From assembly GCA_037893245.1 (NCBI GenBank), contig JBAIAA010000093.1:434001-498000 (forward strand): a DNA stretch of 64,000 bases, written 5' to 3'. The stretch comes from Crossaster papposus. Lineage: Eukaryota; Echinodermata; Asteroidea; Velatida; Solasteridae. The stretch's first letter is position 1. Each line of letters begins with the position of its first letter. This document shows positions 1 through 64,000 of this stretch, piece by piece. A program made the position numbers and the translations under genes. Below the pieces are notes generated by a model. That model had not been told where the DNA came from, did no database searches, and saw only the letters and a program-made list of their open reading frames with translations.

Positions 1-3000
1 TAATAATTTCCCTTCGACAAGAATCTGGAGTTGTCCTGATTGACTGCAGCGGTTGATCTTTTGATGTAGTGTGACCTAAAATATATTTTAAATGTTACAT
101 TTATTTAACACTTAATTAAAATCTTTAGACTAGTGCAACTCTGAAAGATCAGTTTTAATCTTGGTTCCAATATGTCCTTGATTAGTGATGCAGTATTTCA
201 GTGTGCACACAGGTGAGTGGACTGATCTGAAAAAACAATTCTAAGTAAATAATGACATAAGTGATCCAGAATAACTTTGCAATGGCCTTTGTTATGTAAG
301 CTTACTTCTATGTCTTGAGAATTAGGATCAGCTTCTTTCTCTAGCAGCAGAGAAATAGTGTTGGTGAATCCTCCATAGCTTGCACACTGTAGGGGGGTCT
401 TGCCAGTATAATCCTGAATGTTGGGGTCAATACCCTCACTAATCAGGATGGAACAGATGCAGGTATGACCACCTAATGCTGCCCTAAAACATCCCCCACA
501 CCCGAACAAAATATTATCACAAATAGTCAATTTTAGGATGGGTGGTTGATGGGGTGGTGCTTAAAAAACCAGGTAAATAACTACTCCTGTTCTGTCATAC
601 AAATTTGTTGAAAGGAATATTTAAATTTACTCTGCTAAAATACATGTCAAGTCTTTATTTAAAGACTTTGTTACAAATCTCATTTCACTTCTTTTAAGCC
701 TGCCTGTGGGCTCTGCATATATGGCCTATCACCTATGCCACCTATCTTAAGATACTATCAACACCCATTAATCAGCATCCTTTGTAATATATGCTATTGT
801 TGCAGGCAAGAGACTACATGAAGCGTACTTTTAACCCTTTCCTTGCCATGTTTTTTTCACCACTAAACTCCACGTTGGTAAGAAAAGGGTTAATCACAAA
901 TGCTTTATTTTTAAGTTACGAGAAAGCATTAATACCGTGTTTTAAGGGATTAAACTGAAACAGATTTCCTGGCTTTAAGCTAAATGTTTGACATACCAGT
1001 GAAGTGGTGACCGTCCCTCCTGATCCAGAATGTCAACATAGGCACCACCTGGTATCAAGGAGATCAGAATTTGTTAGACCAGACCATGATGATCCATATT
1101 TCAGTACATTATTGACATGACATTGTATATAGCTAGCTACCATCACTCAAGTGTCTCCATTGCTTTCGGTTATTTGTACAGTAATTCGAATTTCCATATT
1201 CATGAGCAAGAGAAGGAGGGCTTCACTCCCTTAATTTTGCTGCCTTAATGGGACAGAAATTTCACTAAAAAAATAATTCTCAAACCATGAGACTCCAAAA
1301 TATTCATGAGAAAGCAAACAATATTAAAACTGTCTCTAGAAAAATAGCTTCCTGTCTTGATGTATCCCTGTCAATTCCGTTTCTAGGACCCTAATGCAGT
1401 GGGAACCCACTTTGGCATCCATCTATAGGTAAAGCCTCCTTCACTGCAAAGTATCTGTCTTGATGTATCCCTGTCAATTCTGTTTCTAGGACCCTAATGC
1501 AGTGGGAACCCACTTTGGCATCCATCTATAGGTAAAGCCTCCTTCACTGCAAAGTATCTGTCTTGATGTATCCCTGTCAATTCTGTTTCTAGGACCCTAA
1601 TGCAGTGGGAACCCACTTTGGCATCCATCTATAGGTAAAGCCTCCTTCACTGCAAAGTATCTGTCTTGATGTATCCCTGTCAATTCTGTTTCTAGGACCC
1701 TAATGCAGTGGGAACCCACTTTGGCATCCATCTATAGGTAAAGCCTCCTTCCCTGCAAAGTATTTGTCCTGATGTATCCCTGTCAATTCTGTTTCTAGGA
1801 CCCTAATGCAGTGGGAACCCACTTTGGCATCCATCTATAGGTAAAGCCTCCTTCCCTGCAAAGTATTTGTCTTGATGTATCCCTGTCAATTCTGTTTCTA
1901 GGACCCTAATGCAGTGGGAACCCACTTTGGCAATGTTTGAACAGTAAAAACAAACTGACCTTGCACAAGTACCTTGGCTACCAATGTATGGCCCATCTCT
2001 GCTGCCCTGAACAGTGCAGTATGCTTGGACTGGTCTAACATGTTCACATTAGCACCAAGCTGTAAAAGATTTTTTGGCACCCCAACAAAAATTGTCATTT
2101 CCCAGAAAGAAACGCAATTTCTGTTTCAAATTAATTGATTTATGTGTATTAAATGTGAAACTTCCTGGGGTCTGTGCAAAATTGTATTTAAATTGGAGGA
2201 TTCAAGACTGTTGGGGTTAACGATGATAGGGGATTAATTGTTTTTGTGCATTGTCTGTGCAAATCTGTATTTAAATTGGAGGATTCAAGACTGTTGGGGT
2301 TAACGATGATAGGGGATTATTTGTTTTTGTGCATTGTCTGTGCAAATCTGTATTTAAATTGGAGGATTCAAGACTTTTAGGGTAACGATGACAGGGGATT
2401 AATTGTTTTTGTGCATTGTCTGTGCAAATCTGTATTTAAATTAGAGGATTCAAGACTGTTAGGGGTAACGATGATAGGGGATTATTTGTTTTTGTGCATT
2501 GTTTTTGTTTGAAGCAAAATCTGAAATACATTGCATGATGCACAACAACTAACTTGGTGATTTATGGTTTGGTTACTTCAAGTGACATTTCAAGAAAATA
2601 TTTTGGGATGTCTGCCAATTGGATTTTGTTGCTAACGCATGTAAACAGTGCACTTGGGCACCCTTTTTTTCTTCTTCCAAACTATACCATTTCAGGCGTA
2701 ATAATTCTACAGGGTGTTTATACAAGTCTTACATACATTGCACATTTTCCCCAAGATTAAGAATTCCGTCAAAGAAATTGTGTTAAACTTGAAATCGGAA
2801 CCGACGAAACCGGGTACTCGGTTCCACAGAAGAGAGGACCCGCGGTTCCGGTTCTCAATTTGGAACCGGGTAACCGAAGGAACCGCCCAAGGTTAACACA
2901 CAAGTATTGTATGTGTTGCTTAACAATTAAATTGACTGTTTTATTAGTTTGTTAATAGCAATTGTGAGCACTTACCTCTAGAAGTACTTGAATTGTGCTT

Positions 3001-6000
3001 GGATGCCCACACATAGCTGCTGCATTAAGTGCTAAACAACAAAAGTCAGTATTTCTTTCAATCTCCAAACCAAGTTATTTTAAATGCTAACTTTAAAGGA
3101 ATTAACCCTCATTCCCATTGACATTTATGCTTGAAACCCTTCTGAATCTTTCAAAATCCAACACCAGATAGGCCGAATGGTTCATCTTTTGCACTCAAGT
3201 CCCGTTGGCTGTACGCCCAATGGAACATCTTTTGCACTCGAGTCCATTGGCTGTACTTTTCATAATGCTAAACAATTTCAAAATCTCATTGGAGAATTTT
3301 GAAAAACCCTAGGGTTAGCATAATAGTCTGAAATAAGCTGCTTTGAGCAAGTTCAAGTGAGAACCATAAGTCAACTAGTGTAAGCGGTTGATTTGTAATA
3401 TAACTCACATCTGTGTACTAAATGCAATGTGTGAATCTCTAGTCAAACAATGGTCCAAATTTTATCACAACTTCTTATTCCTGGCTCCCTATAATGGAAC
3501 CACGATATTGGTAACCAGTGATGAAACCGTGCATATGCCCCGGTTCCATATACATGTATAGTCAAGTAAAGAAGTCCAACCATCCTTTGTTCAGGTTTAA
3601 GTTGCATTGTACACAAAATGTAGTAGAATAATAGTTAACCGTAGTCTACCTCAAACTATAGCTTTATGCAGACAATTAGAAACTCACCTTGATGTTGCAC
3701 CTGTTTTATCTGTCCAGCTGAATGATTTTAACTAGTCAACTAAAGTAATCAAACCGTCCTTTGTTCAGGTTTAAGTTAGTATAATAATGGCCAACTATAG
3801 TCTACTTCAAACTATAGATTTTTGCTGACAAGAAACTCACCTGTTGCACCTGTTTTATCTGTGGCATTGATGTCCAGCTGGCTGATTTCAACCATACTGA
3901 CAATAACCTCATCGGCACCTTTACCTGCTGCCCACATTAGTGCAGTCCGCCCCTCGAGGTCTGGCTCATCTGTGATGCCCTCATGACCCAGAAAAGCTGC
4001 AACTGTATCCTATTCCAAACATTATAATTAAAAAAAAAATTAAAAAAATGTTTGAATACTCTGTGCCTTTCTAGTATAAACTCCTGCTACTTTGGCTATA
4101 AATAAAATGGGAAAATTTCTTATCGAATTAACTGCACATTTTCTTTGAGTGTGAATTTAGTCAATTTAGTCTCAAGACTTGTTGTCTCATACGACCAAAT
4201 AAAACAAACTACACACAGAAGAAGAATAACACAATTATTAGAAAAAATTCAACCAAACTCCCTAGCAAATATCAGCACCATATGGCAACATGTACACACA
4301 AACTGTTGCACTAGAAGTATGCCTAATTACCCCAGAATAAAAGACTCGGTTTAGGAGTCCAGTACCCATCCTAACAGATCCCGACAAAACCTGGTGTTGG
4401 AGTCTGACTAAATGGGGATTGTTAGGGTTAAAGGAGATAAATGTTGCGCACAACACTAGATTGGAAAACACCGAAATCTGCCACAAAACAATGCCCTCAA
4501 CCACCACAAATGATATTTGAAGGTTTGCATGGCGAAAAGGCAATGAGATAAATAGTTTGCGTTAACACCACAGTAATAATCTTTATTCACATAAATGTGT
4601 GGTTCGAAATCATCAAGCCGAACATGGTTTCCCCAAGACATCAGTTTTTACATCAACGACATCTGGCGCCACATCATTACCTTCCAGTCCAATGGGTCTC
4701 CTATACCCTAGGACACCTAGATCTCCAGCCTATGGGTTGCCTATATACCCTTGGCAACCCCAGGTTTAAAGGTCTTTTCATTGTAACTTCATATTTCTCC
4801 AATCAACTTGTTTGTAGCATGAAGCTAATTATATACATCAATTATAAAGTGATTTCAGCAAACCTCGCCACACACATCAACTGAAAATTCATCTCGAATT
4901 TTTCTCAACCTGCCGCTAGAGGGCGCTATAACACTTTATGATATCACCGGTATAAAAAAAGAAAGAAAGTACAACTAGCCAGAGACTAGCATCTTTAAAA
5001 GTAAGTTCATTATGAGGCACTTTGGTTTGGACCGGGAGAAAGGGTCACGTGATTTTACGCACACAGGATAAAATTGTTCGTCCAATTTCCACAAATGTCA
5101 AGTTCAGGGCTTTTGCGGTTGAATTTGTATCGATTTTTAAGATTAAATATATTAATCTTCCAATGTTACATAACGTCACACCTTCCTAGACGATCATCAC
5201 AGATTTCAATGAGACACATCAGATCTGACTTTGCAAAGTGCCAAAGTGTGTGGTCACAACAACCCTGTGCAAATCAAAAGTACAAATCGAATGGGCAAAA
5301 TTAAGAGAATAAAGTTTGCCAGCATTGAGGCCGAAGCAACTAGTCAGACTAATGATAACACTACATGACTAAAAGAAGTTAAAATTGTATTATTGAGCAG
5401 AATTTAAAATTGGACTCTTCAACTCATACTCACAGCATGGTTATTCTGTGCAGCATAATGCAATGGTGTAGCCCCATTAGAATCTGAGCTTGTCATATTG
5501 GCTCCTGCATCAAGCAGAAGCTCCACAATGTGGGTGTGGCCAAGCACTGCCGCCCAGTGCAGAGGGGTGCGGAACATGTTGTCCAGGACCGACACGTTGC
5601 ACTTCACCAAACTCGTCTGTGCAAAAATATTCAAAAAACATATGTCACATGGCAGAAATCATGTGGGGAAAACTACCTAATTAATGGAGACAAGACCTTT
5701 CATTTAGGCGATGTAGTAGCGAGATAAAATATGGTTAGATTTCAGGAAGTTTAGCATAAAATATGGATTTTAGATAGCCCCCACTCCCCTCCAGAAATAA
5801 AGCCTCTCTTCTAGAAATGCAGCCCCTCTGCAAATTGGACCCAATTATGTCACTGGCAAATATGCAGTGTTCCGAGGGTATTAGAAGGCTCAAGTTTGGA
5901 GATTCCAATACATTTTTATTTCATTCTTAAATACACCGATACATTTATTGGTCAGTCCAAGAAAAAGAAAAGCACCAACTTGGAAACTGATGAGCTGTTG

Positions 6001-9000
6001 AGCTATGGTCTCATTGCCCTGTGCAACGGCTAGATGAAGGGCAGTCCGCCCCTCATAGTCTTGCCATGTGATTACACTAGGCTCAGTGTCCTAATCAAAA
6101 CAACCAACAAGAAATTAATCATAAACAACGCATTCCAGCCACCTACACACAGTTCTTGAGGGATCTACTCAAATACAGAATGGAAGTCCACGTTCATGTT
6201 TTATGCGAACCTTTTGGTACTAATTATAAACACTGACTACTTGTCAAGCAGATTACTTGCAAGCAGATTCCATAAGTTTATACAAAGTACATGTACTTGC
6301 TTACAAAAGGCTGGTTATTTAACAAGTATAGACAGACCAGTATGAGCTGTACAGTGTTGACAGCTGACATATCATGACCAGCACTGGCAGCACAATGGAG
6401 AGGAGTCTTGCCATCAATGTCAGGTATACCAATATTGGAGTTCTGAAGAGAAAATAAAGACAACATAATCCATTGATCTGCAAGCAGCACTTCTCTTGTT
6501 TTCACATTTGGCTCATGTTAAAATAGTTAGATGTTTTTAACCTTAACATAAAATTCCTTCAAATTTTTGTTTTCCTTGTTCATGCAAAAGATGACTTTAG
6601 ATAGATGGCCATTCAGGTTTATCAAATCCAAATTATACTTGCATGTTTAATTAGAAGTTTGACAGCCTCTTCATTCCCATAGGAAGAACTCCAATGTAGA
6701 GCAGTTCTCTTTGAAAATACACAATAAAATTAACTCAGCATCAATTTTAAGAAGAACAAATGATTACATCGTTGACAATATATAGGGATTATAATGTTTA
6801 CTGTATAAATGTTGGTCCATCTTTAACAAATACCTAGTAAAAGCTACAGGTATTTCTTTCTATGCAGTTCATAAGGGGATCGATAAAAGCACTGAATGGT
6901 TCTTCACCTTTGCATTGTCTTGTTCGTCTTGTTCTCCAGGCTCCAGTTGTTTGATCAGCAGCATCAGGCATTTGGTGTTGTCATTACGAGTTGCTAGGTG
7001 CAATGCCAACTGGCCCTCCTTGTCTTTTATCCTCCAGTTGGTTCCCTTGGCAAGAAGCAGCTTACATAACCTAAGGTTACCCTTTATTTCAGAAACGAAA
7101 ACTAAGTTGAAAACAACAGTGGGTTTGAATCCACTCACACCAGTAAATAGATTTTCAGTCTCGTACTGCACATGAATCAGAGGGTTTTCCATGTAATATT
7201 CATGGGGTTTTGCTGTCATCTCTAAGAACTGAATAATTTTGTTTCTGTCCTTCCAATTTGTGGGGTAAGTTCAAACTATAGAGTCATGTGCACTACGGAG
7301 GAATTATTGGCTTCATTACCAGAAATGAAGAATAATAACACTCTTTATAATTAGTTGCCACCTTGTAAGCTGCCCAATGGAATGCCGTCCTGCCAGTATT
7401 GTCCACACTATTGACTTTAGCACCATGCTTGATGAGAAGCTCAGTGCATTCCAGCCTGTCAGCTAACACGGCCAGCATCAGGGGGGTACGGCCAAACTGG
7501 TCACCAGCATCAATATCATCATGACAACCTATAATTCACAGTACAATCGTGCATGCATGTAGTCATTCACAAATAGTTTTTTGAACAACAAATTAAGGGT
7601 GTCTGTAAACCTTTTTTATTTACAGAGCAATATTATAGCTTGGCAAAAATTAGCATTTTGATCATGACATATTTTCCAAAATGGTTACATACTGCCAGGA
7701 CAGTCAATATTCCATGGCTTCTATTGTACTGGTGACAATCACAAAGTTACGCTTAATGTTAATCAAATTCAATGTGGAAATCTATCTCTAGTAATAATTT
7801 AATGATTGTGGTGGTTAATTTCAACAATAGCTTCATTATTAAGGGAATAAATATGTGGTTAGCTGGTTTTGGCCTGGACACGTTAAGACATTGATAATAT
7901 CCAGGCCTATGAGCAAGTTTTAACCAGTTCGCGCCGGGATTATTTTAACATCGCCGAGCCGACGGACGGGATTATTTTTAACGAAACTCGATCCGAAGCG
8001 TGTTCAGGCTGATAGTGCCGGGAAGCACACCCACGCATTTCCGGCCTTGCTCGGTGCTGGCATACATTTCCGAACTTGAACTTGGCGTGTTTATGCGTCA
8101 TCCGTTTTGAATTTGGGGGAATTTTTGCGTTTATATACGTCATCCGGCGCGAACTGGTTAAACATACTTTTAATACCGGCCAACCACATATTTATTCCCA
8201 TTCAAAATACCTTCGGTAAAATACGTCAAACCAAGGTTGAAAAGCATACGTTTTCCAACAATATTGTTGAAGAATTATACTTCATACATTGTCATATTTT
8301 GTGAAACACCCCTCTAGCTATATTATTGTACATTGTTTGTTTCTCAGCTCACTCCGGTAATTGATCCAGAAGATAAACCAACATTTGCTTCGCATCCTGC
8401 GACTGCGCGATGTTACGCGGGACGCAAGCTGCCGGTACAGCGTGAATTTAAGACTCTAAAATACCGACTCGTTTGTGATATTAAGCATGCCTTGTGAGGT
8501 TTCAATTAATAAAAAGGTAAAGCGACAAGATTTTACGGGCGTCCAAATTTCATGTGACATCGGGAAAGTGTTTAATACCAGCCATGCTGTTTTATCATCT
8601 GTTTAATACCGGCCACAAGACAGGCTCTTAACCAATAGGAATGAATAAACTGTCTCAGGTATTTATAAATACAACATACATGTAGAGGTCAAAAGTCCAG
8701 TTTGATGAGTGTGTCGTGCCTGATTTGTACTTAATCCACAATCCTGTATGTAACAAAGCACACTCAACGAAGCACACACAACAAAGCGGACCTGATGGAT
8801 CAAGGTTGACACTTCGACAAATGATGCAATCTGATGCCTGTTGAAAGCAACTCACAGAAACCCCTTTGGGGCTAGGGATAAGGCCCCCCCAAAAAAATGT
8901 TTAGCGTCACAGCCCGCTTCTTTTTGCCGGCCGCCTCCTTTTTTCCCCCCTTTTTTTTAGTTGAAAGAAATGATAAATTTTATTATCTTTTTGAAAAAAA

Positions 9001-9922
9001 ATAAATAAAAAAAATACAATTTTGTTTGTAAAGATATTAAAATTTTGAGATCATATTCTAGACTTTAGCATCACTGTGTACATGCTGTGGAAATATATTT
9101 TTTTCTAATGGGAAGGCTAGGGTGTGACGTGTATGGTGCATAGATGATTGACCCACATGAATTTAGATTTGTAATCGTGGGTGAGCCATGTTTTAATTTC
9201 AAATAGGAAGACAGGGTGTGACATGTTCACTACATTACTCGCATTAAAATGAGTCGGGCAGCCATTTTGAAAAAAATTTAGAAAAAAAAAGGGCCTCCTT
9301 CCTTTAAAAAAAAGGCATGACGCTAAACATTTTTTTTTTATTTGGCCTAAGGGGCCAATTTCATAGAGCTGCCTAAGCAAAAATAGTTGCTTAAGCACAA
9401 AAACCCTTGCTCGGTAAATCAAGTTATTGGGCCTAAATTCCATGTGATCGTTATGCTAAGCTAACAATGTCAGCTAAATACCAATCACAAATAATATACA
9501 TCACATGGAGTTGTGGCTGGTAAGCTGGTTTTACTAAGCAAGATTGTTTTGTGGTTCAGTAATTTGTACGCTTATAAGCAGCTCTATGAAATTGGCCCAA
9601 GGTCTGATAACTAGGTCCACATAATGAAAATAACTTCATGCACTTGTGAACTCATAAAAATATGTGAAGAGCTGTCAAACTACTCACTGTTGAGTAGTTC
9701 TCCAAGGGTACTCTTGTCTCCATTCACAGCAGCTGCATGTGTGTGCGTACTCTGTACTGACCCTTGCTGTTGTGATGGAATGGATTCCATAATGCCATTC
9801 TGCTGTTGCATTGTAGGGCAATTGTCACTGGCAAGCATGTTGATATCTTGCTCTGCATGCACACGACCATTTCTCATCTGCAAATGTAAACGAGCAGTAT
9901 TGTAATGATGAGGAGGTTCCAT
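1..9922 (-). CDS. INVS: Inversin (nephrocystin-2) orthologue, ankyrin-repeat half; 3' part off the left edge
   Basis: Inversin is a ciliary scaffold of the 'inversin compartment' that links nephrocystins and Dishevelled/planar-polarity signalling. Exons on the minus strand, each with AG/GT (one GC) borders and matching phases: 9922-9688, 7528-7362, 7081-6908, 6708-6643, 6442-6338, 6090-5980, 5616-5434, 4009-3841, 3031-2976, 2059-1960, 1048-997, 483-306, and tentatively 75-1. The joined frame stays open for about 532 codons plus the tentative exon. It follows human inversin in order: HAAAVNGDKS, VLADRLECTELLIKHGA, SNIGIPDIDGKTPLH, WQDYEGRTALH, NMFRTPLHWAAVLGHTHIV, GATPLHYAAQNNHA, HTALFRAAEMGH, DPNIQDYTGKTPLQCASYGG. 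These are successive ankyrin repeats (TPLHWAA, LLL). The IQ motifs and C-terminus lie outside the window. The start ATG at 9922 follows an acceptor (tttttaag) directly, so a non-coding first exon is expected upstream; a donor-like gtaagt at 10489-10484 is one candidate. The N-terminal extension before HAAAVNGDK is longer than in human. The exon at 75-1 is weak because its ankyrin match is poor. Confidence 0.92.
1352..1934. repeat. 103-bp minisatellite, about 5.7 copies, in an INVS intron
   Basis: The unit beginning ctgtcttgatgtatccctg recurs at 1352, 1455, 1558, 1661, about 1764 and 1867, a constant 103-bp step with almost no divergence. The last copy is cut short at 'cccactttggca', only 26 bp before the donor edge (1960) of an INVS exon. 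Each unit contains, on the plus strand, a polypyrimidine-AG followed 41 bp later by ATAG/gtaaag, so it reads like a small exon with both splice sites, opposite in sense to INVS. Confidence 0.93.
2171..2503. repeat. 81-84-bp minisatellite, 4 copies, in an INVS intron
   Basis: The unit starting 'tctgtgcaaa' occurs at about 2171, 2254, 2338 and 2419. Each copy carries 'ttggaggattcaagac', 'taacgatgataggggatta' and 'gtttttgtgcattg' with a few substitutions and small indels. It lies in the intron upstream (in the gene's sense) of the INVS exon 2059-1960, next to but unrelated to the 103-bp minisatellite. Confidence 0.9.
2780..2893. repeat. GGAACC/GGTTCC-rich tract in an INVS intron
   Basis: Within about 110 bp the hexamers ggaacc and ggttcc (and their aaccgg/ccggtt overlaps) recur on both strands, for example at 2799, 2819, 2844 and 2862. 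The tract is locally GC-rich and palindromic compared with its AT-rich surroundings. It may be the remnant of a small repetitive element; no clear ends are visible. Confidence 0.4.
3171..3256. repeat. Two-copy tandem repeat of about 43 bp in an INVS intron
   Basis: Two adjacent units share 'atcttttgcactc', 'agtcc' and 'ttggctgtac' (3171-3214 and 3215-3256) with a handful of differences. This is a simple local duplication with no sign of function. Confidence 0.7.
3560..3735 (-). repeat. Degenerate duplicate of an INVS exon end with its donor site
   Basis: This stretch is a diverged copy, offset by 153 bp, of the sequence that ends at the INVS exon 4009-3841. Both copies share, in order, 'cctttgttcaggtttaagtt', 'caaactatag', 'aaactcac' (a minus-strand gtgagt donor) and the coding segment 'gttgcacctgttttatctg' with a following 'ccagctg'. 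In this copy the middle of the exon segment lacks the bases corresponding to 'tggcattgatg', and the rest of the exon is missing. It is therefore a partial pseudo-exon in the intron just downstream of the real exon, most likely from a local tandem duplication. Confidence 0.8.
5168..5300. repeat. Dispersed repeat, copy 1
   Basis: This segment resembles 13429-13582 in the same orientation. Both share 'gtcacaccttcc', 'gatcatcacagattt'-like, 'tgccaaagtgtg', 'gtcacaacaa' and 'agtacaaatcgaatggg' in order, with indels between. Two diverged copies 8 kb apart suggest an old interspersed repeat. No terminal repeats were made out. Confidence 0.65.
7924..8157. mobile_element. TTAA-flanked MITE (piggyBac-like), 234 bp, in an INVS intron
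   Basis: The ends CCAGTTCGCGCCGG and CCGGCGCGAACTGG are perfect inverted repeats. They are flanked on both sides by TTAA (7920-7923 and 8158-8161), the target preferred by piggyBac-type transposases. The interior is CpG-richer than the surrounding intron and has no coding frame. It lies in the intron between the INVS exons at 9688 and 7528. The superfamily assignment rests only on the TTAA duplication and the CC...GG ends. Confidence 0.82.
8881..9350. mobile_element. Probable TIR element of about 470 bp, no coding capacity
   Basis: Near the left end lies 'aaggcc' followed by 'aaaaaaatgtttagcgtca' (8894 on). Near the right end is the inverse, 'tgacgctaaacattttttt' followed by 'ggcctaa' (9318-9349). 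The matching arms suggest an inverted-repeat element about 470 bp long. It abuts the MITE at 9352. No target duplication could be fixed, and the interior is AT-rich with no meaningful frame. Confidence 0.55.
9352..9598. mobile_element. MITE with perfect 21-bp terminal inverted repeats
   Basis: The ends, beginning gggccaatttcatagagct, are perfect inverse copies over 21 bp. AAG flanks both sides (9349-9351 and 9599-9601), a possible 3-bp target duplication. Inside, 'gcttaagc' and 'ggtaagctggttttactaag' form further palindromic sections. A related, partial copy is at 21856-21960. It sits about 90 bp downstream, in the gene's sense, of the INVS exon ending at 9688. Confidence 0.85.
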
Positions 9923-11267
9923 CTTAAAAACAATGGACGCTTACATTTTGGGTTAGAGAATACTGTTTAAAAGGGAGAAACCTTCCTTGACAAATACTTT
10001 TTTTTCTGGCCTATGTTAGGTTTGTAAACAAGAACTTGGATGATGTCCAGATTGCCCCCTGTATGGAATTCTTTCTACAAACCTTGTTTCAAACAAATCC
10101 ATCCTGTAGTTGTCTGTAATGCTGCTAACAAACAGACAGACAAATAGACAAACAACTGCAGGCAAAACATAATCACCTTGGCAGAGGTAATTAACAGGTG
10201 GCACACTGCCGCCGCTTTCAAGCTAGAGCGTTCGTCCTAATTACCACTCTGCATACAAGGACAGGCAATTTATCCTACCTCCATGGTTATATTAATTTGA
10301 TATAGTTGTACAACTGCAAGAGGGGAAAATAGTATCTGCCGACTTAATAACAAAGAAAATGTAGACAATGTGACTCTCATGACTGTGAACCGGCTAAATA
10401 AACACTTCGTTAATTATAACTGGGTTTACTTTTACCAAAGTTAACGCTTCAATTGGCAAAGAAAAATTGAAAAGGTCTCATATACTTACTTTGAAACATT
10501 TGGAGAAACAAGAACACATTTCATCCAAAGTGTTAGTGTGACCTTTTCTTTATGCTTCAGCATGTCAGGACTTGCAAACTCCAACATGTCCAAACTGGTT
10601 TAAAATGATCATTTGGAGATTTGCATGTAGCGTTGGAAGAACGAGTCAAACGGACATTGGCTCCACCAGACCGGAACCTGGGGGGTAAAGATTACCATAC
10701 GAACACCACTGTTTTTTTTCAATTCTCAATACAGTAAAAGTTCTTGTCTGATTACCCGATTTTCTCCCTTTTCCCTCTATTTCTGAATCTTGTTCTCTAT
10801 CTTTCACATCTTTTTCAATCCATCTTTCTCAATTCATGTGTTCTGCAAACTTCAGAGAGATTTCATGGCAGCACCTTTACCCGTTCGGCTAGGCTAGCTT
10901 GCGGTAACTAACACTCGGAGGAAACTCAGCGTTCAGACAGTATGCTCTGCCCGTCATCAGGAGACTGGTTCCTGACGATAGTTCCTGATACTGTTTCTGC
11001 TTCAAAAAATGTAATGCACTGTGTGCCTTACAAAGAGTTTCAATTTTGGACCCTGTAGCCAATGGTTACTCAATGGGATTAAAAATATTGTTTTTTATCA
11101 AACATTAATCTCCTAAAAATGCAAGTCATGTTGATCTACAGCGATCTCAGATGCATGGACAGGATTTATAGAACATCTGAATAATAATTTGATAATAAAG
11201 TTTTTGTTTTACTCACAAACTATACGTCATGCGACATCGATGTGTAAACCTAGCACACAAATATTGT

Positions 11268-11350
11268 TTAGTCTGGTTCGCTTGCCTGACAATGTTTTTC
11301 AGGCCCATACGTCTATAGTAAGAATTTGTTGGCTTGGCCAACCAGACTAA
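11268..11350. mobile_element. Very short inverted-repeat element (83 bp)
   Basis: TTAGTCTGGTT at 11268-11278 is matched by AACCAGACTAA at 11340-11350, a perfect 11-bp inverted pair. Inner partial pairing of 'cttgcc' and 'ggcttggc' adds to it. It is probably a miniature element or hairpin. 'ttagtctggctcgg' at 22190 resembles its end. Confidence 0.5.
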
Positions 11351-13428
11351 CGCATTGTTCTGCGTGCGTGAGGTCTCGACCATTTATGGAAGAGGTGAAT
11401 TATATTCTTTTCATCGCGCGCAACTTGGTATGGTGCGCTGTTAATAATACAGCTTTATGTAATTTCACTTTATGTAATTTCACTATCGGCTCTGTTTTAT
11501 GAGCTGAAATTGCACCAGAATTTTACTTACATAACCATCAATTGCCCGGTATCTGTAACTCTCGGGGAAAAAGAGGAAATGTGGAACCCAAAACGACGTG
11601 AAAAATATAGCCTTTTGTGCACTAGTTTTCATGGAGACACCCGTCTGAGGAGTCATGGTGCCTTACCTTTTTGAAGTAGTTATGTATGATAGTATTAGTA
11701 TACATGAATGAATATATTACTATTCTAGTATATGACCACATGGGTCATGGAGGAAGAATTATGTACACTATCTATAAAGCAGGATGTTTCCACAGGCATG
11801 ACAACTGAGTGACACAGACTACTGTAGGTAGGGAGATCGATAGATTTCCATAGCACGCAATCGTATCTGCTAACGTGTGAAAATTAGGTGACAATAATTT
11901 ATTGTAAAATCAATATTTCTTCATATTTTACCTTCTAAATTTATCCTGTGACAGCCAAGAAGTTGCAGTTTCCAAATGTGACTTCCAATTTGACAAAATA
12001 AGTTATTAAAACCTGGAAAAAAAAAAATGAAAGTGCTCTATGTCGGAGAACTGCGCGATAGCTGCTTTCTATGGAGGTCGCCATTTTGGGAAATGTCCTG
12101 CTAGACCTTTGAACTGTGACGTCATTCCACTTGCTGTAGGAACGTGTTATGAAATGTATCGGGTTCAAGAGACGTCAAGCTTTCGAATGATACCACTTTC
12201 GACACAGTTCTTCTGCGTTTTTGCGTGGAAAATAGAAAGATCGTTTTGAGGAAATTTTTGCATCATTTCTACGCCAATGTTTCTGTTAAAATCACCCAAA
12301 AACTGTATCAAGGAAGCTGAAAAAAGTATGAAAAAGTATGAAAGTCTGAAGTTTTCTGATCATGTTGCAGTGTGTTGCTGTGGGTCTACCTGCGCTAAGC
12401 TGCTAATTGTCCGATTTAAAAAAAATCGCCCACTTTTTGATTTATATAATTCCCGCCATATTGAGATGTATGTTTGGAAAACAGTCATTACTCACCGTTT
12501 CGCTATTGACCTTAACAACATGCAGAATGAATTTCTATACAAATAATAATAAAACTTGCACATCTCGGTCATATTTAGAGCCGATTGAAACACCATTGTG
12601 TTTCTCTTTTGACAAGCTTTCCAATGATCGATACTGTGTTGGGCTGCTGTAAAGAAATCTATTTTCCACCGATCTCTCTATAGACTAGACTCGGTCTCCG
12701 AGGAAAAAACTAACGTTGGATGGAAATGGAATATTTCGACATAACATATTAACAATTATTAACATTAGATCTATGGAATCACTACACATACGGGTAAGAG
12801 TCAGAAAGTGAAATCCTTTACACCCGACTTTTTCAGACCAATTTCTTACCCCCTCATGATAAGTCGTTTCGCAGATACCGCCGACTCGGCATTGATCGGC
12901 ACCCACCGTACCATGACTACTCCGACGATAGTGCTATATAGCGCCCTCTAGAGTCAGTTTTCCAAACCCCACCAGCTAGCTAGCTAGTCTTCGTTCAGGT
13001 TCATTCATATACAGTAGTTTATTTTAGCGAAGCCTGTCGCTGATGAGCTTGCCTCCAGGCGCATTTTATGTGCAAACAAAAAAGGATACCCAAGTGACAG
13101 AAACAACTGCTATTATGGTATACAAAAAAAAAAAAAAAATGAATGTATTGACTTAAAAAAATTATTAAACAAGTAAAAAAACAAGTAAACCAGGTCTTTT
13201 TTTTATAGCTCCATGTCAAATTCTACTTGCTTTTCGGCAGGAAAATGAGATCACTCCAAGAATATTTCCGAGACTTTTACAACTTCTTCCCAAGGACCCA
13301 TACTGCTGCCAGACTGTCTCCATAACCCTCAACTCTCTCCAGGCAACCGCCGGTTCACAAGCTTATGACATTAATAGCAGAGTGAAATTTTTACATTTTT
13401 AATGTGCCAAATTGGCATCTTCAATGTA

Positions 13429-13582
13429 ACGTCACACCTTCCGGCTGGATGATCTTCACAGATTTATTTGACACACATCTATATCTGCAGAGAGTCCCAA
13501 GGGACCCTTGACCCTTGAACCAACTTTTCAAAATGCCAAAGTGTGGTGTCACAACAATAAGTACAAATCGAATGGGGAAAAT
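13429..13582. repeat. Dispersed repeat, copy 2
   Basis: This is the partner of 5168-5300 in the same orientation. It shares 'gtcacaccttcc', 'tgccaaagtgtgg', 'gtcacaacaa' and 'agtacaaatcgaatgggg' but has extra sequence in the middle. The age and family are unknown. Confidence 0.65.
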
Positions 13583-14036
13583 CACTGAAACATTTCTGGA
13601 TAGAACAATACATGTACATCCATTTGCTTCAGCAGTAAAGCTGAATCAATTTTTTTTTTTAAATGTCAACATTCTTGCAATTACATGTAAAGGTAAATGA
13701 AACAGACATTTTTAATTCAAGTTTTAGTTCTGCGAGAAAATAGTTTCACATAAACCACTAGAATATGCTACCCACACTGTGAACAAGTAACAATGGATTT
13801 CGTCTCAAGTAATGGATTTCAGTGCATGGCATTTCTTTTGTTAGATGTTCGTAGTGCCACCCAACCCTTAATCCCAACCCTTAATCCAAAACCTTAACCC
13901 AATGACAAGTTACAAAGTCATGGAGCTTTCTATTTTCCTAATCGGATAATCCTAATCTACAATTCTGCTCTTGCAATTATTGAGTGAATATATATTTTAT
14001 GGATTTAGCAGAGACTTTATGTTTGGAAACTACGAA

Positions 14037-15945
14037 TTAGACATAAGAAGCTTCCAGTTCATCACACAACTCTTCCTCGTTCCTCCCATCAATATCAGTT
14101 CTTGTTATCAGGTCTTCTAGTCTTAGCTCTCCAGAAGATATCTTCTTCTGGGTCCAAATGTACTCTAAAAGACTGTTCATCACAGCAGCCACCTCTTGCA
14201 CTTCCTGCATGTTGTCCACTGAGTACAGAAGCTCGTTACCAGCAGGCTTACCACTGTTCTTGGTTTTCAGGATTGGAACTCTCCACTGCTCTTGGAAATC
14301 CTGGAGCTCCCTTGTGGTTATTTCACTGTTGCTGTATAAATCATACTTGGTTCCAACTACCATACGGATAACATGATCTCCAAAATGAGCTGAGCGGGAC
14401 ATCTGAGATTGAAGATCTTCAAAACTCAGTCTATCCGTGAAAGAGAAGAGGTTGAGGATGGCATCTGTTCCACTTTTGCAAGCCTGGGTATATATAACGT
14501 ACAATATAATCAAAAGAAACAAATTGGGAGAAAACAATTATTAAATTTAATAACACAAACATATAGAAACATTTTTCAGACTAAAAAAAAAAATGCAAAG
14601 AATAGCAGTTTGTATTTACCGGTAATATATGTTCAAATTTCCTAATAGCATTCTCCCCTGCATCCCAGAACTGAAGACGAAAGAGCACTACTTTGTCAGA
14701 GTGCAGCAGTCTGACAGGCCAGTATGCTATAGATGTCACAATCCCTGCACATATTAAACATAGTCAATATTAATTAGAACTATAATAACAAGTTCTTTAA
14801 CCCTTCCTCATGTTCACACTCCAATGCACTTACAAAAAAACAACTATTTTTTTGTGTACATGACACTCCAAATAACTCCAAGGAATGCCATATGAAACTA
14901 AGGTGAACTGGGTCATGCTCTAGTATAAGGCCATGGTGTATTACACCGTGTCAAGCAAAACCATACAGTGTGATGCTCATTTAATAACTATAGAAGTGCT
15001 CTTCATTGTACATGCAAAGAATCCTCCAACGCAGTGCAGCTGAAGTGATTTTTTACCACTTTCATACAGTTAATTGCCCTTATAGAGGGAGAGTTAAAAC
15101 AGATTTTGAACTTGCATGCATACACAAAAATACAAACAAATAAAAACTGTATTTATTTCAAGGACCAACAAGGTGTGATTAAAAAGAAAAGGAAAGAAGA
15201 GGCAATCGGGAAAAAAGGTAGGGGAAGAGATGAGAAACCTTTGCTTGGCCTATTAACTTATACATGTGTTTACCTGGGGTTTCGTTATGTGCTGTGGGAA
15301 TAGGGAGGCCTACCAGCTTGGCCACTGTACTTGTCTTACCAACTCCAGCCTTACCACTGAGAAATACTTTGTAGGAGACGAGTTCGGGAATTAGATGGGG
15401 TAGAAGAGATGGTCTTTCCATGAAACCTAAATAAAGAGAAGTTGAATTTAAACAATTATATGCAATGCATTATGCTTGTTTACGTTTGTTTACAACACTA
15501 TCGATACACTTTGACCTGTGGCATCACAGGCATCCCACAATGCACCATCTAATCCAGGCGCGGATCCACCCAGCGGCTGGGTGAGTTGAGTACTTATATT
15601 TTTCTGGGGGTAGACCGTGCAGCAGTATGGGAGTTTAATTATATTGCCTGCTTTTTGTGCTTGGTTTCTATTGTTTAACGGCGGTTAACCTCAGGCGTCG
15701 GGAGCCTCATCCCAGGCAGCTAGCTATAGGGGTATTATAGTTTGACCATGGAGGAATAAGAAGTCGGGTCAATAAGTTGATAACTTACTTTGTTGGCCAA
15801 AAATAGACATTTTTGACTCACCATATAGTTTTCTTTTGCCTTTCCTGACAATACTACCAAAATACTCCTTTCCCTTAGCAGTTTTTATCCAACTGGAGTC
15901 GAATTGGCTACCAGTACCAGGTAGATTGTAGTAGTCTGAAGCCAT
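14037..15945 (-). CDS. CPLANE2: Ciliogenesis and planar polarity effector 2 (REM2/Rab-like small GTPase 1)
   Basis: CPLANE2 (RSG1) is a Rab-like GTPase that works with the INTU/FUZ/WDPCP complex at the basal body to start ciliogenesis and load intraflagellar transport. Four exons join in phase on the minus strand: 15945-15822, 15426-15274, 14744-14620 and 14483-14037, giving about 282 residues (human 258). The N-terminus has AKGKEYFGSIVRKGKRKLYG, close to human SAEGKEYLACILRKNRRRVFG. Then come MERPSLLPHL, SYKVFLSGKAGVGKT (P-loop GKAGVGKT), FRLQFWDAGENAIRKFEH (switch II region, WDAGE) and NLFSFTDRLSFEDL. VVGTKYDLY is the NKxD-like guanine motif in its family variant. The start ATG at 15945 (MASDYYNL) is chosen because the frame further upstream opens only with GTG. 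It starts 500 bp from FBXO42, on the opposite strand. Confidence 0.95.
15746..15763 (-). repeat. 18-bp repeated motif CTTCTTATTCCTCCATGG, copy in inverse orientation
   Basis: The exact 18-mer occurs here on the minus strand, in the first intron of CPLANE2. It is found twice more on the plus strand at 16421-16438 (just before the FBXO42 start) and 17432-17449 (FBXO42 intron 1). The shared core extends to ACCATGGAGGAATAAGAAG on the complementary strand. This copy and the one at 16421 form an inverted pair around CPLANE2 exon 1 and the shared promoter. Confidence 0.75.
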
Positions 15946-16445
15946 GATGACCTCGTCTTTCACATCACCTTATGTAGCCGGTTACACAAGTACAGCAGTA
16001 TACAGTACATAAAGCTTTGCGCGCGGCCGGCGGAGGCTGACATTACAGGCTCTCTCTAGTATTATTCGATATATTAGTATTTCTTTGTATTGGACAACAA
16101 TTTATAACATATATTTGAAACTTAAATGCTACCAAATAAATATCTTGATATATTACTCCACCATTCAATTGGTCCAGTAAATATTATTAAAGGGTTTATA
16201 AAAATTATATTAAAACTTGTTTTTGTATTGGAAGTTAAAACATGATTCTGCAAACACGTTCGACGCAACGTGTTGGCCGTTTTCCAAACCCCGCCTCGGG
16301 TTTCAATTAGGCTCCATCGCCAGTGCCAAACTATATGAACGAAGCCCAAGGCATTAGAGAAGAGGAAAACGGATTTTAATTGTAAACAAAATATCGTGCG
16401 CGTGTACGCAGTTGATGTTCCTTCTTATTCCTCCATGGTTGATGT
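15946..16445. promoter_or_regulatory. Shared head-to-head promoter region of CPLANE2 and FBXO42
   Basis: These 500 bp separate the divergent start codons of CPLANE2 (15945, minus) and FBXO42 (16446, plus). There is no room for separate long promoters, so a bidirectional promoter is inferred. A small GC-rich island (gcgcgcggccggcggaggc, about 16019-16038) lies near the CPLANE2 side, and CpG-bearing 'cgttcgacgcaacg' lies near 16259. No convincing TATA box was placed. Transcription starts are not visible from sequence alone. Confidence 0.6.
16421..16438 (+). repeat. 18-bp repeated motif, copy just upstream of the FBXO42 start
   Basis: This is an exact copy of CTTCTTATTCCTCCATGG, 8 bp before the ATG at 16446. 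See the copies at 15746-15763 (inverse) and 17432-17449 (same sense). Confidence 0.75.
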
Positions 16446-19400
16446 ATGTCATTTTGTCAAAGTGCTATTGCTAACGAAATACTACAGCAAAATTTCTATG
16501 TATACACTATTTTGGCTGCAATGGCATACATACGTAAATCGTGTCACTGTGTATGCATACAAGATATGCCGGAGGAGATTTTAGAGAGAATAATGTCATA
16601 TCTTTCACCGTATAGTGACTGCAAAAATACATCTCTTGTGTCGAGGAAGTGGCACCGTTTAATGCAAGGTATAGTATTCAGTCAACCACATGCGTTGCGG
16701 GTTTACGTAATAATAGTGCGCAACACATCATGCGTAAAAAGCTAAAAAAGCGTAAAAAGCTAAAAAAACGTAAAAAGCGGGAAAGGTGTCGAATAGACCC
16801 GTACTTATGCCCGTTTGCGATTCGATCATTTTAAAGCTTAAAACGCTAGCAATCCAATGGTATAAAAATCTCTCATATGAAACATTTCGACTTTAGCCTG
16901 GTTTTGGGGTGGTGGGTCACATTTGTGACCTGTTCCAAAGAAACCCGGACAAAGTCGCACAATGTGTTTTATTACAATGTATTAAATTGTGAAGTCATTT
17001 CAGGGTAGATTTTAACATGTTTAGGTTTTGAGTTCTCCTTATTCACAAAGTATTATAACCCTATTCCCCTATAAAGGGGTTGCATTGACGTCACGCGCGC
17101 TACGCGTACGCGCTAATCGCACGTACAACCATGCGGAGCGGTGAGGTCAAACAAAGTGTGTTTGACCTCACCGCTCCGCCCGGTTGTACGTGCGATTAGC
17201 GCGTACGCGTAGCGCGTGTGACATCACATGCATTAACTTTATACTACGTACTAGCACAGGTTGCTGGCAGGTAATTACCTCAATCCTTTAAAATCAACCA
17301 AAAATCTTAACACAAAAAAGAGATATAAACGCCCCAGTCAACCAAAATCAACAAAAATTCATTCAAGTTTTGTCTTTGACAAATGCTCAATGCCTCAATC
17401 CTCCAAAATCAACCGAAGTGTATTTACTTTCCTTCTTATTCCTCCATGGTAATGTGAGGGGTACTGATTGCCTCAATCATCCAAAATCATAGAATGTTCT
17501 AATTTGTGCAGGAATAGGGCTGTTAAAAACAAATGCCTAGCATATAGACTGTTGTGAAAAACACCTGGGCCCTAGGGAAACATAGCTAGCAAAAGTCTTG
17601 ACCTTACAGACTTTGATTATGGAGGGCCTTATCACTAAATCCTCCCCCGAGGGATATAGGGTAGGGGTTCATATGTAAAAAATACATCATTATATAAAGC
17701 TGAGAACCTACAAAATTGTCAACTTTGTCCGGGTTTCATTGGAACAGGTCACATTTTACCAGTTTCTCATATCTGCCGGCTTCGCTTTTTCCTTTTCTTT
17801 TGTAAATCTAAATTCATTTATCTGTAATAATTGTTCCTCATACTGTTAGTATTTTCCCACATATTGACGATATTTTCCCTTATATTGTCAATATTTTCCC
17901 TCATATTGTCAATATTTTTCCTCGTAATCTTGTAGTACCATCTTGGGGAAAACACTAGTCCAAAAAATTGGTACTCTTAATACTGCGTATACAGTACATG
18001 AGTTTCTAAACACAGACTGGCACATGAAACAACCATTCCAACCATTGGTTCTTTTGATACTGTTGACTATCTGCAGGCCTGTTGGCAACACACCTTTAGT
18101 GCTGAGTCAGTCAACCGTACACGAACCATGTACATATATACATACAAAAATATGAAATCTTATTGGGATCAAGATTGTTACAGGTAATGTTTAACGTTGG
18201 TTAGGGTTAAACTCATGTTTGCTGATCCATATTTACTATTTGCAGGGGTTATCAAGCGAAAACTGCAGGCTTTCCATTTGGCTGCAAGATCAGGATCTTT
18301 AAGGTGGTCTCACACAGAAAATTCAGCCAACTGTGTACATTGCCGTTCATCTCATAGTGCTTGCTGTGTAGAAGGCATCATGTATATGTTTGGCGGAATG
18401 ATACCATCCACCACTGTACGCCCAAATGGAACATGCTTCTGTGATTTACGAATGTTGGATTTGGGGAAAAGAGAATGGACACGGCTTATGCCAACAGGTA
18501 TGAATTGCAGTGGTGGCACAAATCAGGGATTTTAAAATATGGTCGTCCTATTTTTTTCCTGAACCAATAATGCTTATCTAATTTCACTGAAAGTTCCCAT
18601 TTATCTCACCGTCATGCCAACAAAAAGATATAATTGTGATGGCACATTCAATGCACTTCATAACTATAACAGTGAACAATTGTGTGGGGGAATATTTGAT
18701 CAGTGAAATGGCAGGCTATTCAAGACCACAATCGAGTCCTTGCAGTTACAATTATAGACCAAGAAACAAATTAATGTTTACTTTTTGTTCATTTAAGGTA
18801 GATAATTGTGGGAAACCTAAATGGTCACACTGCACTTTGACATCATATGATCAGTACCTATACATGTCTTTTACATGTATGTGTTTTTTCTTTTCTTTTA
18901 AATAACCAGGGGAATATCCCTCACCCAAGGCATCTGCCTCTATGGTTCATCACAATGGTTCTCTAATATTATTTGGTGGATTTGCACCTCCGGTTCCAAA
19001 CCCTCCCTATCAACCTCCGACTGTCTTCAATGATCTACACATTTATGATATCGCCAAGAATAATTGGAAGTGCATAGTGACAAGCACTTCACCGCCACCC
19101 TTAGCCAATCACGGAGCTAGCATGATGGGAGATTTGATGATCATCTTTGGTGGTGGTGGTAGTAGAAGAAGACACAAGTAAGTTACATGTACTTCATGTA
19201 ATCTTCAATGTTATAATGTCATATTATACATTTAATTTGATGCTACCGGTACATGTATTCCGAAACATTTGTTAATCCACCTTTCCTAGACTGTGATGCA
19301 GATTGTCTTAAACAGACGAACAATAAGATAAATATGAAGAAGTTCATTTATATTGTAAACCTCAACTATAGCATGATCCCTAAACTATAGTTTAGGTACC

Positions 19401-21455
19401 GGTATAATTTCAGCTACATACCATTTGCCTTGGTTGCAAAAGTGTCAAATAGCTTTAAAACCAGAACCAAACTTGTATTTTTTTTCTTGTACATTTACAT
19501 GGGGATCATTGTCACTCGGTCAATAATATTTTGTGTGTGTTAATTGTAGGGAAAATGATGTATGGGTGTTTTCAAATCAGAGTTCGACATGGAGTAGGAT
19601 GGAGATAGAAGGGGAAAAGCCACATCCACGTGACAAGCATGTACAGGTGTGTACAGTTTTAGTTTAGAGTTGTTCTGAACAATGTGCACAAGGTCATTTA
19701 TTTAAATTCTGAATTAAAAAATGGCAATTCCTTTGAGAACATCCAAGCATACTGTCAATTTTCATGTCATTTTTATAGAGTTGCAGCCTGTTGTTCAATT
19801 TCTCTTGAACAGGTTGTTAAAGATGATGGTCACATATTGATCATAGGAGGACTCGGAAATTTAGATCAGGTAAGTTTTGATGAGCTAAACACAGGGTCAC
19901 TGTGTAGCTCATTTAAAGGTACTGGTCATTCTTTGCAAACTGTTTTTTTGTGCTGATTCACAGAATTATAAAACTGGAGCAAAAAAAACCCATTATCTAT
20001 CACTTTTTAAAATTGCTGATATTGATGAAAAGCGCAATGATTTGGTCCTAACGATCACAATAAAATAATGACAGTTCTTGTTTTGTAAAAAATGACAGCA
20101 ACCCAATAATGTAACAGGATGCATATAGCGCAAGACAATTTGTATGGTATTTTGGCAGTAATTGTAGTAGTGTTTGAATGTTTGAAAGTGGCATCTATGC
20201 CTACAGAATAAGTTTGGTGGACTTATTGATCTTATTTGATCTGATTTCTCTTATTGAATACTGAAAATCATCACGGTTTTCTAAAAAAATATATATAAAA
20301 AAGTAGAGTTGAAATGACAACCTACGATAGTACTCAACGTTGTTATTTGTTTAGGAACTTTGTGATGTTTGGATGCTTGACATAAGTGAAGTGCCCTGGT
20401 GTTGGAGAGAAGTTGAAGTAAAAAACCCAGAATATGCCGCTCGAAACTTTGTTGGCCATGCAGCTTGCAAGGTACTGAATGTTGTAAAAGAAAGACGGCG
20501 ACCATTTAATTGGGAAAAGGGAAGGGTTATTATTAACATAAATTACATCAGGAGTGGGGGGGGGGGGGGGGGGGGGGGTCCAAAAAGCCAATAATTTGCT
20601 TATAAAACTTTGTCTTGAAGTCATTGTAATGTCTCAAATTTGAACAGTTTTTATTTATCAATAATCAATAATTATAATACTGTACTCTTCTCCGCCATTT
20701 CTTCCCATTGCTAATAGAAAGCTAATGCATGTACAGGTACAATGTATTTTTTTAAATTTCTGACATTATTTTCTTAGATTGGTGAATGTGTTGTGATCTT
20801 CAATAGCCTACGAAAAAGCTCAAACTCAGTTGGGAGTGCATCATCTTGGATTTTTACACAAAGTAGTAATCGTCGTCAGCAACGGGAATGTTTACCTCAA
20901 TCGAGCCAGTCATCACTGCTTTCAACCAATCAAAGAGGAGCAGTTGAAAGTGGATTCCTAAGAAATCTCCATCCAGAAGCCAAACGTCTGTGTACTCAAT
21001 TTTATAACAGTGTCAATCACAACAGTGAGCCATCAACGAGTGATACAAAGATTGAAAGTGGTGAGATTGGCTGCCCGTGCTCTCCAGAGTGTCAGTGTAA
21101 AACACCTGCTACTTACACTCTACGTACCTTAAACAGACGACCATTATCACCCACTAAACTGGGACTATCTCCACCACTAGATTGCAAGATCCCTTATGGT
21201 GAACAACAATATGTTCTTGACATTAGTAAAGCAGTCGAAGACCGTCAAGTTGAATGGCTTGTAATTCCTGATCAGAACGCAGGACGCTGTCCTAAAAACC
21301 CCAACCATCCATCTGCAGAGATAAGATATGGCTTGGCGCCTGAAGCACTCTATCCGTCCATTTGTGTTGGGAGGGCTGAAATTATACGATTTGGAGGCAT
21401 GCTTATGGATAGAAGTGGCCCCAGACCTTTGAATGATCAATACTATGCCTTCTAG
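16446..21455 (+). CDS. FBXO42: F-box and Kelch-repeat protein 42
   Basis: FBXO42 (JFK) is a substrate receptor of a SKP1-CUL1-F-box ubiquitin ligase. The F-box binds SKP1 and the Kelch propeller binds substrates (p53 is reported for the human protein). Seven exons join in phase: 16446-16668, 18246-18497, 18910-19177, 19550-19646, 19813-19869, 20355-20471 and 20778-21455, about 563 residues (human 717). Exon 1 holds the F-box, MPEEILERIMSYLSPY...LVSRKWHRLMQG. Kelch segments follow: SSHSACCVEGIMYMFGG, GEYPSPKASASMVHHNGSL, LILFGGF, NNWKCIVTSTSPPPLANHGA, DVWVFSNQSSTWSRMEIEG, HILIIGGLGNLD, CDVWMLDISEVPWCWREVEV, GHAACKIGECVVIF. The C-terminal region is Ser/Asn-rich and not conserved by eye, except perhaps the end (GMLMDRSGPRPLNDQYYAF). 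ATG 16446 is the longest choice; ATG 16521 (MAYIRKS) is equally possible. Intron 1 (1.6 kb) carries the inverted-repeat element and hairpin listed separately. Confidence 0.94.
17081..17234. repeat. Long near-perfect hairpin, arms about 65 bp
   Basis: The left arm includes gctacgcgtacgcgctaatc and then gcacgtacaacc. After a 3-base bulge, cggagcggtgaggtcaaac runs into a loop of about 8 bases (aaagtgt region). The mirror arm then returns through cggttgtacgtgcgattagc and gcgtacgcgtagcgcg. Outer bases 'tgcattgacgtcac' and 'gtgacatcacatgca' pair with a few mismatches. It is far more CpG-rich than its surroundings. It could be a palindromic MITE nested in the larger element, or a structured foldback. 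Confidence 0.88.
17432..17449 (+). repeat. 18-bp repeated motif, third copy (FBXO42 intron 1)
   Basis: An exact copy of CTTCTTATTCCTCCATGG in the same sense as the copy at 16421. Upstream it is preceded by 'ttt', as in the other plus-strand copy's pyrimidine context. Confidence 0.7.
17840..17925. repeat. 23-bp minisatellite, about 4 copies, FBXO42 intron 1
   Basis: The unit 'atattgtcaatattttccct' and close variants (atattgacgatattttccct) recur about every 23 bp. It is AT-rich, with no sign of function. Confidence 0.8.
20556..20578 (+). repeat. Poly-G run (23 G) in an FBXO42 intron
   Basis: An uninterrupted G homopolymer lies in the intron between the exons ending 20471 and starting 20778. 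In the transcribed sense it could form G-quadruplexes. Its exact length is prone to sequencing error. Confidence 0.85.
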
Positions 21456-21535
21456 CTCAATGATTAGTTAATACAAAAAGAATGTAGTATCCTGACGCTA
21501 CTTTAGTGGTTGTGTACAAAGTTTATGGAGAGTCA

Positions 21536-21541
21536 AATAAA
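21536..21541 (+). promoter_or_regulatory. Polyadenylation signal of FBXO42
   Basis: AATAAA lies 81 bp after the FBXO42 stop codon, followed by an A-rich stretch. Its position and sense fit a 3' end signal for this gene. Confidence 0.6.
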
Positions 21542-21855
21542 AAATTAAAAAAGTAGTTCCTAACAAAAATGGAAATGTTTCACAGTCCCAGATTCATGTC
21601 TTTTTAACATTTTTGACCGGATTGACCTTCATTGAGATTGAGATGATATATGAAGAGAACAAAACGAAACATTCTTTCCATTTTAAATACAATTTAACAA
21701 GACCACAGATACCCAAGACGCATTAACAAAACTTAACGCTGAGTACATTTATATGGGTTTATTAAATGTCGGTGAGGGGCAAAACCAAATACATTATTGA
21801 ACTTAATTCTTGTAATCAACCGATTAGTAACATAGTTATTGTATGAATCTGAGAC

Positions 21856-21960
21856 ATGGGGCCAATTTTATTGAGCTGCTTAAGCATAACAATTTCTTAA
21901 GCACAAAACATTCTTGCTTAGTAAAACAAGCTTACCAGCCACAACTGTATGAGATGTACA
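21856..21960. mobile_element. Partial copy of the MITE at 9352-9598
   Basis: It opens with 'ggggccaatttta' and 'gagctgcttaagca', like the MITE end, and continues with 'cttgcttagtaaaacaagct', 'taccagccacaact' and 'gatgtac', which match the other copy's interior on the opposite strand. No right-hand terminal repeat was found, so it is truncated or rearranged. Confidence 0.65.
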
Positions 21961-22198
21961 TTGTTTGGCGAACAACAAGTGTGCAGTACTCGCTCGAATA
22001 CTGTCGTCGAATTTCCTCGAATTGCAGGTCAAGAATTGATCGTGAATACCTTAGAAATTCGTTAATTCAGCTTGGACACATTATGGAAGACTATCTATAA
22101 AGACGATTTAGAGGTAATTTGTTAAGTATTTTGGTGGATTTTGGCGATATTTTGAACCACATTTAAGAGTTTTCAAAAATTAGTTATTAGTCTGGCTC

Positions 22199-22254
22199 GG
22201 CCTCTAGTAGCGCCAGATGATGTCCAAATGTTAAACAAGCGATAACTAGAGGCC
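22199..22254. repeat. Short inverted repeat
   Basis: ggcctctagt near 22199 pairs perfectly with actagaggcc near 22245, around a loop of about 35 bp. It lies just right of 'ttagtctggctc', which resembles the end of the 11268 element. Confidence 0.5.
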
Positions 22255-24699
22255 AGTAACTCGGTCTAGTTCAAGTTTAAATTTACAATTTATTTTGAAT
22301 CTTCCATGGTAGAATTGAAAATCAATACAAATCATTATCATATCCTAAAACCATCACAATTGTCATTAGTATAACAGTAGAGTCCGACCGTGTTGCAGTA
22401 TAACTGGTATAACCAGCTCCATGGGAAAACTCCAGACACCGAGAAACGTCCACCATCTTTTCTGGAATGTGTAGCAAAATGCATTCAAAACGTGTACGAT
22501 AAACTGATGTGCATTTTAAGTGTATTAAATCAAGTTGCAAATAAAACAGTCTGATGCTGGTTGACAATAATTTATAGATTATCTTTTTGTAAAGTTATAT
22601 ACACATGGGCCTAAAATTTGTAAACATTTTACAGATTTACTGACACAGTAGCGACAAGGGCAAGCTTCCTAAAAAAGTGCCGCACGTGGCGATCGCGCAA
22701 AAGAAGCGCGCCCTCTGCATGCCAATCGAAGTGCGCCTATAGAGTGTAAAATGTGTGTGCGGTCACTTTTTTGCGCATGCCCAACTTCGTCAGACGTTCG
22801 GTTTTGGCGCTGTGCCAATTTTTAAATTCGATTTTTAAATTTGCGATATTCGCCCCGAAAGTGAGCCTATAGGGTGTAACATGTGGCTGCGGTCACTTTT
22901 TTTGCGCATGCCCAACTTCGTCAGACGTTCGGTTTTGGCGCTGTGCCAATTTTTAAATTCGATTTTTAAATTTGCGATATTCGCCCCGAAAGTGAGCCTA
23001 TAGGGTGTAACATGTGGCTGCGGTCACTTTTTTTGTGCATGCCCAACTTCGTCAGACGTTTGGTTTTGGCGCTGTGCCAAATTTTAAATTCGATTTTTTC
23101 AATTTGCGATATTCGCCCCGAAAGTGAGCCTATAGGGTGTAACATGTGGCTGCGGTCACTTTTTTGTGCATGCCCAACTTCGTCAGACGTTCGGTTTTGG
23201 CGCTGTGCCAATTTTTAAATTCGATTTTTAAATTTGCGATATTCGCCCCGAAAGCGAGCCTATAGGGTGTAACATGTGGCTGCGGTCACTTTTTTGTGCA
23301 TGCCCAACTTCGTCAGACGTTCGGTTTTGGCGCTGTGCCAATTTTTAAATTCGATTTTTAAATTTGCGATATTTGCCCCGAAAGTGAGCCTATAGGGTGT
23401 AACATGTGGCTGCGGTCACTTTTTTGTGCATGCCCAACTTCGTCAGACGTTTGGTTTTGGCGCTGTGCCAAATTTTAAATTCGATTTTTTCAATTTGCGA
23501 TATTCGCCCCGAAAGTGAGCCTATAGGGTGTAACATGTGGCTGCGGTCACTTTTTTGTGCATGCCCAACTTCGTCAGACGTTCGGTTTTGGCGCTGTGCC
23601 AATTTTTTAATTCGATTTTTTTATTTGCGATATTCGCCCCGAAAGTGAGCCTATATGGTGTAACATGTGGCTGCGGTCACTTTTTTGTGCATGCCCAACT
23701 TCGTCAGACGTTTGGTTTTGGCGCTGTGCCAATTTTTAAATTCGATTTGTTTTATTTGCGATATTTGCCCCGAAAGTGAGCCTATAGGGTGTAACATGTG
23801 GCTGCGGTCACTTTTTTGTGCATGGCCAACTTCGTCAGACGTTCGGTTTTGGAGCTGTGCCAATTTTTAAATTCGATTTTTAAATTTGCGATATTCGCCC
23901 CAACAGGGAGCCTATAGGGTGTAACATGCGGCTGCGGTCACTTTTTTGTGCATGTCCAACTTCGTCAGACGTTCGGTTTTGGCGCTGTGCCAATTTTTAA
24001 ATTCGATTTTTAAATTTGCGATATTCGCCCCGAAAGTGAGCCTATAGGGTGTAACATGTGGCTGCGGTCACTTTTTTGTGCATGCCCAACTTCGTCAGAC
24101 ATTCGGTTTTGGCGCTGTGCCAATTTTTAAATTCGATTTTTTTAATTTGCGATATTCGCCCCGAAAGTGAGCCTATATGGTGTAACATGTGGCTGCGGTC
24201 ACTTTTTTGTGCATGCCCAACTTCGTCAGACGTTTGGTTTTGGCGCTGTGCCAATTTTTTAATTCGATTTTTTTATTTGCGATATTCGCCCCGAAAGCGA
24301 GCCTATATGGTGTAACATGTGGCTGCGGTCACTTTATTGTGCATGCCCAACTTCGTCAGACGTTCGGTTTTGGCGCTGTGCCAATTTTTAAATTCGATTT
24401 TTAAATTTGCGATATTTGCCCCGAAAGTGAGCCTATAGGGTGTAACATGTGGCTGCGGTCACTTTTTTGTGCATGCCCAACTTCGTCAGACGTTCGGTTT
24501 TGGCGCTGTGCCAAATTTTAAATTTGATTTTTTCAATTTGCGATATTCCTCCCGAAAGTGAGCCTATAGGGTGTAACATGTGGCTGCGGTCACTTTTTTG
24601 CGCATGCCCAACTTCGTCAGACGTTCGGTTTTTGCGCTGTGCCAATTTTTTAATTCGATTTTTAAATTTGCGATATTCGCCCCGAAAGTGAGCCTATAG

Positions 24700-27600
24700 G
24701 GTGTAAAATGTGGCTGCGGTCACCTTTTTGCGCATGCCCAACTTCGTCAGACGTTCGGTTTTTGCGCTGTGCCAATTTTTAAATTCGATTTTTAAATTTG
24801 CGATATTCGCCCCGAAAGTGAGCCTATAGGGTGTAACATGTGGCTGCGGTCACTTTTTTGCGCATGCCCAACTTCGTCAGACGTTCGGTTTTGGCGCTGT
24901 GCCAATTTTTAAATTCGATTTTTAAATTTGCGATATTCGCCCCGAAAGTGAGCCTATAGGGTGTAACATGTGGCTGCGGTCACTTTTTTGCGCATGCCCA
25001 ACTTCGTCAGACGTTTGGTTTTTGCGCTGTGCCAATTTTTAAATTCGATTTTTAAATTTGCGATATTCGCCCCGAAAGTGAGCCTATAGGGTGTAACATT
25101 TGGCTGCGGTCACTTTTTTGCGCATGCCCAACTTCGTCAGACGTTCGGTTTTGGCGCTGTGCCAATTTTTAAATTCGATTTTTAAATTTGCAATATTCGC
25201 CCCGACAGTGAGCCTATAGGGTGTAACATGTGGCTGCGGTCACTTTTTTGCGCATGCCCAACTTCGTCAGAGGTTCGGTTTTGGCGCTGTGCCAATTTTT
25301 AAATTCGATTTTTAAATTTGCGATATTCGCCCCGAAAGTGAGCCTATAGGGTGTAACATGTGGCTGCGGTCACTTTTTTGCGCATGCCCAACTTCGTCAG
25401 ACGTTCGGTTTTGGCGCTGTGCCAATTTTTAAATTCGATTTTTAAATTTGCGATATTCGCCCCGAAAGTGAGCCTATAGGGTGTAACATGTGGCTGCGGT
25501 CACTTTTTTGCGCATGCCCAACTTCGTCAGACGTTCGGTTTTGGCGCTGTGCCAATTTTTTAATTCGATTTTTAAATTTGCGATATTCGCCCCGAAAGTG
25601 AGCCTATAGGGTGTAACATGTGGCTGCGGTCACTTTTTTGCGCATGCCCAACTGCGTCAGACGTTCGGTTTTTGCGCTGTGCCAATTTTTAAATTCGATT
25701 TTTAAATTTGCGATATTCGCCCCGAAAGTGAGCCTATAGGGTGTAACATGTGGCTGCGGTCACTTTTTTGCGCATGCCCAACTTCGTCAGACGTTCGGTT
25801 TTGGCGCTGAGCCAATTTTTAAATTCGATTTTTAAATTTGCGATATTCGCCCCGAAAGTAAGCCTATAGGGTGTAACATGTGGCTGCGGTCACTTTTTTG
25901 CGCATGCCCAACTTCGTCAGACGTTCGGTTTTGGCGCTGTGCCAATTTTTAAATTCGATTTTTAAATTTGCGATATTCGCCCCGAAAGTGAGCCTATAGG
26001 GTGTAACATGTGGCTGCGGTCACTTTTTTGCGCATGCCCAACTTCGTCAGACGTTCGGTTTTTGCGCTGTGCCAATTTTTAAATTCGATTTTTAAATTTG
26101 CGATATTCGCCCCGAAAGTGAGCCTATAGGGTGTAACATGTGGCTGCGGTCACTTTTTTGTGCATGCCCAACTTCGTCAGACATTCGGTTTTGGCGCTGG
26201 GCCAATTTTTAAATTCGATTTTTTTAATTTGCGATATTCGCCCCGAAAGTGAGCCTATATCGTGTAACATGTGGCTGCGGTCACTTTTTTGTGCATGCCC
26301 AACTTCGTCAGACGTTTGGTTTTGGCGCTGTTCCAATTTTTAAATTCGATTTTTTTATTTGCGATATTCGCCCCGAAAGCGAGCCTATATGGTGTAACAT
26401 GTGGCTGCGGTCACTTTTTTGTGCATGCCCAACTTCGTCAGACGTTCGGTTTTGGCGCTGTGCCAAATTTTAAATTCGATTTTTTCAATTTGCGATATTC
26501 CTCCCGAAAGTGAGCCTATAGGGTGTAACATGTGGCTGCGGTCACTTTTTTGTGCATGCCCAAATTCGTCAGACGTTCGGTTTTGGCGCTGTGCCCATTT
26601 TTAAATTCGATTTTTTAATTTGCGATATTCGCCCCGAAAGTGAGCCTATATGGTGTAACATGTGGCTGCGGTCACTTTTTTGTGCATGCCCAACTTCGTC
26701 AGACGTTCGGTTTTGGCGCTGTGCCCATTTTTAAATTCGATTTTTTAATTTGCGATATTCGCCCCGAAAGTGAGCCTATATGGTGTAACATGTGGCTGCG
26801 GTCACTTTTTTGTGCATGCCCAACTTCGTCAGACGTTCGGTTTTGGCGCTGTGCCAAATTTTAAATTCGATTTTTAAATTTGCGATATTCGCCCCGACAG
26901 TGAGCCTATAGGGTGTAACATGTGGCTGCGGTCACTTTTTTGCGCATGCCCAACTTCGTCAGAGGTTCGGTTTTGGCGCTGTGCCAATTTTAAAATTCGA
27001 TTTTTAAATTTGCGATATTCGCCCCGAAAGTGAGCCTATAGGGTGTAACATGTGGCTGCGGTCACTTTTTTGCGCATGCCCAACTTCGTCAGACGTTCGG
27101 TTTTGGCGCTGTGCCAATTTTTAAATTCGATTTTTAAATTTGCGATATTCGCCCCGAAAGTGAGCCTATAGGGTGTAACATTTGGCTGCGGTCACTTTTT
27201 TGCGCATGCCCAACTTCGTCAGACGTTCGGTTTTGGCGCTGTGCCAATTTTTAAATTCGATTTTTAAATTTCCGATATTCGCCCCGAAAGTGAGCCTATA
27301 GGGTGTAACATGTGGCTGCGGTCACTTTTTTGCGCATGCCCAACTTCGTCAGACGTTCGGTTTTTGTGCTGTGCCAATTTTTTAATTCGATTTTTAAATT
27401 TGCGATATTCGCCCCGAAAGTGAGCCTATAGGGTGTAACATGTGGCTGCGGTCACTTTTTTGCGCATGCCCAACTTCGTCAGACGTTCGGTTTTTGCGCT
27501 GTGCCAATTTTTAAATTCGATTTTTAAATTTGCGATATTCGCCCCGAAAGTGAGCCTATAGGGTGTAACATGTGGCTGCGGTCACTTTTTTGCGCATGCC

Positions 27601-30600
27601 CAACTTCGTCAGACGTTCGGTTTTTGCGCTGTGCCAATTTTTAAATTCGATTTTTAAATTTGCGATATTCGCCCCGAAAGTGAGCCTATAGGGTGTAACA
27701 TTTGGCTGCGGTCACTTTTTTGCGCATGCCCAACTTCGTCAGACGTTCGGTTTTGGCGCTGTGCCAATTTTTAAATTCGATTTTTAAATTTGCGATATTC
27801 GCCCCGACAGTGAGCCTATAGGGTGTAACATGTGGCTGCGGTCACTTTTTTGCGCATGCCCAACTTCGTCAGAGGTTCGGTTTTGGCGCTGTGCCAATTT
27901 TTAAATTCGATTTTTAAATTTGCGATATTCGCCCCGACAGTGAGCCTATAGGGTGTAACATGTGGCTGCGGTCACTTTTTTGCGCATGCCCAACTTCGTC
28001 AGACGTTCGGTTTTGGCGCTGTGCCAATTTTTAAATTCGATTTTTAAATTTGCGATATTCGCCCCGAAAGTGAGCATATAGGGTGTAACATGTGGCTGCG
28101 GTCACTTTTTTGCGCATGCCCAACTTCGTCAGACGTTCGGTTTTGGCGCTGTGCCAATTTTTAAATTCGATTTTTAAATTTGCGATATTCGCCCCGAAAG
28201 TGAGCCTATAGGGTGTAACATGTGGCTGCGGTCACTTTTTTGCGCATGCCCAACTTCGTCAGACGTTCGATTTTTGCGCTGTGCCAATTTTTAAATTCGA
28301 TTTTTAAATTTGCGATATTCGCCCCGAAAGTGAGCCTATAGGGTGTAACATGTGGCTGCGGTCACTTTTTTGCGCATGCCCAACTTCGTCAGACGTTCGG
28401 TTTTGGCGCTGTGCCAATTTTTAAATTCGATTTTTAAATTTGCGATATTCGCCCCGACAGTGAGCCTATAGGGTGTAACATGTGGCTGCGGTCACTTTTT
28501 TGCGCATGCCCAACTTCGTCAGAGGTTCGGTTTTGGCGCTGTGCCAATTTTTAAATTCGATTTTTAAATTTGCGATATTCGCCCCGAAAGTGAGCCTATA
28601 GGGTGTAACATGTGGCTGCGGTCACTTTTTTGCGCATGCCCAACTGCGTCAGACGTTCGGTTTTTGCGCTGTGCCAATTTTTAAATTCGATTTTTAAATT
28701 TGCGATATTCGCCCCGAAAGTGAGCCTATAGGGTGTAACATGTGGCTGCGGTCACTTTTTTGCGCATGCCCAACTTCGTCAGACGTTCGGTTTTGGCGCT
28801 GAGCCAATTTTTAAATTCGATTTTTAAATTTGCGATATTCGCCCCGAAAGTGAGCCTATAGGGTGTAACATGTGGCTGCGGTCACTTTTTTGCGCATGCC
28901 CAACTTCGTCAGACGTTTGGTTTTGGCGCTGTGCCAATTTTTAAATTCGATTTTTAAATTTGCGATATTCGCCCCGAAAGTGAGCCTATAGGGTGTAACA
29001 TGTGGCTGCGGTCACTTTTTTGCGCATGCCCAACTTCGTCAGACGTTCGGTTTTGGCGCTGTGCCAATTTTTAAATTCGATTTTTAAATTTGCGATATTC
29101 GCCCCGAAAGTGAGCCTATAGGGTGTAACATGTGGCTGCGGTCACTTTTTTGCGCATGCCCAACTTCGTCAGACGTTCGGTTTTGGCGCTGTGCCAATTT
29201 TTATATTCGATTTTTAAATTTGCGATATTCGCCCCGAAAGTGAGCCTATAGGGTGTAACATGTGGCTGCGGTCACTTTTTTGCGCATGCCCAACTTCGTC
29301 AGACGTTCGGTTTTGGCGCTGTGCCAATTTTTAAATTCGATTTTTAAATTTGCGATATTCGCCCCGAAAGTGAGCCTATAGGGTGTAACATGTGGTTGCG
29401 GTCACTTTTTTGCGCATGCCCAACTGCGTCAGACGTTCGGTTTTGGCGCTGTGCCAATTTTAAAATTCGATTTTTAAATTTGCGATATTCGCCCCGAAAG
29501 TGAGCTTATAGGGTGTAACATGTGGCTGCGGTCACTTTTTTGCGCATGCCCAACTTCGTCAGACGTTCGGTTTTGGCGCTGTGCCAATTTTTAAATTCGA
29601 TTTTTAAATTTGCGATATTCGCCCCGAAAGTGAGCCTATAGGGTGTAACATTTGGCTGCGGTCACTTTTTTGCGCATGCCCAACTTCGTCAGACGTTCGG
29701 TTTTGGCGCTGTGCCAATTTTTAAATTCGATTTTTAAATTTGCGATATTCGCCCCGACAGTGAGCCTATAGGGTGTAACATGTGGCTGCGGTCACTTTTT
29801 TGCGCATGCCCAACTTCGTCAGAGGTTCGGTTTTGGCGCTGTGCCAATTTTTAAATTCGATTTTTTAATTTGCGATATTCGCCCCGAAAGTGAGCCTATA
29901 GGGTGTAACATGTGGCTGCGGTCACTTTTTTGCGCATGCCCAACTTCGTCAGACGTTCGGTTTTGGCGCTGTGTCAATTTTTAAATTCGATTTTTAAATT
30001 TGCGATATTCGCCCCGAAAGTGAGCCTATAGGGTGTAACATGTGGCTGCGGTCACTTTTTTGCGCATGCCCAACTTCGTCAGACGTTCGGTTTTGGCGCT
30101 GTGCCAAATTTTAAATTTGATTTTTTCAATTTGCGATATTCCTCTCGAAAGTGAGCCTATAGGGTGTAACATGTGGCTGCGGTCACTTTTTTGCGCATGC
30201 CCAACTTCGTCAGACGTTCGGTTTTTGCGCTGTGCCAATTTTTAAATTCGATTTTTAAATTTGCGATATTCGCCCCGAAAGTGAGCCTATAGGGTGTAAC
30301 ATGTGGCTGCGGTCACTTTTTTGCGCATGCCCAACTTCGTCAGACGTTTGGTTTTTGCGCTGTGCCAATTTTTAAATTCGATTTTTAAATTTGCGATATT
30401 CGCCCCGAAAGTGAGCCTATAGGGTGTAACATTTGGCTGCGGTCACTTTTTTGCGCATGCCCAACTTCGTCAGACGTTCGGTTTTGGCGCTGTGCCAATT
30501 TTTAAATTCGATTTTTAAATTTGCAATATTCGCCCCGACAGTGAGCCTATAGGGTGTAACATGTGGCTGCGGTCACTTTTTTGCGCATGCCCAACTTCGT

Positions 30601-33600
30601 CAGAGGTTCGGTTTTGGCGCTGTGCCAATTTTTAAATTCGATTTTTAAATTTGCGATATTCGCCCCGAAAGTGAGCCTATAGGGTGTAACATGTGGCTGC
30701 GGTCACTTTTTTGCGCATGCCCAACTTCGTCAGACGTTCGGTTTTGGCGCTGTGCCAATTTTTAAATTCGATTTTTAAATTTGCGATATTCGCCCCGAAA
30801 GTGAGCCTATAGGGTGTAACATGTGGCTGCGGTCACTTTTTTGCGCATGCCCAACTTCGTCAGACGTTCGGTTTTGGCGCTGTGCCAATTTTTAAATTCG
30901 ATTTTTAAATTTGCGATATTCGCCCCGAAAGTGAGCCTATAGGGTGTAACATGTGGCTGCGGTCACTTTTTTGCGCATGCCCAACTGCGTCAGACGTTCG
31001 GTTTTTGCGCTGTGCCAATTTTTAAATTCGATTTTTAAATTTGCGATATTCGCCCCGAAAGTGAGCCTATAGGGTGTAACATGTGGCTGCGGTCACTTTT
31101 TTGCGCATGCCCAACTTCGTCAGACGTTCGGTTTTGGCGCTGAGCCAATTTTTAAATTCGATTTTTAAATTTGCGATATTCGCCCCGAAAGTAAGCCTAT
31201 AGGGTGTAACATGTGGCTGCGGTCACTTTTTTGCGCATGCCCAACTTCGTCAGACGTTCGGTTTTGGCGCTGTGCCAATTTTTAAATTCGATTTTTAAAT
31301 TTGCGATATTCGCCCCGAAAGTGAGCCTATAGGGTGTAACATGTGGCTGCGGTCACTTTTTTGCGCATGCCCAACTTCGTCAGACGTTCGGTTTTTGCGC
31401 TGTGCCAATTTTTAAATTCGATTTTTAAATTTGCGATATTCGCCCCGAAAGTGAGCCTATAGGGTGTAACATGTGGCTGCGGTCACTTTTTTGTGCATGC
31501 CCAACTTCGTCAGACATTCGGTTTTGGCGCTGGGCCAATTTTTAAATTCGATTTTTTTAATTTGCGATATTCGCCCCGAAAGTGAGCCTATATCGTGTAA
31601 CATGTGGCTGCGGTCACTTTTTTGTGCATGCCCAACTTCGTCAGACGTTTGGTTTTGGCGCTGTGCCAATTTTTAAATTCGATTTTTTTATTTGCGATAT
31701 TCGCCCCGAAAGCGAGCCTATATGGTGTAACATGTGGCTGCGGTCACTTTTTTGTGCATGCCCAACTTCGTCAGACGTTCGGTTTTGGCGCTGTGCCAAA
31801 TTTTAAATTCGATTTTTTCAATTTGCGATATTCCTCCCGAAAGTGAGCCTATAGGGTGTAACATGTGGCTGCGGTCACTTTTTTGTGCATGCCCAAATTC
31901 GTCAGACGTTCGGTTTTGGCGCTGTGCCCATTTTTAAATTCGATTTTTTAATTTGCGATATTCGCCCCGAAAGTGAGCCTATATGGTGTAACATGTGGCT
32001 GCGGTCACTTTTTTGTGCATGCCCAACTTCGTCAGACGTTCGGTTTTGGCGCTGTGCCCATTTTTAAATTCGATTTTTTAATTTGCGATATTCGCCCCGA
32101 AAGTGAGCCTATATGGTGTAACATGTGGCTGCGGTCACTTTTTTGTGTATGCCCAACTTCGTCAGACGTTCGGTTTTGGCGCTGTGCCAAATTTTAAATT
32201 CGATTTTTAAATTTGCGATATTCGCCCCGACAGTGAGCCTATAGGGTGTAACATGTGGCTGCGGTCACTTTTTTGCGCATGCCCAACTTCGTCAGAGGTT
32301 CGGTTTTGGCGCTGTGCCAATTTTAAAATTCGATTTTTAAATTTGCGATATTCGCCCCGAAAGTGAGCCTATAGGGTGTAACATGTGGCTGCGGTCACTT
32401 TTTTGCGCATGCCCAACTTCGTCAGACGTTCGGTTTTGGCGCTGTGCCAATTTTTAAATTCGATTTTTAAATTTGCGATATTCGCCCCGAAAGTGAGCCT
32501 ATAGGGTGTAACATTTGGCTGCGGTCACTTTTTTGCGCATGCCCAACTTCGTCAGACGTTCGGTTTTGGCGCTGTGCCAATTTTTAAATTCGATTTTTAA
32601 ATTTGCGATATTCGCCCCGAAAGTGAGCCTATAGGGTGTAACATGTGGCTGCGGTCACTTTTTTGCGCATGCCCAACTTCGTCAGACGTTCGGTTTTTGT
32701 GCTGTGCCAATTTTTTAATTCGATTTTTAAATTTGCGATATTCGCCCCGAAAGTGAGCCTATAGGGTGTAACATGTGGCTGCGGTCACTTTTTTGCGCAT
32801 GCCCAACTTCGTCAGACGTTCGGTTTTTGCGCTGTGCCAATTTTTAAATTCGATTTTTAAATTTGCGATATTCGCCCCGAAAGTGAGCCTATAGGGTGTA
32901 ACATGTGGCTGCGGTCACTTTTTTGCGCATGCCCAACTTCGTCAGACGTTCGGTTTTTGCGCTGTGCCAATTTTTAAATTCGATTTTTAAATTTGCGATA
33001 TTCGCCCCGAAAGTGAGCCTATAGGGTGTAACATTTGGCTGCGGTCACTTTTTTGCGCATGCCCAACTTCGTCAGACGTTCGGTTTTGGCGCTGTGCCAA
33101 TTTTTAAATTCGATTTTTAAATTTGCGATATTCGCCCCTACAGTGAGCCTATAGGGTGTAACATGTGGCTGCGGTCACTTTTTTGCGCATGCCCAACTTC
33201 GTCAGAGGTTCGGTTTTGGCGCTGTGCCAATTTTTAAATTCGATTTTTAAATTTGCGATATTCGCCCCAAAAGTGAGCCTATAGGGTGTAACATGTGGCT
33301 GCGGTCACTTTTTTGCGCATGCCCAACTTCGTCAGACGTTCGGTTTTGGCGCTGTGCCAATTTTTAAATTCGATTTTTAAATTTGCGATATTCGCCCCGA
33401 AAGTGAGCATATAGGGTGTAACATGTGGCTGCGGTCACTTTTTTGCGCATGCCCAACTTCGTCAGACGTTCGGTTTTGGCGCTGTGCCAATTTTTAAATT
33501 CGATTTTTAAATTTGCGATATTCGCCCCGAAAGTGAGCCTATAGGGTGTAACATGTGGCTGCGGTCACTTTTTTGCGCATGCCCAACTTCGTCAGACGTT

Positions 33601-35000
33601 CGATTTTTGCGCTGTGCCAATTTTTAAATTCGATTTTTAAATTTGCGATATTCGCCCCGAAAGTGAGCCTATAGGGTGTAACATGTGGCTGCGGTCACTT
33701 TTTTGCGCATGCCCAACTTCGTCAGACGTTCGGTTTTGGCGCTGTGCCAATTTTTAAATTCGATTTTTAAATTTGCGATATTCGCCCCGACAGTGAGCCT
33801 ATAGGGTGTAACATGTGGCTGCGGTCACTTTTTTGCGCATGCCCAACTTCGTCAGAGGTTCGGTTTTGGCGCTGTGCCAATTTTTAAATTCGATTTTTAA
33901 ATTTGCGATATTCGCCCCAAAAGTGAGCCTATAGGGTGTAACATGTGGCTGCGGTCACTTTTTTGCGCATGCCCAACTTCGTCAGACGTTCGGTTTTGGC
34001 GCTGTGCCAATTTTTAAATTCGATTTTTAAATTTGCGATATTCGCCCCGAAAGTGAGCATATAGGGTGTAACATGTGGCTGCGGTCACTTTTTTGCGCAT
34101 GCCCAACTTCGTCAGACGTTCGGTTTTGGCGCTGTGCCAATTTTTAAATTCGATTTTTAAATTTGCGATATTCGCCCCGAAAGTGAGCCTATAGGGTGTA
34201 ACATGTGGCTGCGGTCACTTTTTTGCGCATGCCCAACTTCGTCAGACGTTCGATTTTGGCGCTGTGCCAATTTTTAAATTCGATTTTTAAATTTGCGATA
34301 TTCGCCCCGAAAGTGAGCCTATAGGGTGTAACATGTGGCTGCGGTCACTTTTTTGCGCATGCCCAACTTCGTCAGACGTTCGGTTTTGGCGCTGTGCCAA
34401 TTTTTATATTCGATTTTTAAATTTGCGATATTCGCCCCGAAAGTGAGCCTATAGGGTGTAACATGTGGCTGCGGTCACTTTTTTGCGCATGCCCAACTTC
34501 GTCAGACGTTCGGTTTTGGCGCTGTGCCAATTTTTAAATTCGATTTTTAAATTTGCGATATTCGCCCCGAAAGTGAGCCTATAGGGTGTAACATGTGGTT
34601 GCGGTCACTTTTTTGCGCATGCCCAACTGCGTCAGACGTTCGGTTTTGGCGCTGTGCCAATTTTAAAATTCGATTTTTAAATTTGCGATATTCGCCCCGA
34701 AAGTGAGCTTATAGGGTGTAACATGTGGCTGCGGTCACTTTTTTGCGCATGCCCAACTTCGTCAGACGTTCGGTTTTGGCGCTGTGCCAATTTTTAAATT
34801 CGATTTTTAAATTTGCGATATTCGCCCCGAAAGTGAGCCTATAGGGTGTAACATTTGGCTGCGGTCACTTTTTTGCGCATGCCCAACTTCGTCAGACGTT
34901 CGGTTTTGGCGCTGTGCCAATTTTTAAATTCGATTTTTAAATTTGCGATATTCGCCCCGACAGTGAGCCTATAGGGTGTAACATGTGGCTGCGGTCACTT
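24700..35000 (+). repeat. Larger duplication inside the satellite, offset about 5333 bp
   Basis: Variant monomers recur 5333 bp apart (41 monomers plus 3 bp): caatatt at 25191 and 30524, the tgggcc variant at 26200 and 31533, acatttggct at 27178 and 32511, and a tttttgtgct variant at 27361 and 32694. The offset becomes about 5593 further left (24.5 kb/30.1 kb) and 5203 further right (29391/34594), that is, two monomers more or one fewer. A 1300-bp step (10 monomers) links 34.6 kb to 35.9 kb in the same way. Confidence 0.8.
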
Positions 35001-36459
35001 TTTTGCGCATGCCCAACTTCGTCAGACGTTCGGTTTTGGCGCTGTGTCAATTTTTAAATTCGATTTTTAAATTTGCGATATTCGCCCCGAAAGTGAGCCT
35101 ATAGGGTGTAACATGTGGCTGCGGTCACTTTTTTGCGCATGCCCAACTGCGTCAGACGTTCGGTTTTTGCGCTGTGCCAATTTTTAAATTCGATTTTTAA
35201 ATTTGCGATATTCGCCCCGAAAGTGAGCCTATAGGGTGTAACATGTGGCTGCGGTCACTTTTTTGCGCATGCCCAACTTCGTCAGACGTTCGGTTTTGGC
35301 GCTGAGCCAATTTTTAAATTCGATTTTTAAATTTGCGATATTCGCCCCGAAAGTGAGCCTATAGGGTGTAACATGTGGCTGCGGTCACTTTTTTGCGCAT
35401 GCCCAACTTCGTCAGACGTTTGGTTTTGGCGCTGTGCCAATTTTTAAATTCGATTTTTAAATTTGCGATATTCGCCCCGAAAGTGAGCCTATAGGGTGTA
35501 ACATGTGGCTGCGGTCACTTTTTTGCGCATGCCCAACTTCGTCAGACGTTCGGTTTTGGCGCTGTGCCAATTTTTAAATTCGATTTTTAAATTTGCGATA
35601 TTCGCCCCGAAAGTGAGCCTATAGGGTGTAACATGTGGCTGCGGTCACTTTTTTGCGCATGCCCAACTTCGTCAGACGTTCGGTTTTGGCGCTGTGCCAA
35701 TTTTTATATTCGATTTTTAAATTTGCGATATTCGCCCCGAAAGTGAGCCTATAGGGTGTAACATGTGGCTGCGGTCACTTTTTTGCGCATGCCCAACTTC
35801 GTCAGACGTTCGGTTTTGGCGCTGTGCCAATTTTTAAATTCGATTTTTAAATTTGCGATATTCGCCCCGAAAGTGAGCCTATAGGGTGTAACATGTGGTT
35901 GCGGTCACTTTTTTGCGCATGCCCAACTGCGTCAGACGTTCGGTTTTGGCGCTGTGCCAATTTTAAAATTCGATTTTTAAATTTGCGATATTCGCCCCGA
36001 AAGTGAGCTTATAGGGTGTAACATGTGGCTGCGGTCACTTTTTTGCGCATGCCCAACTTCGTCAGACGTTCGGTTTTGGCGCTGTGCCAATTTTTAAATT
36101 CGATTTTTAAATTTGCGATATTCGCCCCGAAAGTGAGCCTATAGGGTGTAACATTTGGCTGCGGTCACTTTTTTGCGCATGCCCAACTTCGTCAGACGTT
36201 CGGTTTTGGCGCTGTGCCAATTTTTAAATTCGATTTTTAAATTTGCGATATTCGCCCCGACAGTGAGCCTATAGGGTGTAACATGTGGCTGCGGTCACTT
36301 TTTTGCGCATGCCCAACTTCGTCAGAGGTTCGGTTTTGGCGCTGTGCCAATTTTTAAATTCGATTTTTTAATTTGCGATATTCGCCCCGAAAGTGAGCCT
36401 ATAGGGTGTAACATGTGGCTGCGGTCACTTTTTTGCGCATGCCCAACTTCGTCAGACGT

Positions 36460-39400
36460 TCGGTTTTGGCGCTGTGTCAATTTTTAAATTCGATTTTTAA
36501 ATTTGCGATATTCGCCCCGAAAGTGAGCCTATAGGGTGTAACATGTGGCTGCGGTCACTTTTTTGCGCATGCCCAACTGCGTCAGACGTTCGGTTTTTGC
36601 GCTGTGCCAATTTTTAAATTCGATTTTTAAATTTGCGATATTCGCCCCGAAAGTGGGCCTATAGGGTGTAACATGTGGCTGCGGTCACTTTTTTGCGCAT
36701 GCCCAACTTCGTCAGACGTTCGGTTTTGGCGCTGAGCCAATTTTTAAATTCGATTTTTAAATTTGCGATATTCGCCCCGAAAGTGAGCCTATAGGGTGTA
36801 ACATGTGGCTGCGGTCACTTTTTTGCGCATGCCCAACTTCGTCAGACGTTTGGTTTTGGCGCTGTGCCAATTTTTAAATTCGATTTTTAAATTTGCGATA
36901 TTCGCCCCGAAAGTGAGCCTATAGGGTGTAACATGTGGCTGCGGTCACTTTTTTGCGCATGCCCAACTTCGTCAGACGTTCGGTTTTTGCGCTGTGCCAA
37001 TTTTTAAATTCGATTTTTAAATTTGCGATATTCGCCCCGAAAGTGAGCCTATAGGGTGTAACATTTGGCTGCGGTCACTTTTTTGCGCATGCCCAACTTC
37101 GTCAGACGTTCGGTTTTGGCGCTGTGCCAATTTTTAAATTCGATTTTTAAATTTGCGATATTCGCCCCGACAGTGAGCCTATAGGGTGTAACATGTGGCT
37201 GCGGTCACTTTTTTGCGCATGCCCAACTTCGTCAGAGGTTCGGTTTTGGCGCTGTGCCAATTTTTTAATTCGATTTTTTAATTTGCGATATTCGCACCGA
37301 AAGTGAGCCTATAGGGTGTAACATGTGGCTGCGGTCACTTTTTTGCGCATGCCCAACTTCGTCAGACGTTCGGTTTTGGCGCTGTGTCAATTTTTAAATT
37401 CGATTTTTAAATTTGCGATATTCGCCCCGAAAGTGAGCCTATAGGGTGTAACATGTGGCTGCGGTCACTTTTTTGCGCATGCCCAACTGCGTCAGACGTT
37501 CGGTTTTTGCGCTGTGCCAATTTTTAAATTCGATTTTTAAATTTGCGATATTCGCCCCGAAAGTGAGCCTATAGGGTGTAACATGTGGCTGCGGTCACTT
37601 TTTTGCGCATGCCCAACTTCGTCAGACGTTCGGTTTTGGCGCTGAGCCAATTTTTAAATTCGATTTTTAAATTTGCGATATTCGCCCCGAAAGTGAGCCT
37701 ATAGGGTGTAACATGTGGCTGCGGTCACTTTTTTGCGAATGCCCAACTTCGTCAGACGTTTGGTTTTGGCGCTGTGCCAATTTTTAAATTCGATTTTTAA
37801 ATTTGCGATATTCGCCCCGAAAGTGAGCCTATAGGGTGTAACATGTGGCTGCGGTCACTTTTTTGCGCATGCCCAACTTCGTCAGACGTTCGGTTTTTGC
37901 GCTGTGCCAATTTTTAAATTCGATTTTTAAATTTGCGATATTCGCCCCGAAAGTGAGCCTATAGGGTGTAACATGTGGCTGCGGTCACTTTTTTGCGCAT
38001 GCCCAACTTCGTCAGACGTTCGGTTTTGGCGCTGTGCCAATTTTTAAATTCGATTTTTAAATTTGCGATATTCGCCCCGACAGTGAGCCTATAGGGTGTA
38101 ACATGTGGCTGCGGTCACTTTTTTGCGCATGCCCAACTTCGTCAGACGTTCGGTTTTTGCGCTGTGCCAATTTTTAAATTCAATTTTTAAATTTGCGATA
38201 TTCGCCCCGAAAGTGAGCCTATAGGGTGTAACATGTGGCTGCGGTCACTTTTTTGCGCATGCCCAACTGCGTCAGACGTTCGGTTTTTGCGCTGTGCCAA
38301 TTTTTAAATTCGATTTTTAAATTTGCGATATTCGCCCCGAAAGTGAGCCTATAGGGTGTAACATGTGGCTGCGGTCACTTTTTTGCGCATGCCCAACTTC
38401 GTCAGACGTTCGGTTTTGGCGCTGAGCCAATTTTTAAATTCGATTTTTAAATTTGCGATATTCGCCCCGAAAGTGAGCCTATAGGGTGTAACATGTGGCT
38501 GCGGTCACTTTTTTGCGCATACCCAACTTCGTCAGACGTTTGGTTTTGGCGCTGTGCCAATTTTTAAATTCGATTTTTAAATTTGCGATATTCGCCCCGA
38601 AAGTGAGCCTATAGGGTGTAACATGTGGCTGCGGTCACTTTTTTGCGCATGCCCAACTTCGTCAGACGTTCGGTTTTTGCGCTGTGCCAATTTTTAAATT
38701 CGATTTTTAAATTTGCGATATTCGCCCCGAAAGTAAGCCTATAGGGTGTAACATGTGGCTGCGGTCACTTTTTTGCGCATGCCCAACTTCGTCAGACGTT
38801 CGGTTTTGGCGCTGTGCCAATTTTTAAATTCGATTTTTAAATTTGCGATATTCGCCCCGAAAGTGAGCCTATAGGGTGTAACATGTGGCTGCGGTCACTT
38901 TTTTGCGCATGCCCAACTTCGTCAGACGTTCGGTTTTTGCGCTGTGCCAATTTTTAAATTCGATTTTTAAATTTGCGATATTCGCCCCGAAAGTGAGCCT
39001 ATAGGGTGTAACATGTGGCTGCGGTCACTTTTTTGCGCATGCCCAACTTCGTCAGACGTTCGGTTTTTGCGCTGTGCCAATTTTTAAATTCGATTTTTAA
39101 ATTTGCGATATTCGCCCCGAAAGTGAGCCTATAGGGTGTAACATGTGGCTGCGGTCACTTTTTTGCGCATGCCCAACTTCGTCAGACGTTCGGTTTTGGC
39201 GCTGTGTCAATTTTTAAATTCGATTTTTAAATTTGCGATATTCGCCCCGAAAGTGAGCCTATAGGGTGTAACATGTGGCTGCGGTCACTTTTTTGCGCAT
39301 GCCCAACTGCGTCAGACGTTCGGTTTTTGCGCTGTGCCAATTTTTAAATTCGATTTTTAAATTTGCGATATTCGCCCCGAAAGTGGGCCTATAGGGTGTA

Positions 39401-41920
39401 ACATGTGGCTGCGGTCACTTTTTTGCGCATGCCCAACTTCGTCAGACGTTCGGTTTTGGCGCTGAGCCAATTTTTAAATTCGATTTTTAAATTTGCGATA
39501 TTCGCCCCGAAAGTGAGCCTATAGGGTGTAACATGTGGCTGCGGTCACTTTTTTGCGCATGCCCAACTTCGTCAGACGTTTGGTTTTGGCGCTGTGCCAA
39601 TTTTTAAATTCGATTTTTAAATTTGCGATATTCGCCCCGAAAGTGAGCCTATAGGGTGTAACATGTGGCTGCGGTCACTTTTTTGCGCATGCCCAACTTC
39701 GTCAGACGTTCGGTTTTTGCGCTGTGCCAATTTTTAAATTCGATTTTTAAATTTGCGATATTCGCCCCGAAAGTGAGCCTATAGGGTGTAACATTTGGCT
39801 GCGGTCACTTTTTTGCGCATGCCCAACTTCGTCAGACGTTCGGTTTTGGCGCTGTGCCAATTTTTAAATTCGATTTTTAAATTTGCGATATTCGCCCCGA
39901 CAGTGAGCCTATAGGGTGTAACATGTGGCTGCGGTCACTTTTTTGCGCATGCCCAACTTCGTCAGAGGTTCGGTTTTGGCGCTGTGCCAATTTTTTAATT
40001 CGATTTTTTAATTTGCGATATTCGCACCGAAAGTGAGCCTATAGGGTGTAACATGTGGCTGCGGTCACTTTTTTGCGCATGCCCAACTTCGTCAGACGTT
40101 CGGTTTTGGCGCTGTGTCAATTTTTAAATTCGATTTTTAAATTTGCGATATTCGCCCCGAAAGTGAGCCTATAGGGTGTAACATGTGGCTGCGGTCACTT
40201 TTTTGCGCATGCCCAACTGCGTCAGACGTTCGGTTTTTGCGCTGTGCCAATTTTTAAATTCGATTTTTAAATTTGCGATATTCGCCCCGAAAGTGAGCCT
40301 ATAGGGTGTAACATGTGGCTGCGGTCACTTTTTTGCGCATGCCCAACTTCGTCAGACGTTCGGTTTTGGCGCTGAGCCAATTTTTAAATTCGATTTTTAA
40401 ATTTGCGATATTCGCCCCGAAAGTGAGCCTATAGGGTGTAACATGTGGCTGCGGTCACTTTTTTGCGAATGCCCAACTTCGTCAGACGTTTGGTTTTGGC
40501 GCTGTGCCAATTTTTAAATTCGATTTTTAAATTTGCGATATTCGCCCCGAAAGTGAGCCTATAGGGTGTAACATGTGGCTGCGGTCACTTTTTTGCGCAT
40601 GCCCAACTTCGTCAGACGTTCGGTTTTTGCGCTGTGCCAATTTTTAAATTCGATTTTTAAATTTGCGATATTCGCCCCGAAAGTGAGCCTATAGGGTGTA
40701 ACATGTGGCTGCGGTCACTTTTTTGCGCATGCCCAACTTCGTCAGACGTTCGGTTTTGGCGCTGTGCCAATTTTTAAATTCGATTTTTAAATTTGCGATA
40801 TTCGCCCCGACAGTGAGCCTATAGGGTGTAACATGTGGCTGCGGTCACTTTTTTGCGCATGCCCAACTTCGTCAGACGTTCGGTTTTTGCGCTGTGCCAA
40901 TTTTTAAATTCAATTTTTAAATTTGCGATATTCGCCCCGAAAGTGAGCCTATAGGGTGTAACATGTGGCTGCGGTCACTTTTTTGCGCATGCCCAACTGC
41001 GTCAGACGTTCGGTTTTTGCGCTGTGCCAATTTTTAAATTCGATTTTTAAATTTGCGATATTCGCCCCGAAAGTGAGCCTATAGGGTGTAACATGTGGCT
41101 GCGGTCACTTTTTTGCGCATGCCCAACTTCGTCAGACGTTCGGTTTTGGCGCTGAGCCAATTTTTAAATTCGATTTTTAAATTTGCGATATTCGCCCCGA
41201 AAGTGAGCCTATAGGGTGTAACATGTGGCTGCGGTCACTTTTTTGCGCATACCCAACTTCGTCAGACGTTTGGTTTTGGCGCTGTGCCAATTTTTAAATT
41301 CGATTTTTAAATTTGCGATATTCGCCCCGAAAGTGAGCCTATAGGGTGTAACATGTGGCTGCGGTCACTTTTTTGCGCATGCCCAACTTCGTCAGACGTT
41401 CGGTTTTTGCGCTGTGCCAATTTTTAAATTCGATTTTTAAATTTGCGATATTCGCCCCGAAAGTAAGCCTATAGGGTGTAACATGTGGCTGCGGTCACTT
41501 TTTTGCGCATGCCCAACTTCGTCAGACGTTCGGTTTTGGCGCTGTGCCAATTTTTAAATTCGATTTTTAAATTTGCGATATTCGCCCCGAAAGTGAGCCT
41601 ATAGGGTGTAACATGTGGCTGCGGTCACTTTTTTGCGCATGCCCAACTTCGTCAGACGTTCGGTTTTTGCGCTGTGCCAATTTTTAAATTCGATTTTTAA
41701 ATTTGCGATATTCGCCCCGAAAGTGAGCCTATAGGGTGTAACATGTGGCTGCGGTCACTTTTTTGCGCATGCCCAACTTCGTCAGACGTTCGGTTTTTGC
41801 GCTGTGCCAATTTTTAAATTCGATTTTTAAATTTGCGATATTCGCCCCGAAAGTGAGCCTATAGGGTGTAACATGTGGCTGCGGTCACTTTTTTGCGCAT
41901 GCCCAACTTCGTCAGACGTT
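36460..41920 (+). repeat. Higher-order repeat: 2730-bp block of 21 monomers, two tandem copies
   Basis: Rare single-base variants recur exactly 2730 bp apart: aagtgggcct at 36651 and 39381; gctgtgtcaa at 36471/39201 and 37381/40111; acatttggct at 37061 and 39791; a cgcaccg variant near 37294 and 40024; gcgaatgccc near 37735 and 40465; ttcaattttt near 38180 and 40910; gcatacccaac near 38518 and 41248. Block ends are approximate. The acatttggct at 42001 has no partner 2730 bp earlier, so the second copy ends before it. Confidence 0.85.
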
Positions 41921-42186
41921 CGGTTTTTGCGCTGTGCCAATTTTTAAATTCGATTTTTAAATTTGCGATATTCGCCCCGAAAGTGAGCCTATAGGGTGTA
42001 ACATTTGGCTGCGGTCACTTTTTTGCGCATGCCCAACTTCGTCAGACGTTCGGTTTTGGCGCTGTGCCAATTTTTAAATTCGATTTTTAAATTTGCGATA
42101 TTCGCCCCGACAGTGAGCCTATAGGGTGTAACATGTGGCTGCGGTCACTTTTTTGCGCATGCCCAACTTCGTCAGAGGTTCGGTTT

Positions 42187-44626
42187 ATATGTGGATGAAC
42201 CAACACATAATTGCGGCCACACACTTGATTTGCTGATTGCTCGGCCTGATGACTCACTTCTGATTGACTACAAAGTTCATAACAACCTATATTCAGATCA
42301 TTTTATGATCCAATGCACGGTTGACTTTGCTAAGCAAAATAACCCAATGATCACCTCTCAATCACGGAATTACCGTATCCTTGATGAACAGGCATTTGCG
42401 CTGGATCTTCAACATGCTTTCAGTGATTTTCCATTCGACAGCTGTCTTGATGATCAAGTTCTATTTTATGATCATGCAGTTCTCGACATTCTCGACAACC
42501 ATTGCCCAATTACTACAAGGACACACAAATTTCGTAATCAACCGCTCTGGTATACCACTGAAATAAGTGATGCAAGGTGCACCAAACGCAAACTTGAAAG
42601 AAAATGGAACATATCGCGTGACACAGATGATCGGCATCTTTATGTTAAGCAGATTCGTAAATTATCCAAATTAATTCGCAGTGAAAAATCTCGCTACTAT
42701 AAAGAGCAACTTACAACTTGTGATCCTAAATCAGTTTTCAAAGTTGTGAATACGCTTCTCAACAGATCAGTCAAAGCACTCCCTTCTACTGATTCAATGA
42801 AATCTCTTAGCAATCGATTCAGCAAATTCTTCATTGAAAAAATTGTTAAAATTCGTCAGAATATAACTTCAACGCTTGAATCATCAGAGACTGGGCATGC
42901 TGAGCCAGACATTCTTCTGAGTAAGGATCATACCCAGGGTCCGATTATGTCTCATTTTGTTCCCGTTGATTATGATGAGATTTTAAAGTTAGTTTCCTCC
43001 GCTCCTAGTAAATCTTGTGGACTAGATCCGCTGCCTACATGGCTCCTGAAGAAGAACCTGAGTATTTTCATCCCAGCTATGGTTTCCATTATAAATTCAT
43101 CGTTGACGACTGGCAGTTTTCCTTCAGCTCTTAAGGATGCTATTGTTACACCACTTTTGAAAAAGCCTACGCTTGATCACGACACTCTCAAGAACTATAG
43201 ACCTGTGTCTAACACTGCCTTTCTGTCTAAAGTAATCGAAAAAGCTGCTCTTCGTCATGTTTCCAAGCATTTGGAGGATAATAATCTGCATCAGCCATTC
43301 CAGTCAGCATACAAGTCCAATAACAGCACTGAGACGGCCTTGTTGAGAGTCAAGAGTGATATAATGCACGCTCTTGATAATCGGCAGGCTGTTCTCTTGG
43401 TGTTGTTGGATTTGTCTGCTGCCTTTGATACAATTGATCATTCTATACTTTTAAACAGAATGTCAAATATATTTGGTATTACTGGAAGTGTTCGCGACTG
43501 GTTTCATTCGTACCTCACTGGCCGGACTTGCAAAGTAAAAATCGCGAATGAATACTCAGAGCCTCAACCACTTGATTTTGGCTTGCCACAGGGCTCTGTC
43601 ATCGGTCCACAGTCCTTTTCATTCTATACGCATCCACTCGCCGACATCATTAAGCGCCATACCAATGTCAAATTTCATTTCTACGCTGACGACACCCAGG
43701 TGTATATTACCTGTGATCCTAGAGACCCAAATGATGTGAAACATGCTTTGTCGACATTGACCACTTGTATTCTTGAAATCAAAACATGGATGACGCATAA
43801 TATGCTGCAATTAAATGACACTAAAACTGAATTCTTTGTTGCCGTCACTCCAAGATTATCACATACGTTGCAGGACATCTCTCTCAAGATTGGTAATATT
43901 GTCATCAGGCCATCCACCTCCGTCAGAAATCTTGGTGTGGAATTTAACCAAAATATGAACATGTCCACCCATGTGACTTCGATTTGTCGTTCACTAAACT
44001 TCCATATCCGCAATTTATCTCAAATTAGAATGTTTATTGACCAGACTACTTGCCATCACGCCGTTCGTGCTCTTGTTACATCGCGTTTGGATTATGCTAA
44101 CTCTCTCCTTCATGGTATAAATGTTTCTGATATCAAACGTCTTCAGCGTCTCCAAAATCGTGCAGCCAAACTTGTTTTCCAGGCTAAAAAGTATGATCTT
44201 GCGTCGCCATTTCTCAAACAACTCCATTGGTTGCCTGTCCACTTGCGTATTGTGTTTAAGATTTTAACTGTTGTATACAAATGTTTCACCAACCAGGCAC
44301 CAACGTATCTTTCAGACCTCATCATTCCCTATCAATCGAAGAAATCCGGACTTCGCTCAGGCGATGATGATAGACTAGTTACGGTACCTAAAACCAACAC
44401 TCTGTCTGGTGACAAGGGTTTTTACGCTGCTGGTCCTAAGCTATGGAATAACTTGCCTCAGCGCATCCGTCACGCCACATCATTAACAAAGTTCAAGAAA
44501 GATCTTAAGACTTTTCTATTTTAATTGGTTTAGTTTTTGTTCCTTGTATTTTGTTAAGCGCTCTGATACCAGTTTCTTCTGTGTTTGAGCGCTATATAAA
44601 TGCTCACATTATTATTATTATTATTA
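42187..44626 (+). mobile_element. L2-like LINE, 5'-truncated, inserted in the satellite
   Basis: The element interrupts a monomer between 'ttcggttt' and 'ttttggcgctg'. It begins inside the endonuclease domain and ends with 'gcgctatataaatgctcac' plus an (ATT)n tail, the usual 3' end of L2-type non-LTR elements. 5' truncation with an intact 3' end is the mark of target-primed reverse transcription. The coding frame is unbroken, so the insertion is probably young. A related element lies at the right edge of the window (62564 on, opposite strand). Confidence 0.9.
42191..44524 (+). CDS. LINE ORF2 fragment: endonuclease C-terminus and reverse transcriptase
   Basis: 777 codons are open to a TAA stop, with no stop or frameshift in the piece present. 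The first about 45 residues are the end of an apurinic-type endonuclease (HTLDLLIAR, then YSDHFMI with the conserved Ser-Asp-His). The RT domain follows: SKSCGLDPLPTWLLK, NYRPVSNTAFLSKVIEK, QSAYKSNNSTETALLRV, VLLDLSAAFDTIDHSIL, GLPQGSVIGP, then FHFYADDTQVYI with the catalytic YADD. A long C-terminal region ends LWNNLPQRIRHATSLTKFKK. The reading starts at a GTG, not a true start, because the 5' part of the element is missing. On its own this copy lacks most of its endonuclease and all of ORF1, so it should not be able to move by itself. Confidence 0.9.
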   Translation: MDEPTHNCGHTLDLLIARPDDSLLIDYKVHNNLYSDHFMIQCTVDFAKQNNPMITSQSRNYRILDEQAFALDLQHAFSDFPFDSCLDDQVLFYDHAVLDILDNHCPITTRTHKFRNQPLWYTTEISDARCTKRKLERKWNISRDTDDRHLYVKQIRKLSKLIRSEKSRYYKEQLTTCDPKSVFKVVNTLLNRSVKALPSTDSMKSLSNRFSKFFIEKIVKIRQNITSTLESSETGHAEPDILLSKDHTQGPIMSHFVPVDYDEILKLVSSAPSKSCGLDPLPTWLLKKNLSIFIPAMVSIINSSLTTGSFPSALKDAIVTPLLKKPTLDHDTLKNYRPVSNTAFLSKVIEKAALRHVSKHLEDNNLHQPFQSAYKSNNSTETALLRVKSDIMHALDNRQAVLLVLLDLSAAFDTIDHSILLNRMSNIFGITGSVRDWFHSYLTGRTCKVKIANEYSEPQPLDFGLPQGSVIGPQSFSFYTHPLADIIKRHTNVKFHFYADDTQVYITCDPRDPNDVKHALSTLTTCILEIKTWMTHNMLQLNDTKTEFFVAVTPRLSHTLQDISLKIGNIVIRPSTSVRNLGVEFNQNMNMSTHVTSICRSLNFHIRNLSQIRMFIDQTTCHHAVRALVTSRLDYANSLLHGINVSDIKRLQRLQNRAAKLVFQAKKYDLASPFLKQLHWLPVHLRIVFKILTVVYKCFTNQAPTYLSDLIIPYQSKKSGLRSGDDDRLVTVPKTNTLSGDKGFYAAGPKLWNNLPQRIRHATSLTKFKKDLKTFLF

Positions 44627-45143
44627 TTTTGGCGCTGTGCCAATTTTTAAATTCGATTTTTAAATTTGCGATATTCGCCCCGAAAGTGAGCCTATAGGGT
44701 GTAACATGTGGCTGCGGTCACTTTTTTGCGCATGCCCAACTTCGTCAGACGTTCGGTTTTGGCGCTGTGCCAATTTTTAAATTCGATTTTTAAATTTGCG
44801 ATATTCGCCCCGAAAGTGAGCCTATAGGGTGTAACATGTGGCTGCGGTCACTTTTTTGCGCATGCCCAACTTCGTCAGACGTTCGGTTTTGGCGCTGTGC
44901 CAATTTTTAAATTCGATTTTTAAATTTGCGATATTCGCCCCGAAAGTGAGCCTATAGGGTGTAACATGTGGCTGCGGTCATTTTTTTGCGCATGCCCAAC
45001 TTCGTCAGACGTTCGGTTTTGGCGCTGTGCCAATTTTTAACTTCGATTTTTAAATTTGCGATATTCGCCCCGAAAGTGAGCCTATAGGGTGTAACATGTG
45101 GGTGCGGTCACTTTTTTGCGCATGCCCAACTGCGTCAGACGTT
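44627..45143 (+). repeat. 130-bp satellite, short block between two LINEs (about 4 monomers)
   Basis: The monomer sequence resumes right after the (ATT)n tail of the L2-like LINE. It stops at 'caactgcgtcagacgtt', where the A/T tail of the CR1-like LINE begins. The last monomer carries the variants gtgggtgcgg and aactgcgtc, which place it within the higher-order repeat. Confidence 0.97.
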
Positions 45144-45446
45144 TATTTATTTATTTATTTATTCCATTTCTTTACCCAGGGTGTGCCCAAACAGTTTAAA
45201 ACTGGTTTTCATTGGGGCCCTGCATACATCATCAAATAAAATAACAGTACATATTATAAATACAAGGATATTACAGGAATTCTAAACATTAATACTAATT
45301 CTGATTTACGAGATAGGCGAAAACCCGCCAAATAAAAAACCTTTTAGGTGAAAAATAAGAAGGGGAAATTCCTATCCGGCTCCACATTATAGTGGCAACC
45401 AAGTTCTAACTCCGTAGATCAGCGCAATTGGCATAATATCTAACAC

Positions 45447-47211
45447 TCAGATGGCATGTCGGAGCTCTGATTTAAATGTGCTTAATGAGTCCAATGTTCG
45501 CAATTGTTCGGGCAGATTATTCCAAATATTTGCACCACTCACAGCGAAACTTGTGGCGTAGCATTCTTTTTTGGCGAAAGGAACTTTCAGTGCCGTGTGG
45601 GTTGATTGCCTTGTTTCGCGAATTACTGTAAGTGGTTTGAAAATATTTGTCATGTACAAAGGAGTCATTTTGTTGATACTTTTGAAGACAAGAATAGCCT
45701 TTTTTGACTTGACTCTTTTTGAAAAAGGGGTCCAATTAAGACGAGCAAACATATCCTCTGAAGGGGTGAGGAAGGTACATTTAAGGATTATCCGCGCGGC
45801 TCTTTTGAGACATTTGTTTAACATATTATCGTGAGATATGTACCTTCCTCCCCACACAGTACAACAATACTCTAATGTTGGCATAACTAGACTTACAAAT
45901 AGTGTGTGCAAGCTGTGCTGAGGAATACAATCACGGATTCTTCTTAGTATACCTAATTTAGACACCACATTTTTTCTTACGTATTCGACATGTGGGCCCC
46001 AACTTAATGCTTCATCAATAATTACACCCAAACATTTATAAGACTTCACATTTTCAATACGACTACCAGCAATGCATACATTTAAATTAACATTAGATAT
46101 TTTCTGCCTAGTACCAATAAGCATGCATTTGGTTTTGGTGGCATTTAAAGCTAGCTTGTTTCTTCCGCACCAGTTGTGAAAACTAGTAAGAGCTGTATTT
46201 AAGCTACTTTCTATTATATTAATGTTGGAGGAGCTACACGTTAATGTTGAGTCATCTGCATACATAAATAAGTTGCAGTTTGGGGCAATACAAAATGGAA
46301 GGTCACTAGTATAAACAATGAATAAAAGTGGACCTAGTATCGACCCCTGTGGAACACCAGTGTTTACGGACAGGACCTTTGATATGGTGCCGCCAATATT
46401 CACAGACTGACTACGTTCACTTAGGTACGACTTAAACCAATTTATTACAGAAGATGACATGTTCATCCTTTCTAGTTTCTTTAGTAAGATTTCATGATCA
46501 ACACAATCAAATGCTTTACTGAGGTCTATAAACACACTGCCTGTAACTTGTCCATTCTCCATGGCCGCAAAACACTTGTTTGTTAAGTCATGTAGGGTGC
46601 TTTCAGTTGAGTGCAGGGGTCTAAATCCCGACTGGCAACTAGGAATCAGATTGTTTTCATCAAGATATCTATATACCGATGAGTGCACCCATCTTTCTAA
46701 AATCTTAGAGATAATTGGCAGTATAGAAATTGGACGATAGTTACCTGTACTACATTTATCTCCTCCCTTGTGAATTGGTGTTACTAAAGCATGTTTCCAA
46801 TCTTTAGGGTATCGCTCACATCTTATAGACAGGTTAACAATATGAGTTAAAGATTTAATGATATAAGGTGAAGCAATTTTAATCATTTTAACACTAATTC
46901 CATCCGGACCTGTTGCTTTCCCAACCGACATGGATGATATTTGCTTTCGAACAAACTCTTCTGTAATGTTAGGTACTACGCAATCTTCATCAACAGAATC
47001 AAATATAGAGGCGTCAGTATTTTCATCTATTTCAAGTTCACGCAAAGGGTAATTTCCAGCAGTACGCTTGCCGATTGTTGAAAAGTGTTCATTTAATGTA
47101 TCAGCAATGTCGGCGATATTGTCAATATTTTCCCCATTTGGGGAAGTAATCGAATTTGGTACAGTTTTTTGTTTCTTAGGGAGTACCTCCTTCAGAGTTT
47201 TCCACAGCATA
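45447..47211 (-). CDS. CR1-like LINE ORF2, reverse transcriptase part
   Basis: This is the RT and C-terminal part of ORF2. Motifs in order are MLWKTLKEVLPKK (linker after the endonuclease), GKATGPDGISVKMIK, NYRPISILPIISKILER, QSGFRPLHSTESTL, VFIDLSKAFDCVDHEIL, GVPQGSILGPLLF, NLFMYADDSTLT (catalytic YADD), and a C-terminal region with TLEYCCTVWGG and NIWNNLPEQLRTLDSL. The frame stays open upstream as far as 47276, but residues before MLWK come from the inserted element. Its N-terminal partner is the endonuclease frame at 58606-59768. It differs clearly from the two L2-like RTs in this window (SKAFDCVDHE against SAAFDTIDHS). Confidence 0.9.
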
Positions 47212-48437
47212 CACTGTGCGAAAGGGATGGGTTTACGAAAATTTAACGACGCATGAAACGAACGATGGAGGTGCACCCCCCCGTTTCGGCTAACAGTTTA
47301 CCAACAGAGTGCGGGGTTATGAAAATGTAACGCCAAGTTTGCACGCTTTACGACGAGCAGAACACGTTAATTGGAAATTTTTCGTGCACTAGTTTACATA
47401 ATTCTATGCACATGGAATCAAGCCGAAACCGGGTGTATTCATTACATAGGATTCAGTTTGCTATTGGTTAGTCATAATAGTAATGTTGAACGGCCATATT
47501 GCCGCTAAAATAATATGCTCACACAAGATGGCCGATTCTGTTTTAAAATGTGTGCATGCAAAACTGAAAGTATTTTCCTTAAATCGTTTTCACGCAAACA
47601 ATCAATAACATTCTTATTATTTTCCTGGTTCGGTAGTTTACCTCTCTTAAATGTGTATATAAAAATGACATGTTTACGCAATACGACTCGTCAGTGTACT
47701 AATATTTTGTTTTTTCATTTCGTTCCTATCAAGTTTTCTCAAATAATTTGATTTTACAGGTTTTATATAGTTAGTGCGAAACATCAAAGTGAACCAATTA
47801 GTACTGTGTACATCGGCTTTCAGTATTCGCCTGTACCATACTGGCGTTGTATACGTATGAACATGTACAATCTGCAAATATATCTCGTTATAATACAGAA
47901 CAAAATAACCTGCATGTTGATAAACTGACCGGGTCTACTTAAATAAAAGTATCATTACAAACACATGTACATTCAAACAGGATAGTGTCTTGTTAATAGT
48001 GTGAGTTTCCCCTGCCACTCTCTAAACCACCTTAATTTTGTGTTTGTTTTAGAAATACAAAATCTCTTGTTTTGTATAATGTTAATGTTTTTGTTTTCTT
48101 CGTAAAGCCGCCTTCAGTCCGCATACAGTGCTAGAGTTGTGTAAGATGTACGCACAACGCTAAGTTTTAACACTCGTTTATAAATTACACAGTGACTTTA
48201 TAGTACGGGCCATACAGTACTGACACAGGCGTGCAGCATATCCATGTTGTAAAGGACGCAATAATCGCAGCGCTGATACTGTGTGATCTATCACAGCGAG
48301 TTGTGAACTTTTGTCTTTTTCCGTACTGATTCGAATTACCTTACCCCACATGCATTCGACCCAAACTGGCCCTTTACGTTTTAGACGAGTGTGAACCGCT
48401 AAACCACACCGTACGATATCCTATGTTGGTACACTAG

Positions 48438-48461
48438 GTACATGTACATGTACATGTACAG
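48438..48461. repeat. (GTACAT)n palindromic simple repeat
   Basis: Four tandem copies of gtacat form a self-complementary tract inside the CACTA-like element. It is a simple repeat type that recurs in shorter form elsewhere in the window. Confidence 0.75.
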
Positions 48462-49621
48462 TATTTACCAATTATTGATGCCCGGGTACGGTATACGTAC
48501 TCCATAAAGTTGTATGTGTGTGTGTTTGTTTTCTCGTAAATAAGCACCAACCAGCATACATGTACATCGCCTGCTAAACCAATTTCTCGTACTATCGACA
48601 GCTAAAATGGGATGTACAGTAGCTGCGAAGATTCAGCTGGGGACTAACAAAAACACACATAAACTTGCTTTAATAGTAAAACAAGCTTAATAATTACAAA
48701 ATAAACTTGCATTAGACTTGTGCTGGGATGATCAGACTCTTTAGGCAACTTGTATTCTCAACTAAGGGATATTATTTATGTTTCATTATTATACATGGTA
48801 ACCATTCAACCAAGGGTGTTTTTGTGTACGGGGCACCACAAATTGAATAAATTAAATCATATATAAAACAAAATAAAACATTAAGTCGGGGTTCAAACGT
48901 AAGAACAAAACTTTACACCCAAAATATACATTTGTAAATAAAAAGTAAAACAATTAACAATATTATATAATAAATTAGTCATATGTGCTTGACTCAATCA
49001 CACACCAGACTAATTTCTTAATATAAGTTTGAAATTGATTATTATAAGAAAAGCTCGATCCCCAACAACTTAGACAGCAAGATCTTAGACAAATTTGATT
49101 CGTAATAAGGAATATTTCCAAGACAATGTTTAAATAGAGTGACACAAAATTAGAATTGAACGGTATCTGACTAAATTAGTTTGGTAAAAACGTGTGGGGT
49201 TTTTTCTCGGACGAAATTAAATCTGAAAATTGGTAAATTTAAATAGAAAATGTTTTATAATACCCGTGGTAAAAACGTTCAACACAGGATTAAAATAGTA
49301 ATAAAGAAACGAGGGGAATAGTACAGGGCGAGTAAACAAAAAGTGAAACCCCGACACAAAACAAAATATATTTCATATAAAAAACACCAAAGTTATATGC
49401 TCACATGATGTAGTTGAAAATGAACCACACGTGAAATATTGGGAGCTAAATTTTCTTAGTTCATGCATGCAGAGACATCTGCATCAAGGTATCAAAAGTA
49501 CTAGACGAAACAGCTTGAGAATTTCTCTGAACGTACTCTCTATTCGAAAGAAATTTAAAAAAACCCAATTTATTATATACTAATAACACTGAGTAGATTT
49601 AGCCTGCTGAGGTCACCAGGG

Positions 49622-49990
49622 TCAAGTAGAAGGCTTGGCTTTTCTAGCCACAGAGGATCTCCACCTGTTGTGCTACCCGATTTATAAGGTCAAAGGACAG
49701 TCACAGACACTTGCTGCGCGGGATAATTCTAACGCCATAACGGATTTTGCTAAGCCTGTACTAGCTCGCTGTACTGCAACAACGTTTGCACAACATCCCC
49801 TGAAAATAGATATTCCTGAAACCATCAAATAACACTTCCTTGCCATGGTAGCCATAACAGTAGGTTATGATTTAGCCGTTGACGAAGTTGTCCGTCGAGT
49901 TATTCTGACTGAGCTTGACACCACCATGGAATTATTATGACCACAGAGCAAGGAACAGTGCATGACCAAACGGTCGGTGTTGCTGTATAA
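49622..49990 (+). other. Gene-like, GC-richer patch inside the CACTA-like element; unidentified
   Basis: The base composition is more balanced than the surrounding A/T-rich sequence. A 65-codon frame (49635-49832) reads smoothly, with segments such as GQSQTLAARDNSNAITDF, but I recognise no family. It might be a captured host fragment or an exon of a lost transposase. It could equally be chance. Confidence 0.3.
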
Positions 49991-51734
49991 TGGAGTGCTA
50001 TGGATTTTGAACTAGTAACGGGGGTAAGTTAATTTGTTAATCGTCCAAAATAAATACTACTGAGTACTGTAAACAGTTTAAAGAGGTTTTTTTATTACGA
50101 TTTAGGCAACCACGTGATATTTTTGTCGCATAGTAATAGTATAACTAGTTTCAGTGATAACCTGTCCTTCCTCTATGCATTTTGCTGTATTCTTTTGTTT
50201 TACTATGCATGCTCTTACAACTTGGTCATGTTGTTTGTTGGGCTTGTTAGTCAGGACTATTTTGAGTTTGAACTTAGATTCGTAGACCCTACTGTTCTTT
50301 ATTGTTCTACGTCTGCTATCGAATGCAGACAAACTCTCAAACACATGTAGGGTTTTTCCTGTATAAAGCCTAGACACATGCTGGAAACGATAGAGGGAAC
50401 AGTGTACAATTGTTCGTGTTTAACAAAACCCTTGATAACCTCGTATTTATATTGTTCGATATTAAATTGAAGTCCTGGTGCGTGAAATTATGTCTTTTCA
50501 CATTTTTTCAGGGTTCGCTGGCGCCGAAACCGTCTCCTTGTGACCATTCATTTGGTGAGACTACCCGGATGTGCGGAGGGCTACTCTTTCAGGAGGATAG
50601 ACTATTATTTTGAGGAAAACATGGAGGTCAGTAACTCAAATTTCAAGATTAATCGATCATTATTGGAACATTTGGGGGAAAATTCAAGGAAACCTTCAAA
50701 GCGATATTAAATTTTAATATTACTTTTCGTCGTGTGCACATAGCCCTTGGCCTTGGACTATAAAAACAAATATACCTTTGATGTTGCACAATTCAATTGT
50801 TTGTACCCACCATGCCCACTGGCTATTGTTTTGAATTTAATGATAACCTTTATCTCTTCTGACAAAATTAATGAGCTCACTGCATACCCTTTTACTCGCG
50901 CTTACTCACAAAAAGAACAATAAACCTCGACGGTTGAAACACATAAAAGCACAATCAGCAATCCTGGCCATGATTATATTAATTAAGATTTTACCTTTCG
51001 GTTTTTATCCATGTTACAGTTGTTTTCCTAGTTCCGGATCGCTTTCAATAAAAACTCCCCTCTTTTTATGGCTTGTGCCCCGGAACAAAAATCTCGGTGC
51101 ATTTTTAAAAGAAACATGTAAGCTTCTTGATACACAAATATTTTTTTAATAAATTATCCATAAAGGAATTGCGGCTACATTTTTGACTCGCACTTTGACA
51201 TGTTTGGACGGTTTGTAGAAAATCACAAGAGTCGCAAAACCACAATATGTCACTCACAACGTGTGATTTCGATTATGCCTTTTTGTAATCTACAGTTGTA
51301 TTAACTCATGCATCGATTATTTGTTGAGTCAAAATCAGTAGAAAAATCTCTAGTATTAAAACATCTTACAAAGAGTGAACTTGTACTTTTTCATAGTTTC
51401 AGATCGCGCTTAAAATACGTGCATCGACTGCACGCCCACAAGCAATTTTATGTGACATGTTCTATAAGTCAGTTTATCGGCCCGTTCCCGCGCGCACCAC
51501 GGTATGGTCGCACTGCGCTACACAAACGAAAATTTCAAAATCAATGTCTTACCCAAGTCGTCTTTTTAAAACTGTATTGGAAGTATTTAAAATGTTTTTT
51601 TTTTTTTAATATTTAAATACTAAAATCGGCTTGACTCGAGTTGGTTCTAGCTAACCGTGTACAAAGCAGTTTTAACCGATCCGGAATTTGTTAAGTCGAT
51701 TCGCAACTACAGCAAAAGGATGTCGGCACTTTTA

Positions 51735-51765
51735 TATATTTATTTATTTTATTTATTTATTAACC
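51735..51765. repeat. (TTTA)n simple repeat in the CACTA-like element
   Basis: A tract of ttta repeats with one extra T, without other structure. It resembles the A/T tail of the LINE at 45144 in sequence, but no LINE body adjoins it. Confidence 0.7.
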
Positions 51766-52429
51766 ACTTCAAACAGCGAAAGAACCGCCAATTACTGGAA
51801 TGAGATAAACATACACACAATCTCTCCCAGAGAGATTGTATATAACAAATAGGCCTATATGAAATATAAATGTAAATGTCGTTTTGACGTTGTATTTTAA
51901 AAATTAGAAGAGCAATATTGAAACAAAAACAATAGTATCTCCACCACCCAAAGTAAATGATACTAAACCCATTTCACTTGAATGTTGAGGATTGGTCTAG
52001 CCGAAAGCAGTCTGAATAATTGTTGCGATCTCGAACTAGGAAAACGACTGTATCAGAGTACTAGGAACTCAAAATGAATGTTAGAAAAACATTGTTTGCT
52101 GAACTATTTGTTGCTGCTAACCGATCAGTTTTAATCCACCGGAAGTGAAACTCATTACCAAACGGGCTGAGGACAAGCATCGGACGAGTAAGAATCGCTC
52201 TTCACACGTCTCAATCAGTATAGCTCTAGCAATCTAATGAATTACTTTGCAAATAACTGGTGCCTGTCAATGATTACGTGTTTTGTGTCAGGTATACTAT
52301 AGGTCTCTCGCAAGTCTCGTCATTTTCTAAACTTCCTTTTTTACACTTTATCTTTCTGTTCACATTACAAAAGGTGTATTCATTGAAAATCCGCTAACTT
52401 CAACGGAAATTGTGTGCAACATTCACCGA

Positions 52430-52588
52430 TCATTGCGTAATACGCGTACGAGACAACATACTTCTGCGGCTTCTGCACAGGCAGTGAGGCTTTCGACTTT
52501 GAGTTACTTCAGTTGCCAGACTTCGCCGCTTTCGAGGTTTTCCGCGTATAACAAAGAGGAGCAAGATCCACCAAAACAAAAACTATGG
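52430..52588 (+). other. CpG-rich exon-like segment ending in ATG and a donor site
   Basis: From about 52430 the sequence becomes CpG-rich (gcgtaatacgcgtacgaga, ttcgccgctttcgaggtttt, ccgcgtataac). It ends at 'aaaactATG' followed at once by the donor gtaggt. One frame through it is open and reads Ser/Arg-rich (LSTLSYFSCQTSPLSRF). This looks like the promoter and first exon of a gene, possibly captured from the host. No downstream exon was identified. Confidence 0.35.
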
Positions 52589-53149
52589 TAGGTCAACAAG
52601 ATACGTATTAATAATAATAATTATAACAATAATAAAAATAATAATAGCATTGAACGATGAAATGTATTGACTATTATACAATATGATGCATGTGTGTGAA
52701 TATTTTGAATACGTCATTTGAGGGTTTGTTTTTCATTTTATTACTTTTAAAGTTTACCGATCCTGGGGTTCTAGTACTAGTGATGACTTCAATAGTCCAA
52801 TCCTGGGGTCTCGGTGCATATAGATAGGTGGTGAAAACACGTTTAGTTTTTGGAACACAATAGGAATCCCGGTCATATTTCAAAATGCATTGAAAGCGGG
52901 CTTGTATAAAGCAACATAAATATGTTGTTTTCAACTTGAACCCTCGGCTGCCAAATTCTGTAATACTCACACACGTTCTAAAACTATTAATTGCGTGTTT
53001 ATTTTGTCTGCTCTATTATGGAATATCATTACCCCCACAATGAAGGTATAATCTATGCTCACATGCAATTTTCCACGATGAATATAAATACGAATACATT
53101 TCTAGTTTGATTTGTCGTAGTTTTTCAGTATAGTCTAGATTTGTTAAAA

Positions 53150-55270
53150 GGTTTCTGTGAAAGCGTTTGAGACCAGCATTGCTAGCTTTATGCTTTATGT
53201 TTTGTTTGAAAAACTTAACCTTGATGGCATTGCCTGTTAAACCACATGTGGTTCGGTTCACCCTGCGCGACCTGGGCGCCCCGGCCCCAGCTCAATTTAC
53301 AACCAAAAACTTGACTGTGCCTCACTTAACAGGGTGACGGGGTGACCTTTTTATAAAAAGGCATGAACCCTCCAATCAATCAGTAGTGGGATGGGCGGAG
53401 CGAAAACTATAGATGTAGTAAACAAAACTCATATGTACAAAACAATTTAACCATTGAAACCTTTTTGGGTGTTAATTAGATGATTGTTAGAAAGGAAGAG
53501 TTTTGAATGTAATGTTTAGATCACCAGACCTCCAGGCTCCAGGACTGACAAACTTTTACTACAACCAAAGTCCTTGTTTGTTTCTTTTCTTGGAACTATG
53601 TTAATTACATTTATAATGTATATTTCTTCACGATATAAACAACAAGCATGTTCTTGGAGAGTTTGGAACTTTGTTTTGAAGGGCCATCAAAAGCATCAAT
53701 GTTCACATATAGTTCAATATTGGATAGTTACACGTGTATTTTGTTTAATCCAGTACACGTATTGGTGACTGTTACAAACATAATTATAGACAGACTGTTT
53801 TCCCCAAAAGTTGAAAACAAATTCCGAAAACCAAAAAGAAGGCTTTTTTTAGCAGTGTTTCTAAATCGTGGAATTCTGTGGTGGCAGTGGGTGATGGCTT
53901 TTATAGTTCGATCCTGGAATGTCATCAACAGAAGTGCGTGATGGATACACATTATTTTTCGCACAAATCAACATAAATGCATCCGTTTCTTCTGTTCTTT
54001 TTTGAATTTGAAAAGAAGAAGCCATACCCAGGTTAGCCCAGGACAAACAGAGTACTGTTCTATTTACATGCATGCTCTTTGATTTTGTTTTTCTAATATC
54101 GGCCGACCATTTGTTTTTATCTGTATAATATATGTCATTTTGTATGGTGAAATGTTCTTATATTTCTGACTTTGATCTATACAGTTCTATATACAAGATT
54201 GGGTTAAGAGATAAAAAGCAAATTGTTAATTCCTCTTTGTCGGGAAAGGGTATTTATCACAAAATTATCAGGAATATGACTGACCAGTGCGTGATTATTT
54301 TTGATAGTAGATTTGTTTGAAGAGACATTGTGAATTACTTGAAAATCTTACTGTGAAATCTTAAATCAAGCGGTTGAGAACAGCATTGTTTGTTCGTATA
54401 TCAACTTTAACCTTGGTAGCATTGGACTGTCAATTTGTCAAACCATAGGTGAAACCATGGTCAAACCAAGTGTAGTTCTGTTCACAAAACACTTGAGATA
54501 TAGGCCTACCATGTTGAAGGAATGAGACCGGCGAACAAGCTCAATTTGACCGCAAATGATTATTGCGCCTGAACATGGGGGGGGGGGGGGGGGGGGGGCA
54601 TTGCAGTAACGGGGTGACCTTTTTATAAAAAGACATGAACCCTCCAATCAATCAGTAGTGGGATGGGCGGAGCGAAAACTATAGATGTAGTAAACAAAAC
54701 TCATATGTACAAAACAATTTAACCATTGAAACCTTTTTGGGTGTTAATTAGATGATTGTTAGAAAGGAAGAGTTTTGAATGTAATGTTTAGATCACCAGA
54801 CCTCCATGCTCCAGGACTGACAAACTTTTACTACAACCAAAGTTCTTGTTTGTTTCTTTCTTGGAACTATGTTAATTACACTTATAATGTATATTTCTTC
54901 ACGATAACAACAAGCATGTTCTTCGAGAGTTTGGAACTTTGTTTTGAAGGGCCATCAAAAGCATCAATGTTCACAAAGTTCAATATTGGATAGTTACACG
55001 TGTATTTTGTTTAATCCAGTACACGTATTGGTGACTGTTACAAACATAATTATAGACAGACTGTTTTCTCCAAAAGTTGAAAAACAAATTCTGAAAACCA
55101 AAAAGAAGGCATATTTTAGCAGTGTTTCTAAATCGTGGAATTCTGTGCTGACAGTGGGTGATGGCTTTTATAGTTCGATCTTGGAATGTCATCCACAGGA
55201 GTGCGTGCTGGATACACAATATTTGTCGCACAAAACAACATAAATGCATCCGTTTCTTCTGTTCTCTTTT
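53150..55270. repeat. Tandem duplication, unit about 1.27 kb, two copies, inside the CACTA-like element
   Basis: The segment starting 'acggggtgacctttttataa' occurs near 53337 and near 54610. About 650 bp of close similarity follows each start (catgaaccctccaatcaatc, gggatgggcggagcg, aaaactatagatgtagtaaa, cattggtgactgttac). The copies differ by scattered substitutions and single-base indels. More distant similarity before each start suggests the whole 1.27-kb unit was duplicated. Short frames in both copies are shadows of this repeat. Confidence 0.88.
54577..54598 (+). repeat. Poly-G run in the CACTA-like element
   Basis: About 22 consecutive G lie at the junction before the second copy of the 1.27-kb unit. 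The corresponding place in the first copy has no G run. Confidence 0.85.
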
Positions 55271-55304
55271 GAATTAAAAAAGAAAAGAAGCATACGTTAA
55301 CCCG

Positions 55305-57320
55305 CACAACGCATGCTCGTTGAGTTTTCCACTATTTTTTTGTTTTAAAACGTTGCTGCTTCTCGCACATTTCCTGTAAGATTATTTGATGGGTAAAAAA
55401 GCAAAACCTTCGTTTTATTTACTTTTGTAATGGAGAATATTTTTTTAAAGTGTACATCCTAACCCTTGTTTATTATTTGTAAAGTGAAACTTGAACTTTC
55501 ACGGCCTTGTCGTGTCGAACCACACAGAGTTGGATAGCGAAGCCCATGAGACTGGAGGCTCGCTAGCTCAATTGATGACATCTGCTTGAAATTTGGCGGG
55601 AATTCTCTAACGGGCCCACGTTTTTATCAATAAATATAAGCGCTCAGCGTCAGTGAAGCTAAAACTATGGATTCAGTAAAATATTTTATTATTTTTGCAA
55701 GTTGATTTTGGCAGTCCTGTTTTTGTTTAAAATGTGTAGTCTATTTATTATTTTACAAAAGAAGAAAATATTGTTGTTTAACTTCATACAACAAGATGTA
55801 TACTTTATTCACAGGCATGCTCGTTGAGTTGTCCACTGTTATTTTTTATAAAAACGTTGCTGCTTCTCGCACATTTTCTGTAAGATTATTTGATGGGTAA
55901 AAAGCAAATACTTTGTTAAATTTGTCTTTGTAATAGAGGATATTTTTTTAAAGTGTACATTCTAACCCTTGTTTATTATTTGTAAAGTGAAACTTGAACT
56001 TTCACGGCCTTGTCGTGTCGAACCACCCATAGTTGGATAGCAAAGCCCATGAGACTGGAGGCTCGCTAGCTCAATTGATGACATCTGCTTGAAATTTGGC
56101 GGGAATTCTCAAACGGGCCCACGTTTTTATCAATACATTTTTTTATCAAAGAATAGAAGCACTTGGCGTCAGTTAAGTTAAAACTATGGATTTAGTAAAA
56201 TATTTTAAAACTTAGTTTCTTTTTTTAGAATGAAGATTTCCTATTTTTAAAACAAACACTGTATGTCTCCACATTATGAGAGATTCATGCTTTGAAGTGT
56301 ATACATTAATTTTGAGCACGTGGAGTTTAATTAGTTTTGTGTCTTTGTAAACAATGTTTTTGTTTTCTTTATGTTGACTGTCGTTTATTAATTTGTTTAC
56401 AGAAGAAACAAGATTTATACATTATTCACACGCATGCCAGTTGAGTTTTCCCACTATCATTTAAAAAAAAATTGTTGCTGCCTCTCGCACATTTCCTGTA
56501 AGATTATTTGATTGGTAAAAAGCAAAACCTTCGTTTTATTTACTTTTGTAATGGAGGATATTTTTAAAAAGTGTACATCCTAACCCTTGTTTATTATTTG
56601 TAAAGTGAAACTTGAACTTTCACGGCCTTGTCGTGTCGAACCACACAGAGTTGGATAGCAAAGCCCATGAGACTGGAGGCTCTCTAGCTCAATTGATGAC
56701 CCACATCTGCTTGAAATTTGGCGGGAATTCTCTAACGGGCCCACGTTGTTATCAATGAATATAGGCGCTCAGCGTCAGTGAAGCTAAAACTATGGATTCA
56801 GTAAAATATTTTATTATTTTTGCAAGTTGATTTTGGCAGTCCTGTTTTTGTTTAAAATGTGTAGTCTATTTATTATTTTACAAAAGAAGAAAATATTGTT
56901 GTTTAACTTCATACAACAAGATGTATACTTTATTCACAGGCATGCTCGTTGAGTTGTCCACTGTTATTTTTATAAAAACGTTGCAGCTTCTCGCACATTT
57001 TCTGTAAGATTATTTGATGGGTAAAAAGCAAATACTTCGTTTTATTTGTCTTTGTAATGGAGGATATTTTTTAAAAGTGTACATCATATCTTAAGCCTTG
57101 TTTATTATTTGTAAAGTGAAACTTGAACCTTCACGGCCTTGTCGTGTCGAACCACACAGAGTTGGATAGCAAAGCCCATGAGACTGGAGGCTCGCTAGCC
57201 CAATTGATGACATCTGCTTGAAATTTGGCGGGAATTCTCTAACGGGCCCACGTTTTTATCAATGATATAAGCGCTCAGCGTCATTGAAGCTAAAACTATG
57301 AATCCAGTAAAATATGTTAA
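55305..57320. repeat. Tandem repeat of 0.50-0.62-kb units, about four copies, inside the CACTA-like element
   Basis: The block gtaaagtgaaacttgaac followed by 'ttcacggccttgtcgtgtcg', 'gcccatgagactggaggct' and 'ttggcgggaattct' occurs at about 55480, 55982, 56600 and 57111. The spacing is about 502, 618 and 511 bp. 'gcatgctcgttgag' marks the start of most units, and a partial fifth start appears at 57953. Units differ mainly by presence or absence of an about 115-bp section. Confidence 0.88.
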
Positions 57321-57327
57321 AACTTAA

Positions 57328-57706
57328 AGGTAGTATACACCATTTGCAGATATCGAAAATATTTACTACCGAATTATTAAGAAATATCCTACTCATCTGA
57401 AAGTAAATGTTGATTCTGGGCATACAGCAAAATGATTACGCTAGATATCCTGTAATTTTTCCGAAAAATTGAATTTTATAATGAAAAATTCGCGATCGCC
57501 AGACGGCGATCGCGAAAAAACAAAGATAACATAAGAAAACTGCTCGACGCCGGTTGAAAAAACCCGCTGTTTTTTCGTGCTTTTCTCGGCATCCATGATT
57601 CTAAAACTTCGGACAGCTCAGTTAAACGATATTTACTATAAAATACAACCCCCCAAATCTAACCATTCATGATAATTCAAGCAATGACCAATGGTGTATA
57701 CTACCT
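57328..57706. mobile_element. TTAA-flanked MITE, 379 bp, nested in the CACTA-like element
   Basis: The ends AGGTAGTATACACCAT and ATGGTGTATACTACCT are perfect 16-bp inverted repeats, flanked by TTAA at 57324-57327 and 57707-57710. An internal perfect palindrome, cgcgatcgcc-agac-ggcgatcgcg, lies near 57490. The TTAA duplication suggests a piggyBac-type transposase mobilised it. It differs in ends from the TTAA element at 7924. It interrupts the 0.5-kb tandem-repeat region and is later than it. Confidence 0.88.
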
Positions 57707-58136
57707 TTAAAGTTGTTTTTTTCAGAATGTAGATTTCATATTGATACAAAACACCGTATATCTCCACATTATGACAGATTCATGCTTTAAAATGTATACA
57801 TTAGTTATGTAGCACGTGTTGTTTAATTAGTTTTGTGTCTTTTGAACAAACATTTTGTTTTTTCTTTATGTGGACTGTCGGTTATTTTTTTTAAACAGAA
57901 GAAAATATTGTTATTTAAATTCATACCACAAGATTAATACTTTATTCACACGCATGCTCGTTGAGTTGTCCACTATTACTGAAACAAAAATATTGTGTTT
58001 TCTTTAAGTTGACTGTCGGGCCGCACTGTCAGACTTTTGAATAATGATGTAAAACATGTGATTGAGAATAAATATTTTACCTCCTTCAAAAATGTGTTAT
58101 TGAATGTTTTTTGTTAAATGTGTCACAAGAGGGTGG

Positions 58137-58250
58137 GGGGGTGTACAGGTTGTTGGTGGATTTGTGTTGGTGGATTTGTGTTGGGGAGGAGGGTTTGGGG
58201 GTGGTGGGGGGGGGGGGGGGGGGGTGAATACGATAGGGGGGGGGGGATAA
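58137..58250 (+). repeat. G-rich tract with two poly-G runs
   Basis: A G/T-rich stretch (ggtgggggggtgtac, ttggtggatttgtgttgg repeated) leads into a long G run at about 58204-58224 and a shorter one near 58240. It is near the right end of the CACTA-like element. It has G-quadruplex potential, and run lengths are uncertain. Confidence 0.8.
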
Positions 58251-58605
58251 AATAAGTGACTAAGTCAATCAATTGCAGGGGAAGCATTTGAAACCTTGAA
58301 GCTGGTATTTTTGTTCAATAATTATGGCTGAACGTACAACCTATTGACCATAAGCACGCACATGAATTTCCGCGAATTATAGTCTAACATAAAACAAGGA
58401 AAGCTGAAATCTGGTTTCGGGGGTTATGGTTTCGGTATTCGGAAATTGCGGAGGCGAAGGGTGCACTTACTTAGTATGGAAGCTATCTGGAACTAGAAAT
58501 GAAAATGATCGCCGGAGACGGCCGGATATAGCAACGAAATGGGTTGGTTTCGTGTTCAATTAGGCGTCAATTTCCGCATGCGAAAACGTGATTTTTTAAA
58601 CAGTG

Positions 58606-59768
58606 ATAGAAGAGTTGCTTTTATTTTCTTCTATGGCGGATGTGTAGTAATTACTCTTTTTACTGCGGATTTTATTAGTAACATTGTTCCGCAGGTTTTT
58701 GTATGAATCCCAATGAATTTGTAAGCCTGTGTGCTTTGCAATTTTGTGTACACGATCGCGCTGCCGCATAAGTTTAAGAATTTCGCTATCGAGCCACGGT
58801 ACTGAGGCACCCCGAATGCGTTTGGTTTTGACTGGCGCATGGAGGTTAATAATACTCATAAATATGGAGTACCATATAGACCATGCATTATCCACATCAT
58901 AACAACCAAAAACATCTTGCCATGGTGCATTACGGAGATCGTCCGTAAATGCATCACTGTTTATATTTTTTAGACATCGAAAATTTATTGAACGACCTTT
59001 CATTTTTGGTGTTTTCCAACTGTGTAGCCCATAAACAAGATAATGATCACTGATTAGGACTGGTAAAACACCACAGTCCTTTATGAGCTCTGGGTGGGAA
59101 CTAAAAATGAGATCGATGGTAGTTTTAGTAGATTCAGTGACACGTGTTGGGTCATGTATGAGTTGCGCCATTTGGAACAAACTAAAGCAAGAAATAATTG
59201 GATTTGATTGCATACTATCGTATTCCTCTGAAACATCACAATTAAAGTCCCCAGTTGTAATAATTTCTTTACATTCACACGAGGCCTTATTAAGGATATC
59301 ACTCAGTTTTCCCATAAATTCGACAGAGCTTGAAGGAGGCCTATAAATAGAACTGATAAGCACAGGCTGTCTTTGTTTGCACTTAATTTCAACCCATATA
59401 CACTCGACATCATATATTTCGAGATCTTCACGACGAGAGAACATTAGAGTATCTCGAATGTAAATTGCAACACCGCCACCATGTCGGTTCCTGTCTTTTC
59501 TGACAATAGAATAATTTGGTAGAGTTATTTCGTCATCAGAGATTGAGGCGTCGCAAAAAGTTTCGTTTAGACAGATGATGTCGAATGGATTTTTAGACAT
59601 TACAATCTTAAAATGGTCAAATTTGTTTATGAGGCTTCTTACATTAAGATGGGCGAATGAGAAACCCTCGGAACTTTGATTGCAGATAATACCATCTGTT
59701 ATGTCTATTTTAGAACCTTGCCTTGTGGGTTGAGCAGCTCCCTGACCATTTTCAGATGTTGGTTCCAC
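58606..59768 (-). CDS. CR1-like LINE ORF2, endonuclease part
   Basis: This is the N-terminal part of ORF2, an APE-type endonuclease that nicks the target DNA. Motifs include FAHLNVRSLINKFD, DIICLNETF (catalytic Glu), RHGGGVAIYIRD, LISSIYRPPSS, IITTGDFNCDV (GDFN), TTIDLIFSSHP and LISDHYLVY (Ser-Asp-His). The frame then runs through the linker YKNLRNNVTNKIRSKK and is cut by the inserted element after about SNSS. The RT continues at 47211. Its start overlaps the end of ORF1 by 64 bp in another frame. Confidence 0.9.
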
Positions 59769-60573
59769 TCCTGGCTTCGATAATGTGTCGGGGCGGGTGC
59801 TCTGGTCTGGGATACTGGCTGCCGTCGTTGATTGAGGTTGATTTGGTGCCGTTTCGGATGGGGATGCGGGTAATACTGGTTGGCCATTAGAAAACCCGTC
59901 GGAACATCATGGGTCGCTGTAGTCCGCTTCGTCAGGACATCAGAGTACAAACTCTGACCGAAAGGGGTTTTCTGATGTGGAATGCGACTATCAAAGGTCT
60001 TTGGTGGTCCTTTGATGTGTTGGATAATGTTCGTGGCAAGTAGGCGCACTCCTGCTGAGTCGAGGTGCACACCGTCCGACACAAGGTGGTTTGAGTTTAT
60101 GTTACCGTTGTCAATGAAGCCCCAGTTGTTTCGCTTTGCTATGGACTTGAGCAGATTATTAGAATCATCTACTCTCTTGTACTGTGGCACCGTTTGGTTT
60201 TTACGGTGTATGATCGAAGATATTGTCACTGATCTTGGTTGTAGTGACTCGCCGAGGGAGGTGATCTGAGCGGCAATAGTCTCCGGGTTGTCGGATGTGT
60301 TGTTGGTCCCAACATGGAGAATTACCCGAGATACGTCGTGCTTGGTCGACAGCTGTATGGCGTGGGGAGCAAGATCTTGGATTTTTGCTCCACGCATGGT
60401 GTGGCACATCACTTTCTTTTGCCTGCTCAATCTCCTGGGCTGAAGCCGTTTTATCATCGAGTCACCGATTAGAAGCACATCTGCACAGTGGTGTTCCGAT
60501 GGTGTGGATGCTGATTGTTTTACTTTAGGTGCCGGTTTGTCCTTTGCAGTGGTCAGCTTCTTGTGCTTTTTCC
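59705..60573 (-). CDS. CR1-like LINE ORF1 with SGNH/GDSL-esterase domain, 5'-truncated
   Basis: The catalytic blocks of an SGNH hydrolase are visible: block I LLIGDSMIK (Ser), block III VILHVGTNN (Gly...Asn) and block V SDGVHLDSAG (Asp-x-x-His). Block II is probably near MRGAKIQDL. The domain occupies roughly the first 165 residues after LLIGDS. A Pro/Gln/His-rich tail follows (YYPHPHPKRHQ, APAPTHYRSQ). Upstream the frame is open to the insertion border and is Lys-rich (KKHKKL), so the true start is missing. Esterase ORF1 proteins occur in CR1-type LINEs; their role in transposition (perhaps membrane or lipid association) is unsettled. Confidence 0.87.
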
Positions 60574-62189
60574 GTTCGGTTTTGGCGCTGTGCCAATTTT
60601 AAAATTCGATTTTTAAATTTGCGATATTCGCCCCGAAAGTGAGCTTATAGGGTGTAACATGTGGCTGCGGTCACTTTTTTGCGCATGCCCAACTTCGTCA
60701 GACGTTCGGTTTTGGCGCTGTGCCAATTTTTAAATTCGATTTTTAAATTTGCGATATTCGCCCCGAAAGTGAGCCTATAGGGTGTAACATTTGGCTGCGG
60801 TCACTTTTTTGCGCATGCCCAACTTCGTCAGACGTTCGGTTTTGGCGCTGTGCCAATTTTTAAATTCGATTTTTAAATTTGCGATATTCGCCCCGACAGT
60901 GAGCCTATAGGGTGTAACATGTGGCTGCGGTCACTTTTTTGCGCATGCCCAACTTCGTCAGAGGTTCGGTTTTGGCGCTGTGCCAATTTTTAAATTCGAT
61001 TTTTTAATTTGCGATATTCGCCCCGAAAGTGAGCCTATAGGGTGTAACATGTGGCTGCGGTCACTTTTTTGCGCATGCCCAACTTCGTCAGACGTTCGGT
61101 TTTGGCGCTGTGTCAATTTTTAAATTCGATTTTTAAATTTGCGATATTCGCCCCGAAAGTGAGCCTATAGGGTGTAACATGTGGCTGCGGTCACTTTTTT
61201 GCGCATGCCCAACTTCGTCAGAGGTTCGGTTTTGGCGCTGTGCCAATTTTTAAATTCGATTTTTTAATTTGCGATATTCGCCCCGAAAGTGAGCCTATAG
61301 GGTGTAACATGTGGCTGCGGTCACTTTTTTGCGCATGCCCAACTGCGTCAGACGTTCGGTTTTTGCGCTGTGCCAATTTTTAAATTCGATTTTTAAATTT
61401 GCGATATTCGCCCCGAAAGTGAGCCTATAGGGTGTAACATGTGGCTGCGGTCACTTTTTTGCGCATGCCCAACTTCGTCAGACGTTCGGTTTTGGCGCTG
61501 AGCCAATTTTTAAATTCGATTTTTAAATTTGCGATATTCGCCCCGAAAGTGAGCCTATAGGGTGTAACATGTGGCTGCGGTCACTTTTTTGCGCATGCCC
61601 AACTTCGTCAGACGTTCGGTTTTGGCGCTGTGCCAATTTTTAAATTCGATTTTTAAATTTGCGATATTCGCCCCGAAAGTGAGCCTATAGGGTGTAACAT
61701 GTGGCTGCGGTCACTTTTTTGCGCATGCCCAACTTCGTCAGACGTTCGGTTTTTGCGCTGTGCCAATTTTTAAATTCGATTTTTAAATTTGCGATATTCG
61801 CCCCGAAAGTGAGCCTATAGGGTGTAACATGTGGCTGCGGTCACTTTTTTGCGCATGCCCAACTTCGTCAGACGTTCGGTTTTGGCGCTGTGCCAATTTT
61901 TAAATTCGATTTTTAAATTTGCGATATTCGCCCCGAAAGTGAGCCTATAGGGTGTAACATGTGGCTGCGGTCACTTTTTTGCGCATGCCCAACTTCGTCA
62001 GACGTTCGGTTTTGGCGCTGTGCCAATTTTTAAATTCGATTTTTAAATTTGCGATATTCGCCCCGAAAGTGAGCCTATAGGGTGTAACATGTGGCTGCGG
62101 TCACTTTTTTGCGCATGCCCAACTTCGTCAGACGTTCGGTTTTTGCGCTGTGCCAATTTTTAAATTCGATTTTTAAATTTGCGATATTC
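60574..62189 (+). repeat. 130-bp satellite, right block, about 12 monomers
   Basis: The monomer resumes at 'cgttcggttttggcgctgtg' directly after the CR1-like LINE. The variant order (ttttaaaattcg, gtgagcttat, acatttggct, agaggttcgg, gctgtgtcaa, aactgcgtc, gctgagcc) follows that seen near 35.95-36.75 kb, with two extra monomers. It ends inside a monomer at 'gcgatattc' (62189), where unrelated sequence begins. Confidence 0.97.
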
Positions 62190-62563
62190 ACGTCTACAGT
62201 GGCACGTCTTTTTCCAAAATAAATAAGGTTCAATGAACTAAATCCTTTGAGTGAGCCGACACAAAATGTAGCAAAAAAGCCAAACGCAGATCTGCCTGGC
62301 TGGCCGCAGAGTTGATACAATAGAACCAAATACCTCTCCTGCAGTATCAGGTTTCAAAACCACATTGCAGGTACAAGTCCCTGGGATCGTGAATTAATTC
62401 AGCACATTTTCCAAAAAGTAAACCTCAGAAAAACTTACTCAAAGGACAACTGTAACAAAACGGATACAATGTCAGCCGCAAGTTATAGCAGCTGTCAGAA
62501 TTGTCGGTAAATAGACTTCAAAGGCATTTTTGTATCACAATGACTACAAAGAAAGCACAATCA
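62190..62563. other. Non-satellite sequence between the array edge and the last LINE
   Basis: About 370 bp with ordinary composition and no recognised gene or repeat. It is the first non-satellite sequence beyond the right border of the array. Confidence 0.6.
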
Positions 62564-64000
62564 TAATAATAATAATAATAACAGGCATTTATACTGCGCT
62601 TTTCCAAAACATGATCAAAGCGCATAACAAAAGAAAGGATAAATTAAAACAAACTAGAACAAAACTTAAATCTACTATTTAGGAAAAAGATAAGTCTTAA
62701 GTTTACTCTTAAATGTAACAACACAAGTAGAGTCACGGACACTAATTGGGAGACTGTTCCAAAGTTCAGCAGCAGAGTGTGAGAAGGCGTGTTTGCCATA
62801 AGATAAACTTGAGCTGTGAGTGTTAAGCCGAGTTCTATCGGAAGAAGAACGGAGTCCTTGACGATTGCTTTGGTGAAGATGAAACATATCAGAGAGATAA
62901 GGTGGGGCAATGTCCTTCAAACATTTAAAAACATATAGAAGAGTTTTGAACTGGATGCGTTTCTCCATGGGTAGCCAGTGTAGTTTAGCAAGTAAGGGGG
63001 ATCCATGAGCTCTCCAACAGTTAACAGTGAGAACAAGTTTGGCAGCTCTGTATTGGATACTGGTGAGGCGTTTGAGATGTGCTTTGGTGATTCCAGATAA
63101 CAGGGAGTTACAATAGTCGAGACGAGAAGTGACAAGACAGCGAACCACATGGTGACAAGTATCATGATCAATGTATTTTCGAATCCTTGCAATGTTGCGC
63201 AGATGGAAGTTAGTAGAGCTACATACTGAATTAACTTGAGATGACATTGACACGACAGGGTCAAACATGACACCCAAATTCCGAATATTAGTTGAGGGGG
63301 TTACCGTAGAATTTCCAATGTTAAGAGAAACATCTTTAAAATGTGACAAGTTGTTCTTAGAGGCAGCAACAAAGAACTCTGTTTTCTCAGCATTCAGTTT
63401 TAATTTGTTTGTGTGCATCCAGACTATGATGTCATCTATGCATGACGTTAGTTTATCCAAGGCTTTCTCTTTTTCACCTGGCACGGTTGGATTGAAGTCA
63501 ACATACAATTGTGTGTCATCGGCATACATGTGGTAATTGACATTGTGCCGACGAATAACTTTGCCAACAGGATGAGTGTAAAGTGAAAACCCCATAGGTC
63601 CAATGACCGAACCTTGGGGTAGTCCGTAATCCATAGTATGTACACAAGAATACGATCCAGAGACTACGACACGATTTCGTCGACCTTGGAGATATGAGGA
63701 GAACCAATTGAGGGCCGTATCCTTGATGCAAAAAGTGTCCGAAAGACGATTTAAGAAAATCTTATAATCAACAGTGTCAAAAGCTGCACTAAGGTCAAGG
63801 AGTACAACGAACACAGCTCTCCTTTGATCCAAAGCACACATAATGTCATTCTTAACTTTAAGCAAAGCTGTCTCTGTACTATGATGGACGCGATAAGCAG
63901 ACTGGAAAGTCTCATTCAGATGATTGTCAGCAAGGTGATCATTTAGACGTGAAGCGATGACTTTTTCAATGATTTTAGACCACATAGGTATATTAGAAAC
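62564..64000 (-). mobile_element. L2-like LINE, 3' part; continues off the right edge
   Basis: The 3' end is at 62564 with an (ATT)n tail (plus strand aataataataataataa) preceded by 'gcgcagtataaatgcctg', matching the terminal hallmark of the LINE at 42187. Its RT resembles that element's in motif wording (GLPQGSVIGP, YTHP), so both belong to one L2-like group. The 5' part lies beyond the window. Confidence 0.9.
62675..64000 (-). CDS. L2-like LINE reverse transcriptase, partial
   Basis: The frame is open from the window edge to the stop at 62675, about 440 codons. Motifs are SNIPMWSKIIEKVIASRL, QSAYRVHHSTETALLKV, VLLDLSAAFDTVDYKIF, GLPQGSVIGPMGFSLYTHP, YHMYADDTQLYV (catalytic YADD), TPSTNIRNLGVMFD and the C-terminal LWNSLPISVRDSTCVVTF. 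It begins before the window, so its endonuclease and any ORF1 cannot be seen. No stops or frameshifts are seen in the part present. Confidence 0.9.
   Translation of the reverse strand, partial: VSNIPMWSKIIEKVIASRLNDHLADNHLNETFQSAYRVHHSTETALLKVKNDIMCALDQRRAVFVVLLDLSAAFDTVDYKIFLNRLSDTFCIKDTALNWFSSYLQGRRNRVVVSGSYSCVHTMDYGLPQGSVIGPMGFSLYTHPVGKVIRRHNVNYHMYADDTQLYVDFNPTVPGEKEKALDKLTSCIDDIIVWMHTNKLKLNAEKTEFFVAASKNNLSHFKDVSLNIGNSTVTPSTNIRNLGVMFDPVVSMSSQVNSVCSSTNFHLRNIARIRKYIDHDTCHHVVRCLVTSRLDYCNSLLSGITKAHLKRLTSIQYRAAKLVLTVNCWRAHGSPLLAKLHWLPMEKRIQFKTLLYVFKCLKDIAPPYLSDMFHLHQSNRQGLRSSSDRTRLNTHSSSLSYGKHAFSHSAAELWNSLPISVRDSTCVVTFKSKLKTYLFPK

Follow-up and report, generated by a model that had tools for sequence, protein, structure and literature searches.

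A family of large non-autonomous DNA transposons with CACTA-like ends in the genome of Crossaster papposus

The stretch of the Crossaster papposus genome analysed here (64,000 nucleotides; assembly GCA_037893245.1, contig JBAIAA010000093.1, positions 434,001 to 498,000; hereafter the window) carries on its forward strand, at positions 47212–58605, an insert of 11,394 bp which begins with CACTGT and ends with ACAGTG. The reading that best accounts for this insert, to which we give a probability of about 0.78, is that it represents, at full length, a family of large cut-and-paste transposons which are non-autonomous, have CACTA-like ends and are mobilised in trans. The family is real, young, multi-copy and clearly structured, and is of a kind which is generally known already. 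The original prediction had placed a non-autonomous DNA transposon with CACTA-like ends inside a LINE, and this is supported by the borders of the element, its target-site duplication and the further copies found in the 1.02 Gb genome to whose assembly the window belongs.

The element starts with CACTGTGCGAAAGGG and ends with GATTTTTTAAACAGTG, and both the reading of the flanks and the empty site place a duplicated ATA on either side of it (47209–47211 on the left, 58606–58608 on the right); the predicted interval, 47209–58608, is right to the base, being the element plus both duplications. The host LINE lies on the minus strand and its frame is split by the insert into a downstream part with a reverse transcriptase (45447–47208; PF00078, E 5.9e-37) and an upstream part with an endonuclease (58611–59906; PF03372, E 1.3e-13). 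Once the insert and one ATA are removed, a LINE frame of 1,020 amino acids is restored, and the joined empty site of 140 nt was found at 100% identity over its full length in all 40 of the LINE copies that were scored, out of 742 candidates in the genome. The predicted restoration of the LINE across the site thus holds, the border of the element is exact, and the interrupted LINE family is itself young.

The LINE and its insert are flanked by blocks of a 130-bp satellite (22729–42186, 44627–45143 and 60573–62189), the biggest of which has approximately 150 units, and the insert in turn contains a small element at 57324–57710, the inverted ends of which are 21 bp long and which has TTAA at each end. 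The nesting therefore runs from satellite to LINE to CACTA-like element to small TTAA element. Two other copies of the family (L018 and L024) also sit within the 130-bp satellite, and a 799-aa frame on the plus strand at 42125–44524, flanked by satellite blocks, resembles by eye a second, different LINE reverse transcriptase. The nested TTAA element is missing at most of the right-end loci compared; related pieces are present in L008 and, inverted, in C55.

The interior was predicted to be made largely of internal tandem repeats. Repeats are indeed present, but the long-period direct repeats amount to 3,683 of the 11,394 bp (32%), and so do not make up most of the element. They comprise, on the plus strand, one 0.69-kb pair with 95% identity between its copies (53334–54027 and 54606–55295) and an array of several units of approximately 0.5 kb at spacings of 503–618 (55309–57326), while Tandem Repeats Finder, run over 46000–60000, reported four small arrays. 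No match was obtained when the element was scanned against Rfam. The exact terminal inverted repeat is limited to the 6 bp CACTGT, and beyond this the two ends are not clearly inverted copies of each other; when they were aligned, the global score did not exceed chance, being equalled by 265 of 2,000 shuffles, and the local score did so only weakly, being equalled by 28 of 2,000. The latter alignment corresponds to a weak motif common to both ends, some 25–57 bp from the termini, which may be a binding site.

Further copies, for which the original prediction had proposed a search with the terminal sequences, proved to be numerous. Searches with the terminal 301 bases on the left and 356 on the right returned 152 and 154 candidates, respectively, and all of the 40 + 40 that were scored matched. 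When up to three mismatches were allowed, the terminal patterns matched 77 left and 75 right ends, whereas the reversed-pattern controls gave 0 and 0, and the matches are therefore not due to chance; 53 of the left ends (over 26 nt) and 56 of the right ends (over 25 nt) are exact, the remainder having one to three mismatches. Pairing of ends in the correct orientation and less than 45 kb apart produced 45 rows, from which four rows of a related family (family B, discussed below) and two left ends sharing one right end were subtracted, leaving 39 copies of the family of the window element (family A), 26 of which span 10.2–14.0 kb. At least three further pairs lie outside this tally (C251, 11.5 kb; C798, 11.3 kb; C130, 12.0 kb), and, as the genome searches score the best candidates only, all copy numbers are lower bounds.

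Both flanks were read in 13 copies, which agree in their borders, as the original prediction implied. An exact 3-bp duplication, which it had also put forward as a check, was found in ten of these and none in the other three (C1070, C950 and C787); the ten duplications (ata, aaa, aac, aat, tac, ata, tat, ata, cgc and ttc) comprise eight different sequences. Across 30 left-end loci the first 900 bp have a median pairwise divergence of 3.16% (maximum 10.7), and across 30 right-end loci the last 850 bp have a median of 1.57% (maximum 15.1); four of the 30 left-end loci (L006, L007, L020 and L024) leave the family sequence after 0.9–1.3 kb. The window copy differs from five other loci (L002, L003, L004, L005 and L008) by 0–0.22% in its first 900 bp and by 0–0.24% in its last 850 bp, which shows recent spread to separate sites. 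By contig, the left-end divergence from the window copy is 0 for C79, C1070 and C519, and 0.22% for C301 and C123; four of these copies have a 3-bp duplication of their own, unlike that of the window copy, and C1070 has none.

Under the trans-mobilisation reading, a transposase made elsewhere, probably one of the CMC (CACTA/EnSpm-Mirage-Chapaev) group, would be supplied in trans, would bind both termini and would excise the element, which would then be joined to a target with a 3-bp stagger. The non-coding interior of approximately 10–11 kb (most copies being of 10–14 kb) would be passive cargo, altered when parts of it are duplicated or other elements insert into it. A recently spread family of such large elements, mostly 10–14 kb, in which filled and empty sites are defined to the base within a single assembly, is well suited to the question of how a transposase moves cargo of such length in trans. 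Tens of non-coding 11-kb copies, nested with LINEs and satellites, could also escape annotation that relies on similarity to transposases.

The original prediction also called for a search for an autonomous partner with a CMC/EnSpm transposase; no partner was identified among the places tested, and the interpretation it gave is to that extent supported in part. Transposases of that type do exist in the genome: there are 27 matches to Transposase_21 (61 candidates scored), two of them, at C343 and C251, in frames of 109 and 111 aa, seven matches to DUF1258, and 52 matches to one 930-aa CACTA-type protein, for which 49 of the 343 candidates were scored, with several sets of near-identical score. 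However, none of those tested lies near a related end; of 57 CACTA-type places compared with 239 end or end-like places, the closest was 60,221 bp away, a figure obtained from hand-collapsed lists, with 49 of the 343 candidates scored and the diverged ends represented by part of their 119 matches, and thus leaving room for a missed partner. Two terminal patterns which exclude most of families A and B, with 49 and 41 matches versus 10 and 15 in reversed controls, likewise gave no match near any tested transposase place. Two Transposase_21 loci (C616 and C103) have 5.5 kb in common at 99.6% and were rejected as partner, the homology between them not ending in CACTG. Two places (C22:609172(-)/625382(+) and C343:2148735(-)/2164857(+)) each have a CACTGTGCGAAAH end which points away from a diverged left end approximately 16 kb distant, and possibly represent one larger repeat. 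As no EnSpm-type transposase was found near the ends of the family at the places tested, the family's assignment to CMC is by termini and duplication length only.

Some sequence of the element is shared with family B, the left end of which reads ...GATGAGTTTTCG. The left terminal 48 bp (47212–47259) are 92–96% identical in B and are followed by a 0.7-kb stretch which B lacks; the right terminal region (58211–58605) is approximately 81% identical, both being given for the plus strand. Interior pieces are common to A and B at 74–87%, and the shared sequence thus goes beyond the termini. Four left flanks of family B (C466, C263 and two ends in C773) are homologous, which suggests that family B spread as part of a different repeat. 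The compact B copies in C466 (5.3 kb) and C263 (6.3 kb) were considered as the partner and set aside, as their frames do not exceed 123 and 117 aa, respectively. An alpha-kinase domain (PF02816, E 1.4e-20) is encoded approximately 5.9 kb inward of one family-B left end, in an ORF of 396 aa (L074:1949–3136, minus strand) which adjoins a frame that by eye is reverse-transcriptase-like.

The distance between the located EnSpm-type transposases and ends of this kind would also be expected if the element belonged to another branch of CMC, either Chapaev proper or a lineage with CAC...GTG ends that has yet to be named, and were moved by the transposase of that branch. We regard this as unlikely, though it is the alternative that fares best. 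Chapaev elements have CAC...GTG ends and duplications of 3–4 bp (PMC4079192), and the present family resembles them in both its termini and the length of its duplication; Chapaev3, however, has TWA duplications according to the same source, a sequence seen in none of the ten duplications here, and membership of Chapaev3 is disfavoured. A broader version of the idea, that family A, family B and the more diverged CACTGT ends are all moved by an undescribed CMC branch distinct from the Transposase_21-type proteins, we hold to be similarly doubtful; it would agree with the finding that such proteins are abundant in the genome and that none was seen beside CACTGT ends at the 57 CACTA-type places tested. 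Only a new CMC branch as its transposase, if true, would lift the family beyond the known kind.

We consider it improbable that the element is instead autonomous, with a transposase divided among short exons which escape Pfam, even though some CACTA-type genes in this genome do appear to be split, as in the short Transposase_21 frames at C343 and C251. Against it stands the coding content of the element: its 61 ORFs of at least 52 aa include no transposase remnant recognised by Pfam, in agreement with the absence originally claimed, and the longest stop-to-stop frame wholly within it is 112 aa. The scan returned five single weak matches (best E 0.0062), which look like chance. Among the largest copies, that in C55 (23.6 kb) was opened whole and that in C531 (27 kb) over its middle 17 kb; in alignment with the window copy their main pieces reach 93–99% and 95%, respectively, with shorter pieces at 81–87%, and what was opened consists of the same non-coding interior, split by unrelated nested insertions. 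Neither was accepted as an autonomous partner. C55 contains a nested 11.6-kb element with inverted ends of approximately 700 bp and an 8-bp duplication, while the middle of C531 holds another insertion, MULE/SWIM-like by eye. The inverted ends of the element nested in C55 read ACGGAAGCCCGTTAGGGCC... and its duplication AGGATAGT; it carries an integrase-core ORF (L061:673–1599, plus strand; PF24764, E 5.3e-24) and, on the opposite strand, one of 754 aa which matches HECT weakly (L061:4836–7097, minus strand; E 9.2e-6).

A minority of the copies most likely spread in another way. Six of the 30 left ends (L021, L023, L025, L026, L027 and L030) occupy a single position in a 219-bp satellite, and in five of these the flanks agree in register at 96.7–100% over 1.5 kb, monomer-shifted matches reaching no more than 96%; for the flank of L023 the agreement is 98.7–98.9% and extends over 616 bp, with a gap of 64 bp next to the element, after which this flank passes out of the satellite. 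The in-register agreement indicates one insertion that was later multiplied along with its satellite. Two left ends outside this group also have a common flank, and eight of the 24 distinct left-end sites adjoin tandem arrays with a period of at least 43. That the family as a whole was multiplied by segmental or satellite duplication rather than by transposition, as the six left ends in the 219-bp satellite and the two with a common flank might suggest, is nevertheless contradicted for most copies and very improbable, given that there are 24 distinct left flanks among 30 and 30 distinct right flanks among 30, that in ten of the 13 copies with both flanks read the element is bordered by a 3-bp duplication of its own and that the empty site is exact.

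No description of this family was found in the literature searched, although Repbase lay outside that search and the result is thus not proof that the family is unpublished. Transib elements make a 5-bp duplication, unlike the present family with its 3 bp in ten of 13 copies and none in three. The same counts set it apart from hAT elements, the duplications of which are usually of 8 bp, or of 5–7 bp in variants (PMC12730594). Animal elements of the TRC group, which encode Transposase_21, have CCC ends and 2-bp duplications (PMC1636069), as does the Spongebob element (PMC4298943). SmTRC1 and its relatives recall the situation here in that this genome, too, contains Transposase_21 proteins, but the family has CAC termini and a 3-bp duplication rather than CCC and 2 bp. 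Plant CACTA elements typically contain repeated subterminal motifs to which the transposase binds; in the family described here such repeats are not evident, and there is only the one weak motif shared between the ends. It differs further from CACTA/EnSpm in having no linked transposase, an inverted repeat which is exact over 6 bp only, and CACTG in place of CACTA. In size it is not without parallel, since very large CACTA elements occur in plants, one of 20.5 kb being reported from soybean (PMC2613891). CAC..GTG ends together with 3-bp duplications have been taken as consistent with EnSpm (PMC12730594), and it is in these two features, the CACTGT...ACAGTG termini and a 3-bp duplication without fixed sequence, that the family most resembles CACTA/EnSpm.
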